Origin: Adineta ricciae
Taxonomy: Eukaryota; Rotifera; Eurotatoria; Adinetida; Adinetidae
Assembly (NCBI GenBank): GCA_905250025.1
Contig: CAJNOJ010000199.1
Coordinates: 124,001 to 188,000 of the forward strand
DNA: 64,000 nucleotides
Reading direction: 5' to 3'
Of the stretch, positions 1 to 64,000 are shown in pieces. The notes under the pieces are model-generated. The model had not been told where the DNA came from. It ran no database searches and saw only the letters and a program-made list of their open reading frames with translations. How positions within the stretch are numbered: position 1 is the first letter of the stretch; each line of letters begins with the position of its first letter. Position numbers and translations under genes: made by a program.

Positions 1-11
1 ATAAGCATTAC

Positions 12-1342
12 CTGTTATATTTGGTTGCAAGAATTGTACCGGTATGGGACCAGTGACAATGATTGAGAATACGCCCACAGTATTTGGAGTGTATGTTGTA
101 ATCACCAAAGTAACCGTCGTTTTAGCTTGCACATGAACATCGAAAAGAAATTGATGATTTCCACCCTCATCATCATCTGAGTTTACCAAATTTACAGACG
201 GGAAAAAAGGACTGAACGTCTTGTTATAAATATATCCATATGTATCAAATTTACTGTTACTTGTAATAGTATAATTTCCACTAGTGTTCATACTGATTTC
301 AATAATATCATAATAATTATATACAGATAATGTGCACGTGTAAGAAGTCTCGTCGCGACAATAGATTCGGCTAGCATTGTTCAACACCGAGAAATATATT
401 GATTGTGTATTTGACGTGTCACCTAATCATAAGAAATAAAACGAATATTCTTCTTTGTTTGTATTTAGAGATTCGATTTTAAAGTACTATACTCGACTCA
501 TTTTGACAATATATCTATATGAAATCGAAGCTTTCCTTTCTCAAGCAACCGCTGTCTAACGAAATAACTGTTAAAGCCCAGAAACGTTGCTAAGTAAATA
601 TGCAAAGTGCACAACAAACTTCATAGGTCCAAGAAAAATTATTTTTATCCTGGTGTAACTTTATAGATAATTTATGAAGTTTTTAGTCCTTTTAGTCCCT
701 TTAATCTTCTTAGAGTGTGAGAATGAGAGAGATGGTTAGGATGAGGGTATGGGTGAGGGTATGGGTGAGGATGTGGGTGTGGGTGTGGGTGAGGGTGAGG
801 GTGTGGGTGAGGGTTCGCTGGATTAAAGGGACTAAAGGGAGTAAAGGGCCTAAAGGATTTTATAGATTAAATATAAAATACACCGGGATAAAACTAATTT
901 TTCGTGGACCCCTCACAAACTTGGTACCTTGTCGTAGCCTTACCTGTAACAGCAGTTATATTCAGGCCCATGTTGGCCGTGACACTCGTTGAATTATCTA
1001 AAAAATATACACACATCGTTTAGAGAAGAGAAGGTGTCGGTGTAAGAAGTCTCCATATCCTGAAAAATAGTCTACTTATTCCTATAAGGATCATAACAGT
1101 ACCATGTTCTTGACTTGAAGTCATTAATGTCGTATGACTTGCTGCTGCTGCTGTTGTTGTTTCATCTATGACATGAGCAAACTTCAACAAACAAAAAGAA
1201 TTATGTACAATGAAATCTTACTTGACGATATAGCCGTATCCTTATTCTGTCGCAAGAAATGCACAACTATCGGAAGTGTGATAGCTGTGGCTATCACAAT
1301 AAGTACTAGTGATACTAAACCGATTTTTAACAAAATATGCAT
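12..1342 (-). CDS. Partial secreted/membrane protein with phase-1 modular exons
   Basis: Four exons can be read on the minus strand: 1342-1222, 1165-1103, 997-944 and 422-12, with more beyond the window edge. Exon 1 starts at ATG 1342 and encodes a strongly hydrophobic N-terminus (MHILLKIGLVSLVLIVIATA) that would be a signal anchor or signal peptide. Exon 2 is a short Thr/Ala linker. Exon 4 encodes an extracellular-looking module of about 137 residues rich in N-glycosylation sequons, with one close Cys pair (YCRDETSYTC). Every junction is phase 1 (GTAAG, GTACTG, GTAAGG and GTAATG donors; AG acceptors), and exons 3 and 4 end similarly (ITAVTG, PNITG), as expected for repeated extracellular domains. 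I do not recognise the domain. The ORF that runs on the opposite strand here is a shadow. The 521-nt intron 3 contains the hairpin element described separately. The exon chain is inferred from splice signals only. Confidence 0.55.
626..910. mobile_element. MITE-like hairpin element with telomere-like core
   Basis: Positions 626-704 and 820-910 form an imperfect inverted repeat of about 80-90 nt. Both arms run inward from ggtcc through an agaaaaatta-like stretch and ttttatcc/ccggtgta, and end in gattaaagggactaaa near the core. Between the arms lies a G-rich telomere-like tract. The whole unit of about 285 nt lies in intron 3 of the minus-strand gene. The structure resembles a non-autonomous terminal-inverted-repeat element. 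I see no clear target-site duplication and no second copy in the window, so mobility is inference. Confidence 0.5.
733..814 (+). repeat. Interstitial telomere-like G-rich tract
   Basis: About 80 nt of degenerate hexamers (atgggtgagggt, gtgggtgtgggt, gagggtgtgggtgaggg). The unit resembles TGTGGG, the telomere repeat reported for bdelloid rotifers. The repeats are interrupted by TGAGGG and TATGGG variants, so this is an interstitial, diverged tract and not a chromosome end. It sits in the loop of the inverted repeat 626-910. Confidence 0.65.
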
Positions 1343-1781
1343 TTGCAGTTGGAATGAAATATATGTCTAAAAGGATTCAATAGTAATTCTTCGCTTAAAT
1401 TACAATAAACTCTATTACGGGAATGACAGCGCCAGTTATAATGTTTGAGAATTCAAATATTCTTTGCTCTTTTCTTTTCGCCTACAGCCTCGATCTTCAT
1501 ATTATTTTTTAAACGCTAAACAAAATGTTTCTGACTTTCCCACGGTTTTGCATCAATGAAAACATCCTACTTCTACCGTGAAAAACTTTTTCCTGACATT
1601 CTGCCGGTTTCACACCAAAAAATATCACTATATGAATATTGCGCACGACTCTTTTTTCTAACATATTCTCTTTGTATTTTAATTGCGAGAGGCTGTTTGG
1701 AAAATTGTTCATATAGATTTCTCATGTAGAGTTCTTCACATTATAAATATTTTAATTAGGATCTAAGTCGTATTTTCCACC
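1343..1781. promoter_or_regulatory. Divergent intergenic region
   Basis: This 439-nt gap separates the divergent starts at 1342 (-) and 1782 (+), so it should hold both promoters. It is AT-rich, including tattataaatattttaatt near 1739-1757, but I see no defined element. A 67-codon minus-strand ORF inside it has no recognisable features. Confidence 0.3.
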
Positions 1782-4700
1782 ATGCCGATCGCTCAAAAGA
1801 TTCGAGAATTATGGCAAGAAACAAAACATTTCTGTCAAACGTTCAACTTATTTCCGTCTATACCACCTGCAGCCAACGACTACGATTTACAAAATCAAAA
1901 GATATCCACCAGAGTGTATGTTACTTTGCTAACAATCGTACTTATAATCCTATTAATATACAACTCAATAGAAACTATTACAAAAACTATTACGGTCAAA
2001 ACGCCCAGTCTCAATGAATATTTACATTTATATTCCAAATATCCGCAGTCATTAACATGTCCGTGCACAGACATATCAATCGAATATGAAAAGTTTGTTG
2101 AAGTGCAGTATTCATTTCATCAAGTATGTACAAGTGATTTCGTCAGCGAACAGTGGATTAATTATCTAAGTTCCTTTCCTGGAAATGTTACGCTAACCGT
2201 TGACGATTTTCGGTGGACTAGTAGTCACTCATTTCAAACTCTACGCGCATTCTGTGACCTGATTGCGAAAGCTCTATCGGATGGTTTGGATCGCTTCTAT
2301 GCCAGCGAATTTCTTAGTGAGTTTGTCATACCTTTTCAATTGTTTCAGTCGCAAATTCAAGCATTATCTGATCAATTTGCCTTAAAAACTCAAAAAACCT
2401 TTGTATCATCTTTATCTCTTGTTCGAAACACCATACTAGACAACACCCTGTTAACGTCCCTCCAGACAGATTACCTATTATATATACCGAGTGCAAGTGT
2501 ATATGCGAGTTCATCTCCATGGTCCTATAANTTTCTTAGTGAGTTTGTCATACCTTTTCAATTGTTTCAGTCGCAAATTCAAGCATTATCTGATCAATTT
2601 GCCTTAAAAACTCAAAAAACCTTTGTATCATCTTTATCTCTTGTTCGAAACACCATACTAGACAACACCCTGTTAACGTCCCTCCAGACAGATTACCTAT
2701 TATATATACCGAGTGCAAGTGTATATGCGAGTTCATCTCCATGGTCCTATAATAGTTGCAACTGTGCTTCCACGTCCACATGTGGCTACGAAGCTCCTAT
2801 CCGTCGCTATCCTAATCAGACTGTGACTTTTATTGTGCCTGGATTCTATATCGGATGTTACGTGATCGAATCACTACTCAAATCCAACTTGAAGTGTTTT
2901 TATAACCAAAAATGTATCACTTCATTACAATTCCATTTTAGCGGCACCATACCGTTTAATGCTACGTCACTTAACTCAACATCAACAACTCGGTATTTTC
3001 AAAACTCAACAATACAAGACCTTCTGAATTATTTGATGGTAGAAGAATGGGATACAACAGAAAATTATACAAGTTACTATGCTGATTGTCGACCATCACA
3101 ATGTGTGTATACTTACACTGCAAGAAACGATATTACTTACATTGTAACAACATTGATCGGATTACTTGGCGGTTTGATGACAATTCTAAGACTTCTTGTA
3201 CCACCAACAATCAAATTTATTCGAAAGAAATGCTCATTCCGACGAAGATCAGAATCAGGTAGAAGGAAATATTCGACACATTCATTGAAATTTCAAATTT
3301 GAGAAATTATTGACTTTTTAGATGAACCTGAGCAACGCAGTGTCGGCAGTTTGTTCACAAAATTGAAGCTTTACATTGCAACATTCAATATGTTTCCATC
3401 GATACCACCTTCAACTAGCAATTACGTTTTACAGAATCAAAGAATATCTACAAGAGTATTTATCATATTATTAGCAACCATACTAGTGATCCTGTCCATA
3501 TACAACTCAGTAGGGACTATTACCAAAGCTATCACGGTCAAAACACCTACTCTCGAGCAATACTTACATCTATATGCAGCATATCCTCAAACATTAACGT
3601 GTCCGTGCACGGAAATATCAGTCGAGTATGCAAAGTTTATCGAGGTGTATTATTCATTTCATCAAGTATGTACAAGTGATTTTATCGGCAAAGAATGGAT
3701 TAGATATGTAGCATCATCATTCACTTACACAACTGTATGGCGTTCTGACTTTCGATGGACTGGAGCGTCCTTATTTCGAGCTCTACGTACGAATTGTCAG
3801 CTAATGAACACAACTGTATCGGACAATTTGGAGCGATTCTATTCCGAAGAATATGTCAACGCATTTCTTTCTCCGCCTGAATTATTTAGCTCACAAATTT
3901 ATGCTTTAAGTGAACAGTTCAAAACAGCAACAATTAGCAGTCGGCTATTAGCTATCTCGATGATGCGTGATACGACTCAAGCCAATGCGTTGTATACCAC
4001 ACAGCTCACAAATTTTAATTTGCAGGGAGAAAATGCAAACAACATGATAGTTTCTGAATCCGTCGTCTATGATGATTGCAGATGCGATATCTCATCAAAA
4101 TGTGTTTTACCATCAGGTATATATGACTATCGTACTTACGCCACGCAATTCATGGTGCCTGGAGTTTATTATGGATGTTATGTAATTGAATCACTACTTC
4201 AATCCAATCTACAATGCTTCTACAATCAAACATGCACCAATATCTTGACATCGTATTTCAGTACTAATCTACGATTTAATGCAACAGCTCTTAACTCGTT
4301 ACTGCCAAGTCGATATTCAGTGGAGTCAACAATACAAGATCTTGTTAACGATTTGATGATGGAAGAATGGCGAACAGTAGGCAACTATACGAGTTACTAT
4401 GCTGGATGTCGACCTGCACAATGTGTTTATACTTACACGGCAAGAAACGATATTATCTATATTGTAACAGTGTTGATCGGGCTGGTTGGCGGTTTGATGA
4501 CAGTATTACAACTTCTTGTGCCGCGATTGGTGACATTTGTCAGGAAAGCTTGTACATTCCGAAGATTTAATCGCGGTAAGAAAAAAAAATCATCTTATGG
4601 CTACTCACGATGATGTACATATTGTGACACATACTTTGTTTTCTAGATGCTAGCGGACAATACCAAAGTAGTGTCACAGTTACAAAAGTAAAACAGTATG

Positions 4701-6139
4701 CTTCAGCATTCAATTTATTTCCATCGATACCACCAGCAGATAATGCTTACGATTTACAAAATCAAAAAATATCAACAAGAGTGTACATTATTTTGTTAGC
4801 GATCATACTAGTGTTCCTTTTGATGTATAACTCATTAAGAACTCTCACTGAAACTGTTACAGTCAAAACACCTACTCTCGAACAATATTCACGTTTGTAT
4901 TCGGAATATTCTGAAACAATGACGTGTCCGTGCACGAAAATATCAGTCAAATATGAGAAACTGGTTGAAGTACATTATTCATTTCATCAAGTATGTAGAA
5001 GTCACTTCGTTAGTGAAAAATGGATTGATTTCCTTGCTCTGTATGCTTCAACTACTAAACTAAATTATGACGATTTTCGCTGGACAGCGAAATATACATT
5101 TCAAGCTCTGCGTGCGTTTTGTCAGTTAATGAACACAACTATATCAGACAATTTGAAGCGATTCTATTCCGAAGAATATGTCAGCGCATTTGTTACACCT
5201 CCCGAACTACTTCAATCACAAGTTCAAGGTTCCGTTGAACAATTCAAAACAGCAACAATTAACAGTCTTTTATTATCTCTTTCTATGATCAGAGAAACAA
5301 CTCATGGTAATAGTCTGTTCTCCGGTCTTCAGATTAATTATTATCTATATCAAACACCAGATAGAGAGCTGTCGCCCATAGTGCGTAATTACGGTAACTG
5401 TAGTTGCGCTTCGTCACTAACATGTGGCTATCAATCGGCTGTACGAGATTATGGTAGTCATCGTGTGAAGTTTTCTGTTCCTGGATTCTATGTCGGATGT
5501 TACGTGATCGAATCACTACTCAGATCCAACTTGCAGTGTTTTTATAATCAATCATGTGTCAGCACACTACAATCGTATTTTACCGGAGTTTTACAATTTA
5601 ATGCAACAGCACTTGACTCATCACTAACAAGTGAGTATTCACAAAACTCAACAATACAAGATCTTCTGAATTACTTGATGGTAGAAGAATGGGATATAAG
5701 AGGAAATTATACAAGTTACTACGCTGATTGTCNATCACTACTCAGATCCAACTTGCAGTGTTTTTATAATCAATCATGTGTCAGCACACTACAATCGTAT
5801 TTTACCGGAGTTTTACAATTTAATGCAACAGCACTTGACTCATCACTAACAAGTCAGTATTCACAAAACTCAACAATACAAGACCTTCTGAATTACTTGA
5901 TGGTAGAAGAATGGGATATAAGAGGAAATTATACAAGTTACTACGCTGATTGTCGACCATCACAATGTGTCTATACTTACACTGTCAGAAACGGTATTTT
6001 ATACATAGCGACCACATTGATTGGGCTGCTTGGTGGTTTGATAACATTTCTACGACTCCTTGTACCACGAATAGTGAAGTTCTTCGTACGCTGTGTCCTA
6101 AACCGCAAAAGGGTAGTTCCGTATGGAATAGATACATAA
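1782..6139 (+). CDS. Three-module, six-TM Cys-rich membrane protein (haplotype A into B)
   Basis: Three large exons, 1782-3258, 3322-4575 and 4647-6139, each encode the same module of about 420 residues. They are joined by introns of 63 nt (3259-3321) and 71 nt (4576-4646), both phase 1. Each module has a cytoplasmic FNLFPSIPP-type segment, TM1 (such as TLLTIVLIILLIY), a long Cys-rich ectodomain, TM2 (such as TLIGLLGGLMTILRLLV) and a basic tail. Conserved ectodomain motifs are LTCPCT, FHQVC, GCYVIESLL, CFYNQ and YYA/DCRP.QCVYTYT. The second and third modules have no ATG at their exon starts, while their reading frames splice exactly to the preceding module, so this is one gene and not three. 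True length is about 1,260 residues once the in-frame artefacts around n at 2531 and 5733 (74 codons each) are ignored. N- and C-terminal TMs around a Cys-rich ectodomain recall trimeric channels (DEG/ENaC, P2X), but I see no diagnostic motif. Function is unknown. Confidence 0.75.
2310..2752. repeat. Contig join with 221-nt repeated overlap (n at 2531)
   Basis: Positions 2310-2530 recur as 2532-2752, apparently identically, on either side of a single n. This is an unmerged contig overlap inside exon 1 of the three-module gene. Because 221 plus the n is 222 nt, the reading frame stays open and falsely adds 74 codons. Confidence 0.85.
5512..5954. repeat. Contig join, haplotype A to B (n at 5733)
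   Basis: Positions 5512-5732 recur as 5734-5954 with differences such as gtgagtattc versus gtcagtattc and agatctt versus agacctt. The left side matches 13803 onward (haplotype A) and the right side is haplotype B. The join lies in exon 3 of the three-module gene and preserves frame. Confidence 0.85.
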
Positions 6140-7019
6140 ACTTATTGCAAGCACGTCTTTGATAGTTTTGCAAAAGTTCGTATAATTTTCCTCTTGGAAA
6201 AGGCTGAATGGTTCCCGTGAATACTTCCTTCGCATATATGCTTCATATATTATTTGATCTTGCTTGTGCTTACATGAATTTTTTCTCGTATAATAAAAAT
6301 GCGACCAGTGACTGAATCTTCATGATGTAATAAGCTGTTGCCGATATTTTGGGAAATGAATACAGCTTTAATTTGATCTCACAGACTGTATTGTCAAGTG
6401 TAGAAGAAGATAATGTAGGTAGCATTTGACGTCAATCGATGAGTGTCATTGGGATAATATCTGTCGCTTGAAATGACTGTAATTCACATCGTTGTGCATA
6501 TTATATTGTTCAGTAATGAATATTTCAGACAGTTGTCAATTTGCCATCAGTAAGCAGTGCAGTACCTGTTCTGTGGCATTCTTATCTTGTGTGATTAGCA
6601 ATATTATTGATTTACTTGTAATTATGGTAGCGTATATCGAACGAAAAGATCTGTTCTTCTTACCAAGGCAAACGAGTAATAGGAGTTGTCGTTAGCGTGC
6701 TCATTTTGATCAATTGAATGATAGCGTTACTGATCCTTGTTTTGGCGACCACTACGGAAGATGTACGTTTTGTTCGGAACGCTTTGTGCTGGGTTTGATT
6801 ATATGAAGATCAAAGGGAGAAGGCTGATTATCTTCTTGACAACATCCTTTAAGTGTTATAAAAACTACTGGATATGAAAAAGAATATTTTTATCACAAGT
6901 TCTAACAAATTTTCTTTACGTTCTTATCTTTACTAAGATAATACAAAAAAAAAGAGTCATTTCTCTGGTGAATCGTTTCGAAGCTCCTATTCTTTAGTTG
7001 AATTTGCACTCGACAGAAT
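6140..7019. other. Intergenic, no supported gene (B)
   Basis: 880 nt between the three-module gene and the UNC93-like gene. The haplotype A counterpart is 14287-15094. Short ORFs here (for example 6492-6695) are not conserved between haplotypes, which differ by an indel of about 60 nt near 6575-6640. I see no RNA gene. Confidence 0.5.
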
Positions 7020-8883
7020 ATGGATCATCATTTTATCAATATAATCCTTGTTGGCTTAGCTTTTATGATTCTATTTACAGCTTTTCAAGCGACAGGCATG
7101 ATCGCAGTAAGTTCCTGTGAATTCATTCATTCGTATGATCAATTTCTATACACTCACAGCCAAGTGTTCTTGAGGGTGTGAAGAATGACACAGTTAATGG
7201 AACGAGTTTTCAAGGAAGTGGTTACATCAGGTAAGTGTATAAGTTCGACCACATTTTTCTATCATGAAAATGGGACTAGTTGAACTTCATTATCGTTTCT
7301 AGCCTTGCGATTGTTTATACGTTATTTACTATTGCAAATATATTTGCTCCTGTCGTCGTATCGATATGTGGATCGTCCATATCGATGTTTATTGGCGGAA
7401 TTACTTGTTTGTTCGTAAACGATAGCTAAATATGTATTCAAATGTTCACTTTGATCTTGTAGCTTATATGTTCTTTCATTCATTTCGCCGATGGTTTGGT
7501 CGTATTATCTAGTCTCGATTCTATTCGGAATTGGTGCCGCTATTCTTTGGACAGCACAGGGTGTTTATCTATCGAGAAATTCTAACGAAATGACGATAAG
7601 TCGGAATACAGGTGTATTTTGGGCAATGTATCAATCGAGGTTAAGTAGATTGAATGTTAACGAACCGACAACTTGCTTTTTTAGTCTCATTCCAGGTAAT
7701 CTATACGTGTATTTATCTATTGATACAGAAATGATTACTCGATCAGTACGATATCCATTATTCACTGTGTTTTCCATCGTTTCTGCTCTTGGAATCGCTT
7801 GTTTCGGTTTGGTCATTTGGCGAACTTTTAGTGAACGACGACGAGTGAATTCGGAGTTATTGAAAAACGAAGAGAAAATCAGTTGCGTCGATATCGTGGA
7901 AACATTAAAGATAGCACTTCGACTTCTAAAAACTCGAAATATGCTTCTTCTTCTAATACCGTTTGGTTATACTGGTAATCTTCTCCACTGGTGACAAGAA
8001 AAAAATATTTTTCTCAATATTCCGTAGGTTTTGCCTTAACTTTCTTTCAAACTGTTTATCCAACATGTATTGGCCATTTGATCAAATATGGAGGTGAGAT
8101 TTTCGGGTGATTTGACAAGAGGTTGGTTTTGTCTTTTCTACAGACAAACGTAAACGATTGATTGGCCTCCATGGAATCCTTGTTGGAGTTGCAGAAATAT
8201 TTGGCAAGTTACATTAAGTATAGATGATTGAATCGAGTATGTGTGTAGGTGGTGGGCTGTTTGGATTTATCACCAAGCCGAAAACATCGTTAGGACGTGT
8301 TCGAATTGTATTTGTCGGTTTCATTGTGCAGCTTGTTTTTTATTATTTGGTTTTCATTAATTTTCCATCAGATGCACCAGCAAACGAGACAAATAAAGAA
8401 ACATATTTTAATTATAAGTGAGTGGGCTCTAATCTTTACAGAAGTTTGAAGAAAATATGTTTTAGATTATTGATAAGTCAGATTCTGACTTTCGTTGGCT
8501 CGTTTCTGATTGGTCTCGGCGATTGTAGTTTCCATACTCAAGTTGTTACTCAAATTTGATTTCTAATGAGATATTTCATTGACTTTCTCTTTTAGCTATT
8601 TAATGTCTTAGCTAGTCAGTACAAAAACACGAGTGCGTCTGCTTTTGCTTTGTTTCAATTAGTTCAAGTATGATACAATTTCATTGTTGATTTGATTTCA
8701 TATTCATTTATTCAGGGTGGAACATCGGCTGTCGCTTATGTTTATGCATCAAGTCTTGCTGTGGAATACCAGTTACTAATTTTAGTCATTACTTTGCTGT
8801 TAAGCACAATTGCTTTCTTTGTTGTTTTGTTTTCGAATGCAAACAATGATTTGGATGAATCATCTTCGTTAATTATAGGTTGA
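7020..8883 (+). CDS. MFSD11: UNC93-like MFS protein, MFSD11 type (haplotype B)
   Basis: A multi-exon gene starting at ATG 7020. The first exons are 7020-7106, 7160-7230 and 7303-7410, and the fourth starts at 7463. The remaining coding sequence is split by several introns of about 45-70 nt, and the stop is at 8881-8883. The predicted protein follows the animal MFSD11 pattern: LVGLAFMILFTAFQATGMIA in TM1, FQGSGYIS, then GIGAAILWTAQGVYLS, ISRNTGVFWAMYQSS, GNLYVY, GGGLFGFITK and DAPANET near the C-terminal half. The family belongs to the UNC93 branch of the major facilitator superfamily; substrates are not established. A short intron inside the apparent long ORF (CAATCGAG/gttaag ... ttttag/TCTCATTCC) restores the QSSLIPGNLYVY motif. 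The intron 8204-8248 has a GC donor. The 3' end is convergent with the ART gene, 120 nt away. Confidence 0.85.
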
Positions 8884-9002
8884 CAAAGACACTGTTGCTA
8901 TTTACACACACTCTATTGACCCTCAGACAACGATATATGTCATCGATTCTTTCATCGCTTAGCTTATTGACATTTTAGTACACTTGCAAAAAAGAAAATG
9001 TA

Positions 9003-10532
9003 TTAAAATTGTCTTGCCAGACTGCTACCCCCTACATGGCGTTCTTTTAAAGGTCCACGGTAAAAAGCATTTGATACACCACCAATTGACAGATGAACGG
9101 CTTTTACGCCAACGATATAGGCTGTACAGGAGCCTTGGAGAGTTGCTCTCGCAACTTCAGCAGCACAATGTGCACCATCAAACATCCCGGATCCATGACA
9201 TTCAAGCTGCAATACATTTTGTACTTTGCCTTGAAGCTTCAATGAGCCAGAGCCATGTAGACGCACTTGGAGACTATTGACATCCACTGCTAAATTTACA
9301 TTTGACGAACCGTGGAGAAAAAGTTGTAGCGTGTCGGCCGCTGAAAGAAGCGTATTGGTGGACACGATTTGTCCCGAACCGTTCGCGGTTAAGCAACGTA
9401 AGCTGGGCATTTGAATGAAAACTTTCATAACAGAATAGCTGCAGCTACCAAGTCGTATGCCGAGCGTCTTATTTTCAACCACAGTTTGAATGCATCTTGA
9501 GGTGTGAAGACTCTCATACGTTTCAATCTCCACCACTGATTGTTTGTCATACGAATGACTCAATTGAACATCGAACCCACCATCAAGTGTGATACAGTCA
9601 AAGCTACTCACGGGATAGTGTTTTCTTTGAATTCTATCACATGCATTGGTTGCATAGTTTCCGTTATTAATAATGCTTACATGAGAACCACTATTACTAT
9701 TGATGCATATGTTGTTGACAGATGAGTGAGAAAATGGTGTGGACATTCGTTGATCTTCTCCGATTTTACGTGATACTTTACTGTCTTCAACAAACGGCGG
9801 TTTTAACAGTTGCACTGGAGGATTTTTTAGTTCTTTGACATGGATGATGTGTAGACCAGGAGCTGGCGACAATTTGCTCGCTACGACTAACTGGGTGGCT
9901 GGCAAGAGTAAAACTTCGTCTTCTGCTTCATAGAATGAATGATTTCTGATAAATTTTCCATTGTAGCATTCAACGTTAAAGAGTGTTCGCGTTCCGCTTT
10001 TTGTCAAAAACTGTTCGCTTTGCAAAACATCCAATGATTTTGTGCAACTGCTAAATCCCCACCAGACAACGGTGTCACCTATGTTTAATTTCTCGCTAAG
10101 ATCAGCATTGACTCCCCGATAAACACACATCTTCTGATTCGGCAACTTCCATAAGCCCGTGAGAAGTAATTTCAAAAATGGAAACCAAATTTTGAGCCTT
10201 CTTCGACTTTCAGCGCGAAGCGTTTGATTGAGAACCAAATATAGACTTTCATTGCTGTTGTCACCCTCCATTGTGTACAACTGGAGAGCTGCACTCTCAT
10301 TCTGCGTCAGACCGTCCTTTGGCTCTTTACAGTTTTGTTTCGCTATATAAACCTTGGTGTCAATATCTTCGTCGAGAAGATGCTTCACTGGTGTAATGGC
10401 TTCTTCTAACGATACCAGTGGAGTTGTCTGGTAGCCACTAATAGGAAGCAGGTATTTTCTTGGTTCATTTTCGACGTCAGAAAAACGCTGGTGAGGAATT
10501 CGAAATGATGCTGTTGAATGTGAGGTAGTCAT
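9003..10532 (-). CDS. ADP-ribosyltransferase fused to GIN/DUF2807 domain (haplotype B, intact)
   Basis: A single-exon protein of 509 residues starting at ATG 10532. Residues about 60-225 form an arginine-type mono-ADP-ribosyltransferase (ART) domain. The catalytic R-S-E signature is visible: Arg139 in VYRGVNADL, a WWGFSSCT strand with Ser161/Ser162, and the ExE motif at Glu204-Asp-Glu206 in YEAEDEVLLLP. These enzymes transfer ADP-ribose from NAD+ to protein Arg residues. Residues about 310-500 match the repeated beta pattern of the bacterial 'GIN' domain (DUF2807, putative autotransporter adhesin head): SFDCITLDGGFDVQLSHS, LRCLTANGSGQIVSTN, then successive LHGSSNVNL, LHGSGSLKL, CHGSGMFDG strands. 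No signal peptide or TM segment is evident, so a cytosolic location is likely. An ART plus GIN combination is not one I know from animals; the GIN half suggests acquisition from bacteria. Confidence 0.8.
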   Translation of the reverse strand: MTTSHSTASFRIPHQRFSDVENEPRKYLLPISGYQTTPLVSLEEAITPVKHLLDEDIDTKVYIAKQNCKEPKDGLTQNESAALQLYTMEGDNSNESLYLVLNQTLRAESRRRLKIWFPFLKLLLTGLWKLPNQKMCVYRGVNADLSEKLNIGDTVVWWGFSSCTKSLDVLQSEQFLTKSGTRTLFNVECYNGKFIRNHSFYEAEDEVLLLPATQLVVASKLSPAPGLHIIHVKELKNPPVQLLKPPFVEDSKVSRKIGEDQRMSTPFSHSSVNNICINSNSGSHVSIINNGNYATNACDRIQRKHYPVSSFDCITLDGGFDVQLSHSYDKQSVVEIETYESLHTSRCIQTVVENKTLGIRLGSCSYSVMKVFIQMPSLRCLTANGSGQIVSTNTLLSAADTLQLFLHGSSNVNLAVDVNSLQVRLHGSGSLKLQGKVQNVLQLECHGSGMFDGAHCAAEVARATLQGSCTAYIVGVKAVHLSIGGVSNAFYRGPLKERHVGGSSLARQF

Positions 10533-12630
10533 TATTTGTCGAACAACGCATGAAATCTTTATCGAAGCAAAACAAAAGATAAATTCAAGTTTTATCGTAA
10601 ATGTTAGCTTTTATTTGCATAAGGAAAGGAAAGAAAACAAAACACTAAGTTGGTAAAAACCTACTTACGTGATCCATTATATTTATATAAGCCGCTGCAC
10701 TGTGGAAAATGTATGACTTACGCTAAAGGTTGGTATGGACTATCTGCAGTTTTTAGCATACTATCAGTTTGGATCTATTACGCCATACTATAACAAACCC
10801 ATTTACATCGGCTAGATGTCGTCAGAGCCGAAGTGATTGGCGTAAGCGATATTCCGTCAGGTAAAACCAAAGAAAAGTTGCTTAATGATGTTCTCTTTTT
10901 TTAAATCGATTGAATTTTAACAAATTCTTGTCAACGAATTCATCTTGAGTATATGAAATGTCGTCGAATTTGATTGTTTAAAATTCTAAATACCGTAAGT
11001 CATGAATTATATAATTGAATGGCATAATCTATATGTTCTACATTGGAAAACGTTTCACATAATCATAGGAAGTGCTGCTATTGAAGAAAATGATTATATA
11101 ATGGCATACATAAGCGTTTGATTTTTCTCTTGATTAACTGACATACTTCATATTTTGAAACGAGCGATCATATGCACTCATTCTTTGTCTCTAAGAACGT
11201 CAGATTTGTTGTCAGTTCGGCGCTTCAATTCTGATTGTTAAATGAATATTTCTAGTTATAGACTTGACATTTCTTCGCTAGTTACACTGTCGGTCAATGT
11301 ACGTGATTTAAAATTAGAATAATACTGAATATCGGCTGGAATTGCATCGACATGAAGTTTATGTACGCTTGTATATGATTGCGTTTAAGGTAAACTGCCA
11401 CTCTTCGACGACAACCCTCTCATGTCTCGTGCGACACATTGCTGATCATCAGTAAGAGCAGGAGTATAAACAGTGATACATTAATGGCGAATAAAAAACG
11501 TAATATATCTGATTATCACGTGAAGCAGTAAATGTAAGACCAGATGTCTCTAATGAAGTGGTGAACTTTATCCAGTGGTCCCTCGTTTTCACATATAGTT
11601 TCAATCGAGGTAGACATCGACAAATATATACCAGCCCACAGGATCCAATGTGTATTTTTAATGTTAAACGTTCCATATTGGCTGTTGGATATTGTATATC
11701 GTAATTGCCTCGAGAACTCTCGTTAGCCTCTAGTATCAGATGTTTCAATGAAAATGACAGAAAAATAAGACGAAAGTTATCATATGCAATCCACGTGTTT
11801 GTCACATGTAATTGATAAAGTTGACCTTTAAGATTTAACTTATGACGCAATTCTAATTAAAGACTTTTCGTTCTGTACGTCAAACACTTTCAATATGCGC
11901 AGATTAAGGAATTGATCAAGATTGAATTACATAAGAAACTTTGATACTTGATTAGTTACATGCGGCTGCATTCTACATTCAAATGAATGATCACATTCAC
12001 TAATAGAAAACTTTTTGAAATTCGATCATGTTTATTATTTAATCTTAATTATGAGAATTAATTCTGCTGGTAGAAGTTCGAATTGAGCTACTATTCTCGT
12101 TATATTCTGTGATTTGTTTACATGATATTCTTCCGAATGGTATACGATGCGTTTCTATGAGTATGACGACGAAGAAGTGAAGTTTTTCATTCTTATTTTT
12201 CGTATGTCATTTAATGGCTTTTACCTATACAGCTTCTCATTTCTCATTTATATGATAAGACCTTGAGATGTGTTTGGAGAGAAATCGAAGGTTGATGCAA
12301 CAGAATGTAAAAGTTTTTTAATCAATCATGATGAAATTATTTAATGTTTCGGTGAAGTTCGAAATGACATGAAACACAGTTTTATTAATAAAATAAAAAA
12401 TAAAAGTGAATAATCAGCAGCAGCGGCAAATGACCGATGTCTCGTTGCTAATAAACGTCTTGTTAAATCTAGACGAAATCAAATTTAAGACGTTACTATG
12501 CACAAGTATATCTTATTTACTTCAACTTGTTATATAGATTGGGTTGACTATACAAAACGGCTAAATATCCAAGAAATTCAAACGAAAAAGCTTGTCAGCG
12601 TAATCCCCATAGGGCTATAACATGAGAAAC
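10533..12630. other. Intergenic, mostly decayed sequence (B)
   Basis: 2.1 kb upstream of the ART gene. It contains the LRR-like remnant 11449-11850 (listed separately) and otherwise AT-rich sequence. The haplotype A counterpart (18642 onward) is shorter by several hundred nt, with separate gaps near 10915-11030 and 11190-11440, as expected for unconstrained DNA. Confidence 0.45.
11449..11850 (-). pseudogene. LRR-like F-box protein remnant (B)
   Basis: The 133-codon minus-strand frame shows leucine-rich-repeat-like spacing (LKHLILEANESS, MERLTLKIHI, CRCLPRLKLYVKTRDHW), as in the LRR part of bdelloid F-box proteins. No F-box is seen, and the haplotype A counterpart (about 19240-19690) has indels that break the frame. 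I read it as a decaying fragment. Confidence 0.4.
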
Positions 12631-13016
12631 TCACATCCTTGTGTTTTGAGAACGAGAGTGTAGACGGCAACAAGTCGGACCAGAGCCATGACCAGTTGAA
12701 TAAAGTACAACATCAGAAACGATTTCATTTCCACTGTCCAGGTGAATGCCGATGTATTCACTAATGTATGAAGCTATTGCAATGAAAGATTTATATCTGG
12801 ATTAAAATCACTGATCGTGATCCATGCGGACCAACATTGAAAGCAAACTGTATAAAGCGTTTGAGTTGTGAAACTTGCGTTTTCATAATCATGGATATTA
12901 AAATCATCCACGGTCACTGCTTGCGAATCAGAAACATCTCCGTTTGAATATTTTTCGACAAGAACAAAGCTTCCATTGCAAATGTCAATAAGATTTTCCG
13001 GTGAAGATCTTATCAT
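12631..13016 (-). CDS. Small unrecognised protein, two possible frames (B)
   Basis: The frame from ATG 13016 encodes 80 residues (MIRSSPENLIDICNGSFVLV...). It can end at 12774, or continue through a putative 39-nt intron (12811-12774, gtgatt...caatag) into a second exon ending at TGA 12631-12633. A different downstream frame contains a TM-like stretch (FLMLYFIQLVMALVRLV). I cannot decide between them. Haplotype A has a 1-nt insertion in the first part, so the gene is probably decaying or not real. Confidence 0.25.
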
Positions 13017-13337
13017 CTGAGAAAAACGACTAAATCACAGCTTAACTCCTAAACAGTAACCAGATCAAGTCGATCATGGTTATTAAAAAGTCATGAACAT
13101 CGAATTTCTGATTTTTCATCTTGAATTTATCAAATCTAATACATGAACAAGATACTGATTAACGCGATAAACTCTAGTCGCTGTCTAGTTGCAGCTGATC
13201 TGGATTAATGATCGAATACAAGAGAACACTCAATGAAGCGTATTCTCTATAAATAGTCAAGCAGAGTCACTGAATGAAACGGCAAACTGTTTTTCCTCCG
13301 CAATTAATAGTTTCTTTTTGTTTATTCAAACAATCAA

Positions 13338-13801
13338 TTAAATGTTTATATTTGTTGAACTGTTCGTATTTCTTTCCGTCGCTTGCTTTTCAGCTTCAAG
13401 CCGTAAATAGGGACCTCGATAGATAAACATCGTAGCTGCACTAACAACAAAAAGACAAAGCATAAAAATCGACGCCGGGGTTAAAATCTGCCCCGATTTG
13501 TATTTCGGTTGTAATTTGATCAAATAGCCCAGAATGAAAATAAAAATTCCTCCAAGAACATTACCCAAACACATCAATAACCCCGTTGACCATTCTGCAC
13601 GAATCGGATGTGTACATTCGACAGCACATTCGAATGACACAGGCAATAACGGCAGTAGAAAGAAACCCATTAGACCAATAGAAACCGCTAATGGGTAATA
13701 CTGACTTGGTCGAAGAATTAAAACAAAAAATATTCCCGATCCACATGCACCAATTAACAAAATCTTCAAAATTAAACGATATGCATGAGTTTTATCCATG
13801 A
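13338..13801 (-). CDS. SLC49A3-like transporter, C-terminal part (haplotype B)
   Basis: The C-terminal 153 residues of the MFS transporter described in full at 21034-22607. The reading frame is cut at its upstream end by the n at 13802. The remainder of this allele resumes at 37115; comparison with haplotype A shows about 396 nt (A positions 21719-22114) missing between them. The stop codon is at 13338. Confidence 0.85.
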
Positions 13802-13802
13802 N
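13802..13802. other. Contig join, haplotype B to A
   Basis: A single n. The left side is the middle of the SLC49A3-like gene of haplotype B (-). The right side jumps back to the third exon of the three-module gene of haplotype A (+). Positions 13803-14101 repeat 5434-5732, showing that 5732 and 13803 belong to the same haplotype. Confidence 0.9.
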
Positions 13803-14286
13803 ATCGGCTGTACGAGATTATGGTAGTCATCGTGTGAAGTTTTCTGTTCCTGGATTCTATGTCGGATGTTACGTGATCGAATCACTACTCAGATCCAACT
13901 TGCAGTGTTTTTATAATCAATCATGTGTCAGCACACTACAATCGTATTTTACCGGAGTTTTACAATTTAATGCAACAGCACTTGACTCATCACTAACAAG
14001 TGAGTATTCACAAAACTCAACAATACAAGATCTTCTGAATTACTTGATGGTAGAAGAATGGGATATAAGAGGAAATTATACAAGTTACTACGCTGATTGT
14101 CGACCGTCACAGTGTGTCTATACTTACACTGTCAGAAACAGTATTTTATACATAGCGACCACATTGATTGGACTGCTTGGTGGTTTGATAACGTTTCTAA
14201 GACTTTTTGTACCACGAATGGTGAAGTTCTTCATACGCTGTGTCCTAAAACGCAAAAGGGTAGTTCCGTATGGAATAGATATATAA
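13803..14286 (+). CDS. Three-module membrane protein, 3' end (haplotype A)
   Basis: The C-terminal 161 residues of the third module, from SAVRDYG through the last TM (TLIGLLGGLITFLRLFV) to VVPYGIDI and stop. It is the true continuation of the gene that starts at 1782. The apparent start next to the n is an artefact. Its 3' end differs from the B copy (5734-6139) by a few substitutions, for example NSILY versus NGILY and GIDI versus GIDT. Confidence 0.85.
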
Positions 14287-15094
14287 ACTTAAACAAGCAC
14301 CTCTTTGATAGTTTTGCAAAAGGGCGAATGGTTTCCGTGAATACTTTCCTCGCATATATACTTCATATATTATTTGATCTAGCTTGTGCTTACATGAAAT
14401 TGCTTTCGTATAATAAAAATGCAACCCTTGAATGCATCTCCATGATGTAATAAGCTGTTTCCGATATATTTTTGGAAATGAATACAGCTTTGATTTGACC
14501 TCTCAGACTGTATTGTCAAATGTAGCAGAAGATAATGTAGGTGGCATTTGACGTCAATTGATGCGTGTCATTGCGATAATATCTGTCGCTTGGAATGACT
14601 GTAATTCGCATCGTTGTGTATATCATATTGTTCAGTAGTGAACAATTCAGACAGTTGTCAATTTGCCATCAGCGAGCAGTGCAGTATCTGTTCTGTGATC
14701 AGCATTAGTATATCGAACGACAAGACCTTTTATTCTTACGGTGGCAAACGAGTAATAGGAGCTGTTGTCAGCATGCTCATTTTGATCGATTGGATAATAG
14801 CGTTACGGATCCTTCTTTCGGAGACCACCACGGAAGATATCGTTTTATTCCGAGCGCTTTGTGCTGAGTTTGATTATATAAAAATAAAAGGGAGAAGGCT
14901 GATTATCTTCTTGATAACATCCTTTAGGTGTTATAAAAGCTACTGGATATGAAGGAGAATATTTTTATCACAAGTTCTAACAAATTTTCTTTACGTTCTT
15001 ATCTTTAGTAAGATAATACAACAAAAAAGAGTCATTTCTCTGGTGAATCGTTTTGAAGGTCCTATTCTTTAATTGAATTTGCAATCGACAGAAC
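14287..15094. other. Intergenic with possible ORF remnant (A)
   Basis: The counterpart of 6140-7019. A plus-strand frame (14614-14952) contains a TM-like segment (VIGAVVSMLILIDWIIAL), but its B counterpart has stops in the same frame (an in-frame TGA in the LILIN stretch), so coding is unlikely. Confidence 0.4.
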
Positions 15095-16962
15095 ATGGAT
15101 CGTCATTTTATTAACATAGTCCTTGTCGGCTTAGCTTTTATGATTCTATTCACAGCTTTTCAAGCGACAGGCATGATCGCAGTAAGTTCCTGTGAATTCA
15201 TTCATTCGTATGATCGATTTCTATTTACTCATAGCCAAGTGTTCTTGAAGGTGTGAAGAATGATACAATTAATGGAACGAGTTTTCAAGGAAGTGGTTAC
15301 ATCAGGTAAGTGTATAAGTTCGACTACATTTTTCTATCATGAAAATGCAGGGAGTAGTTGAACTTCATTATCTCTTCTAGCCTTGCGATTGTTTATACGC
15401 TATTTACTATTGCAAATATCTTTGCTCCTGTCGTCGTATCAACATGTGGATCGTCCATATCGATGTTTATCGGCGGAATTACTTGTTTGTTCGTAAATGA
15501 TAGTTAAATATGTATTCAAATGTCTACTTTGATCTTGTAGTTTATATGTTCTTTCATTCATTTCGCCGATGGTTTGGTCATATTATCTAGTCTCGATTCT
15601 ATTCGGAATTGGTGCCGCTATTCTTTGGACAGCACAGGGTGTTTATCTATCGAGAAATTCTAACGAAATGACGATAAGTCGGAATACAGGCGTGTTTTGG
15701 GCAATGTATCAATCGAGGTTAAGTAGATTGAATGTTAACGGACCGACAACTTGCGTTTTTAGTCTCATTCCAGGTAATCTATACGTGTATTTATCGATTG
15801 ATACAGAAATGATTACTCGATCAGTACGATATCCACTATTCACTGTGTTTTCCATCGTTTCTGCTGTTGGGATCGCTTGTTTCGGTTTGGTCATTTGGCG
15901 AACGTTTAGTGAACGACGACGAGCGAATTCTGAGTTACTGAAAAACGAAGAGAAAGTCAGTTGCGTCGATACTGTCGAAACATTAAAGATCGCACTTCGA
16001 CTTCTAAAAACTCGAAATATGCTTCTTCTTCTAATACCGTTTGGTTATACTGGTAATCTTCTCCACTGGCGACAAGGAAAATATGTTTTTCTCAATATCT
16101 CGTAGGTTTTGCCTTAACTTTCTTTCAAACTGTTTATCCAACATGTATTGGCCATTTGATCAAATATGGAGGTGAGATTTCGAGTGATTTGACAAGAAGT
16201 TGATTTTGTCTTTTCTACAGACAAACGTAAAAGATTGATTGGTCTCCATGGAATCCTTGTTGGAGTTGCAGAAATATTTGGCAAGTTACATTAAGTATAG
16301 ATGATTGAATCGAGTGTTTGTGTAGGTGGTGGGCTATTTGGATTTATCACTAAGCCGAAAACATCGTTAGGACGTAGTCGAATTGTATTTGTTGGTTTCA
16401 TTGTGCAGCTTGTTTTTTATTATTTGGTTTTCATTAATTTTCCATCCGATGCACCAGCAAACGAAACAAATAATGAAGCATACTTTAATTTTAAGTGAGT
16501 GAGTTTTAATCATTGTGGAAGTTTGCAGAAAACGTGTTTTAGATTATTGATAAGTCAGATTCTGACTTTCGTCGGCTCGTTCCTGATTGGTCTTGGCGAT
16601 TGTAGTTTCCATACTCAAGTTGTTACTCAAATTTGATTTCTAACGAGATATTTCATTGACTTTCTCTTTCAGCTATTTAATATCTTAGCTAGTCAGTACA
16701 AAAACACGAGTGCTTCAGCTTTTGCTCTGTTTCAATTAGTTCAAGTAGGATACAATTTGATTTTATTCATTTGATTTCATATTCATTTATTCAGGGTGGA
16801 ACATCGGCTGTTGCTTATGTTTATGCATCAAGTCTTGCTGTCGAATATCAATTACTAATTTTAGTCATTACTTTGCTGTTAAGCACACTTGCTTTATTTG
16901 TTGTTTTGTTTTCAAATGCAAACAATGATTTCGATGAAGCATCTCCGTTAACTATAGGTTGA
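15095..16962 (+). CDS. MFSD11: UNC93-like MFS protein, MFSD11 type (haplotype A)
   Basis: The second allele of the gene at 7020-8883, with the same exon pattern from ATG 15095 to stop 16960-16962. Splice borders are preserved, including the 45-nt GC-AG intron at 16281-16325. Substitutions are mostly silent or conservative (for example NEPTTC to NGPTTC, which falls inside the short intron, and DLDESSS to DFDEASP at the C-terminus). Both alleles therefore look functional. Confidence 0.85.
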
Positions 16963-17083
16963 CAAAGACACTACTGCTATCCACACACGCACTCTTTTGA
17001 CTCTCAGATAACGATATATGTCATCAATTCTTTCATCACTTAGCTTATTGACACTTTAGTACACTTGCAAAAAAGAAAATGCA

Positions 17084-18641
17084 TTAAAATAGTCTTGCCA
17101 GACCGCTACCCGCTACATGGCGTTCTTTTAAGGGTCCGCGGTAAAAAGCGTTTGACACACCACCAACTGACAGATGAATGGCTTTTACGCCAACTATATA
17201 GGCTGTACAGGAGCCCTGAAGATTAGCTTTTGCAACTTCAGCAGCACAATGTGTACCATCAAACGCCCCAGATCCATGACTTTCAAGCTGCAATATATTT
17301 TGTACTCTGCCTCGAAGCTTCAATGAGCCAGAGCCATGTAGACGCGCTTGTAGGCTATTGACATCCACTGCTAAATTTACATTTGACGAACCGTGGAGAA
17401 AAAGTTGTAGCGTGTCGGCCGCTGAAAGAAGCGTATTGGTGGAAACGATTTGTCCTGAACCGTTCGCGGTTAAGCAACGTAAGCTTGGCATTTGAATGAA
17501 AACTTTCATAACAGAATAGCTGCAGCTACCAAGTCGTATGCCGAGCGTGTTATTTTCAACCACAGTTTGAATGCATCTTGAGGTGTGAAGACTCTCATGC
17601 GTTTCAATCTCCACCACTGATTGTTTTTCATACGAATGACTTAATTGAACATCGAACTCGCCATCAAGTATGATACAGTCAAAGCTACTCACGGGATACT
17701 GTTTTCTTTGAGTTCTATCACATGCATTGGTTGCATAGCTTCCGTTATTAATAATGCTTACATGAGAACCACTACTGTTATTAATGCACATGTTGTTGAC
17801 AGATGATTGAGAAAATGGTGTGGACATTCGTTGATCTTTACCGGTTTCACGTGAATCATTACTGTCTTCAACAAACGGCGGTTTTAGCAGCTGTACTGGA
17901 GGATTTTTTAGTTCTTTGACATGGATGATGTGTAGACCGGGAGCTGGCGACAATTTGCTTGCTACAACTAACTGAGTGGCTGGCATGAGTAAAACTTCGT
18001 CTTCTGCTTCATAGAATGAATGATTTCTGATAAATTTTCCATTGCAGCATTCAATGTTAAAGAGTGTTCGCGTTCCGCTTTTTGTCAAAAACTGTTCGCG
18101 TTCCGCTTTTTGTCAAAAACTGTTCGCTTTGCAAAACATCCAATGATTTCGTGCAACTGCTAAATCCCCACCAGACAACGGTGTCACCTATGTTTAATTT
18201 CTCGCTAAGATCAGCATTGACTCCCCGATAAATACACATCTTCTGATTCGGCAATTTCCATAAGCCCGTGAGAAGTAATTTCAAAAATGGGAACCAAATT
18301 GTGAGCGCTCTTCGACTTTCAGCGCGAAGCGTTTGATTGAGAACCAAATATAGACTTGCATTGCTATTGTCACTCTCCATTGTGTACAACTGGAGAGCTG
18401 CACTCTCATTCTGCGTCAGACCGTCCTTTGGCTCTTTACAGTTTTGTTTCGATATATAAACCTTGGCGTCAATATCTTCGTCGAGAAGGTGCTTCACTGG
18501 TGTAATGGCTTCTTCTAACGATACCAATGGAGTTGTCTGGTAGCCACTAATAGGAAGCAAGTATTTTCTTGGTTCATTTTCGACGTCAGAAAAACGCTGG
18601 TGAGGAATTCGAGACGATGTTGTTGAATGTGAGGTCGTCAT
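17084..18641 (-). pseudogene. ART-GIN gene, frameshifted allele (haplotype A)
   Basis: The allele of 9003-10532. It begins normally at ATG 18641, but a 28-nt tandem duplication (18070-18125) shifts the frame after about residue 180. The product would be about 194 residues, keeping the Arg and Ser strands of the ART domain but losing the ExE catalytic motif and the whole GIN domain. The downstream frame (18088-17084) is otherwise intact and closely similar to B (FDCIILDGEFDVQLSHS, LHGSGSLKLRG), so the break is recent. A sequencing or assembly error is the main alternative. Confidence 0.75.
18070..18125. repeat. 28-nt tandem duplication in ART coding region
   Basis: Units 18070-18097 and 18098-18125 are identical, and haplotype B (about 9990-10017) has one copy. 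The single copy in B is flanked by a 7-nt direct repeat (tgttcgc), so slippage between short repeats explains the duplication. 28 nt is not a multiple of three. Confidence 0.85.
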
Positions 18642-21033
18642 TATTTGTCGAACAGCGCATGAAATCTTTATCGAAGCAAAAAAAATAAATTCAAGCTTTA
18701 TCGTAAATGTTAGCTTTTATTTGCACAAGGGAAGGAAAGAAAGCAAAACAGTAAGTTGGTAGAAGCCTATTTACGTGATTCATTCTATTTATATGATCCG
18801 TTGCACTGTGAGACATCCATGACTTACGCTAAAGGTTGGTATGGATTATCTGAAGTGTTTTAGCATACTATCAGCTCAAGTCCATTACGCCATACTACAA
18901 CTAACCCATTTACATCAGCTAGATGTCGTCAGTGCCCAAGTGATCGGCGTGAGCGATATTCCGTCAGGTAAAATTAGAGAAAAGTTGCTTAATGATGTTC
19001 TCCTTTTTTAAATCGATTGAATTATATATATATGTTCTACATTGGAAAACGTTTCACATAATCATAAGAAGTGCTATTGAGGAAAATGATCATATAATGG
19101 CATACATAAGCGTTTGATTTTTCTCTTAATTCACTGACATACTTCATATTTTGAAACGAGCGATCATATGCACTCGTTCTTCAGATTTATCGTCAGTTTG
19201 GCGCTTCAATTCTGATTGTTACATATTCATCATCAGTAAGAACAGGACTATAAACAGTGATACACTAATGGTGAATAAAAAATTTAATATATCTGATTAA
19301 CACGTGAAAATCCGATGCTAGCTGCATTGATATGATCAATCATGGGTGTGTAATTATGTATTAGCAATGAATGTAAAACTAAATATCTTCAATGAAGTGG
19401 CGAACTTTATCCAGTGGTCCCTCGTTTTCACGTATAGTTTCAATCGAGATAGATATCGAGAAATATATACCAGCCCACAGGATCCAATTGTATTTTTAAC
19501 GTTAAATGTTCAATACTGGCTGTTGAAAATTTTATATCGAAATTGCCTCGAGAACTCTCGTTAGCCTCTAGTATCAGATGTTCCAGTGAAAATGATAGAA
19601 AAATAAGGCGAAAGATATCATTATGGAATACACGTGCTAATTGTCATATGTAATTGATAAAGTTGACCTTTACGATTTAACTTATGACGCAATTCTAATT
19701 AAAGATTTTTCGTTCTGTACGTCAAATACTTTCAATATGCGCAGATTATAGAATTGATTAAGATTGAATTACATAAGAAATTGTGATACTTGGTTAAGCT
19801 ACATGCGGCTACATTCTACATTCAAATGAATGATCACAGTCACTAATAAAAAGTTATTTAATCTTAATTATGAGAATTAATTCCACTGGTAGAATTTCGA
19901 ATTGAGCTGCTATTCTCGTTATATTCTATGATTTGTTTACATGGTATTCTTCCGAATGATATACGATGCGTTTATATGAGTATGACGACGAAGAAGTGAA
20001 GTTTTTCATTCTTATTTTTCGTATGTCATTTAATGACTTTTATCTATACAGCTTCTTATTGATGCAACAGAATGCAAAAGTTCTTTAATCAATCATGATG
20101 AAATTATTTAATCTTTCGGTGAAGTTCGCAATGACATGAAACACAGTTTTGTTAATAAAATAAAAAATAAAAGTGAATAATAATCAGCAGCAGGAAATGA
20201 CTGATGTCTCGTTGCTAATAAACGTGTTGTTACAGCTAAAAGAAATCAAATTTAAGAGGTTACTATGCGCAAGTATGTCCTATTCACTTGAACTCGTTAC
20301 AGATATTGGGTTGACTATACAAAGCGAGTAAATATCCAAGAAATTCAAACGAAAAAGCTTATCAGCGCAGCCCCTTTAGGGCTATAACATGCGAAACTCA
20401 CCTTCTTGTGTTTTGAGAACGAGAGTGTAGACGGGAACAAGTCGAACGAGAGCCGTGAACAGTTGAATAAAGTACAACATCAGAAACGGTTCCATTTCCA
20501 CTGTCCAGGTGAATGCCGATGTATTCACTAATGTATGAAGCTACTGCAATGAAAGATTTATATCTGGATTAAAATCACTGATCGTGATCCATGCGGACCA
20601 ACATTGAAAGGAAACTGTACAAAGCGTTTGAGTTGTGAAACTTGGATTTTCATAGTCATCGATATTTAAAATCACCCACGGTCACTGCTTACAAACCAGA
20701 AGCATCTCCGTTTGAATATTTTTCGACAAGAATAAAGCTTCCATTGCCAAAATGTCAATAAGATTTCTCGGTGAAGATGTTACCATCTGAGAAAAATGAC
20801 TAAATTACAGCTTAACTCCTAAACAGTAACCAGATCAAGTCGATCATGGTTATTAAAGTCATGAACATCGAATTTCTGATTTTTCATTTTGAATTTATCA
20901 AATCTATTTAGCTGCAGCTAATCTGTATTAATGAGCGAATACAAGAGAATAGTCAAGCAGAGTCACTGAATGAAAAGGCAAACTATTTTTCCTCCGCAAT
21001 TAATAGTTTCTTTTTATTTATTCAAACAATCAA
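18642..21033. other. Intergenic with decayed remnants (A)
   Basis: The counterpart of 10533-13337. It holds the broken LRR-like remnant (about 19240-19690, minus) and the broken small ORF (about 20431-20790, minus). The rest is AT-rich sequence without recognisable features. Confidence 0.45.
20431..20790 (-). pseudogene. Broken copy of small unrecognised ORF (A)
   Basis: The counterpart of 12631-13016. Relative to B there is a 1-nt insertion (catcgatatttaaaatc versus catggatattaaaatc), a further one in gccaaaatgtc, and other changes, so the 80-codon frame is not kept. Confidence 0.45.
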
Positions 21034-22607
21034 TTAAATGTTTATATTTGTTGAACTGTTCGTATTTCTTTCCGTCGCTTGCTTTTCAGCTTCAAGCCGT
21101 AAATAGGGACCACGATAGATAAACAACGTAGCTGCACTAACAACAAAAAGACAAAGCATAAAAATCGATGCCGGGGTTAAAATCTGGCCCGATTTGTATG
21201 TTGGTTGTAATTTAATCAAATAGCCCAGAATAAAAATAAAAATTCCTCCGAGAACATTGCCCAAACACATCAATAACCCCGTTGACCATTCTGCACGAAT
21301 CGGATGTGTACATTCAACAGCACATTCGAATGACACAGGCAATAACGGCAGTAAAAAGAAACCCATTAGACCAATAGAAACCGCTAATGGGTAATACTGA
21401 CTTGGTCGAAGAATTAAAACAAAAAATATTCCCGATCCACATGCACCAATTAACAAAATCTTCAAAATTAAACGATATGCATGAGTTTTATCCATGATAA
21501 TTCCGACTAAAAATGCACTGAATAGTCCAGCAACGATCACGACTGCACCGAAGATTCNGGCAATAACGGCAGTAAAAAGAAACCCATTAGACCAATAGAA
21601 ACCGCTAATGGGTAATACTGACTTGGTCGAAGAATTAAAACAAAAAATATTCCCGATCCACATGCACCAATTAACAAAATCTTCAAAATTAAACGATATG
21701 CATGAGTTTTATCCATGATAATTCCGACTAAAAATGCACTGAATAGTCCAGCAACGATCACGACTGCACCGAAGATTCCAGCATCTTCACTCGAATATCC
21801 ACTAGGTTGAATCAACTGAAACAATAACGTTGTTATGGAGTTGAACAAAGCCAAACCTAATGAAAAGCCAATTAACAATATCAAATACTGGTAATTTCTA
21901 AGTAAATTGGCTAAATCTTCTTTTAAATTAATGATTTGATGATGCTCTTCTGACGGCGATGGAGGTGTGGGAGGATCAGATTGAAATATCATCAACAATA
22001 ACAATGTTGATACTAAAGTCAATCCACTTTCAATAATCAAAAGAACAAAGAAGTCTTTCCATGTCGGATTATCATTGATGATCAACGAAGGTACCAATGA
22101 TCCAATGGCCAAACCTAACGGATTCGCCATCGAGCAGATCGCTGTGGCGATATCACGTTGCGATGGAGCAAACCAACGTGCAGCGAATAAAGCAGTCGAA
22201 TTCAAAAAGAATGGCGCGGCTAACGCAGGAAAGATTTGACCGACGAGTAATGCTGCATAACCATATTCTGGAGTGATCAACGACAACAAACGAATGAAAA
22301 TGCCAAGATTTAACAATCCACCGATGATCATCGTCATTCGCATGGACATTTTTCTAGATAACCAGATGGAGATGATCGTGCCGACTGGATAGAGAAACAG
22401 AAAAACGATTGCTAAGGTGTTGACTTGGGTGGCTGTGATGTGGAAGAATGTCGACGCTTGCGATTCGATCGGAGCGAATGTCATTCCGCTGATTGCATTG
22501 GTGAATGTGGATAAAATGTAAACAATTAATTGAATCCATCGAATTGTATACACACGATATTGGGTGATCTCATTGAGTGACGCAGTCGATTCGGTTCTCT
22601 CGGGCAT
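21034..22607 (-). CDS. SLC49A3 (MFSD7)-like MFS transporter (haplotype A)
   Basis: A single-exon gene of about 450 residues once the contig-overlap artefact at 21338-21778 is removed. The ATG is 22607; an in-frame TTG two codons upstream is not a likely start. The protein has about 12 hydrophobic segments and family landmarks of the SLC49 branch: YRVYTIRWIQL at the N-terminus, SFAP-like TFAPI, the loop signature SDPPTPPSPSEE between TM6 and TM7, and C-terminal YRGPYLRLEAE. Human SLC49A3 has comparable PPTPPS and PYRRLQAE strings. SLC49 members transport or are linked to heme, choline or pyridoxine; the substrate here cannot be read from sequence. The promoter region lies before 22607, with the F-box/UBC gene transcribed in the same direction upstream (start 25286, end 23663). 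Confidence 0.8.
21338..21778. repeat. Contig join within haplotype A (n at 21558)
   Basis: Positions 21338-21557 recur as 21559-21778. Both sides carry haplotype A variants (cagtaaaaag where B has cagtagaaag). The overlap plus n is 221 nt, so here the frame breaks and the transporter falsely appears as two overlapping ORFs. Confidence 0.85.
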
Positions 22608-23662
22608 TTTCAAAATATGTTTGTGTAATATTTAACAACGGTTATCACAGTTCTTATCTAACCTCGTGTAGGTAACAACACAAGAAGAAAAAATGAAACT
22701 AGAACGAAAGCATCAACCAAGTTACCTGTTGTAGTAGTTAAGATAGTCAGATATCGAAAAAGGATCTACTGCGGCAAAGTTTCTATTGAAAAGTCATCAA
22801 ATTACAAAAAAATTGAACACGACTCGCTGATGTTCTATTTGAAGAAAATGTGATGGTATCTCTATCAACGAAAATTCCAGTCGATGTTTTTCACTCCGTC
22901 TTGATTGAAACAATCGAGTTTGACCAGTTCTTTGTCATCGTACATAATTAACTAATGATGCTCTTTAAAGTAGACCGTATATTCTTTGAAAATTGTGGCT
23001 AAAACCGAGAACGACAGTCAAGGATTCTTAATTTGTACTCAGAGATATCTCGAATAACTCCACGGAATTCAGGTCACAGGAACCAAACTGGTCAACATAT
23101 TTATGCAAATGTTCTACTAGTTCAGTATTAAATTGATTTGTTCCAAGTTTTTCTCCTAGATTTGTAATGGTTTGGTATAAATTCGTTCGAATACGTGAGC
23201 CAGTTTCTGACAGATTCTCTCGCTTTCCATTCGTTTTCGTGTTCGAGCACCCACGGAAAAATTTAAAAGCAGATACCACTGATCGGTGCAGACTTTTCAT
23301 GATGTTTGGGGATATATCGTTGAAGATCGGGATGAAATGTAAATTGATTGCAGTCTTTGAGGAGCATCGTCTTCCACAGATTCAAAAGACAGGTTTGATT
23401 TTATGTACTTAGAAAAACATGCTTATGAAAAATTGTAAAATTCCTTTTTATGCATACAGTTGAAAGAAAAGAAAACCGGTTTATAGAGGGTGTCAATGTG
23501 AATAAAGCAAATTCTCTCGTTCATTATATATCCACACCCATACCCACACCCTCGAATGCAAATACTGTCATACATGCCATCCTTACATTCATAGTAAGAA
23601 CTACACAAGCTCACAATCTTTATAGTATATAGTGTAATTGTTTGTTATTTTTCATAATGGAA
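22608..23662. other. Intergenic, nothing coding recognised (A)
   Basis: A minus-strand ORF at 23028-23300 has no recognisable domain, and in B the homologous stretch is interrupted by inserted sequence, so I do not call it. The 3' part contains a short telomere-like C-rich tract (23531-23553). Confidence 0.45.
23531..23553 (-). repeat. Short telomere-like tract (A)
   Basis: tccacacccatacccacacc followed by ctc: about four C-strand units of TGTGGG/TATGGG type. It lies about 110 nt beyond the stop codon of the F-box/UBC gene. Haplotype B has a shorter version (38960-38974) and lacks the next 100 nt or so. Confidence 0.5.
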
Positions 23663-25286
23663 TTAATAACGCGGTCGCCCATACGCTAACGTAGAATTCA
23701 ATGCCTTATCATAAAATTCTTGAGGATTATTTTTAAATTCATCAGCAAGCGCATGATTCAAAGATCGACTATAACTGGGAATTGTGTCAATAGTACGAGT
23801 GACAGCTTCAATCAGGGTCGCAAGAGTCACAGATGGTCCCCAGCTTTCGCCAGGCAATGAATGTTGAAAACAACAACACGAATACCCATCGTTGTCAATG
23901 TCTGGATGATAGATAGGGTCGCAGAAGACTGTTTTAGGACACTGGAAGGGATATGTTGATGAGAGTGTAATTTCGATTAGAAATGACGCATGACAGTACG
24001 GCTCAGTTTGTGGTAAGATTCGGCCTTGAATTACAATGGCGTCCTTTGCATGACGCCGCGTCGTTGCTGCTGTACCGTTGAAACGTGGAAGGGGCTCGCC
24101 ACAACGTAAAGAAAACCCTGGAAAACAATCGAGTATAAATTTGTTTTCAGCTTCTAGTTGTTCAATTTTCTTAAGTTCAACTTGTAGACGTCTTTGACGT
24201 AAGCCGCCAGTTTCTACAAAAAAAATGTCATTTGTATATAACATATAGTTTGAATCAAAACTGCTGTAAGCAGCCACCATCGAAACAGGTAGTTTTACCA
24301 CATAAATGACAAAAACATGTTCTCAGTTTCTACACTACTAGTTATTGTCTGAATTTACCCTCATCCTCAAAATTAAATACCGCCCTGCTTCATTTCTCAT
24401 ATAAGACAATTCTAAAGCAACAAAAGAAGCTTACTTTTTAACAGATTAATCAATGTAGAGCCAGCACCTGTGAATGATTTCAGATTGGGGCACAAAAGCA
24501 GAAGTTTTTGATGATCGTCAGCCGTTTTCATATTTAGATGCAGATGGCAAAGAGTAGGTGAGCCAGTCCAGGTTTCATTGTATTCAAAATCTCCGAGACG
24601 AACTGCTGTACATGTTCGAAGTTGAGGAAAACCATTTGAAAGTATTACTTGGAACAAATCATTTACTGTTCGTCCGTTACTCTGGTCAGGAGTATGAAAT
24701 ACTACATGTACAAACAAAATTAAGTGAAAGAGGATGACACACTAAAGAGAGGAAAGAGTTGTTCACTTTCCTGAGAACGTGAACGACGGTAGCTGACTCG
24801 AATTTCGATCCCTGTACACTTTATTCATATCGAACTTTCCGAGATTAAATGCTTTCGAAGTAAATATCTAACTGACAGATCATTTGTTTATGACTTATGT
24901 GACTCACCAGCATAAAGATGTAAAGTTTCCAGCTTGGGAAAGTGTTGCGGGCGAATATCGTTGAATTGAGCAAGTGTACCATATTTTAGTGTAAGCGAAC
25001 GTAGATTGATCAAAGAGGTGAAATCAACCGTTTTAGCATGAATAAGAACTAGGCGAACAATTGAGGCAGGAAAACAATGTAGATAGTTAATCGCATCGGT
25101 GTCATCATATTTCACCACATGACTCACAGTGATCATCGACTGAATGATTGAATTGATACGAGAGTTAAGATTAGAAAAGGTTTTACACAGCTCGGAAGAT
25201 GACAAGAAAGTAAAGATTTCAGCCAAAATTTCAACTGGTAAATGTTCCAGCGACATAGTAGATGTACTCTGATCACTCATGATCAT
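23663..25286 (-). CDS. Predicted F-box-LRR-E2 ubiquitin-conjugating fusion (haplotype A)
   Basis: Three exons: 25286-24908 (379 nt), 24701-24435 (267 nt) and 24213-23663 (551 nt). Junctions are phase 1 with donors gtgagtc and gtaagct and acceptors catgtag and tttgtag; the predicted product is about 399 residues. Exon 1 holds an F-box (SLEHLPVEILAEIFTFLSSS onward, residues 12-45) and the first leucine-rich segments. Exon 2 continues LRR-like sequence (LFQVILSNGFPQL, LHLNMKTADDHQKLLLLCPNL). Exon 3 is a UBC fold closest in style to UBE2L3: RRLQVELKKIEQLE helix, YPFQCPKTVFCDPIYHP, a candidate catalytic Cys at about residue 328 in DIDNDGYSC, then the C-terminal helices ending LAYGRPRY. The usual HPN is HPD in this allele. 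F-box proteins recruit substrates to SCF ligases and E2s carry activated ubiquitin, so the fusion would couple both. The alternative is a separate E2 gene starting near 24301; that extension differs between alleles more than the rest, which favours an intron. Confidence 0.6.
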
Positions 25287-26499
25287 GAAACTTGTAAAAT
25301 TGCGCGGCGTGTTCCGATTCTCCGTCTTTAAAAAGTGCTCTGATGCACAGTTATAAATTCTTCCCAACAGTGACTTATATGGGTTTTCTCTAAGCAGTAT
25401 TACATGATGTATAAAGATAAGAGATGTAATTTCTTTACAATTTATGACGATATTATTTGTTTCGAACAAAAACACATACACTGCTACAGAATTATATATG
25501 CATATGACTCATCGGAAAAATACCATGACATGTTCTCCCGCAAACAAGTAAAAGCACACGTGCAGACACAGAACCGAAAGAAAAATGGACGTATATACGG
25601 ATGATACATCAAAAATAATGCAGATGAAATAATTGGTACGAGTAAGTAAATATCTCATGTAAGGAGCTTCACGAAAGGATGAAATATTTTGTAATTGTCC
25701 AATAAAATGACGATAAAGAGAATGGTTGTGAATAAAGGAATTCTCTTCCTCATTATACATATACTCTTTCGCTTTCACATGAGAACGGAGAATGGGAAAA
25801 AGAATGATAAATGGGAGAAAGAGTGGGGAATATATGACTAGAAAAATCGCATCCGTAGGACACTAGACAGTCTCCTAGAAAATTCATCACAGAAAAACTT
25901 CGCTTCACTTAGAGAAAAATTTAATTTCAACGTCGCCTAGAAGCTGTATCACACGTATGTTTTATATTAAAGATAGACCCTTAGAAACCACATACTGCCA
26001 CGAGTGTTCTTTTGAAGAATAATTAAATTGGAAGTCTTAACAATCAAACTAATTGAAAATGAGTTAAGGAATATCACTGACTATTTTACACAACAAATTG
26101 ATCTTTATTAGTTCGATCTGTATTGACTTTGAAATCTCCAATCATATTTATTTTAGTCCATATATTTATCACTGGCAAAGAGTATGAATATAGTTACGAT
26201 TCCATACATAAGAAATGTTCCCTACGCAAATTTCCTCCTGTATGATCACATGGTCATTGTCAACGGCTTTAGAAAGCACCGTTGATGTTCAGATTAGCGA
26301 GGTTTTACTATCCATGACATTTCTTTTACTTCTGCTGTTAATGATAGAGAGAATATTCCGATCAATTTTCTTTTCTGTTCTGTACTGTTTCTAAATTGAA
26401 GAAGGATACCATTGCTGACGGAGAAACGAAATAAAAACATTCGAATAATCATTTTCATTCTCTGTTTTGATAGGTTTGAGCGACATTACGTTCGTTTGT
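25287..26499. promoter_or_regulatory. Divergent intergenic region between F-box/UBC and calpain genes (A)
   Basis: 1.2 kb between divergent starts at 25286 (-) and 26500 (+). It presumably contains both promoters and any 5' UTR exons. Minus-strand ORFs 25404-25604 and 25509-25778 are not frame-conserved in B. I see no defined site. Confidence 0.35.
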
Positions 26500-28868
26500 A
26501 TGGCGTTTGCTGTTCCTTCTTCGCCAGGCGTTGAATTATGGTCGTGCAAATTTTGCTCCTTTTTCAATACGGTTTCAATTTCTTCGATTTGTCATATGTG
26601 TCAAAAAGACAACGGCGTAACTGTAACGGAAAACAGCACGGTTTGGTCATGTTGTACAAACGATCGAAGTAATCAAACCAATCAAGTTCGTCAGATCCAG
26701 ATGTAGTTTTCAAGTATTGAGTTAATTTCTTTTAATCAAAATTTAGATTGTGTCTCACGATGAAATATCGGCGCCAGCCAAAGCAGAATTGCAGAGATTG
26801 ATATCCACCAATATTTCTTCACTGAGTGCCATAGAACGACAAAAACAAGATGAAATCGATGCGCAATGTAAGCTTATTGATATTATTCAATACTGTCAAG
26901 AGGTAATACCACTATTGATCAAATAATAAAATGTATTATTAATCCTTCTCTTCAGAACCGTATTCATTTCGTCGATGATCAATTTCTACCATCGAATCGT
27001 TCAATAGGTGCTGAACCACCGATTGCATCTGTTTCGCAATGGTTGCGAATTCGCGAAATATCATCAGACAATGATGATTCGAAGGAACCATGGACAGTTA
27101 TGTCAAATCCACACCCAAATGATATTGCACAAGGCTATTTAGGAGATTGCTGGCTTATGGCTGCACTAGCGCTTATTACTGAGCGACCAGATATACTTTC
27201 TCATGTTCTTCTTACACCAGTAATAAATGAAGAAGGTGTATACTTAGTGCGTATATGTCACAATGGACTGTGGAAAATAGTTCTGATTGATGACTGCTTC
27301 CCGTGCACCAAAAATAAGCGACTTGTATTTGCAAAGGTTAAAACATTATATCAATTGTAATTCTTTATCATTTTTGAGCTTTTAGGCTAGACACCGACAG
27401 CTTTTTGTTCCATTGATTGAGAAAGCATGCGCAAAAATATGGGGTTCTTACAACAAGCTGTCTGGTGGTTTCATGTATGAAGCATTACATCTCTTAACAG
27501 GTGCTCCTTCTGAGGAAATACAATTAAATGTGACAGCAAATGACGATAATGATAATAGAGACTTACTTTGGACCAAACTAGTTTCGGCATGTGAAGCCAA
27601 GTATGTTGATTAACTTTGCTTTTTCAACTCCTTTTCAATCAATGTTCATAGCCTTTTGATGGGCGCGTCAACGGGCAATACCGATCTACCTGACGAGGAA
27701 TATCAAAGCGCACACTTGAGCCGTAGTCATGTATTTTCAGTACTGGCATATCATGCTCTATCGTATACAGAACGTTTCCTTCTAATTCGAGATCCTCATG
27801 GTAGTTCAAAATATACGGATGATTTTATATGCCCAGACATACTTCAACAACTTCAGCAGATTAAAACTGCTGAAACAATGAATGGAACTTTTTGGATGTC
27901 CTGGCTGGTATTTCAAAGATTTTTTGGTTCATTGATTATATGCGCATATCGCGATAATCTCTTTGACGTACGATACGAAGGAAAATTCACTAGACATTCT
28001 GCTCAAACAGTGCAAGCATACTATTTTCATGTCGAAAAGTAAGATCATTGTCAAAACATCTGTTCGTCATTATCTGATTTATATACCCAGGTCAACAACA
28101 ATAACAATGGGCCTTTTTCATCAGCGCTCCGATCGAAAAAAATATAACTACCGACACACACAAGCGTTCGTACTTTGTGATATTTTAAACACTGAAATTG
28201 GTCAGCGAGAAACTGTTTTACGTAGTAGTCAAAGTGCCTATACTGAATGGACAGGAACATTATCATCAGGTGCTTACGTACTTATTCCATTTTCGACTTC
28301 CTACTGGCATCGAGAAACAAACAATGAGGAGGAGGAGGATGAAATTAACTACACAGTAGTGATTCATTCATCAGTTAAATTAGATATATTTATTACGGAG
28401 GAATCAGGGAAAGTATTGGCTGATTGTCTTATTGCTAATATCGTACAACATCATCGAATACTAAAGAAGGTAAAGATAGCGATGTGTTTCTTGCAAAGTT
28501 TTTTTTCTCTGTTTCAGAGTTCCAATTACGCCTTATATATTTCTGAAGAGCCTGGTGCCTATTTGATCCTGATTGTTGGCGAGAATACATCCACAGAGCA
28601 TGCACTTAATGTTGATATTGATGTATCTAAATCGTTAAATATTCGCCATTCTCGCAACACATCAATTACGCTTGATTCGATTCCATCACAGCATCGTCAA
28701 ATTCATCTTCTAGTCGATTATATCTATAAGAGTGGCGAAAAAACATGTTATCGATACACATATTTATGTACTCATAATGCAGCTGAACGACGACCAACAC
28801 AACCCAACATAAGTAGAGCAGATGATATACATGCTGCACGACCTATATACCATGGAAAGAAATCTTAG
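26500..28868 (+). CDS. Calpain-15/SOL-type protease with RanBP2 zinc finger (haplotype A)
   Basis: Seven exons: 26500-26685, 26747-26902, 26956-27336, 27386-27600, 27652-28038, 28091-28469 and 28518-28868. All junctions keep frame, giving about 684 residues. The N-terminus has a RanBP2-type zinc finger (WSCKFCSFFNTVSISSICHMC), followed by a second Trp/Cys segment that may be a degenerate finger. This layout is typical of small-optic-lobes/CAPN15. The calpain core shows the nucleophile in GYLGDCWLMAA (Cys about 179) and the His in SRSHVFSVLA (about 339). The third catalytic position reads IRDPHG where calpains have RNPWG, so Asn is replaced by Asp and Trp by His. The C-terminal 250 residues (from TITMGLFHQRS) resemble the calpain-15 C-terminal region but I cannot assign a domain firmly. 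The start at 26500 is the first ATG in frame; an upstream non-coding exon is likely because an acceptor (gatag) precedes it at 26474. Confidence 0.75.
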
Positions 28869-29335
28869 CCTTTGAAAAACCACAGCGCATATTCTCTTTG
28901 ACATCTATTTTTTATTCTTCTACGTAGATCGGATGATTTGAGTGTCTATAATTCAACAGTTTTCTCTTTGTGATGGATTTGTCCTTCCGCGTCACGCAAG
29001 GTCGAAGTAGAGAGAAACATTTTGTATCTATCTTTTTCGTTCCTCCTATGTTGGTATATTTCCATTGCATCCATTCTGTAATTTCGTGATATTAGCTAAA
29101 AAGCTTATCAAGCAGGGTAATTACAGCAAAATTTTTTATAATTGACGCGTTCGTATGTATTTAATGAGACCTTTTTTGCTTCTATCAACCGAATATTTTA
29201 AGAGTGAATCATGTGAAAATTTCGAAGTTCAAGAGAATGTGTCATTTTCTAATTACAAAACCATTTCAGTTTAGCGTCGATGTCGAAATGAAAATGAGAA
29301 ATTATGTATTAGTTTTTGAAGGTAGTTCATATCAA
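28869..29335. other. Convergent intergenic region (A)
   Basis: 467 nt between the 3' ends of the calpain (+) and the type II membrane protein (-). AT-rich, with no recognisable feature beyond presumed 3' UTRs. Confidence 0.4.
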
Positions 29336-30126
29336 TCAATTAGCATGATAAATGATTCTTTCCCAAGTTGTATCCGAATTCAAGCCAGTTGTCGTTCCAC
29401 ATCTGTATCCCCCGCTCCCACCATCCGTGTGCCAACATAAACGATAAGCGTCATTTGTTGATCCTGTATCACAACTGTTTCGTTCTACAGCATCGGAACC
29501 ATTTACAAAGCCCCATGAATATGAATCAGAATAATACCATCCAACACCATTGGCTATTTGAGTACAATTCTCTGTAGTACTACAATCATAAAGAACGTCA
29601 GCTCGATTACCCATTGCTGCTACAGTTAATTTCACAGTATTGACTTGCCGACATCCAAGTAGCAATTTGGTTTTGTTGCATGAAGATAATATTGTGGAAA
29701 GACTTGACTGATCCATGGTGTCTGCATACGTATTATTATAGCATAATGACCATCCACTTGGTAATGAATTTGGATCGAAATCTAGCTGGACTCCACTCTG
29801 AGTTAATGATACTAGAAATAGATAAGCACCGATATTATTAAAGTATGGAAATGTGAATTTCAGACCTGTAGCAATTGATATCGTCGTCGTCGTCGTCGTT
29901 GTTGTTGTTTTTTGTAGATCTAAATAAAATTGAAATTATCAAAATAACTATAAATTCATTAAAAACCTTGAATATATTGTGTAATTAGAGCACCAAGAGC
30001 AATTCCAGCACAAAGTGCACCGACAATAAATCCACATAAAATTGGCTTCCAACATCCTGCCCGAAATCGCTTCGAGATATCTTTGCCACTTTCTTCGTCG
30101 GTATTGAACTCACTTGTTTTACTCAT
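29336..30126 (-). CDS. Type II membrane protein of a rotifer-abundant Cys-rich family (haplotype A)
   Basis: Two exons, 30126-29967 and 29919-29336, joined in phase 1 (CAAG/gttttt ... tttag), giving about 248 residues. The N-terminus is polar and cytosolic (MSKTSEFNTDEESGKD), followed by a TM segment (ILCGFIVGALCAGIALGALI). An extracellular poly-Thr linker comes next, with eight Thr encoded by ACA/ACG repeats. The ectodomain has conserved strings GWSLCYNNTY, LSSCNKTKLLLGCRQ, LTVAAMGNRADVLYDCS, GVGWYYSDSYSWGF, RLCWHTDGGSGGYRCG and TTGLNSDTTWERIIYHA. I recognise the ectodomain as a repeatedly occurring bdelloid family of unknown function. Its regular Cys and Trp pattern suggests an extracellular binding domain. 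Confidence 0.75.
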
Positions 30127-31200
30127 TTAGATACAAAATAGGTCGATCGTTTGAAAGGTAGACCTATTTCTACTCGATAAGAATGAAAAATGAACTCAAA
30201 AGACGAAGAATACCTTTCAAGTATTCGAAAAATTGTAAAAGTAAGTTAGAATTTCTTTGTATTTGTAAAAACCCATAGGAATCAATAGAATGGAATCACA
30301 AGATTTGTTTTCAATATTGTAAGTAAAATAATTTCAAACTTATTTTTTTAAGCTCTTCATCTTTATAACATACAAATCAAACACAGGATCAAGATTGTAT
30401 GTATACCTTGAGAAATCAAACATGCTGCAAGTTCATGTTGAAGAAAAGAGATAATGAACTCGAGTGCCTTTCTCGAAATATCTTATTGAGATATTCATAT
30501 ATACCAATGGAGGAATAGAATAAGTAAACAAATGTTCTTGAAAACAACAGCTGCTAGGATTCATTTATTCGAGATTCATTCTGAGTTATTAGTGCACAAC
30601 ATTGAAAATAATATCACCCTAGGTGGTAATGATACCATCTCAAGTGTCAACTCTAGTGAGCTTTATAGCACATGAAAGCCGGTGAAAATGAAGTTTTTTC
30701 GACTTTTTTCAGCAAACTTTTGTTTCATACTCTACGAAATACTTCATTTCTCCATGACTTAACTAATACGATTAGTGAATGATGTGACAACCATTAGAGC
30801 TCTTTACCGCATGAAGCCGAGATGGATGCGAACACAGAAGAGTTTCAAAAAATTCCGTGTCTGATAAAACATCTTCAATGTGTGTTTTGAGTGCCGTTTC
30901 CAGGTAACGGTTGTTGTCCGCTTTGAACAAGATTTTTCTCAATTTCGTCTTTCATTATTATGATCCAATGTGTTCTGGCACATTAAGATTCAGCGACTTT
31001 TCAGGCCAGATATAATTGTTCCAAAATTTAACGTCGTTACCTTGAAACAAATACTAGATCTTACTCGCATTAATGCGTGACGCTTCATGAGGATCGGTAA
31101 CTTTTCTTCATTGTTGTAGAAGGTGAATACGTTCTTTGTCAAAATCACATCTCGAAAATATTCACCAGTTCGTACGGCTCGCCTTTGTCTCTGATCACAT
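30127..31200. other. Intergenic, nothing recognised (A)
   Basis: About 1.1 kb upstream of the type II membrane protein gene. It contains a partly palindromic stretch around 30617-30640 (tatcaccctaggtggtaatg) but no gene. It leads into transposon-derived sequence. Confidence 0.4.
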
Positions 31201-31517
31201 AGAGTAATCTCTTGCAAGTGAACATGATGAAAACTCTAATGCATGCTCGGCGGCTAACCATTTCTCGATACTTCTTGCTCTAATTCAATCATTTAGGTAA
31301 TTTGGTCTGCGGACGGCTCATGACGGAAGATATTTAGGTGTTTAAGCCCTTTAAGTTCCATCTTTTGGCGGCAGGTACACCTTGATGAGGCATGAGGAAC
31401 CTCAGGATGAGATATTGCATTTTCAAGATGCATACGAAAAGAGACTGAAATGAAAAAATGGCTGTTTTTAGAGAACTGCAGAGTATTCAGACGGATATCT
31501 GTTTTGATTTCATTCAT
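31200..31517 (-). pseudogene. Inverted transposase-like remnant (A)
   Basis: A minus-strand frame reads KMELKGLKHLNIFRHEPSAD, nearly matching GPKGLKHLNMFRREP on the plus strand at about 31788-31832. Two related fragments therefore face each other head to head. Downstream reading frames are broken. Assigned to the piggyBac-like remnant by this resemblance only. Confidence 0.4.
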
Positions 31518-31784
31518 TGCTTATGCAATGTGTTCGGGATTTAGAGTCACATCATAACTTCATAAAAAACGCTTCTTGCTATTTATCAGCCTATAAAATA
31601 ATCAGACCCTCAAACTTCTCGTCTAGTGTCGTTGTATGTTGACATACTATTGATCATCTTTTTCGTATTCTCTGCTAATATATGATCACACCTGCTCGAA
31701 TAGTACGACGTGTTCGTATCCTTTGTTTATATTTCCCGAGTTACTCCCTCTCTCTGTTCTTCTATCTGCCATGCTTGATTTGTG

Positions 31785-32229
31785 CGATGGGACCTAAAGG
31801 ACTTAAACACCTAAACATGTTCCGTCGTGAGCCAATGGTTAACAGCTCTTCAGTAGAATCTACTACTCATGAAGAAATGTTAGAATTTTTTGGAATTATC
31901 ATCGAAATGGGTTTGGTAGAAATGCTAAGAGTGGACTATTATTAAAGCAAAAGTAATTTATGTGGTTCCGAAGTTATTCAAAACACCACGTCAAGCGGCA
32001 AATTCGAATTACGTCTCAAATTTTATCATTTTTCGAACAATAAGAAAAAACATGAAGATGACGACAGATCGTTCAAGCCGAGATCACTTCTTGACGAAAC
32101 GATGGTATCATGAAAAGGTAGATTTCTCCTCAAATCATATATTTCTGGTAAATCTCATAAATACGGAGCGAAAATATACAAGGTGGCGAGTACAACAGGA
32201 TATAGTTGGAATCGTATGACTTACGTTGG
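31785..32229 (+). pseudogene. piggyBac-like transposase remnant (A)
   Basis: Two blocks fit the piggyBac transposase (DDE_Tnp_1_7) fold. The first, THEEMLEFFGIIIEMGLVEM, resembles the conserved 'e.l.flG.li.MGlv' region. The second, further on in another frame, is DETMVS, stop, KGRFLLKSYISGK, HKYGAKIYKVASTTGYSWNR, resembling the 'DE.mv.fKGR ... KP.KyGiK.y.l..s.tGY' region. An in-frame TGA and frameshifts show it is dead. B carries the same remnant with the same stop, so it predates the split of the two copies. Confidence 0.65.
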
Positions 32230-32439
32230 TAAGTATTGTGCACTTTCTTGAACACATAATTGCTGCAAACGTAACATATCTATAATTTTCTTCTACATGA
32301 TTCGCATAACAGTCGTTAAGCTTCATCATAGAAATAAGTTAGAAAAAAAAGAATGGGGCTCAGCAAGATTCCGGTTTTATTTATTTTCAATAAATTCAAA
32401 CTAAAAGTCGATATATTTGCTTGCATTTGTTTTCTTCGT

Positions 32440-35400
32440 TCATAGAAAACATGATCTTATTCGGGTTTGAATTTGTGTACTTCTCTTTTGAAATTCGCCC
32501 ATATAGAGTTTGGATGGCATAACAAATATAATGAAAGTAAGCAGAGGAGGAATACATGAAATAAAATATCCAATTAAAGGTAGCCAAGCATCATAAGATG
32601 AATTCATACAAGCCGCTATAAATGAGAGAATTAAACGTGGAAACGCTAAGAGAACTAAAGCAAGAGGTGCAATAAGTAGATGAAGATGGTCTCGAATTTG
32701 TTCTTTTAAAATTTGTCGATATGTGATTTTTTTTTGAGCTTTTTTTCGTTTTTGACTCGTGAAAAAAATAATAACCAAAGCTGATATTAAATTAAGAGCA
32801 AATGGAACAAAAAAATGAATTAAATTTATAATTGAATTAAATATACGAAATTTTGATGAATAACTTGCAATACACCAAATACGCTTCTCATTATCTTCTA
32901 CTGCATCATCATCATTATCATGTAATATTCGTCGATGTATAGGATCATGTATTGCTGTAGTAATTGTCCAAAAAAGAAGTAGGATTATTATATATTTTGC
33001 CATTCGTTGACTTTTTTCCTTATTAAAACGAACACCTTGAAATGCTGTTAAAGCTCGTTCAGATGCAACACATGTATTTAAATATTGATCCATACAAAGA
33101 CCAACGCGAAGAAAAAAATCTAATGTATAACATTGAATATTTAAAAATATTGAATTCGTCACATAGGTCATTTGTGCATGGACGAAAATACTAAATTTTA
33201 ATAAGAATATAATTATGGTGAATAAAGTTGTTAATGATGATCCAAGTAGATAAACACCACAACCACTTTTTCGTAATTCACGACTTTGAAAAACCATTAG
33301 AGAAAGAATACCATTGATTATACCTAAAATTGTTATAATCATTGTCAATATTAAACTTAAATTTATAATGAATGGTTGACTTGTTAATTTAGCATAAGGT
33401 TGTATATGGTAACCAAGAATTGCATCAAGTGATAAACCAAATAAATGTGAATTGAATTGGCATCGTCTTCCATGAAAACATTTTGGACAAACACATATTG
33501 AGTTTTTCGGACATTTGAGGCCATCTTGAACGCATTTTCCACCATTTTCACAATCACTTAAATCTTGACAGTTGACTGATGTACGACTATCAAAATTAAA
33601 ACAATTACTCAAACGTTTATTGGTAAAATTATAGCATAGACAAAAATATGTATCATCATAAAAACAATTTAGATCCGGTGCATATTGTTCACATGGAATT
33701 TGAAAATATTTTACACGACGAAATGGATGCAATGAGAGAATTGTTTCGTTCAAGATTTCACGTACATGTCTACAACGATATGATGGCAGAATGATTTGAT
33801 TATATGTTTTTATAGACGAATTGTATGAATCTTGAACAAGAACTAAATAATATTTATCCATTAGTTGAACAAATACAATACTAAAAGCGTTTGACCAATA
33901 AACAGAAACGTCTTTTTGATAAAGAGATACTCTCTGCACAACTGAACTATCAGCTAAAAACCGTTCACTTAAAGCTGGTGGACTCATAAAATGAATAATG
34001 ATCGATTGTGGTAAACTAATATCTTTATGGAATGATAATTTTAAATATGTTCCAGCTTTTTCACAATTGTCTCCACGAAACCCTTTTCGGCATAAACAAT
34101 AATAAGTTTTACTCAATTGTAATTGTTTATCAAGGGGTATACATTGACCGTCATTAAGACACAATTTCTGTTCTTCCGAGCCACATGGATTACTATGAAG
34201 AAAACAACGAGCACCCCATTTATTGATTGGACAAACACATACAGATTGATTATTAGCCGTTACACCAATACATGATGAATTCAATGAACATTGACAAGTA
34301 TGAGGAATTGTACAATATTTTCCATGCCATCCTTGATGACATTGACAAAATGTCCGATTTCCTCCATCATTTATATAATAATAGCAGTGACCATGTTGAC
34401 ATAATTGATCTGAACATCTTTTTATCTGATACGTCTTACTTGGAATAGTCAATTGAACAGCGATGCGATTAATAGGCAAGAAACGATACTTAATTGGAAT
34501 ATAAAAACTTCCACGATATATCAAAGAAATCTTTTCATAAACATCAATATGTATTGAATAATTTTTTGTATAGGAATATGTTGGATGTAATAAATAAATA
34601 TTATATTTGTTTGAACAATCTTTAAAATAAAAGTATGTATTTTGTTCATATGAATAAATTGTTCGTTCATTATTATCGTTATCAATTAACGACACTATAA
34701 AAGTAAATAATACTCGTCGAGAATCAGAATGAACTTTAAATTGTAACGTTAAACTAACACGTTGTCGATCATATTGACATGTTTCACCATAATAACTCGG
34801 TGGACAAAGGCATGCTTCTACTGATGTTTTGTTTTTACTAGCCAATCGAACATGTAAAGGAAGTCCACGATGACAGCGTTGTTCATTTGAACGCGTAATT
34901 GAAAAGGCACGATCATGTTTTATTATCATTGAGGTTGTTTCGATTTGTTCAGTTGAACCTTTCTTTGGAAAATCCATGTGTTCCAGTAGAAAATAAGAGC
35001 CTTGGAGCTCATAATCTTCCTCGAGTCGTGTGCAAATAAAATTATGTTCGTCCGTATAAATTGATTCATATTTATAATCACAAATAGATTCGATTTTGGA
35101 AATATTTTCAAACAGAGAACAAAGTTGTTTATCTTCTCCATTGAGACATCGATTATTTTGCATACATAATTCGTGAGAATATTTACAAGTATCATTTTTG
35201 CAGTAGAAATTTTTCAATGGTACTGATTCTTTCAATCGACATAGTTTTGGTTCATCAGTAGCACCAACACAATCAATTTGACCATCGTTTGCCTTTTCTA
35301 ACGGTAAACATCCTAATTTAAATGTTTCTGGTGAAATACATTGATGGAAATTCAATGGACATTTTATATCTGGATTACAATTGATTTCATCCGCACCATT

Positions 35401-37113
35401 CCAGCAATTCCACTTAGAATTACATCGTGTATAAATATTATTACATTCCCAATAATCACATTCAGTCTCATCTGTTTCATATTGATTATCAATAAGAACA
35501 GGTTCTAAATGTGGATAGCCATCACAAATAAAACGATATGGAATATCATCTTTCTGATCATACCATATGCCTGTTTCATCTGTACATGTATCTATTGAAG
35601 GCGAATTACAATCACAAATACCATTATCAACCAAATGAATTGAAATACATTTTTTACTTATTACACATTTAAACTGTCTTTTCTTACAGGTATCATTAAT
35701 TAATGAACAATCTTCATCATCATGATTATTACAATCAACAATACCATCACATAATTGATCAATAGAAATACATTTTGATGAATTCAAACATTGATACATT
35801 TTAGAATTATCACATATTGCTGAATTATTATAAAACATTGTATTACATTGATAAAGTTGTTTATATATTTCGTCAATATAATATGTCATTTTTGAATTAA
35901 TGTGTTCAGTAATAAAGAATATCGGAAAATCTTCAGGTTTTCGACATGTAAGATTATTAAATGAAATCACTGTTCGATTTGATAAAAAACCATCACAATA
36001 TCGTTTATCATAACAGATATAATGAGGTGTAAACATATCATTTGATTTCAAAATAACTTTATCATAAAGAAAATAAATATGTGTATATGCAATAGGTGTT
36101 GCTGGTATTAGAAATTGTTGTGGACATGTCATATTGATGATATCAAGAAATGATATATTAAAAGGCTTTTCATCACATGCTGGATCAGATTGTTTTATAA
36201 TATCGTAATGGCACTTGAATGCTAACCAACAATCATCGGTTATTGAACTTGGTGTTTCAATAAATATTTCTGCTGTTAATAACTCCATATTTCTTAATAT
36301 AGTTGAACGTGCATGTTTATATCGAATATATTGTATATCTTCGTTATAAAACGTTGGATCAGACGTAATAGGTTTGATTAGAATGAATTTATCAGTATAA
36401 TATCTATCAGATGCATCAAGACACTCAATATGATCATAGGAATAGTCTTGAAAAAAGTCCATCGGAATACATTGACCATTTTTACATTGATATTCATTCT
36501 CATTACACACATTAAAGTTAAGTTCCCAACAATATTTTTCGTCAATGCCTTCATTGAAACAATCAACGATACCATCACATATCTCATACCAACCAAGACA
36601 TAGCGATGATAAACCACGATCACATTTTAAATCTGTATAACACGTGCGAGTTGTTGCTCGGTATTTGTTCTTATAGTATTCATAAACTAATTCACTTAAT
36701 AGATTATGAGAAAATCGATATGTATCTAATGAATATTGACATTTTGGTCCAAAATAAGGTAATGCACATTTATAAAATATTGTAGATGGTTCTTTGATTT
36801 CGTTCAATTTCATTGAACGTTGATTATAATATTCTTGGTAATCTTCAATAAGTTTCATCGACGCTGACCAGAAATACAATTCTTCACTAGTAACACCTTG
36901 TTCATAAAGTGCAGCAAAAGTAAATTTTTGATCGTATTCATTTTCGACAACTTGCCATTTTGATGGCCATACAGTTAAACAATATGAAATTGTTTGATAT
37001 AATCTAAGATTTGTTTCACTACTGGATGATACATAGAGACAATCATGTTGTAATGTAGTATAAACTTCATTCTCATTTATCCAATCGGTATGATGAAGAT
37101 TAAAATGAGGAAG
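32440..37113 (-). CDS. Giant LDLa/EGF receptor with 7TM tail (haplotype A, 5' end cut)
   Basis: A long single-exon frame cut at its 5' end by the n at 37114; the missing start is at 58871-59237. The ectodomain contains about six or seven LDL-receptor class A repeats, with Cys spacing and acidic DGxxDC/DExxC calcium sites (CNENEYQCKNGQCIP, LCDGIVDCNNHDDEDC, CWNGADEINC). A beta-rich region follows (RVSLTLQFKVHSDSRRVLF), then EGF-like repeats (CQHGHCYYYIN..CQCHQGWHGKYC, CLNDGQCIP..CLCRKGFRGDNC, CENGGKCVQ..CVCPKCFHGRRC). The last 320 residues hold seven TM helices. There is a SER triplet at the DRY position (VASERALTAF) and a PSKLY end to TM7 in place of NPxxY. This LDLa/EGF-7TM architecture is lineage-expanded in bdelloids; ligand and signalling are unknown. 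Confidence 0.85.
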   Translation of the reverse strand, partial: LPHFNLHHTDWINENEVYTTLQHDCLYVSSSSETNLRLYQTISYCLTVWPSKWQVVENEYDQKFTFAALYEQGVTSEELYFWSASMKLIEDYQEYYNQRSMKLNEIKEPSTIFYKCALPYFGPKCQYSLDTYRFSHNLLSELVYEYYKNKYRATTRTCYTDLKCDRGLSSLCLGWYEICDGIVDCFNEGIDEKYCWELNFNVCNENEYQCKNGQCIPMDFFQDYSYDHIECLDASDRYYTDKFILIKPITSDPTFYNEDIQYIRYKHARSTILRNMELLTAEIFIETPSSITDDCWLAFKCHYDIIKQSDPACDEKPFNISFLDIINMTCPQQFLIPATPIAYTHIYFLYDKVILKSNDMFTPHYICYDKRYCDGFLSNRTVISFNNLTCRKPEDFPIFFITEHINSKMTYYIDEIYKQLYQCNTMFYNNSAICDNSKMYQCLNSSKCISIDQLCDGIVDCNNHDDEDCSLINDTCKKRQFKCVISKKCISIHLVDNGICDCNSPSIDTCTDETGIWYDQKDDIPYRFICDGYPHLEPVLIDNQYETDETECDYWECNNIYTRCNSKWNCWNGADEINCNPDIKCPLNFHQCISPETFKLGCLPLEKANDGQIDCVGATDEPKLCRLKESVPLKNFYCKNDTCKYSHELCMQNNRCLNGEDKQLCSLFENISKIESICDYKYESIYTDEHNFICTRLEEDYELQGSYFLLEHMDFPKKGSTEQIETTSMIIKHDRAFSITRSNEQRCHRGLPLHVRLASKNKTSVEACLCPPSYYGETCQYDRQRVSLTLQFKVHSDSRRVLFTFIVSLIDNDNNERTIYSYEQNTYFYFKDCSNKYNIYLLHPTYSYTKNYSIHIDVYEKISLIYRGSFYIPIKYRFLPINRIAVQLTIPSKTYQIKRCSDQLCQHGHCYYYINDGGNRTFCQCHQGWHGKYCTIPHTCQCSLNSSCIGVTANNQSVCVCPINKWGARCFLHSNPCGSEEQKLCLNDGQCIPLDKQLQLSKTYYCLCRKGFRGDNCEKAGTYLKLSFHKDISLPQSIIIHFMSPPALSERFLADSSVVQRVSLYQKDVSVYWSNAFSIVFVQLMDKYYLVLVQDSYNSSIKTYNQIILPSYRCRHVREILNETILSLHPFRRVKYFQIPCEQYAPDLNCFYDDTYFCLCYNFTNKRLSNCFNFDSRTSVNCQDLSDCENGGKCVQDGLKCPKNSICVCPKCFHGRRCQFNSHLFGLSLDAILGYHIQPYAKLTSQPFIINLSLILTMIITILGIINGILSLMVFQSRELRKSGCGVYLLGSSLTTLFTIIIFLLKFSIFVHAQMTYVTNSIFLNIQCYTLDFFLRVGLCMDQYLNTCVASERALTAFQGVRFNKEKSQRMAKYIIILLLFWTITTAIHDPIHRRILHDNDDDAVEDNEKRIWCIASYSSKFRIFNSIINLIHFFVPFALNLISALVIIFFTSQKRKKAQKKITYRQILKEQIRDHLHLLIAPLALVLLAFPRLILSFIAACMNSSYDAWLPLIGYFISCIPPLLTFIIFVMPSKLYMGEFQKRSTQIQTRIRSCFL

Positions 37114-37114
37114 N
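37114..37114. other. Contig join, haplotype A to B
   Basis: A single n. The left side is the 5' part of the haplotype A receptor gene; the right side is the 5' half of the haplotype B SLC49A3-like gene (A equivalent 22115). The true continuation of the left side is 58871 onward, because 36798-37113 equals 58871-59186 including haplotype-specific bases. Confidence 0.9.
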
Positions 37115-37607
37115 CTAACGGATTCGCCATCGAGCAGATCGCTGTGGCGATATCACGTTGCGATGGAGCAAACCAACGTGCAGCGAATAAAGCAGTCGAA
37201 TTCAAAAAGAATGGTGCGGCTAACGCAGGAAAGATTTGACCGACGAGTAATGCTGCATAACCATATTCTGGAGTGATCAACGACAACAAACGAATGAAAA
37301 TACCAAGATTTAACAATCCGCCGATGATCATCGTCATTCGCATGGACAGTTTTCTAGATAACCAGATGGAAATGATCGTACCGACTGGATAGAGAAACAA
37401 AAAAACGATTGCTAAGGTGTTGACTTGGGTGGATGTGATGTGGAAGAATGTCGATGTTTGCGATTCGATCGGAGCGAATGTCATTCCGCTGATTGCATTG
37501 GTGAATGTGGATAAAATGTAAACAATTAATTGAATCCATCGAATTTTATACACACGATATTGGGTGATCTCATTGAGTAACACAGTCGATTCGGTTCTCT
37601 CGGGCAT
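37115..37607 (-). CDS. SLC49A3-like transporter, N-terminal part (haplotype B)
   Basis: The first 164 residues or so of the B allele, from ATG 37607 to SMANPL at the contig edge. It covers about the first four to five TM helices. The C-terminal part is at 13338-13801. It differs from A at a few residues, for example ASLNEI to VLLNEI and RKMSMRM to RKLSMRM. Confidence 0.85.
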
Positions 37608-38983
37608 TTTCAAAATATGTTTGTGTAATATTTAACAACGGTTATCACAGTTCTTATCTAACCTCGTGCAGGTAACAACATAAGAAGAGAAAATGAAACT
37701 AGAACGAAAGCATCAACCAAGTTACCTGTTGTAGTAGTTAAGATAATCAGATATTGAAAAAGGATCTACTGCGGCAAAGTTTCTATTGAAAAGTCCTAAA
37801 ATTACAAAAAATTGAGCACAACTCCCTGATGTTCTATGTGAAGAAAATGTGATGGTATCTCTATCAACGAAAATTCCAGTCGATGTTTTTCACTCCGTCT
37901 TGATTAAAACAATCGAGTTTGACCAAGTTCTTTGTCATCGTACATAATTAACTGATGATGCTCTTTAAAGTAGACCGTATATTCTTTGAAAATTGTGACT
38001 AAAACCGAGAACGACAGTCGAGGATTCTCAATTTGTACTCAGAAATTTCTCAAATAACTCCACGGCATTCAGGCCACAGAAACCAAACTGGTCAACATAT
38101 TTATGCAAATGTTCTACTAGTTTAGTATTGAATTGATTCGTTCCAAGTTTTTCTCCTAGATTTGTAATGGTTTGGTATAAATTCGTTCGAATACGTAAAT
38201 TTCAGTTATTTGTGATGATGTGAGCTAGTTTCCGACAGATTCTCTCGCTTTCTATTCGTTTCGCACACACTGATTTGAATATTTACCTACATTCCCTCAA
38301 TAATTTCATCTGTTACTTGTATCTCTTTGGTATTTCTCAACAACAAAAGTGAATACAGACGACAACACTCATTTTCATGCTCAATCCTACTGATTATATA
38401 CTACGAATTTCCAGATTTGTCTCATTGTTTCGAGTAAAATATTCAATAATTTGAAATGCACTGGATCTGATATGAAGAGTTTCACACGTATTTCCTCAAA
38501 TGAATTCCTTCGCTGCATTTTCTCCTATCTCTAACCAGAGTCTTAGACACATATCTTCGGATATTCTAATTTCTCTCTACAATCGCATTTTATAATCTAT
38601 TGATAACTTGATTATTATCCGCTTATCCTCCAGCTAAATAAACGTACTGATAAACATCTTCGTTTTCGTGTTCGAGCGTCCACGGAAAAATTTAAAAGCA
38701 GACACCACTGATCGGTGCGGACTCTTCATGATATTTGGGGATATATCGTTGAAGATCGCGATGAAATGTAAATTGATTGCAGTCTTTGAGGAGCGTCGTC
38801 TTCCACAGATTCAAAAGACAAGTTTAACTTTACGTACTGTGAAAAACATCCTTGTGAAAAATGGGAAAATTCCTTTTTATGCATACAGTTGAAAGAAAAG
38901 AGAGCCGTTTTATAGAGGGTGTCAATGTGGATAAAGCAAATCCTCTTGTTCATTATATATCCACACCCACCCTCAAGATGGAA
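37608..38983. other. Intergenic with a haplotype-specific 390-nt segment (B)
   Basis: The counterpart of 22608-23662. B contains about 390 nt (38268-38660) absent from A, flanked by the short direct repeat ttcgttt. No coding frame or transposon hallmark is visible in it. A telomere-like tract lies at 38960-38974. Confidence 0.45.
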
Positions 38984-40648
38984 TTAATAACGCGGTCGCC
39001 CATACGCTAACGTACAATTCAATGCGTTGTCATCAAATTCTTGAGGATTGTTTTTAAATTCTTCAGCAAGCGCACGATTCAAAGATCGCCTATAGCTGGG
39101 AATTGTGTCAATAGTACGAGTGACGGCTTCAATCAGGGTCGCAAGAGTCACAGATGGTGCCCAGCTTTCGCCAGGCAATGAATGTTGAAAACAACAACAC
39201 GAATACCCATCATTGTCAATGTTTGGATGATAGATAGGGTTGCAAAAGACTGTTTCAGGAAGCTGAAAGGGATATGCTGATGATAGTGTGATTTCGATTA
39301 GAAATGACGCATGACAATACGGCTCAGTTTGTGGTAAAATTCGACCTTGAATGACAATGGCATCCTTTGCATGACGCCGCGTCGTTGCTGCTGTACCGTT
39401 GAAACGTGGAAGGGGCTCGCCACAACGTAGCGAAAATCCTGGAAAACAATCGAGTATAAATTTGTTTTCGGCTTCTAGTTGTTCAATTTTCTTAAGTTCC
39501 ATTTGTAGGCGTTTCTGAAGTAAGCCACCAGTTTCTACAAAAAAAAAGTCATTTGTATATAACATATAGTTTGAATCAAAACTGCTGTAAGCAGTCACCA
39601 TCGAAGCAGCTAGTTTTACCATATAAATGACAAAAACATGTTCTCAGTTTCTAAACTACTAGTTATTGTCTAAATTTACCCTCACCCTCAAGAATGTTAT
39701 TATAGATGTTATGATCTGTTGATGAAACTCAAAATTAAATGCTGTCCTGCTTCATTTCTCATATATGACAATTCCAAGGCAACAAAAGAAGCTTACTTTT
39801 CGACAGATTAATCAATGTAGAGCCAGCACCTGTGAATGGTTTTAGATTGGGGCACAAAAGCAGAAGTTTTTGATGATCGTCAGCCGTTTTCATATTTAGA
39901 TGCAGATAGCGAAGAATAGGTGAGCCTGTCCAGGTTTCATTGTACTCAAAATGTCCGAGACGAACTGCTGTACACATTCGAAGTTGAGGAAAACCATTTG
40001 AAAGTATTACTTGAAACAAATCATTTACTGTTCGTTTGTTACTCTGGTCCGGAGTATGAAATACTACATGTACAAACAAAATTAAGTGAAAGAGGATGAC
40101 ACACTAAAGAGAGGAAAGAGTTGTTCACTTTCCTGAGAACGCGAACGATGGTAACTGACTCGACTTTCGATCCCTGTACACTTTATTCATATCGAGCTTT
40201 CCGAAATTAAATGATTTCGAAGTAAATATCTCACTGATAGATCATTTATTTAAGACATCTGCGACTCACCAGAATAAAGATGCAAAATTTCCAGCTTGGG
40301 AAAGTACTGCGGACGAATATTGTTGAGTTGAGCAAGTGTGCCATATTTTAGTGTAAGGGAACGTAGATTGATCAAAGAGGTGAAATCAACCGTTTTAGCA
40401 TGAATAAGAACTAGGCGAACAATTGAGGCAGGAAAAGAATGTACATAGTTAATCGCATCAGTGTCATCATATTTCAACACATGACTCACAGTGATCATCG
40501 ACTGAATGATTGAATTGATGCGAGAGTTAAGATTGGAAAAGGTTTTAAATAGCTCGGAGGATGACAAGAAAGTAAAGATTTCAGTAAAAATTTCAACTGG
40601 TAAATATTCCAGCGACATAGGAAGTGTACTCTGATCACTCATGATCAT
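38984..40648 (-). CDS. Predicted F-box-LRR-E2 fusion (haplotype B)
   Basis: The allele of 23663-25286, with identical exon lengths: 40648-40270 (379 nt), 40063-39797 (267 nt) and 39534-38984 (551 nt). The splice sites and phase-1 joints are the same. The F-box reads SLEYLPVEIFTEIFTFLSSS. The UBC part keeps the candidate catalytic Cys (NIDNDGYSC) and has the canonical HPN (IYHPNID) where A has HPD. Conservation of all three exon lengths and phases in both copies is the main support for a single spliced gene. Confidence 0.6.
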
Positions 40649-41884
40649 GAAACTTTTAAAATTGCACGGTGCGTTCTGATTCTTCTTCTTTAAAAAGCGT
40701 TCTGATGTATAGTTATAAATTCTTCTCAACAGCGGCTTATGTTGGTTTTCTCTAAGCAGTATTGCATGATATACAAAGATAAGAAATGAAATTTCTTTGT
40801 AATTTATGACGATATTATTTGTTGCGAACAAAAACACATACGCTGCTACAGAACCATATATACATATGACTCATCAGAAAATACCATGACATTTTCTCCT
40901 GTAAACAAGTAAAACTACGCGTGTAGAAACAGAACCGAAGAAGAAAAGTAAAGAAACGAAAGAAAAATGGACGTATATACGGATGATACATGACAAAATA
41001 CTGCAGATGAAATCATTGGTACGAGTAAATAAATATCTCACGTAAGGAGCTTCACGAAAAGATGAAATATTTTGGAATTGTCCAACAAAATGACGATAAA
41101 GAGAATGGTTGTGAATAAAGGAATTCTCCTCCCCATTATACATATACTCTTTCACTTTCACATAAGAACGGAGAATGGGAAAAAAAGAATGAAAATGGGA
41201 GAAAGAGTGGGAAATATATGACTAGAAAAATCGCATCCGTAGGACACTAGACAGTCTCCTAGAAAATTTATCACAGAAAAACTTCGTTTCACTTAGAGAA
41301 AAATTTAATTTCAACGTCGCCTAGAATCTGTATCACACGTATGTTTTATATTAAAGATAGATCCTTAGAAACCACATACTGTCATGAGTATTCTTCTGGA
41401 GAATAACTAAATTAGAAGTCTTAACAATCAAACTAATTGAAAATGAGTTAAGGAATATCACTGACTATTTTACACAACAAATTGATCTTTATTAGTTAGA
41501 TCTGTATTGACTCTGAAATCTCCAATCATATTTATTTTAGTCCATATATTTATCACTGGCAAAGAGTATGAATATAATTACGATTCCATACAAAAGAAGT
41601 GTTCCCTACGCAAATTTCCTCCTGTATGATCACATGGTCATTGTTAACGGCTTTAGAAAACACCGTTGATGTTCAGATTAGCGAGGTTTTACTGTCCATG
41701 ACATTTCTTTTGCTTGTGCTGTTAATGATAGAGAGAACATTCCAATCAATTTTCTTTTCTGTTCTGTACTGTTTCTAAATTGAAGAAGGATACCATTGCT
41801 GACGGAGAAACGAAATAAAAAACATTCGAGTAATCACTTTCATTCTCTGTTTTGATAGGTTTGAGCGACATTACGTTCGTTGGT
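40649..41884. promoter_or_regulatory. Divergent intergenic region (B)
   Basis: The counterpart of 25287-26499, between divergent starts at 40648 (-) and 41885 (+). No defined element is seen; ORFs in it are not frame-conserved between copies. Confidence 0.35.
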
Positions 41885-44258
41885 ATGGCGTTTGCTGTTC
41901 CTTCTTCGTCAGGCGTTGAATTATGGTCATGCAAATTTTGCTCATTTTTCAATACGGTTTCAATTTCTTCAATTTGTCATATGTGTCAAAAAGACAATGG
42001 TGTGACTGTAACTAAAAACAGTACGGTTTGGTCATGTTGTACAAACGATCGAAGTAATCAAACCAATCAAGTTCGTCAGATCCAGATGTAGTTTTCAGGT
42101 ATTGACTTGTATTTCTTTTAATCAAAATTTAGATTGCGTCTCACGATGGAATATCAGCGCCAATCAAACCAGAGTTGCAGAGATCATTATCCACCAATAT
42201 TTCTTCACTGAGTGCCATAGAACGACAAAAGCAAGATGAAATCGATGCGCAATGTAAGCTTATTGATATTATTCAATACTGTCAAGAGGTAATACCACTA
42301 TTGATCAAATAATAAAATGTATTATTAATCCTTCTCTTCAGAACCGTATTCATTTCGTCGATGATCAATTTTTACCATCGAATCGTTCAATAGGTGCTGA
42401 ACCACCGATTGCATCTGTTTCTCAATGGTTACGAATTCGCGAAATATCATCAGACAATAATAATTCAAAGGAACTATGGACAGTTATGTCAAATCCACAT
42501 CCAAATGATATTGCACAAGGCTATTTAGGAGATTGCTGGCTTATGGCTGCACTAGCACTTATTACTGAGAGACCAGATATACTTTCTCATATTCTTCTTA
42601 CACCAATAATAAATGAAGAAGGTGTGTACTTAGTGCGTATATGTCACAATGGACTGTGGAAAATAGTACTGATTGATGACTGCTTCCCGTGCACTAAAAA
42701 TAAGCGACTTGTATTTGCAAAGGTTAGATCATTATACCAATTGTAATCCTTTATCATCTTTGAGCTTTTAGGCTAGACACCGACAGCTTTTTGTTCCATT
42801 GATTGAGAAAGCATGCGCAAAAATATGGGGTTCTTACAACAAGCTGACTGGTGGTTTCATGTATGAAGCATTACATCTCCTAACAGGTGCTCCTTCTGAG
42901 AAAATACAATTAAATGTGACAGCAAATGACGATAATGATAATAGGGACTTACTGTGGGCCAAACTAGTTTCGGCATGTGAAGCCAAGTATGTTGATTAAC
43001 TTTGCTTTTTCCACTCCTTTTCAATCAATGTTCATAGTCTTTTGATGGGCGCGTCAACAGGCAATAGCGATCTACCTGCCGAGGAATATCAACGTGTACA
43101 CCTGAGCCGTAATCATGTATTTTCAGTGCTGGCATATCATGATCTATCGTATACAGAACGTTTCCTTCTACTTCGAGATCCTCATGGTAGTTCAAAATAT
43201 ACGGATGATTTTATCTGCCCAGACATACTTCAACAACTTCAGCAGATTAAAACTGCTGAAGCAATAAATGGAACTTTTTGGATGTCCTGGCTGGTATTTC
43301 TAAGATTTTTTGGTTCATTGATTATATGCGCATATCGCGATAATCTCTTTGATGTACGATACGAAGGAAAATTCACTAGACATTCGGCTCAAACAGTGCA
43401 AGCATACTATTTTCATGTCGAAAAGTAAGATCATTGTCAAAACATCTGTTCGTCATTATCTGATTTATATACACAGGTCAACAACAATAACAATGGGCCT
43501 TTTTCATCAGCGCTCCGATCGAGAAAAAGATAACTACCGACACACACAAGCGTTCGTACTTTGTGATATTTTAAACACTGAAATTGGTCAGCGAGAAACT
43601 GTTTTACGTAGTAGTCGAAGTGCATATACTGAGTGGACAGGAACATTATCGTCAGGTGCTTACGTACTTATTCCATTTTCGACTTCCTACTGGCATCGAG
43701 AAACAAACAATGAGGCGGAGGAGGAGGATGAAATTAATTACACAGTAGTGATTCATTCATCAACTAAACTAGACATACTTATTACAGAGGAATCAGGAAA
43801 AGTATTGGCTGATTGTCTTATTGCTAATATCGTACAACATCATCGAATAATAAAAAAGGTAAAGATAGTGATGTGTTTCTTGCAAAGTTTTTTTTTCTCT
43901 GTTTTAGAGTTCCAATTACACTTTATATATTTCCAAAGAGCCTGGTGCCTATTTGATTCCAATTGTTGGTGAGAATACATCCACTGAGCATGCACTTAAT
44001 GTTGATATTGATGTATCTAAATCGTTAAATATTCGCCATTCTCGCAACACATCAATTACATTTGATTCGATTCCATCGCAGCACCGTCAAATTCACCTTC
44101 TAGTCGATTATATCTATAAGAGTGGCGAAAACACACGTTATCGATACACATATTTATGTGCTCATAATGCAGCTGAACGACGACCAACACAACCCAACAT
44201 AAGTAGAGCAGATGATATACATGCTGCACGACCTATATATCATGGAAAGAAATCTTAG
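41885..44258 (+). CDS. Calpain-15/SOL-type protease (haplotype B)
   Basis: The allele of 26500-28868 with the same seven-exon structure. The zinc finger (WSCKFCSFFNTVSISSICHMC), GDCW nucleophile and SRNHVFSVLA histidine segment are retained. LRDPHG replaces LRNPWG here too, so the Asn-to-Asp change is fixed in both copies and is not a sequencing error. Acidic linker length differs (EAEEEDEIN versus EEEEDEIN). All splice borders are intact; the last acceptor is ctgttttag instead of ctgtttcag. Confidence 0.75.
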
Positions 44259-44742
44259 TCTTTGAAAAACCACAGCGCATATTCTCTTTGACATCTATTT
44301 TATCGAGTTCTTCAGGTTTTTTTTATTCACCTACGTATATCGGATGATTTGAGTGTCTATAATTCAACAGTTTTCTCTTTGTGATGGATTTGTCCTTCCG
44401 CGTCACGCAAGGTCGAAGTAGAGAGAAACATTTTGTATCTATCTTTTTCGTTCCTCCTATGTTGGTATATTTCTATTGCATCCATTCTGTAACTTCGTGA
44501 TATTAGCTAAAAAGTTTATCAAGCAAGGTAATTACAGCCAAAATTTTTATAATTGACGCGTTCGTATGTATTTAATGAGATCTTTTTTCTATCGACCGAA
44601 TATTTCAAGGGTGAATCATGTGAAAATTTCGAAGTTCAAGAGAATGTGTCGTTTTCTAATTACAAAACCATTTCAGTTTAGCGTCGATGTCGAAATGAAA
44701 ATGAGAAATTGTGTATTAGTTTTTGAAGATAGTTCATATCAA
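44259..44742. other. Convergent intergenic region (B)
   Basis: The counterpart of 28869-29335, with a small extra segment near 44302-44322. Nothing recognised. Confidence 0.4.
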
Positions 44743-45530
44743 TCAATTAGCATGATAAATGATCCTTTCCCAAGTTGTATCCGAATTCAAGCCAGTTGTC
44801 GTTCCACATCTGTATCCCCCGCTTCCACCATCCGTATGCCAACATAAACGATAAGCGTCATTTGTTGATTCTGTATCACAACTATTTCGTTCTACAGCAT
44901 CAGAACCATTTACAAAGCCCCATGAATATGAATCAGAATAATACCATCCAACACCATTGGCTATTTGAGTACAATTCTCTATAGTACTACAATCATAAAG
45001 AACGTCAGCTCGATTGCCCATTGCTGCTACAGTTAATTTCACAGTATTGACTTGCCGACATCCAAGTAGTAATTTGGTTTTGTTGCATGAAGATAATATT
45101 GTAGAAAGACTTAACTGATCCATGGTGTCTGCATACGTATTATTAAAGCATAATGACCATCCACTTGGTAATGAATTTGGATCGAAATCTAGCTGGACTC
45201 CACTCTGAGTTAGTGGTACTAAAAAAAGATAAACACGGATACTATTAAAGTATGGAAATATGAATTTCAGACCTGTAGTAATTGATATTGTCGTCGTTGT
45301 CGTTGTTGTTGTTTTTTGTATATCTAAATAAAATTGAAATTATTAAAATAACTATAAATTCATTAAAAACCTTGAATATATTGTGTAATTAGAGCACCAA
45401 GAGCAATTCCAGCACAAAGTGCACCGACAATAAATCCACATAAAATTGGTTTCCAACATCCTGCCCGAAATCGCTTCGAGATATCTTTGCCACTTTCTTC
45501 GTTGGTATTCCACTCACTTGTTTTACTCAT
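44743..45530 (-). CDS. Type II membrane protein of a rotifer-abundant Cys-rich family (haplotype B)
   Basis: The allele of 29336-30126: exon 1 is 45530-45371 (160 nt) and exon 2 is 45323-44743 (581 nt). Exon 2 is one codon shorter than in A because the ACA/ACG Thr-repeat region has lost a triplet. The Cys, Trp and glycosylation pattern of the ectodomain is unchanged. Confidence 0.75.
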
Positions 45531-46600
45531 TTAGATACAAAATAGGTCGATCGGTTGAAAGGTAGACCTATTTCTATTCGATAAGAATGAAAAATGAACT
45601 CAAAAGACGAAGAATACCTTTCAAGTATCAAACAATTGTAAAAGTAAGTTAGAATTTCTTTTTATTTGTAAAAACCCATAGGAATCAATAGAATTGAATC
45701 ACAAGATTTGTTTTCAATATTGTTAAGTAAAATAATTTAAAACTTATTTTTTTTAGCTCTTCATCTTTATTACATACAAATCAAATACAGGATCAAGATT
45801 GTATGTATATCTTGAGAGAAATAAAACGTGCTGCAAGTTCATGTTGAAGAAAATTGAAAAGATTGGAATTGATAGGAAATATTTGCTAACAAGATTTTTG
45901 ACAAATTGAAGAAAAGAGATAATGAACTCGAGTGTTTTTCTCAAAATATCTTATTGAGATATTCATATATAACAATGAAGGAATAGAATAAGTCAACAAA
46001 TGTTCTTGAAAACAACAGCTACTAGGATTCATTCTGAGTTATTAGTGCACAATATTGAAAATAATATCACCCTAGGTGGTAATGATACCATCTCGAGTGT
46101 CAACTCTAGTGAGCTTTATAGCACATGAAAGCCGGTGAAAATGAAGTTTTTTCGACTTTTTTCCAGCAAAATTTTGTGTGATAGTCTATGAAATACTTCA
46201 TTTCTCCATGACTTAACTAATATAATCAATGAATGGTGTGACAACCATTAGAGCTCTTTACCGTATGAAGTCGAGATGGATGCAAACACAAGAGTTTCAA
46301 ATGATTCCGTTTTTGATAAAATATCTTCAATGTGTGTTTTGAGTGCCGCTTCCAGGTAACGGTTGTTACCAACTTTGAATAGGATTTTTCTCCACTTCGT
46401 CTTTCACTATTGATCCAATGTGTTCTGGCACATTAAGCTCCAGCGACTTTTCAGGCCAGACATAATTGTTCAAAAATTTAATGTCGTTACCTTGAAACAA
46501 ATGCTAGATCTTACTCGCATTATAATGCGTGATACTTCATGAGGATCGGTAACTTTTCTTCATTGTTGTAGAAACTGAATACGTTCTTTGTCAAAATCAC
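45531..46600. other. Intergenic, nothing recognised (B)
   Basis: The counterpart of 30127-31200. A minus-strand ORF (45753-45944) lies in a stretch absent from A and has no recognisable feature. Confidence 0.4.
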
Positions 46601-46630
46601 ATCTCGAAAATATTCACCAGCTCGTACGGC

Positions 46631-46813
46631 TCACCTTTGTCTCTGATCACACAGAGTAATCTCTTGCAAGTGAACATGATGAAAACTCCAATGTATGCTT
46701 AGTGGCTGACCATTTCTCGATACTTCTTGCTCTAATTCAATCATTTTGATAATTTGATCTGCGGACGGCTCATGATGGAAGATATTTAGGCGTTTAAGTC
46801 CTTTAGGTTCCAT
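46631..46813 (-). pseudogene. Inverted transposase-like remnant (B)
   Basis: A minus-strand frame with MEPKGLKRLNIFHHEPSADQ, the counterpart of the 31200-31517 fragment in A, facing the plus-strand remnant at 47233. Broken frames; no terminal repeats seen. Confidence 0.4.
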
Positions 46814-47232
46814 CTTTTGGTGACAGGTACACCTTAGTCAGGCATGAACAGCCTCAAGAGGAGATATTGCGTTTTCAAGATGCATACGAAAAGAGACTGA
46901 AATGAAAAAATGGTTGTTTTGGGAGAACTGCAGAGTATTCAGACGAATATCTGTTTCGATTTCATTCATTGCTAATGCAATGTGTTCCAGATTTAGAGTC
47001 ACATCATAAGTTCATCAAAATCGCTTCCTCTTGCTATTTATCAGCCTATAAAATAATCAGAACCTCACACTTCTTGTTTGGTGTCGTTGTATGCTGACAT
47101 ACTATCGATCATCTTTTTCGTATTCTCTGCTAATATATGATCCCACCTGCTCGACTAGTACGACGTTTTCGTATCCTTTGTTTACATTTCCCTAGTTACC
47201 CCTCTCTCTTTGTTCTTCTATCTGTCATGCTT

Positions 47233-47725
47233 GATTTGTGCGATGGAACCTAAAGGACTTAAACACCTAAACATGTTCCGTCGTGAGCCAACGATTAAAA
47301 GCTCTTCAGTAGAACCTACTACTCATGAAGAAATGTTAAAATTTTGGGGAATTATCATCGAAATGGGTTTGGTACAAATGCTAAGAGTGGACTATTATTG
47401 AAGCGAAAGTAATTTATGTGGTTCCGAAGTTATTCAAAATACCACGTGAAGCGGCAAATTTGATCATTTTTCGAACAATAAGGAAAAACATGAAGATGAC
47501 GACAAATCGTTCAAGCTAAGACCACTTCTCGATCTGCGACAACTGAGATTTATGTCAGTTTACGTTTCTTATTTAATTATTACTATTGACGAAACGATGG
47601 TATCATGAAAAGGTAGACTTCTCCTCAAACCATATATTTCTGATAAATCTCATAAATACGGAGTGAAAATATACAAGGTGGCGAGTACAGCAGGAGATAG
47701 TTTGAATCGTATGATTTATGTTGGT
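47233..47725 (+). pseudogene. piggyBac-like transposase remnant (B)
   Basis: The counterpart of 31785-32229. It keeps EEMLKFWGIIIEMGLVQMLR and, after a break, the DETMVS, stop, KGR... and HKYGVKIYKVASTAG segments. A stretch of about 55 nt near 47530-47585 is present here and not in A. The same in-frame TGA shows shared decay. Confidence 0.65.
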
Positions 47726-47802
47726 AAGTATTGTAAACGTTCTTGAACACATAATTGCTGCAAACGTAACATATCGATAATTTTCTTTTGCATGGTTCAC
47801 AT

Positions 47803-48066
47803 AGCTACAAAGCCAAAACTACTTCATGAGACCCTTTAGGAAGGTTGAAGCGCGTCGTAGGCTGCTTGACTCACTCTCATGCGCTTACTAAGATAAATAA
47901 TTTGCAGATTGATTTAGAGATTATTTTGATATTTCACATCGAGAAATGTAGATTTTTAATTGATGAATATAAACAAATTATACTATCTCGAGAGTTTGGA
48001 TGTGAATGTATACTCTTCATATCCATCCTTCACCTTCAAAATGGTTATTACATTTAAAAAAAAAAC
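47803..48066. other. Haplotype B-specific segment upstream of receptor 3' end
   Basis: About 265 nt present in B between the catggttcacata and acagtcgttgagctt landmarks, and absent from A at about 32310. It ends in an A-run (tttaaaaaaaaaa). It holds a 70-codon plus-strand ORF without recognisable domain. It could be a small retroposed insertion in B or a deletion in A. Confidence 0.5.
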
Positions 48067-48195
48067 AGTCGTTGAGCTTCATCATAGAAATCAGTTAGAA
48101 AAATAAGAATAGGGCTCAGCAAGATTCCGACTTGATTTATTTTCAATGAATTCAAACTAAAAGTCTATGTACATGCTTGCAGTTGTTTTCTTCAT

Positions 48196-51100
48196 TCATA
48201 GAAAACATGATCTTATTCGAGTTTGAATTTGTGTACTTGTTTTTTTAAATTCGCTCATATAGAGTTTGGATGGCATAACAAATATAATGAAAGTAAGCAG
48301 AGGAGGAATACACGAAATAAAATATCCAATTAAAGGTAACCAAACATCATAAGATGAATTCATACAAGTTGCTATAAATGAGAGAATTAAACGTGGAAAT
48401 GCTAAAAGAACTAAAACAACAGGTGCAATAAGTAGATGAAGATGGTCTTGAATTTGTTCTTTTATAATTTGTCGATATGTTAGTTTTTTTTGAGCTTTTT
48501 TTCGTTTTTGACTCGTAAAAAAAATAATAATCAAAGCTGACATTAAATTAAGAACAAATGGAACAAAAAAATGAATTAAATTTATAATTGAATTAAATAT
48601 ACGAAAATTTGATGAATAACTTGCAATACACCAAATACGCTTCTCATTATCTTCTACTGCATCATCATCATTATCATGTAATATTTGTCGATGTATGGGA
48701 TCATGTATTGCTGTAGTGATTGTCCAAAAAAGAATTAGGATTATTATATATTTTGCCATTTGTTGACTTTTTTCCTTATTAAAACGAACACCTTGAAATG
48801 CTGTTAAAGCTCGTTCAGATGCAACACATGCATTTAAATATTGATCCATACAAAGACCAATACGAAGACAAAAATCTAATGTATAACATTGAATATTTAA
48901 AAATATTGAATTCGTCATATAGGTCATTTGTGCATGTAAGAAAATACTAAATTTTAATAAGAATATAATTATCGTAAATAAAGTTGTTAATGATGATCCA
49001 AGTAGATAAACACTACAACCACTTTTTCGTAATTCACGACTTTTAAAAACCATTAGAGAAAGAATACTATTGATTATACCTAAAATTGTTATAATGATTG
49101 TCAATATTAAACTTAATTTTATAATAAATGGTTGACTTGTTAATTTAATATAAGGTTGTATATGATAACCAAGAATTGCATCAAGTGATAAACCAAATAA
49201 ATGTGAATTGAATTGGCATCGTCTTCCATGAAAACATTTTGGACAAACACATATTGATTTTTTTGGACATTTTAGACCATCTTGAACACATTTTCCACCA
49301 TTTTCACAATCACTTAAATCTTGACAATTAACTGATGTACGACTATCAAAATTAAAACAATTACTTAAACGTTTATTGGTAAAATTATAGCATAAACAAA
49401 AATATGTATCATCATAAAAACAATTCAGATCTGATGCATATTGTTCACATGGAATTTGAAAATATTTTACACGACGAAATGGATGCAATGAAAGAATTGT
49501 TTCATTCAAAATTTCACTTACATGTCGACAACGATATGATGGTAGAATGATTTGATTATATGTTTTTATAGACGAATCGTATGAATTTTGAACAAGAACT
49601 AAATAATATTTATCCAATAGTTGAACAAATACAATACTAAAAGTGTTTGGCCAATAAACAGAAATTTCTTTTTGATAAAGAAATACTCTCTGTACAACTG
49701 AACTATTAGCTACAAAGCGTTCATTTAAAGCTGGTGGACTTATAAAATGAATAATAATCGATTGTGGTAAACTAATATCTTTATGAAATGATAATTTTAA
49801 ATGTGTTTCAGTTTTTTCACAATTGTTTCCATCAAATCCTTTTCGGCATAAACAATAATAAGTTTTACTTAATTGTAATTGTTTATCCAGAGGTATACAT
49901 TGACCTTCATTAAGACACAATTTCTCTCCTTCCGAGTCACATGGATTACTATGAAGAAAACAACGTGTACCCCATTTATTGATTGGACAAACACATACAG
50001 ATTGATTATTAGCCGTTACACCAATACATGATGAATTCGATGAACATTGACAAGTATGAGGAATTGTACAATATTTTCCATACCATCCTTGATGACATTG
50101 ACAAAATGTTCGATTTTCTCCATCATTTATATAATAATAACAGTGACCATGTTGACATAATTGATCTGAACATGTTTTTATCTGATATATTTTACTTGGA
50201 ATAGTCAATTGAACAGCAATGCGATTAATAGGTAAGAAACGATATTTAATTGGAATATAAAAACTTCCACGATATGTCAAAGAAATCTTTTCATAAACAT
50301 CGATATGTATTGAATAATTTTTTGTATAGGAATATTTTGGATGTAATAAATAAATATTATATTTGTTTGAACAATCTTTAAAATAAAAGTATGTATTTTG
50401 TTCATATGAATAAATCGTTCGTTCATTATTATCGTTATCAATTAATGAGACTATAAAAGTAAATAATACTCGTCGAGAATCAGAATGAACTTTAAATTGT
50501 AAAGTTAAACTAACACGTTGTCGATCATATTGACATGTTTCACCATAATAACTCGGTGGACAAAGACATGCTTCTACTGATGTATTGTTTTTATTAGCTA
50601 ACCGAACATGTAAAGGAAGTCCACGATGACAACGTTGTTCATTTGAACGAGTAATTGAAAAGGCACGATCATGTTCTCTTATCATTGCGGTTGTTTTGAT
50701 TCGTTCAGTTGAATCTTTCTTTGGAAAATTCACGTGTTCGAGTTGAAAATAAGGGTCTTGGAGCTCATAATTTTCCTCAAGTCGAGTGCAAATAAAATGA
50801 TGTTCGTCCGTATAAATTGATTCATATTTATAATCACAAATAGATTCAATTTTTGAAATATTTTCAAACACAGAACAAAGTTGTTTATCTTCTCCATTTA
50901 AACATCGATTATTTTCCATACATAATTCGTGAGAATATATACAAGTATAATTTGTATCATTTTTGCAGTAAAAATTTTTCAATGGTACTGATTCTTTCGA
51001 TCGACATAGTTTTGGTTCATCAGTAGCACCAACACAATCAATTTGACCATCATTTGCCTTTTCTAACGGTAAACATTCTAATTTAAATGTTTCTGATGAA

Positions 51101-53076
51101 ATACATTGATGATGATTTAATGGACATTTTAGATCTGAATTACAATTGATTTCATCTGCACCATTCCAACAATTCCATTTAGAATTACATCGTGTATAAA
51201 TATTATTACATTCCCAATAATCACATTCAGTCTCATCTGTTTCCGATTGATTACCAATAAGAACAGGTTGTAAATGTGGATAACCATCACAAATAAAACG
51301 ATATGGAACATCATTTTTCTGATCATACGATATGCCTATTTCATCTGTACATGTATCTATTGAAGGCGAGTTACAATCACAATTACCATTACCAACCAAA
51401 TGAATTGAAATACATTTTTTACTTATTATACATTTAAATTGTCCTTTCTTACAAGTATCATTAATTAATGAACAATCTTCATCATCATGATTATTACAAT
51501 TAACAATGCCATCACATAATTGATTAATAGAAATACATTTTGATGAATTCAAACATTGATACATTTTAGAATTATTACATATTGCTGAATTATTATGAAA
51601 CATTGTATTACATTGATAAAGTTGTTTATATATTTCGTCAATATAATATGCCACTTTTGAATTCGTATGTTCAGTACTAAAGAATATCGGAAAATCTTCA
51701 GGTTTTCGACATGTAAGATTATTAAATGAAATCACTGTTCGATTTGATAAAAATCCATCACAATATCGTTTATCATAACAGATATAATGAGGTGTAAGCA
51801 TATCATTTGATATAAAAATAGTTTTATGATAAAGAAAATAAATATGTGTATATGCAATAGGTGTTGCTGGGATTAGAAATTGTTCTGGACATGTCATATT
51901 GATGATATCAAGAAATGATATATTAAAAGGCTTTTCATTACATGCTGGATCAGATTGTTTTATAATATCGTAATGACATTTGAATGCTAACCAACAATCA
52001 TTGGTGATTGAACTTGGTGTTTCAATAAATATTTCTGCTGTTAATAACTCGATATTTCTTAATGTAGTTGAACGTGCATGTTTATATCGAATATATTGTA
52101 TATCTTCGTTATAAAACATTGGATCATAAGTAATAGGTTTGATTAGAATGAGTTTATCAGTATAATATCTATCAGATTCATCAAGACATTCAATATGATC
52201 ATAGGAATTGTCTTGAAAAAAATCCCTCGGAATACATTGACCATTTTTACATTGATATTCATTCTCATTACACGTATTAAAGTTAAGTTGCCAACAATAT
52301 TTTTCATCAATGCCTTCATTGAAACAATCAACGATACCATCGCATATCTCATACCAAGCAAGACATATCGATGATAAACCACGATCGCATTTTAAATCTG
52401 TATAACACGTGCGAGTTGTTGCTTTGTATTTGTTCTTATAGAATTCATAAACTAATTCACTTAATAGAGCATGAGAAAATCGATATGTATCTAATGAATA
52501 TTGACATTTTGGTCCAAAATTAGGTAATTTACATTTATAAAATATTGTAGATGGTTCTTTGATTTCGTTCAATTTCATTGAACGTTGATTATAATATTCT
52601 TGATAATCTTCAATAAGTTTCATCGACGCTGACCAGAAATACAATTCTTCACTAGTAACACCTTGTTCATAAAGTGCAGCAAAAGTAAATTTTTGATCGT
52701 ATTCATTTTCGACAACTTGCCATTTTGATGGCCATACAGTTAAACAATATGAAATTGTTTGATATAATCTAAGATTTGCTTCACTACTGGCTGATACATA
52801 GAGNACACCTTGTTCATAAAGTGCAGCAAAAGTAAATTTTTGATCGTATTCATTTTCGACAACTTGCCATTTTGATGGCCATACAGTTAAACAATATGAA
52901 ATTGTTTGATATAATCTAAGATTTGCTTCACTACTGGCTGATACATAGAGACAATCATGTTGTAATGTAGTATAAACTTCATTCTCATTTATCCAATCGG
53001 TATGATGAAGATTAAAATGAGGAAGAGCAATAACTACATAGAGTTGAATCGAATAAATTAAATAGTTGATCATCAT
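48196..53076 (-). CDS. Giant LDLa/EGF receptor with 7TM tail (haplotype B, complete)
   Basis: A single exon from ATG 53076 to stop 48196, about 1,577 residues once the 49-codon contig-overlap artefact (n at 52804) is removed. The N-terminus MMINYLIYSIQLYVVIALPH is a signal peptide. The order of domains is as in the A allele: N-terminal unique region of about 170 residues, LDLa repeats, a beta-rich middle region, EGF-like repeats, a C-terminal seven-TM domain and a short basic tail. One LDLa-region loop is longer here than in A (CKNDTNYTCIYS versus CKNDTCKYS). The frame is open throughout, so both alleles appear functional. Confidence 0.85.
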   Translation of the reverse strand: MMINYLIYSIQLYVVIALPHFNLHHTDWINENEVYTTLQHDCLYVSASSEANLRLYQTISYCLTVWPSKWQVVENEYDQKFTFAALYEQGXLYVSASSEANLRLYQTISYCLTVWPSKWQVVENEYDQKFTFAALYEQGVTSEELYFWSASMKLIEDYQEYYNQRSMKLNEIKEPSTIFYKCKLPNFGPKCQYSLDTYRFSHALLSELVYEFYKNKYKATTRTCYTDLKCDRGLSSICLAWYEICDGIVDCFNEGIDEKYCWQLNFNTCNENEYQCKNGQCIPRDFFQDNSYDHIECLDESDRYYTDKLILIKPITYDPMFYNEDIQYIRYKHARSTTLRNIELLTAEIFIETPSSITNDCWLAFKCHYDIIKQSDPACNEKPFNISFLDIINMTCPEQFLIPATPIAYTHIYFLYHKTIFISNDMLTPHYICYDKRYCDGFLSNRTVISFNNLTCRKPEDFPIFFSTEHTNSKVAYYIDEIYKQLYQCNTMFHNNSAICNNSKMYQCLNSSKCISINQLCDGIVNCNNHDDEDCSLINDTCKKGQFKCIISKKCISIHLVGNGNCDCNSPSIDTCTDEIGISYDQKNDVPYRFICDGYPHLQPVLIGNQSETDETECDYWECNNIYTRCNSKWNCWNGADEINCNSDLKCPLNHHQCISSETFKLECLPLEKANDGQIDCVGATDEPKLCRSKESVPLKNFYCKNDTNYTCIYSHELCMENNRCLNGEDKQLCSVFENISKIESICDYKYESIYTDEHHFICTRLEENYELQDPYFQLEHVNFPKKDSTERIKTTAMIREHDRAFSITRSNEQRCHRGLPLHVRLANKNNTSVEACLCPPSYYGETCQYDRQRVSLTLQFKVHSDSRRVLFTFIVSLIDNDNNERTIYSYEQNTYFYFKDCSNKYNIYLLHPKYSYTKNYSIHIDVYEKISLTYRGSFYIPIKYRFLPINRIAVQLTIPSKIYQIKTCSDQLCQHGHCYYYINDGENRTFCQCHQGWYGKYCTIPHTCQCSSNSSCIGVTANNQSVCVCPINKWGTRCFLHSNPCDSEGEKLCLNEGQCIPLDKQLQLSKTYYCLCRKGFDGNNCEKTETHLKLSFHKDISLPQSIIIHFISPPALNERFVANSSVVQRVFLYQKEISVYWPNTFSIVFVQLLDKYYLVLVQNSYDSSIKTYNQIILPSYRCRHVSEILNETILSLHPFRRVKYFQIPCEQYASDLNCFYDDTYFCLCYNFTNKRLSNCFNFDSRTSVNCQDLSDCENGGKCVQDGLKCPKKSICVCPKCFHGRRCQFNSHLFGLSLDAILGYHIQPYIKLTSQPFIIKLSLILTIIITILGIINSILSLMVFKSRELRKSGCSVYLLGSSLTTLFTIIIFLLKFSIFLHAQMTYMTNSIFLNIQCYTLDFCLRIGLCMDQYLNACVASERALTAFQGVRFNKEKSQQMAKYIIILILFWTITTAIHDPIHRQILHDNDDDAVEDNEKRIWCIASYSSNFRIFNSIINLIHFFVPFVLNLMSALIIIFFTSQKRKKAQKKLTYRQIIKEQIQDHLHLLIAPVVLVLLAFPRLILSFIATCMNSSYDVWLPLIGYFISCIPPLLTFIIFVMPSKLYMSEFKKTSTQIQTRIRSCFL
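52658..52950. repeat. Contig join within haplotype B (n at 52804)
   Basis: Positions 52658-52803 recur as 52805-52950, with identical haplotype B variants (gcttcactactggctgat). The overlap plus n is 147 nt, so frame is kept and 49 codons are falsely duplicated in the receptor. Confidence 0.85.
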
Positions 53077-54792
53077 CTCGACGATGATGGTACGTTTTGA
53101 GAATGTGTTTTACAATCGTTTGAAAATTATTGCAGATTCTTCTACTTACAGTGAGTAACTTTTATTGTTCTTTTTTTAAATGAAAGGGATCCTAATATTT
53201 ATATTTTTCTATGAACATTTGGCTTTTATTAACAATTTCTTTTTTTTCTTCTTCTGCAATTAATCGTAATCAAGTATAAAACAAAATTATGATAGTATAA
53301 AAGTGTATTGTTAATCATTTTTATTAATGGAAATTGAAGTATCAATCGTTAAAATTGCGAAAGTACGGTGGTTGTTTCTTTGTTTTGTTTTGTTTTTAAA
53401 TTCCTTATGGTTTATGTATGATATTTGTTAAAAACGTGTCAATATAAAGAAATTTAGGTGTTCTATGGTTGATTTATGAATAAATTAAACATGACTTTTG
53501 AAGAATGCATATGTTTATCTCAAGTTTTTTGTTCATACTGATCACATCCTTTTTTTTGAAATCAACACATAAATATTAACATCTGCTAATGAAGGTTAAA
53601 ATAATTATCATAAAACTAACGTTAATTTAATAACAAAAATCAGAATCAATAATCATTTCTGTTGATAGTATGAATCATTTATATTCAGATGAACAAAATA
53701 TAGAGTAATAGCAATGAGTGCAATTTGTTTTTCCGCTTTGCATATATGGGGAAATTATTATATGAAGTGAGAATGTGTTTGATAGGAACTGATTTGTTTG
53801 TATCAGGGAAGCAAAAAAGTCACAATAATTAACATTCCTTTATTCGTTTTCTATTGTCTTTTTACTCTATATGACATTAGACCAAAGTATTACTGCGATT
53901 ATTCTCATTATTTCACGTTAAAAAACAATGTGAACAGCAATGATAAAGACATAAAAATTGATTCTGGTTTGATTAAAAAAACGGTCAACTTTCAAAATAA
54001 TTGGATTCATCTCATATGGCAAGATAATGACATTATCATATTTAGAATAATAGAATTTTTCATAAAAATCTAGAAATCATGGTTTATAATGACTAGATCG
54101 TTAAATATAAATTGTGAAAGATAGTGCCTTCCAAACAATACGACTAATTTACATATTCTCCCAGCTTTCGAAATCGAAATTAACTACAGTTTGTTTTAGG
54201 TCTCGTATTGTTCAATGATATCACTATAGTCACTATGAAAAAAATCGTGTCTATCTACGGCTCTTGAATGTGTCTGATCATACTAAAACTTTAAATGAAG
54301 TTCGGTGCATTTCAAAATCATGTCTATAAAATATATTCAATATTTGATTGTTTCACAGAGGAAAGAAGATTTTACGATAGAATAATTATTTGTTTTACTT
54401 ATTTTTCATTATTTTAAATAGTTTATAAAGAATTAAATACAAAAAGCGTACATCGAAATAACTGGTACCTTGTCCGTAGCAGGACATATTACGGTATATT
54501 CTTCACAGTAACGAATCTATACTGGCATGACTAGGATACTTGACCGATATCCGTTGTTTTCTGTTGTTCATAAAAATAGACAAGGACTTGTTACGTGAAG
54601 AAGTCAAATAAAGTGTGTGTCATCATTTCGCAGGCACTTTTCTTCTCAAGTTCGTTATATTGTTGAAGTATTGTTAAGAATAACGATAGATAATAATCAA
54701 GTAGGAAGACATTTTCAATCTATAATCGTCAATTTTATTATTAGTATTTTCTTCAACATTCATAAATAAAAACAAGCACTGATAATGAAACA
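53077..54792. other. Intergenic between receptor and NHL genes (B)
   Basis: 1.7 kb of AT-rich sequence (long T-runs, no conserved frame). A 91-codon plus-strand ORF at 53798-54073 is disrupted in the A counterpart (about 59940-60180). It should contain the receptor promoter (near 53077) and the NHL 3' UTR. Confidence 0.4.
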
Positions 54793-56053
54793 TTAGTGTC
54801 TTTTATCAATAAAAAACTTTTGAACACGATGATTGCCGCAATCGACAACATACAGATTGCCTTCTCGATCAAATAATATATCTTCAGGGTCTTTGAGCTG
54901 ATTTACCATTGATCCGACGCTTTTTCCACTGACAACAATCTTTCCTACTTGGGATCCTTCAGTAAACCGCATTATTCGACTGTTGTCTCTATCAGCCACA
55001 TAAATATTATTCGAATTATCAACGACAATACCTGTAGTAACGTTCAACAGGTAAACTAAATCATTTGTATTATTATATCCACCAGCAACAACGATACCTT
55101 TTGTTGCATTTTTTAACCATTTCATCACACGATGATTGTATGCATCTGATACATAAACTAAATCATTGTTATGATCGACAAAGAAATACATAGGAAACAT
55201 GTGGTGATAGAGATCATTTCCAGGCCCATTTCCACCTGCAATAACCTCCGGATCAGATTGTCCTTCTTTCCATCGTTTTATTCCCCCACTAAGAGTCTCG
55301 GATATATATATATATCCATTATTATCTATCATTATACTGAAACAGTCAGTATTTAAAATCACTGTTGGTTCTTGTACCAAATTATGATGATTTACTTTCA
55401 ATATTCGACTGTTTCCTGCATCACAAATAATGAGAGAATGGTTTTGTTTATCGATAGCAACATCGGTTGGAGTTTCTAATTGATTTCTTTTATTTCCTTT
55501 CCCATCTTTACCTGCAATAAGTTCACCTTGTGAAGCATTCACTTTCCATCGAACAACACGATGATTCATTTCATCAGCAATATAAAGTGTAAGGTCATCG
55601 TCTAGATCGAATCCTCGAGGACCATTTAGTTTGTTTAGTTCATTGCCTGATTTATTTCCACCTGCAACAGTAATTCCATGTTGTTTCCATGTAGTATTAC
55701 CATTAACTAAAATAAAGAAAAACACTTATTCTTTTGAGAATATAAACAATGTTCATCATGATGAAAGTAATTGTAACAATTAAGAAACACAATATTTTGT
55801 ATATTTATTATAAAGTTATGCGTTCCTACTATCTTCTCTAAAAGAAAATTGTACCTTCTACTATTGGTATAATGGGTTTTGCTTTCTGTTTTGTTAGAAG
55901 AACTGCAACAGTGATGACAACCACTGCAATTATTACAATAATTGCAATCACACAAATTATTATATATTTCCGTGTATCTCTTTGAACTTGTGACTTTCTA
56001 CGAAATAAAGTATCAATTATGTAACTGTAATTATATCGACTATAATAGAACAT
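54793..56053 (-). CDS. Membrane-anchored NHL-repeat propeller (haplotype B)
   Basis: Two exons, 56053-55855 and 55706-54793, joined in phase 1 (GTAGAAG/gtacaa ... attttag/TTAATGG), giving about 371 residues. ATG 56053 is chosen because the same frame has a TAA just upstream; the upstream stretch is probably 5' UTR with its own intron ending at about 56114. The N-terminal exon gives a short cytosolic part and a TM segment (YIIICVIAIIVIIAVVVITV), making a type II membrane protein. The ectodomain is about six NHL blades (GPRGFDLDDDLTLYIADEMN, NHRVVRW, TDVAIDK..LIICDAGNSRIL, VYVSDAYNHRVMKW, IYVADRDNSRIMRF, LYVVDCGNHRVQKF), an extracellular beta-propeller. The partner is unknown; the family is large in bdelloids. 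Confidence 0.8.
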
Positions 56054-56803
56054 ACGTTGTTGTTGTTTCTGAAGGCGATGATGAAGCAATATCACTTAAT
56101 TGAACCTAAAAGAAAAGATTTTTTATTAATTTCTTAATGATCTATTCAAAAAAAAGATTACATTATCAGTATTTTTATCAGTTTTCGTCATGACAGATAA
56201 TCGAATTTGACAATCCAAAAGTTATAAAAAATGTTGAACAATAGGAGAAAAACAAGTTTTTTTCAAGAAAATAAATGTGTGTCAATCTAATGTTGATGTT
56301 GAAATGTTTGAAATCAGCACACAACTGTTAAACTAAAAAAATGTAGAGAATTATATATCTTCTCTCATATCCTGTTTTATCGAAACATATTAGCATATGT
56401 TAATTATTATCATCTACCACGATGATAAAATATGGATGGTTAGAATATAGATAGATTCGATGTATCAAAGAGGAAATAGTTATTCATTACGTATATCAAC
56501 AGTGAATATTATGCTGAGCAAAAGATAAATATTCAAATTCAATTTTTGTTCTAAGAGGAACACAATTGGTAGAATAAGCAGATCTGTACCGTAGCATTAG
56601 TTTGTTTTTTGCAAATAAGTGCGCATAAGGATGTTTTATTATTCTCATTCTCCCTGGTTTGGTATCTTTTGCTGACAATCACGATTTTCAGCAATCTGTC
56701 TTATGTATACCAAAACTAACAGAATGAAGTAGGTTTCTTTAAAATAATGTGTCAATACTTACATAAGGAAAGGGAATAAATTTAGATAATCATAGTACAT
56801 AGT
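56054..56803. other. Upstream region of NHL gene (B)
   Basis: 750 nt containing the presumed 5' UTR and promoter of the NHL gene. Highly similar in A (62098-62850). No coding frame is supported. Confidence 0.4.
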
Positions 56804-56919
56804 TTACTTTTGTTGTTTCTTAAAAGCTTTGTTACTAAATAAATTCTCTGTCTTCATCTTCTTTGGGGCTGGTTCATCACCCATTGATCCTTCAATTTCA
56901 TCAAATGTACCAGGGATAT
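56804..56919 (-). CDS. C-terminal exon of an unidentified basic protein (B)
   Basis: After an acceptor (atcctttag) the frame reads IPGTFDEIEGSMGDEPAP, then KKMKTENLFSNKAFKKQQK and stop. It is acidic then lysine-rich, like the tail of a nuclear protein. The A copy (62942-62851) keeps IPGAFDEIERSMGDELAP but then diverges through indels. Upstream exons could not be found in the remaining sequence, so it may be a stranded fragment. Confidence 0.3.
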
Positions 56920-58869
56920 CTAAAGGATTTTAAAAAGCCAAAGCTGGCATATGTCGTCTAAGCAAACAAATGATAAAAGTCGATTCCTCATCAATTATCG
57001 AAAAGATTCCAAGCGGTACTGACAGGTTTGAACAAAACAATTTCACGAATTTTACATAGCACAAATCGCGATAGATTTAGATAATTTTGTCGGACTGTTC
57101 GTCAATTATAACAAGACGTTACGATACGTAGAAAGTGACGTCGCCACAATATGATTCATTCACGTCTCAAAGATGCTTTCTAACATATGAACTAAATCAT
57201 TAAAGTTTTACGAAAAAAAAGAATTTAGGGAAGGACAACAGGGAAAGGTAACAGAGCAAAGTCGTTCCCGCAGGACACTAATTACAAGCCTGTATTATAA
57301 CTACTGTCATCATACTTTACAAGACGAGCTTAGATTTAATGAAAGGTCAAAATGAAGAGAGACCACAAGGATGTGTGTCAACGAGTAGACTTGGATGAAT
57401 TTCATCCAAATCATCCGTTGGCGCTAAGAAAGCTAGACTAGATGTTCGATGTGCTGTGAATTGTAGATATCCATTCAGAGGAAGCCCTTACTTTGATTAA
57501 CTCTGAGTTTTAACTCAATATAGCTAAAGTACCAACAGCATGCTACTGAGGAAAGGTTTGAGACATCTGATTAGCGTAGCAGACTGAAAATATGAGTGTA
57601 TTACTAGAACTTACCAGTGTCTGTCATCCATTTATTTAATACGATACGCATACAAAGACTAACGCGTGACTGAAGCGAAATCCTCGATGGTGTATCAATG
57701 CATCAGAAGCTCGCTAAAGTTCGATTTTTTTTGTGTTTTATCTGATACACTTTTTGCAGTACACATAACTCGGATAAAATCCGAAGTTTCCACATTTATC
57801 ATGTTTCGGATTGGAAAGACGATCAAGTAGTACGATGGAATGTGATTGATAACAAAGAAACGATTGTTGCAGGCGGAAACGGAAAAGGGAGTAGTATAGA
57901 AATCGTTAATTCGATTCGAGTTCTGACCTTCTAAACTCCTGCAATATATATCAATACGGCGTACTAAATACCAGACTAGAGCATCCACATAGTCATACAC
58001 GTCTTCAACGCTTTTGATAATGAAAATAGTGAAAAGAGATTGTTCTATTGGAAAATCAACTATTTTTCATTTAACTGAAGAGAAAGAATTTTTTTAATCA
58101 TTTCTAGACGACGAAAAACGTGAACTTATTTAAGTTCGACATTGAAAGATTTTGTTATGTAATACAATTTAGTGTACAAGAACTCCATTCTTCACGGGCT
58201 TTCGTTTGATATACCAGTCATCATACATCCTATTCAGGAGTGTATCTTTAGCTCCCTTGAATAATAATATTCTTTCACATCCTGTACGTATGCGTACCGA
58301 AAACATTCGTCCACAAGCGTTTTAGTAGTGTATATCTAATGTCCATGGAGTTTACAGTAGTTTCACTTCTTTATACATTGTAGTACATCGGTTTCATATT
58401 GATGGTGCGTATAAAAAGAGTGTACGATCTCGTTTCAATCTCAGCCACATCCTTAAAATCGTTCAAATTGATCTTTGCCAATTTCAAAATTGCCATCAAC
58501 CAATATGGATTCGAAATCTGGTTAGAAGCAGCCAAACCATTTTTCAATTATATTTATTCGTTGCTACACGTAAAATCCAATTTATTTTTCTGTTTTACAT
58601 GGCATTGCCAATGCTTTTCAAAATCAAAATTTGTGTATTGCTAATCTAGGAAAAATATAACTAATCATAATGCTCTTAAAGAAGAACAAGCAATGCCGCA
58701 ACCATTGTTCACTGCTTGAAACCATGTAAGTACTTATGCACTGTCGTAATGATCGGTGTGAAGCTAGCACCATCGAGCTAGCACCATCAAACTAAGGATT
58801 TTCTGAAAACGAATTCCGGTCGATAAAACCGAGTGTATTCGATGCAGAATTTAATTCTGAGTCCAATGG
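56920..58869. other. Intergenic with fragments (B)
   Basis: About 2 kb with no intact gene. It includes an NHL-like fragment (57805-57895). From about 56985 to 57888 it does not resemble the A copy. Near 58771-58795 the 14-nt unit gctagcaccatcga/aa occurs twice in tandem. Ends at the n at 58870. Confidence 0.4.
57805..57895 (+). pseudogene. NHL-repeat fragment (B)
   Basis: The plus strand reads DDQVVRWNVIDNKETIVAGG, followed by NGKGSS, the typical end of one NHL blade and start of the next (compare VVRWKVNASQGELIAGKDGKGN in the intact gene). No flanking blades are present, and it is on the opposite strand from the intact NHL gene. Confidence 0.5.
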
Positions 58870-58870
58870 N
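58870..58870. other. Contig join, haplotype B to A
   Basis: A single n. The right side (58871-59186) duplicates 36798-37113 with haplotype A variants (cttggtaatc, tttgtttcactactggatgat), so it continues the contig that ends at 37113. Confidence 0.9.
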
Positions 58871-59237
58871 TTTCGTTCAATTTCATTGAACGTTGATTAT
58901 AATATTCTTGGTAATCTTCAATAAGTTTCATCGACGCTGACCAGAAATACAATTCTTCACTAGTAACACCTTGTTCATAAAGTGCAGCAAAAGTAAATTT
59001 TTGATCGTATTCATTTTCGACAACTTGCCATTTTGATGGCCATACAGTTAAACAATATGAAATTGTTTGATATAATCTAAGATTTGTTTCACTACTGGAT
59101 GATACATAGAGACAATCATGTTGTAATGTAGTATAAACTTCATTCTCATTTATCCAATCGGTATGATGAAGATTAAAATGAGGAAGAGCAACAACTACAT
59201 AGAGTTGAATCGAATAGACTAAATAGTTGATCATCAT
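58871..59237 (-). CDS. Receptor 5' end, signal peptide region (haplotype A)
   Basis: Supplies the first 122 residues of the A allele of the LDLa/EGF-7TM receptor, from ATG 59237 (signal peptide MMINYLVYSIQLYVVVALPH) to the contig edge. Joined conceptually with 32440-37113 through the 316-nt overlap. Confidence 0.85.
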
Positions 59238-60884
59238 TATCTCGACGGTGATGGTACGTTTTGAGAATGTGTTTTACAATCGTTTGAAAATTATTTCAGA
59301 TTCTTCTACTTACAGTGAGTAACTTTTATTGTTCTTTTTTTAAATGAAAGTGATCCTAACATTTATATTTTTCTATGAACATTTGGCTTTTATTAACAAT
59401 TTCTCTTTTTCCTGCAATTAATCATAATCCAGTAAAAAACAAAATTATGATAATATAAAAGTGTATTGTTAATCATTTTAATTAATGGAAATTGAAGTAT
59501 CAATCGTTAAAATTGCGAAAGTACGGTGGTTGTTCCTTTGTTTTTATTTTTTTTTAATTTCATATGGTTCATGTATGATATTTGTTAAAAACGTGTCAAT
59601 ATAAAGAAATTCAGGTGTTGTATGGTTGATTTATGAATAAGTTAAGCATGACTTTTGAAGAATGCATATGTTTAGCTCAAGTTTTTTGTTCATACTGACA
59701 TCCTTTTTTTTTAAATCAACACATAAATATTAACATCTGATAATGAAGGTTAAAGTAATTATCATAGAGTTAACTTTAAAATAATAACAAAAATCATAAT
59801 CAATAATCATTTCTGTTGATAGTATGAATCATTTATGTTCAGATGAACAAAATATAGAGTAATAGCAATGAATGCAATTCGTTTTTTCGCTTTGCATATA
59901 TGAGGAAATTATTATATGAAGTGAGAATGTGTTTAATAGGAGCTGATTTGTTTGTATCAGGGAAGCGACAAAGTCCCAATAATTAACATTCCTTTATTCG
60001 TTTTCTATTGTCTTTTTACTCTATATGACATTAGACCAAAGTACTACTGCGATTATTCTCATTATTTCACGTTGAAAAACAAAGTGAACAGCAATAATAA
60101 GACATAAAAATTGATTCTGGTTTGATAAAAATGCGTTCAACTTTCAAAATAATTCGATTCATTTCATATGGCAAGCTAATGACTAGATCGTTAAATATAA
60201 ATTGTGAAAGATAGTGCCTTCCAAACAATACGACTAATTTCCATCTTCTCCTAGCTTTCGAAATCGAGATTAACTACAGTTTGTTTTAGGCCTCGCATTG
60301 TTCAATGATATCACTATAGTCACTATGAAAAAAATCGTGTCTATCTACGGCTCTTGGATGTGCCTGATCATACTGAAACCTTAAAATGAAGTTCGGTGCG
60401 TTTCAAAATCATGTCTATAAAATATATTCAATATTTGATTGTTTCACAGAGGAAAGAAGATTTTACGATAGAATAATTATTTGTTTGACTTATTTTTGAT
60501 TATTTGAAATAGTTTATAAAGAATTAAATACAAAAAACCGTACATCGAAATAACTGGTACCTTGTCCATAGTAGGACATATTATGGTATATTCTGACCTG
60601 TAACTCATCTATACTAGCATGATCACGATACTTGACCGATATCCATTGTTTTCTGTTGTTCATACAAATAGACAAGGACTTATTACGTGAAGAAGTCAAA
60701 TAAAGTGTGTGTCATCATCTCGCAGGCACTTCTCTTCTCAAGTTCGTTATATTGTTGAAGTATTGTTAAGAATAACGCTAGATAATAATCAAGTAGGAAG
60801 ACATTTTCAATCTATAATCGTCAATTTTATTATTAGTATTTTCTTCAACATTCATAAATAAAAACAGGCGCTGATAATGAAACA
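59238..60884. other. Intergenic between receptor and NHL genes (A)
   Basis: The counterpart of 53077-54792, about 70 nt shorter because of small indels (for example the loss of about 40 nt near 60178). Nothing coding recognised. Confidence 0.4.
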
Positions 60885-62097
60885 TTAGCGTTTTTTATCA
60901 ATAAAAAACTTTTGGACACGATGATTGCCGCAATCGACAACATACAGATTGCCGTCGCGATCAAATAATATATCTTCAGGATTTTTGAGCTGATTTACCA
61001 TTGATCCGACGCCTTTTCCACTGACAACAATCTGTCCTACTTTGGATCCTTCAGTAAATCGCATTATTCGACTGTTTTCTCTATCAGCCACATAAATATT
61101 ATTCGAATTATCAACGACGATACCATTAGTAACGTTCAACTGGTAAATTAAGTTATTTGTATTATTATATCCACCAACAACAACGATACCTTTTGTTGCA
61201 TTTTTCAACCATTTCATCACACGATTATTGTATGCATCTGATACATAAACTGAATCATTGTTATGATCGACAAAGAAATACATAGGAAACATGTGGTGAT
61301 AGAGATCATTTCCAGGCCCATTCCCACCTGCAATAACCTCCGGATGAGATTGTCCTTCTTTCCATCGTTTTATTCCCCCACTAAAAGTCTCGGATATATA
61401 TATATATCCATTATTATCTATCATTATACTGAAACAGCTAGTATTTAAAATCGCTGTTGGTTCTTGTGCCAAATTATGATGATTGACTTTCAATATTCGA
61501 CTGTTTCCTGCATCACAAATAATGAGAGAATGTTTTTGTTTATCGATAACAACATCAGTTGGAGATTCTAATTGATTTGCTTTGTTTCCTTTTCCATCTT
61601 TACCTGCAATAAGTTCACCTTTTGAAGCATTCACTTTCCATCGAACAACACGGTGATTCAGTTCATCAGCAATATAAAGTGTAAGGTCATCGTCTAGATC
61701 GAATCCTCGAGGACCATTTAGTTTGCTTAGTTCATTGCCTGATTTATTTTCACCTGCAACAGTAATTCCATGTTGCCTCCATGTAGTATTACCATTAACT
61801 AAAATAAAGAAAAACAATGTTTTGTATGAAAACAAATATTTCGTATATGTATTATAAATTTATGTGTTCCTACTATATTCTCTAAAAGAAAATTGTACCT
61901 TCTACTATTGGTATGATGGGTTTTGTTTTCCTTTTTGTTAGAAGAACTGCAACAGTGATGGCAACCACTGTAATTATTACAATAACTGCAATCACACAAA
62001 TTATTATATATTTCCGGGTATTTCTTTGAACTTGTAACTTTCTACAAAATATAGTATCAATTATGTAACTGTACTTATATCGACTATAATAGAACAT
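60885..62097 (-). CDS. Membrane-anchored NHL-repeat propeller (haplotype A)
   Basis: The allele of 54793-56053: exons 62097-61899 (199 nt) and 61798-60885 (914 nt), the same lengths and phase. The intron is shorter (100 versus 148 nt). The TM segment (YIIICVIAVIVIITVVAITV) and all NHL blades are kept, with conservative changes (DEMNHRVVRW to DELNHRVVRW, SDAYNHRVM to SDAYNNRVM). Confidence 0.8.
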
Positions 62098-62850
62098 ACG
62101 CTGTTGTTGTTTTTGGAGGTGATGATGAACCAATATCACTTAATTGAACCTAAAAGAAAAAAATTGTTATTGATTTCTTCATGATCTATTCGAAAAAAGA
62201 TTACATTATCAGTATTTTTATCAGTTTTCGTCATGACAGATAATCGAATTTGACAATCCAAAAGTTATAAAAAATGTTGAACAATAAGAGAAAAACAAGT
62301 TTTTTTCAGGAAAATAAATGGGTGACAATCTAATGTTGATGTTGAAATGTTTGAAATCAGCACACAACTGTTAAACTAAAAAGATGTAGAGAATTATATA
62401 TCTTTTCTCATATCCTGTTTTATCGGATCACATTAGCATATGTTAACTATCATCTACCACGATGATAAAATATGGATGGTCAGAATATAGACAGATTCGA
62501 TGTATCAAAGAGGAAATAGTTATTCATTACGTATATCAATAGTGAATATTATGCTGAGCAAAAGATAAATATTCAAACTCAGTTTTTGTTCTAAGAGGAG
62601 CACAATTGATAGAATAAGTAGATCTGTGCCATAGCATTAGTTTGTTTTTTTTGCAAATGAGTGCGCATAGGGATGTTTTATTATTCTCATTCTCCCAGAC
62701 CCGGAATGTTTTGCCGACAATTACGGCTTTTAGCAATCTGTCTTATGTATACCAAAACTAACAGAATGAAGTAGGTTGTTTTTAATAAAGTGTAAATACT
62801 TACACAAGCAAAGAGAATAAATTTAGATAATCACAATGCATAGATTCTTT
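62098..62850. other. Upstream region of NHL gene (A)
   Basis: The counterpart of 56054-56803, closely similar. A presumed 5' UTR intron acceptor lies at about 62152-62160. No coding frame is supported. Confidence 0.4.
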
Positions 62851-62942
62851 TTAATATATTCTGTCTTCATCTTCTTTTCGCCTCTTTGGAGCTAGTTCAT
62901 CACCCATTGATCTTTCAATTTCATCAAATGCACCAGGGATCT
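62851..62942 (-). CDS. C-terminal exon of an unidentified basic protein (A)
   Basis: The counterpart of 56804-56919: after an acceptor (aaaatcag) it reads IPGAFDEIERSMGDELAP, then KRRKEDEDRIY and stop. The C-terminal end differs from B in sequence and length, suggesting relaxed constraint. Confidence 0.3.
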
Positions 62943-64000
62943 CTGATTTTAAAAAGCCAAAGCTGGAATATGTCGTATAAGCAAACTAAATTTCTCATGA
63001 TCTCCATGTTTTTTGGTTGTCCTACATGTTGCACCTCTCTGTGCGCCGAATGACCTAGATGAAAATGGCAATCTTTTCTTTGAACATCTGGAAACTCTGG
63101 TTTGGTCGCATTAATTGAAGCTTTTTTCAAGATCAGTTAACACAAACGGTGGATTGAATTCTAAATTATTTTATCTACCAATTCTAGTAGCGTTTTCTTC
63201 GCTCGAGAGACAAAACTCAATCTGTCTATTCGAAAACAAAGCAAGCAAGAATATAGAAGAATGATGTAAAGGAGGGCTACCAACCGTACCTCATTTGGGG
63301 GTACAGCATCCCATTTCGCTACTTTGCACCCTAAGAATGTTTGTACCCCATTTCTACATTCTTCTATACACTCTTACTCTTATAAACAATACCTATCGCA
63401 TCTTTTTATTAAAAACTAGACCAATTTTTTTGCTACAACTTCTGACCTGAATTTCGCGTAGAACAGAAATGTAAAGCCACACCCTCAAAATCGCCTAAAA
63501 GTGTACGATTTTATCGTTCGTGGGATTTGCTTCAATTGTTAAAGAAATGATTTCGCAAGTTATTTCCAGGATCTACACTTTTCTCAAACTCTTTCGATAA
63601 GCTAGTAACAATTAACCGATTACATCACTTTAGTTAAACAAACTGGCCGTATTAAGCTAGCCTGCCTCAGCAGTTAAAAAGGAGTCGATGGCTGTATTAC
63701 AAGTCAGTAAACAGACTAATGATAAAACTAAAAATATCTATGTTGCTTTGTGGCGATACGAGAAATTCATTATCTGAAGAGTGAACTATGAATAAAGCAG
63801 TATCGTTTGTCATTGACTAGTCTTCTCGGCTAACATGCCTCACAACACCGTGGGAATCATAGTCGATCTTGAATCGAATGAACGTCGTGCATTTGAGAAA
63901 TTTACGAGTAGTGTAGAAATCGTTAATTTGATTCGATTTCTGACCTTCTAAACTTCTACAGTATATATCAATACAGTGTACTAAATACCAGACTAGAGCA
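62943..64000. other. Region without gene; homology to B lost and regained
   Basis: From about 62985 to 63905 the sequence does not match B; homology resumes at gagtagtgtagaaatcgtt (B 57889) and continues to the window end. An imperfect inverted repeat of about 125 nt (63249-63372; tatagaagaatg near both ends, with ggggtac/gtacccc inside) resembles a small hairpin element. No coding frame is supported. Confidence 0.4.

Follow-up and report, generated by a model that had tools for sequence, protein, structure and literature searches.

Substrate binding and an E2 domain are joined in one polypeptide in BIRC6 and UBE2O, natural E2-E3 hybrids of very large size, whose partner domains are unrelated and which are not known to have an F-box or to dock on an SCF complex. 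The UBC fold is also found in the UEV or pseudo-E2 proteins, such as UBE2V and TSG101, in which the active site is altered and the catalytic cysteine is missing. It is established that, in neddylated SCF complexes, ubiquitin can pass from UBE2L3 to ARIH1 and from there to the substrate of the SCF (PMC7904520, in part), and the partner domains named for F-box proteins are Kelch, LRR and WD40 (PMC4327156, in part). The available parts of PMC4327156 and PMC11354881 contain no mention of an F-box-E2 protein, and among the titles and the starts of abstracts in the open-access literature searched we found no report of such a fusion, though one may sit unremarked in the automatic annotation of bdelloid proteomes. 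The locus described here, from the bdelloid rotifer Adineta ricciae, places these known domains in that combination.

The window, meaning the whole stretch of DNA that was analyzed, comprises 64,000 nucleotides of contig CAJNOJ010000199.1 (positions 124,001 to 188,000), and it holds two copies, A and B, of the gene on its minus strand. A sequence-only reading of the window had proposed, for copy A, three exons with phase-1 borders encoding an F-box, LRR-like sequence and a UBE2L3-like UBC fold, and had described a second copy at 40648-38984 with the same exon lengths and phases; the exon and intron coordinates, the GT-AG borders, the phases and the identity of exon lengths between the copies were all confirmed. 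The features are as follows.

25286-24908, minus strand: copy A exon 1, with the start codon, the F-box and the first LRR-like stretch (residues 1-126); ends in phase 1
24907-24702, minus strand: copy A intron 1, GT-AG (GTGAGT...TACATGTAG), phase 1
24701-24435, minus strand: copy A exon 2, LRR-like part (LRR without profile support)
24434-24214, minus strand: copy A intron 2, GT-AG (GTAAGC...TTTGTAG), phase 1
24213-23663, minus strand: copy A exon 3, UBC (E2) domain and stop codon
23908-23900, minus strand: copy A HPD (hand-counted position; HPN in copy B, C1005, C188a and C188c)
23878-23876, minus strand: copy A codon of the catalytic-position Cys, residue 328 (hand-counted; aligned with PDB relatives and the fused UBCs)
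40648-40270, minus strand: copy B exon 1, F-box and first LRR-like stretch
40063-39797, minus strand: copy B exon 2, LRR-like part
39534-38984, minus strand: copy B exon 3, UBC domain, with HPN; catalytic Cys codon at 39199-39197 (hand offset)
22115-37038, no strand given: tandem unit 1, which holds copy A (window self-blastn)
37115-52803, no strand given: tandem unit 2, which holds copy B (window self-blastn)

The exons of copy A measure 379, 267 and 551 nt, and the spliced frame is open for 398 codons followed by a stop; its first Met lies at 25286, and the frame upstream of it contains no further Met in either copy. Copy B likewise encodes 398 amino acids, 37 of which differ from those of copy A, and the two copies are free of indels and stops in their exons, with a 41-nt indel in intron 2. 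Exons homologous to exon 1 of copy A occur on three other contigs (C1005, C188 and C396), and the intron at the place equivalent to intron 1 is 94 nt long in C1005 and 58 nt in the first of the C188 loci, C188a. The two tandem units match each other in four direct pieces at an offset of 15.0-15.8 kb and 90-95% identity. Direct tandem duplications fill much of the window (5734-21497, 22115-52803 and 52805-62989, with offsets of about 7.8-8.1, 15.0-15.8 and 6.1 kb and identities of 87-95%), and they are either real tandem duplications or haplotypes joined by the assembly. Copies A and B could be alleles joined by the assembly, which would change the copy number and not the architecture.

The three domain assignments of the sequence-only reading fared differently when the spliced translation was compared with Pfam. 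The UBC domain passes readily, with UQ_con matching residues 272-386 of copy A at E 3.7e-16 and 59.4 bits against a cut-off of 27 (75.7 bits in C1005), and the designation UBE2L3-like is borne out by UBE2L3 being the top solved relative among the best 60 of 206 matched PDB sequences (E 1.3e-14, 57.6 bits), followed in the same set by UBE2L6, UBE2T and UBE2N at 53.7, 51.6 and 41.1 bits. The F-box, by comparison, stays under the Pfam cut-off, since F-box-like matches residues 13-35 of copy A with E 5.5e-4 and 20.1 bits where 24.3 are required, and all four members scored fall below that value (C1005 21.2, C188b 17.5 and copy B 15.3 bits); the F-box exon at C396 has no Pfam match. Support for the F-box assignment in copy A is indirect and comes from homology: when five F-box exons of the family are combined into a profile, it matches a 382-amino acid frame at C197 with E 1.4e-23, and this frame belongs to a rotifer F-box protein that does pass Pfam F-box, with 34.2 bits against a cut-off of 20.5. 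Frames of unfused F-box genes at five further loci also match this profile. The third assignment was not upheld by profiles, as Pfam LRR, with E values as high as 1 allowed, finds nothing in copy A and scores 13.3 bits in the relative C188b, below its cut-off of 27, and a PDB search returned no significant relative, the best LRR chain having E 0.16; LRR-like is therefore an unproven label for this region. The rotifer protein is similar to SCF F-box proteins of the FBXL and FBXO kinds in having a predicted N-terminal F-box motif and then an LRR-like region within its first 215 residues, but it differs from them in adding an E2 domain, in the subthreshold score of its F-box and in LRRs that profiles do not support.

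A search of the window's own 130-Mb genome with the protein gave 103 matches, and a reading of the loci behind them yields a family of nine: A and B on C199, one on the 11-kb contig C1005, three on C188, two on C383 and one on C396. Three of the nine (A, B and C1005) are open from the F-box to the end of the UBC domain, and the other six are frameshifted, stop-bearing, truncated or missing a part. At C188a the F-box exon is frameshifted, while C188b keeps its F-box and LRR-like exons and has a UBC domain that breaks off at a single N (L031:5454), where there is an abrupt chimeric junction between the UBC and an antisense kelch-like gene. At C188c there is a UBC exon, with no F-box seen there, whose upstream side ends near another single N (L030:2254) lying just past the end of the UBC frame. 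The truncations at these two sites may be assembly joins; a further single N base stands at L032:4283. Both copies on C383 are decayed but retain F-box, middle and UBC pieces in unchanged order, and C396 has the F-box and a middle part with an in-frame stop, the UBC core being absent. A decayed middle piece with six stops on C418 was excluded from the nine loci. Across the three exon-equivalents, copy A and C1005 are 49.6%, 33.3% and 42.7% identical (61/123, 30/90 and 76/178 positions).

Both halves of the protein group by family. The fused UBCs of A, B, C1005, C188a and C188c make up a single clade with support of 100/99.7 (5 of the 28 tree rows), in a tree built without the rotifer E2 rows L001-L008, four of which stand in the UBC alignment. 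The F-box exons of the family also form one clade, at 100/97 (6 of 16 rows), where C396 is counted as fused despite its missing UBC, the C188a row was trimmed of its frameshifted 5' side and the 10 unfused rows are drawn from 5 loci only (L022, L023, L024, L027 and L028). Family profiles were run on 28 loci (L029-L056) rather than around all 137 UBC matches in the genome, and the other UBC matches were compared by eye with F-box-like places, for which 150 of 537 candidates were scored. Tandem clusters of unfused UBC genes are present at L036, L042 and L043 (on C28, C51 and C78), some of whose UBCs share with the fused UBCs a FILD/FLLD motif after helix 1, and these clusters are a candidate source of the E2 half. 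The nearest PDB relative of an unfused sister E2 is again UBE2L3, at 91 bits compared with 57.6 for the fused UBC.

The cysteine that had been noticed at the catalytic position does align there, as residue 328 of copy A, and it is kept in all five fused UBCs, with varying neighbors. The HPN motif is found in four of the five, copy A having HPD instead, and like UBE2L3 and UBE2L6 the fused domains keep the Phe of YPF and the loop-7 Pro (each 5/5), as well as the C-terminal YG-R stretch. The acidic residue at Cys+2 matters for the lysine reactivity of E2s; it is present in all seven unfused rotifer E2s shown and absent from all five fused UBCs, which in this respect resemble UBE2L3, where the Cys+2 residue is Pro. 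In UbcH7 (UBE2L3), RING1 contacts this Phe and this Pro as Phe63 and Pro97 (PMC5548887, in part), and the enzyme is described as reactive toward Cys only (PMC5758712, in part); our literature search found no paper on the residues of UBE2L3 that lie behind its lysine inertness. UbcH7 also contacts ARIH1 through K96, and the K96S substitution causes an approximately 30-fold loss of affinity (PMC5548887, in part). At this position the five fused UBCs have G, A, T, R and R, and both unfused sisters shown have Lys, and it is because this Lys is missing that we name the fused domain UBE2L3-like instead of assigning it to the UBE2L3 family. Its loss would be expected if the tether removes the need for affinity, and equally if the domain has ceased to work with ARIH1. 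The fused domains further depart from UBE2L3 and UBE2L6 in being joined to an F-box and in the loop that follows the Cys, which by hand count is longer than that of UBE2L3 by 3, 3, 1, 4 and 4 residues (by 1 residue in the two unfused sisters), and there are about 25 extra residues before the first strand, exon residue 58 aligning with UBE2L3 residue 32. When a fragment of UBE2L3 (120 residues) is placed in the tree, it is not a neighbor of the fused clade, though the deep forks are weak (66/67).

The layout of the protein, its conservation, the selection acting on it and the retention of the Cys can be read from the genome itself. We infer docking on an SCF complex, charging by E1, transfer to an RBR ligase and the substrate, and the mechanism that we tentatively prefer, at a little short of an even chance of being right, is that of an F-box substrate receptor whose C-terminal UBE2L3-like E2 would supply ubiquitin within its own SCF complex. 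This reading is favored because joining a UBE2L3-like domain to an F-box protein would bring it into the very complex that makes use of it. The F-box would dock the protein on SKP1-CUL1, and the middle part would bind a substrate or partner. The E2, charged by E1 on Cys328 and kept close by its tether, would then provide ubiquitin within this SCF complex at a high local concentration. The ubiquitin would most likely pass to the catalytic Cys of an RBR ligase of the ARIH type bound to neddylated CUL1, which is the known SCF route of UBE2L3, with RBX1-driven transfer to lysine being less likely and autoubiquitylation a possible off-switch. Profile matches in the genome, counted as matched stretches and not as genes, number 15 for Skp1, 96 for cullin, 88 for IBR, 53 for IBR_1 and 6 for Ariadne. 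The likeness to the neddylated SCF-ARIH1-UBE2L3 assembly, which also has an F-box protein and a UBE2L3-like E2 in one complex, is one of analogy only, since there the E2 comes in trans on ARIH1 (PMC7904520, in part) and here it would be covalently part of the receptor. The sequence-only reading had suggested that such a polypeptide would bypass the recruitment of an E2; the tether would make recruitment of the E2 local, and would not necessarily dispense with an E3. Against the mechanism stand the HPD of copy A, the missing Lys and Cys+2 acid, the longer loop, the subthreshold F-box scores, the six damaged or incomplete loci, the position of UBE2L3 away from the fused clade in the tree and the small contig of C1005, which is the key locus.

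The differences at the active site lend themselves to two further readings. According to the first, the UBC domain would be non-catalytic, a UEV-like binding module that acts in the SCF as an adaptor or decoy, by either recruiting or blocking ubiquitin, E1, RBX1 or an RBR, and this is our second choice, though we consider it rather unlikely. It would account for the HPD of copy A, for the longer loop and for the absence from all five fused UBCs of both the Cys+2 acid and the ARIH1-contact Lys, and there is an E2-like gene beside an F-box frame on C22 that has Gly at its catalytic position, indicating that non-catalytic E2-like domains do occur in this genome. A UEV would, however, be free to lose its Cys, and the fused UBCs, unlike UEV and pseudo-E2 proteins, retain it without exception and mostly retain HPN as well; moreover, exon 3 is the most constrained exon. 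The second reading, which we also find rather unlikely, is that of a built-in E2 of the transthiolation type, in which proximity would have replaced affinity, so that the K96-position Lys and the Cys+2 acid were shed and the Cys was kept, and which would feed only its own SCF-RBR complex.

The constraint on the preferred fused receptor can be gauged from the divergence of copies A and B. Over all exons their dN/dS ratio (omega) is 0.30 (Fisher p 5e-7), with 0.43 in exon 1 (p 0.048), 0.43 in exon 2 (p 0.22, which is not significant alone) and 0.21 in exon 3 (p 1.9e-6). The synonymous divergence is about 0.15 (0.19 in exon 3), and with a dS of only this size the survival of the pair has not been long tested. 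The introns of A and B, indels left out, differ by 6-7%, which is less than at synonymous sites. It could be supposed that the family is a relic, in that the fusion arose, spread to further loci through segmental duplications and is for the most part decaying, its function no longer maintained, and the six damaged or incomplete loci together with the decayed piece on C418, the low dS and the lack of significant constraint in exon 2 alone would all be in keeping with this. We nevertheless judge it improbable, considering that A, B and C1005 have stayed open over their full length despite the divergence of A and C1005 to 43-50% identity in the F-box and UBC parts and 33% in the middle, that omega between A and B is significantly low, and that two of the six damaged loci, C188b and C188c, are truncated at or near a single N and may reflect assembly joins.

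That the F-box and the UBC domain are made as one polypeptide is predicted from the gene sequences with high confidence. In C1005 no intron separates the LRR-like part from the UBC, and both lie in a single 275-amino acid frame, and the alignment of copy A with C1005 is free of gaps over residues 130-250, which span the LRR-UBC junction; in C188a the intron is present, in phase 1, with a length of 63 nt. Since C1005 has no splice site at this place, it cannot give an F-box mRNA that ends before the UBC by intron retention. The opposing view, that spliced-leader trans-splicing or alternative starts produce separate F-box and UBC mRNAs and that the fusion exists in the gene model only, finds some encouragement in the genome, where 22 bases of the rotifer spliced leader, for which there is a 23-base consensus (PMC3795323, in part), match at 45 places with one or two mismatches (reversed control 0; exact 23-mer 0 places), and in the in-frame ATGs that intron 2 contains upstream of exon 3 in both A and B. 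These matches support a rotifer as the source of the genome. By hand count, 36 of the 45 (on C6, C8, C77, C99 and other contigs) are paired in divergent orientation, with a spacing of about 150 bp for 28 of the 36, and their first base is T as against the published G (PMC3795323, in part). Exon 3 of copy A, however, has no Met in its 183 residues, so that a UBC-only product of this copy would need an ATG of intron 2, and in C188a the first Met of the UBC comes at position 141 of 184 and the short frame upstream of the UBC exon has no ATG. The Met argument covers only these two loci, as there is a Met at position 12 of exon 3 in copy B and at position 22 of the UBC stretch examined in C1005; the N-terminal Met is kept in both unfused sister E2s shown. 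Separate cistrons are disfavored mainly by the intronless junction of C1005 and the Met-less exon 3 of copy A, and we regard two products as very improbable. The same observations tell against the two outcomes that the sequence-only reading had named as contradicting it, UBC-only transcripts starting within intron 2 and F-box transcripts ending before the UBC exon, and its proposal of a single polypeptide is strengthened by the recurrence of the layout in relatives, by the uninterrupted LRR-UBC frame of C1005 and by a clade of fused members only for each half. A recent chance adjacency caught in one duplication is rejected, given that the layout recurs at C1005, on C188 and, decayed, on C383, and that both halves fall into such fused-only clades.

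Other places in the genome bring UBC and F-box sequences close together. On C22 (L052:683-1999), an F-box frame that scores 34.2 bits, above the cut-off, and whose F-box part has a single match in the genome, is followed some 180 bp downstream by a UBC gene with its own ATG and with Gly at the catalytic position (HGDIGLD). Of four frame-consistent single-intron joins between them, only one has a GTAAGG donor, and its acceptor is poor; we do not accept this locus as a second independent F-box-UBC fusion, and it may be two neighboring genes. A long-tailed UBC gene also lies directly upstream of an F-box/WD40 gene on the same strand at L057 (C268:109800-114000) and L058 (C9:306400-310000), where a UBC-F-box fusion was rejected on reading the frames, which look like a UBE2R-like E2 gene and then a separate FBXW7-like gene. 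The E2 exon on C9 is nearest to UBE2R2 (E 8e-30) and the F-box/WD40 frame on C268 is nearest to FBXW7 (E 1e-67), and we take these pairs to be the classic Cdc34-Cdc4 partners as head-to-tail neighbors, perhaps in an operon resolved by the spliced leader.

The usual view of E2 enzymes is that they are carriers held in common and exchangeable, and F-box proteins are likewise regarded as exchangeable receptors. A conserved family that hard-wires an E2 to a receptor would show that evolution can privatize an E2 for a single receptor, and if the transthiolation reading is true, the fused receptors would represent a route from E1 to the SCF that is dedicated to one receptor family and that has been fixed and diversified in a rotifer. 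A family of this kind also offers a small, naturally occurring system for studying whether SCF or SCF-RBR reactions can do without E2-E3 affinity when proximity is provided. Should the UBC domain instead be inactive, the family would be a novel type of receptor that binds ubiquitin or serves as a decoy.
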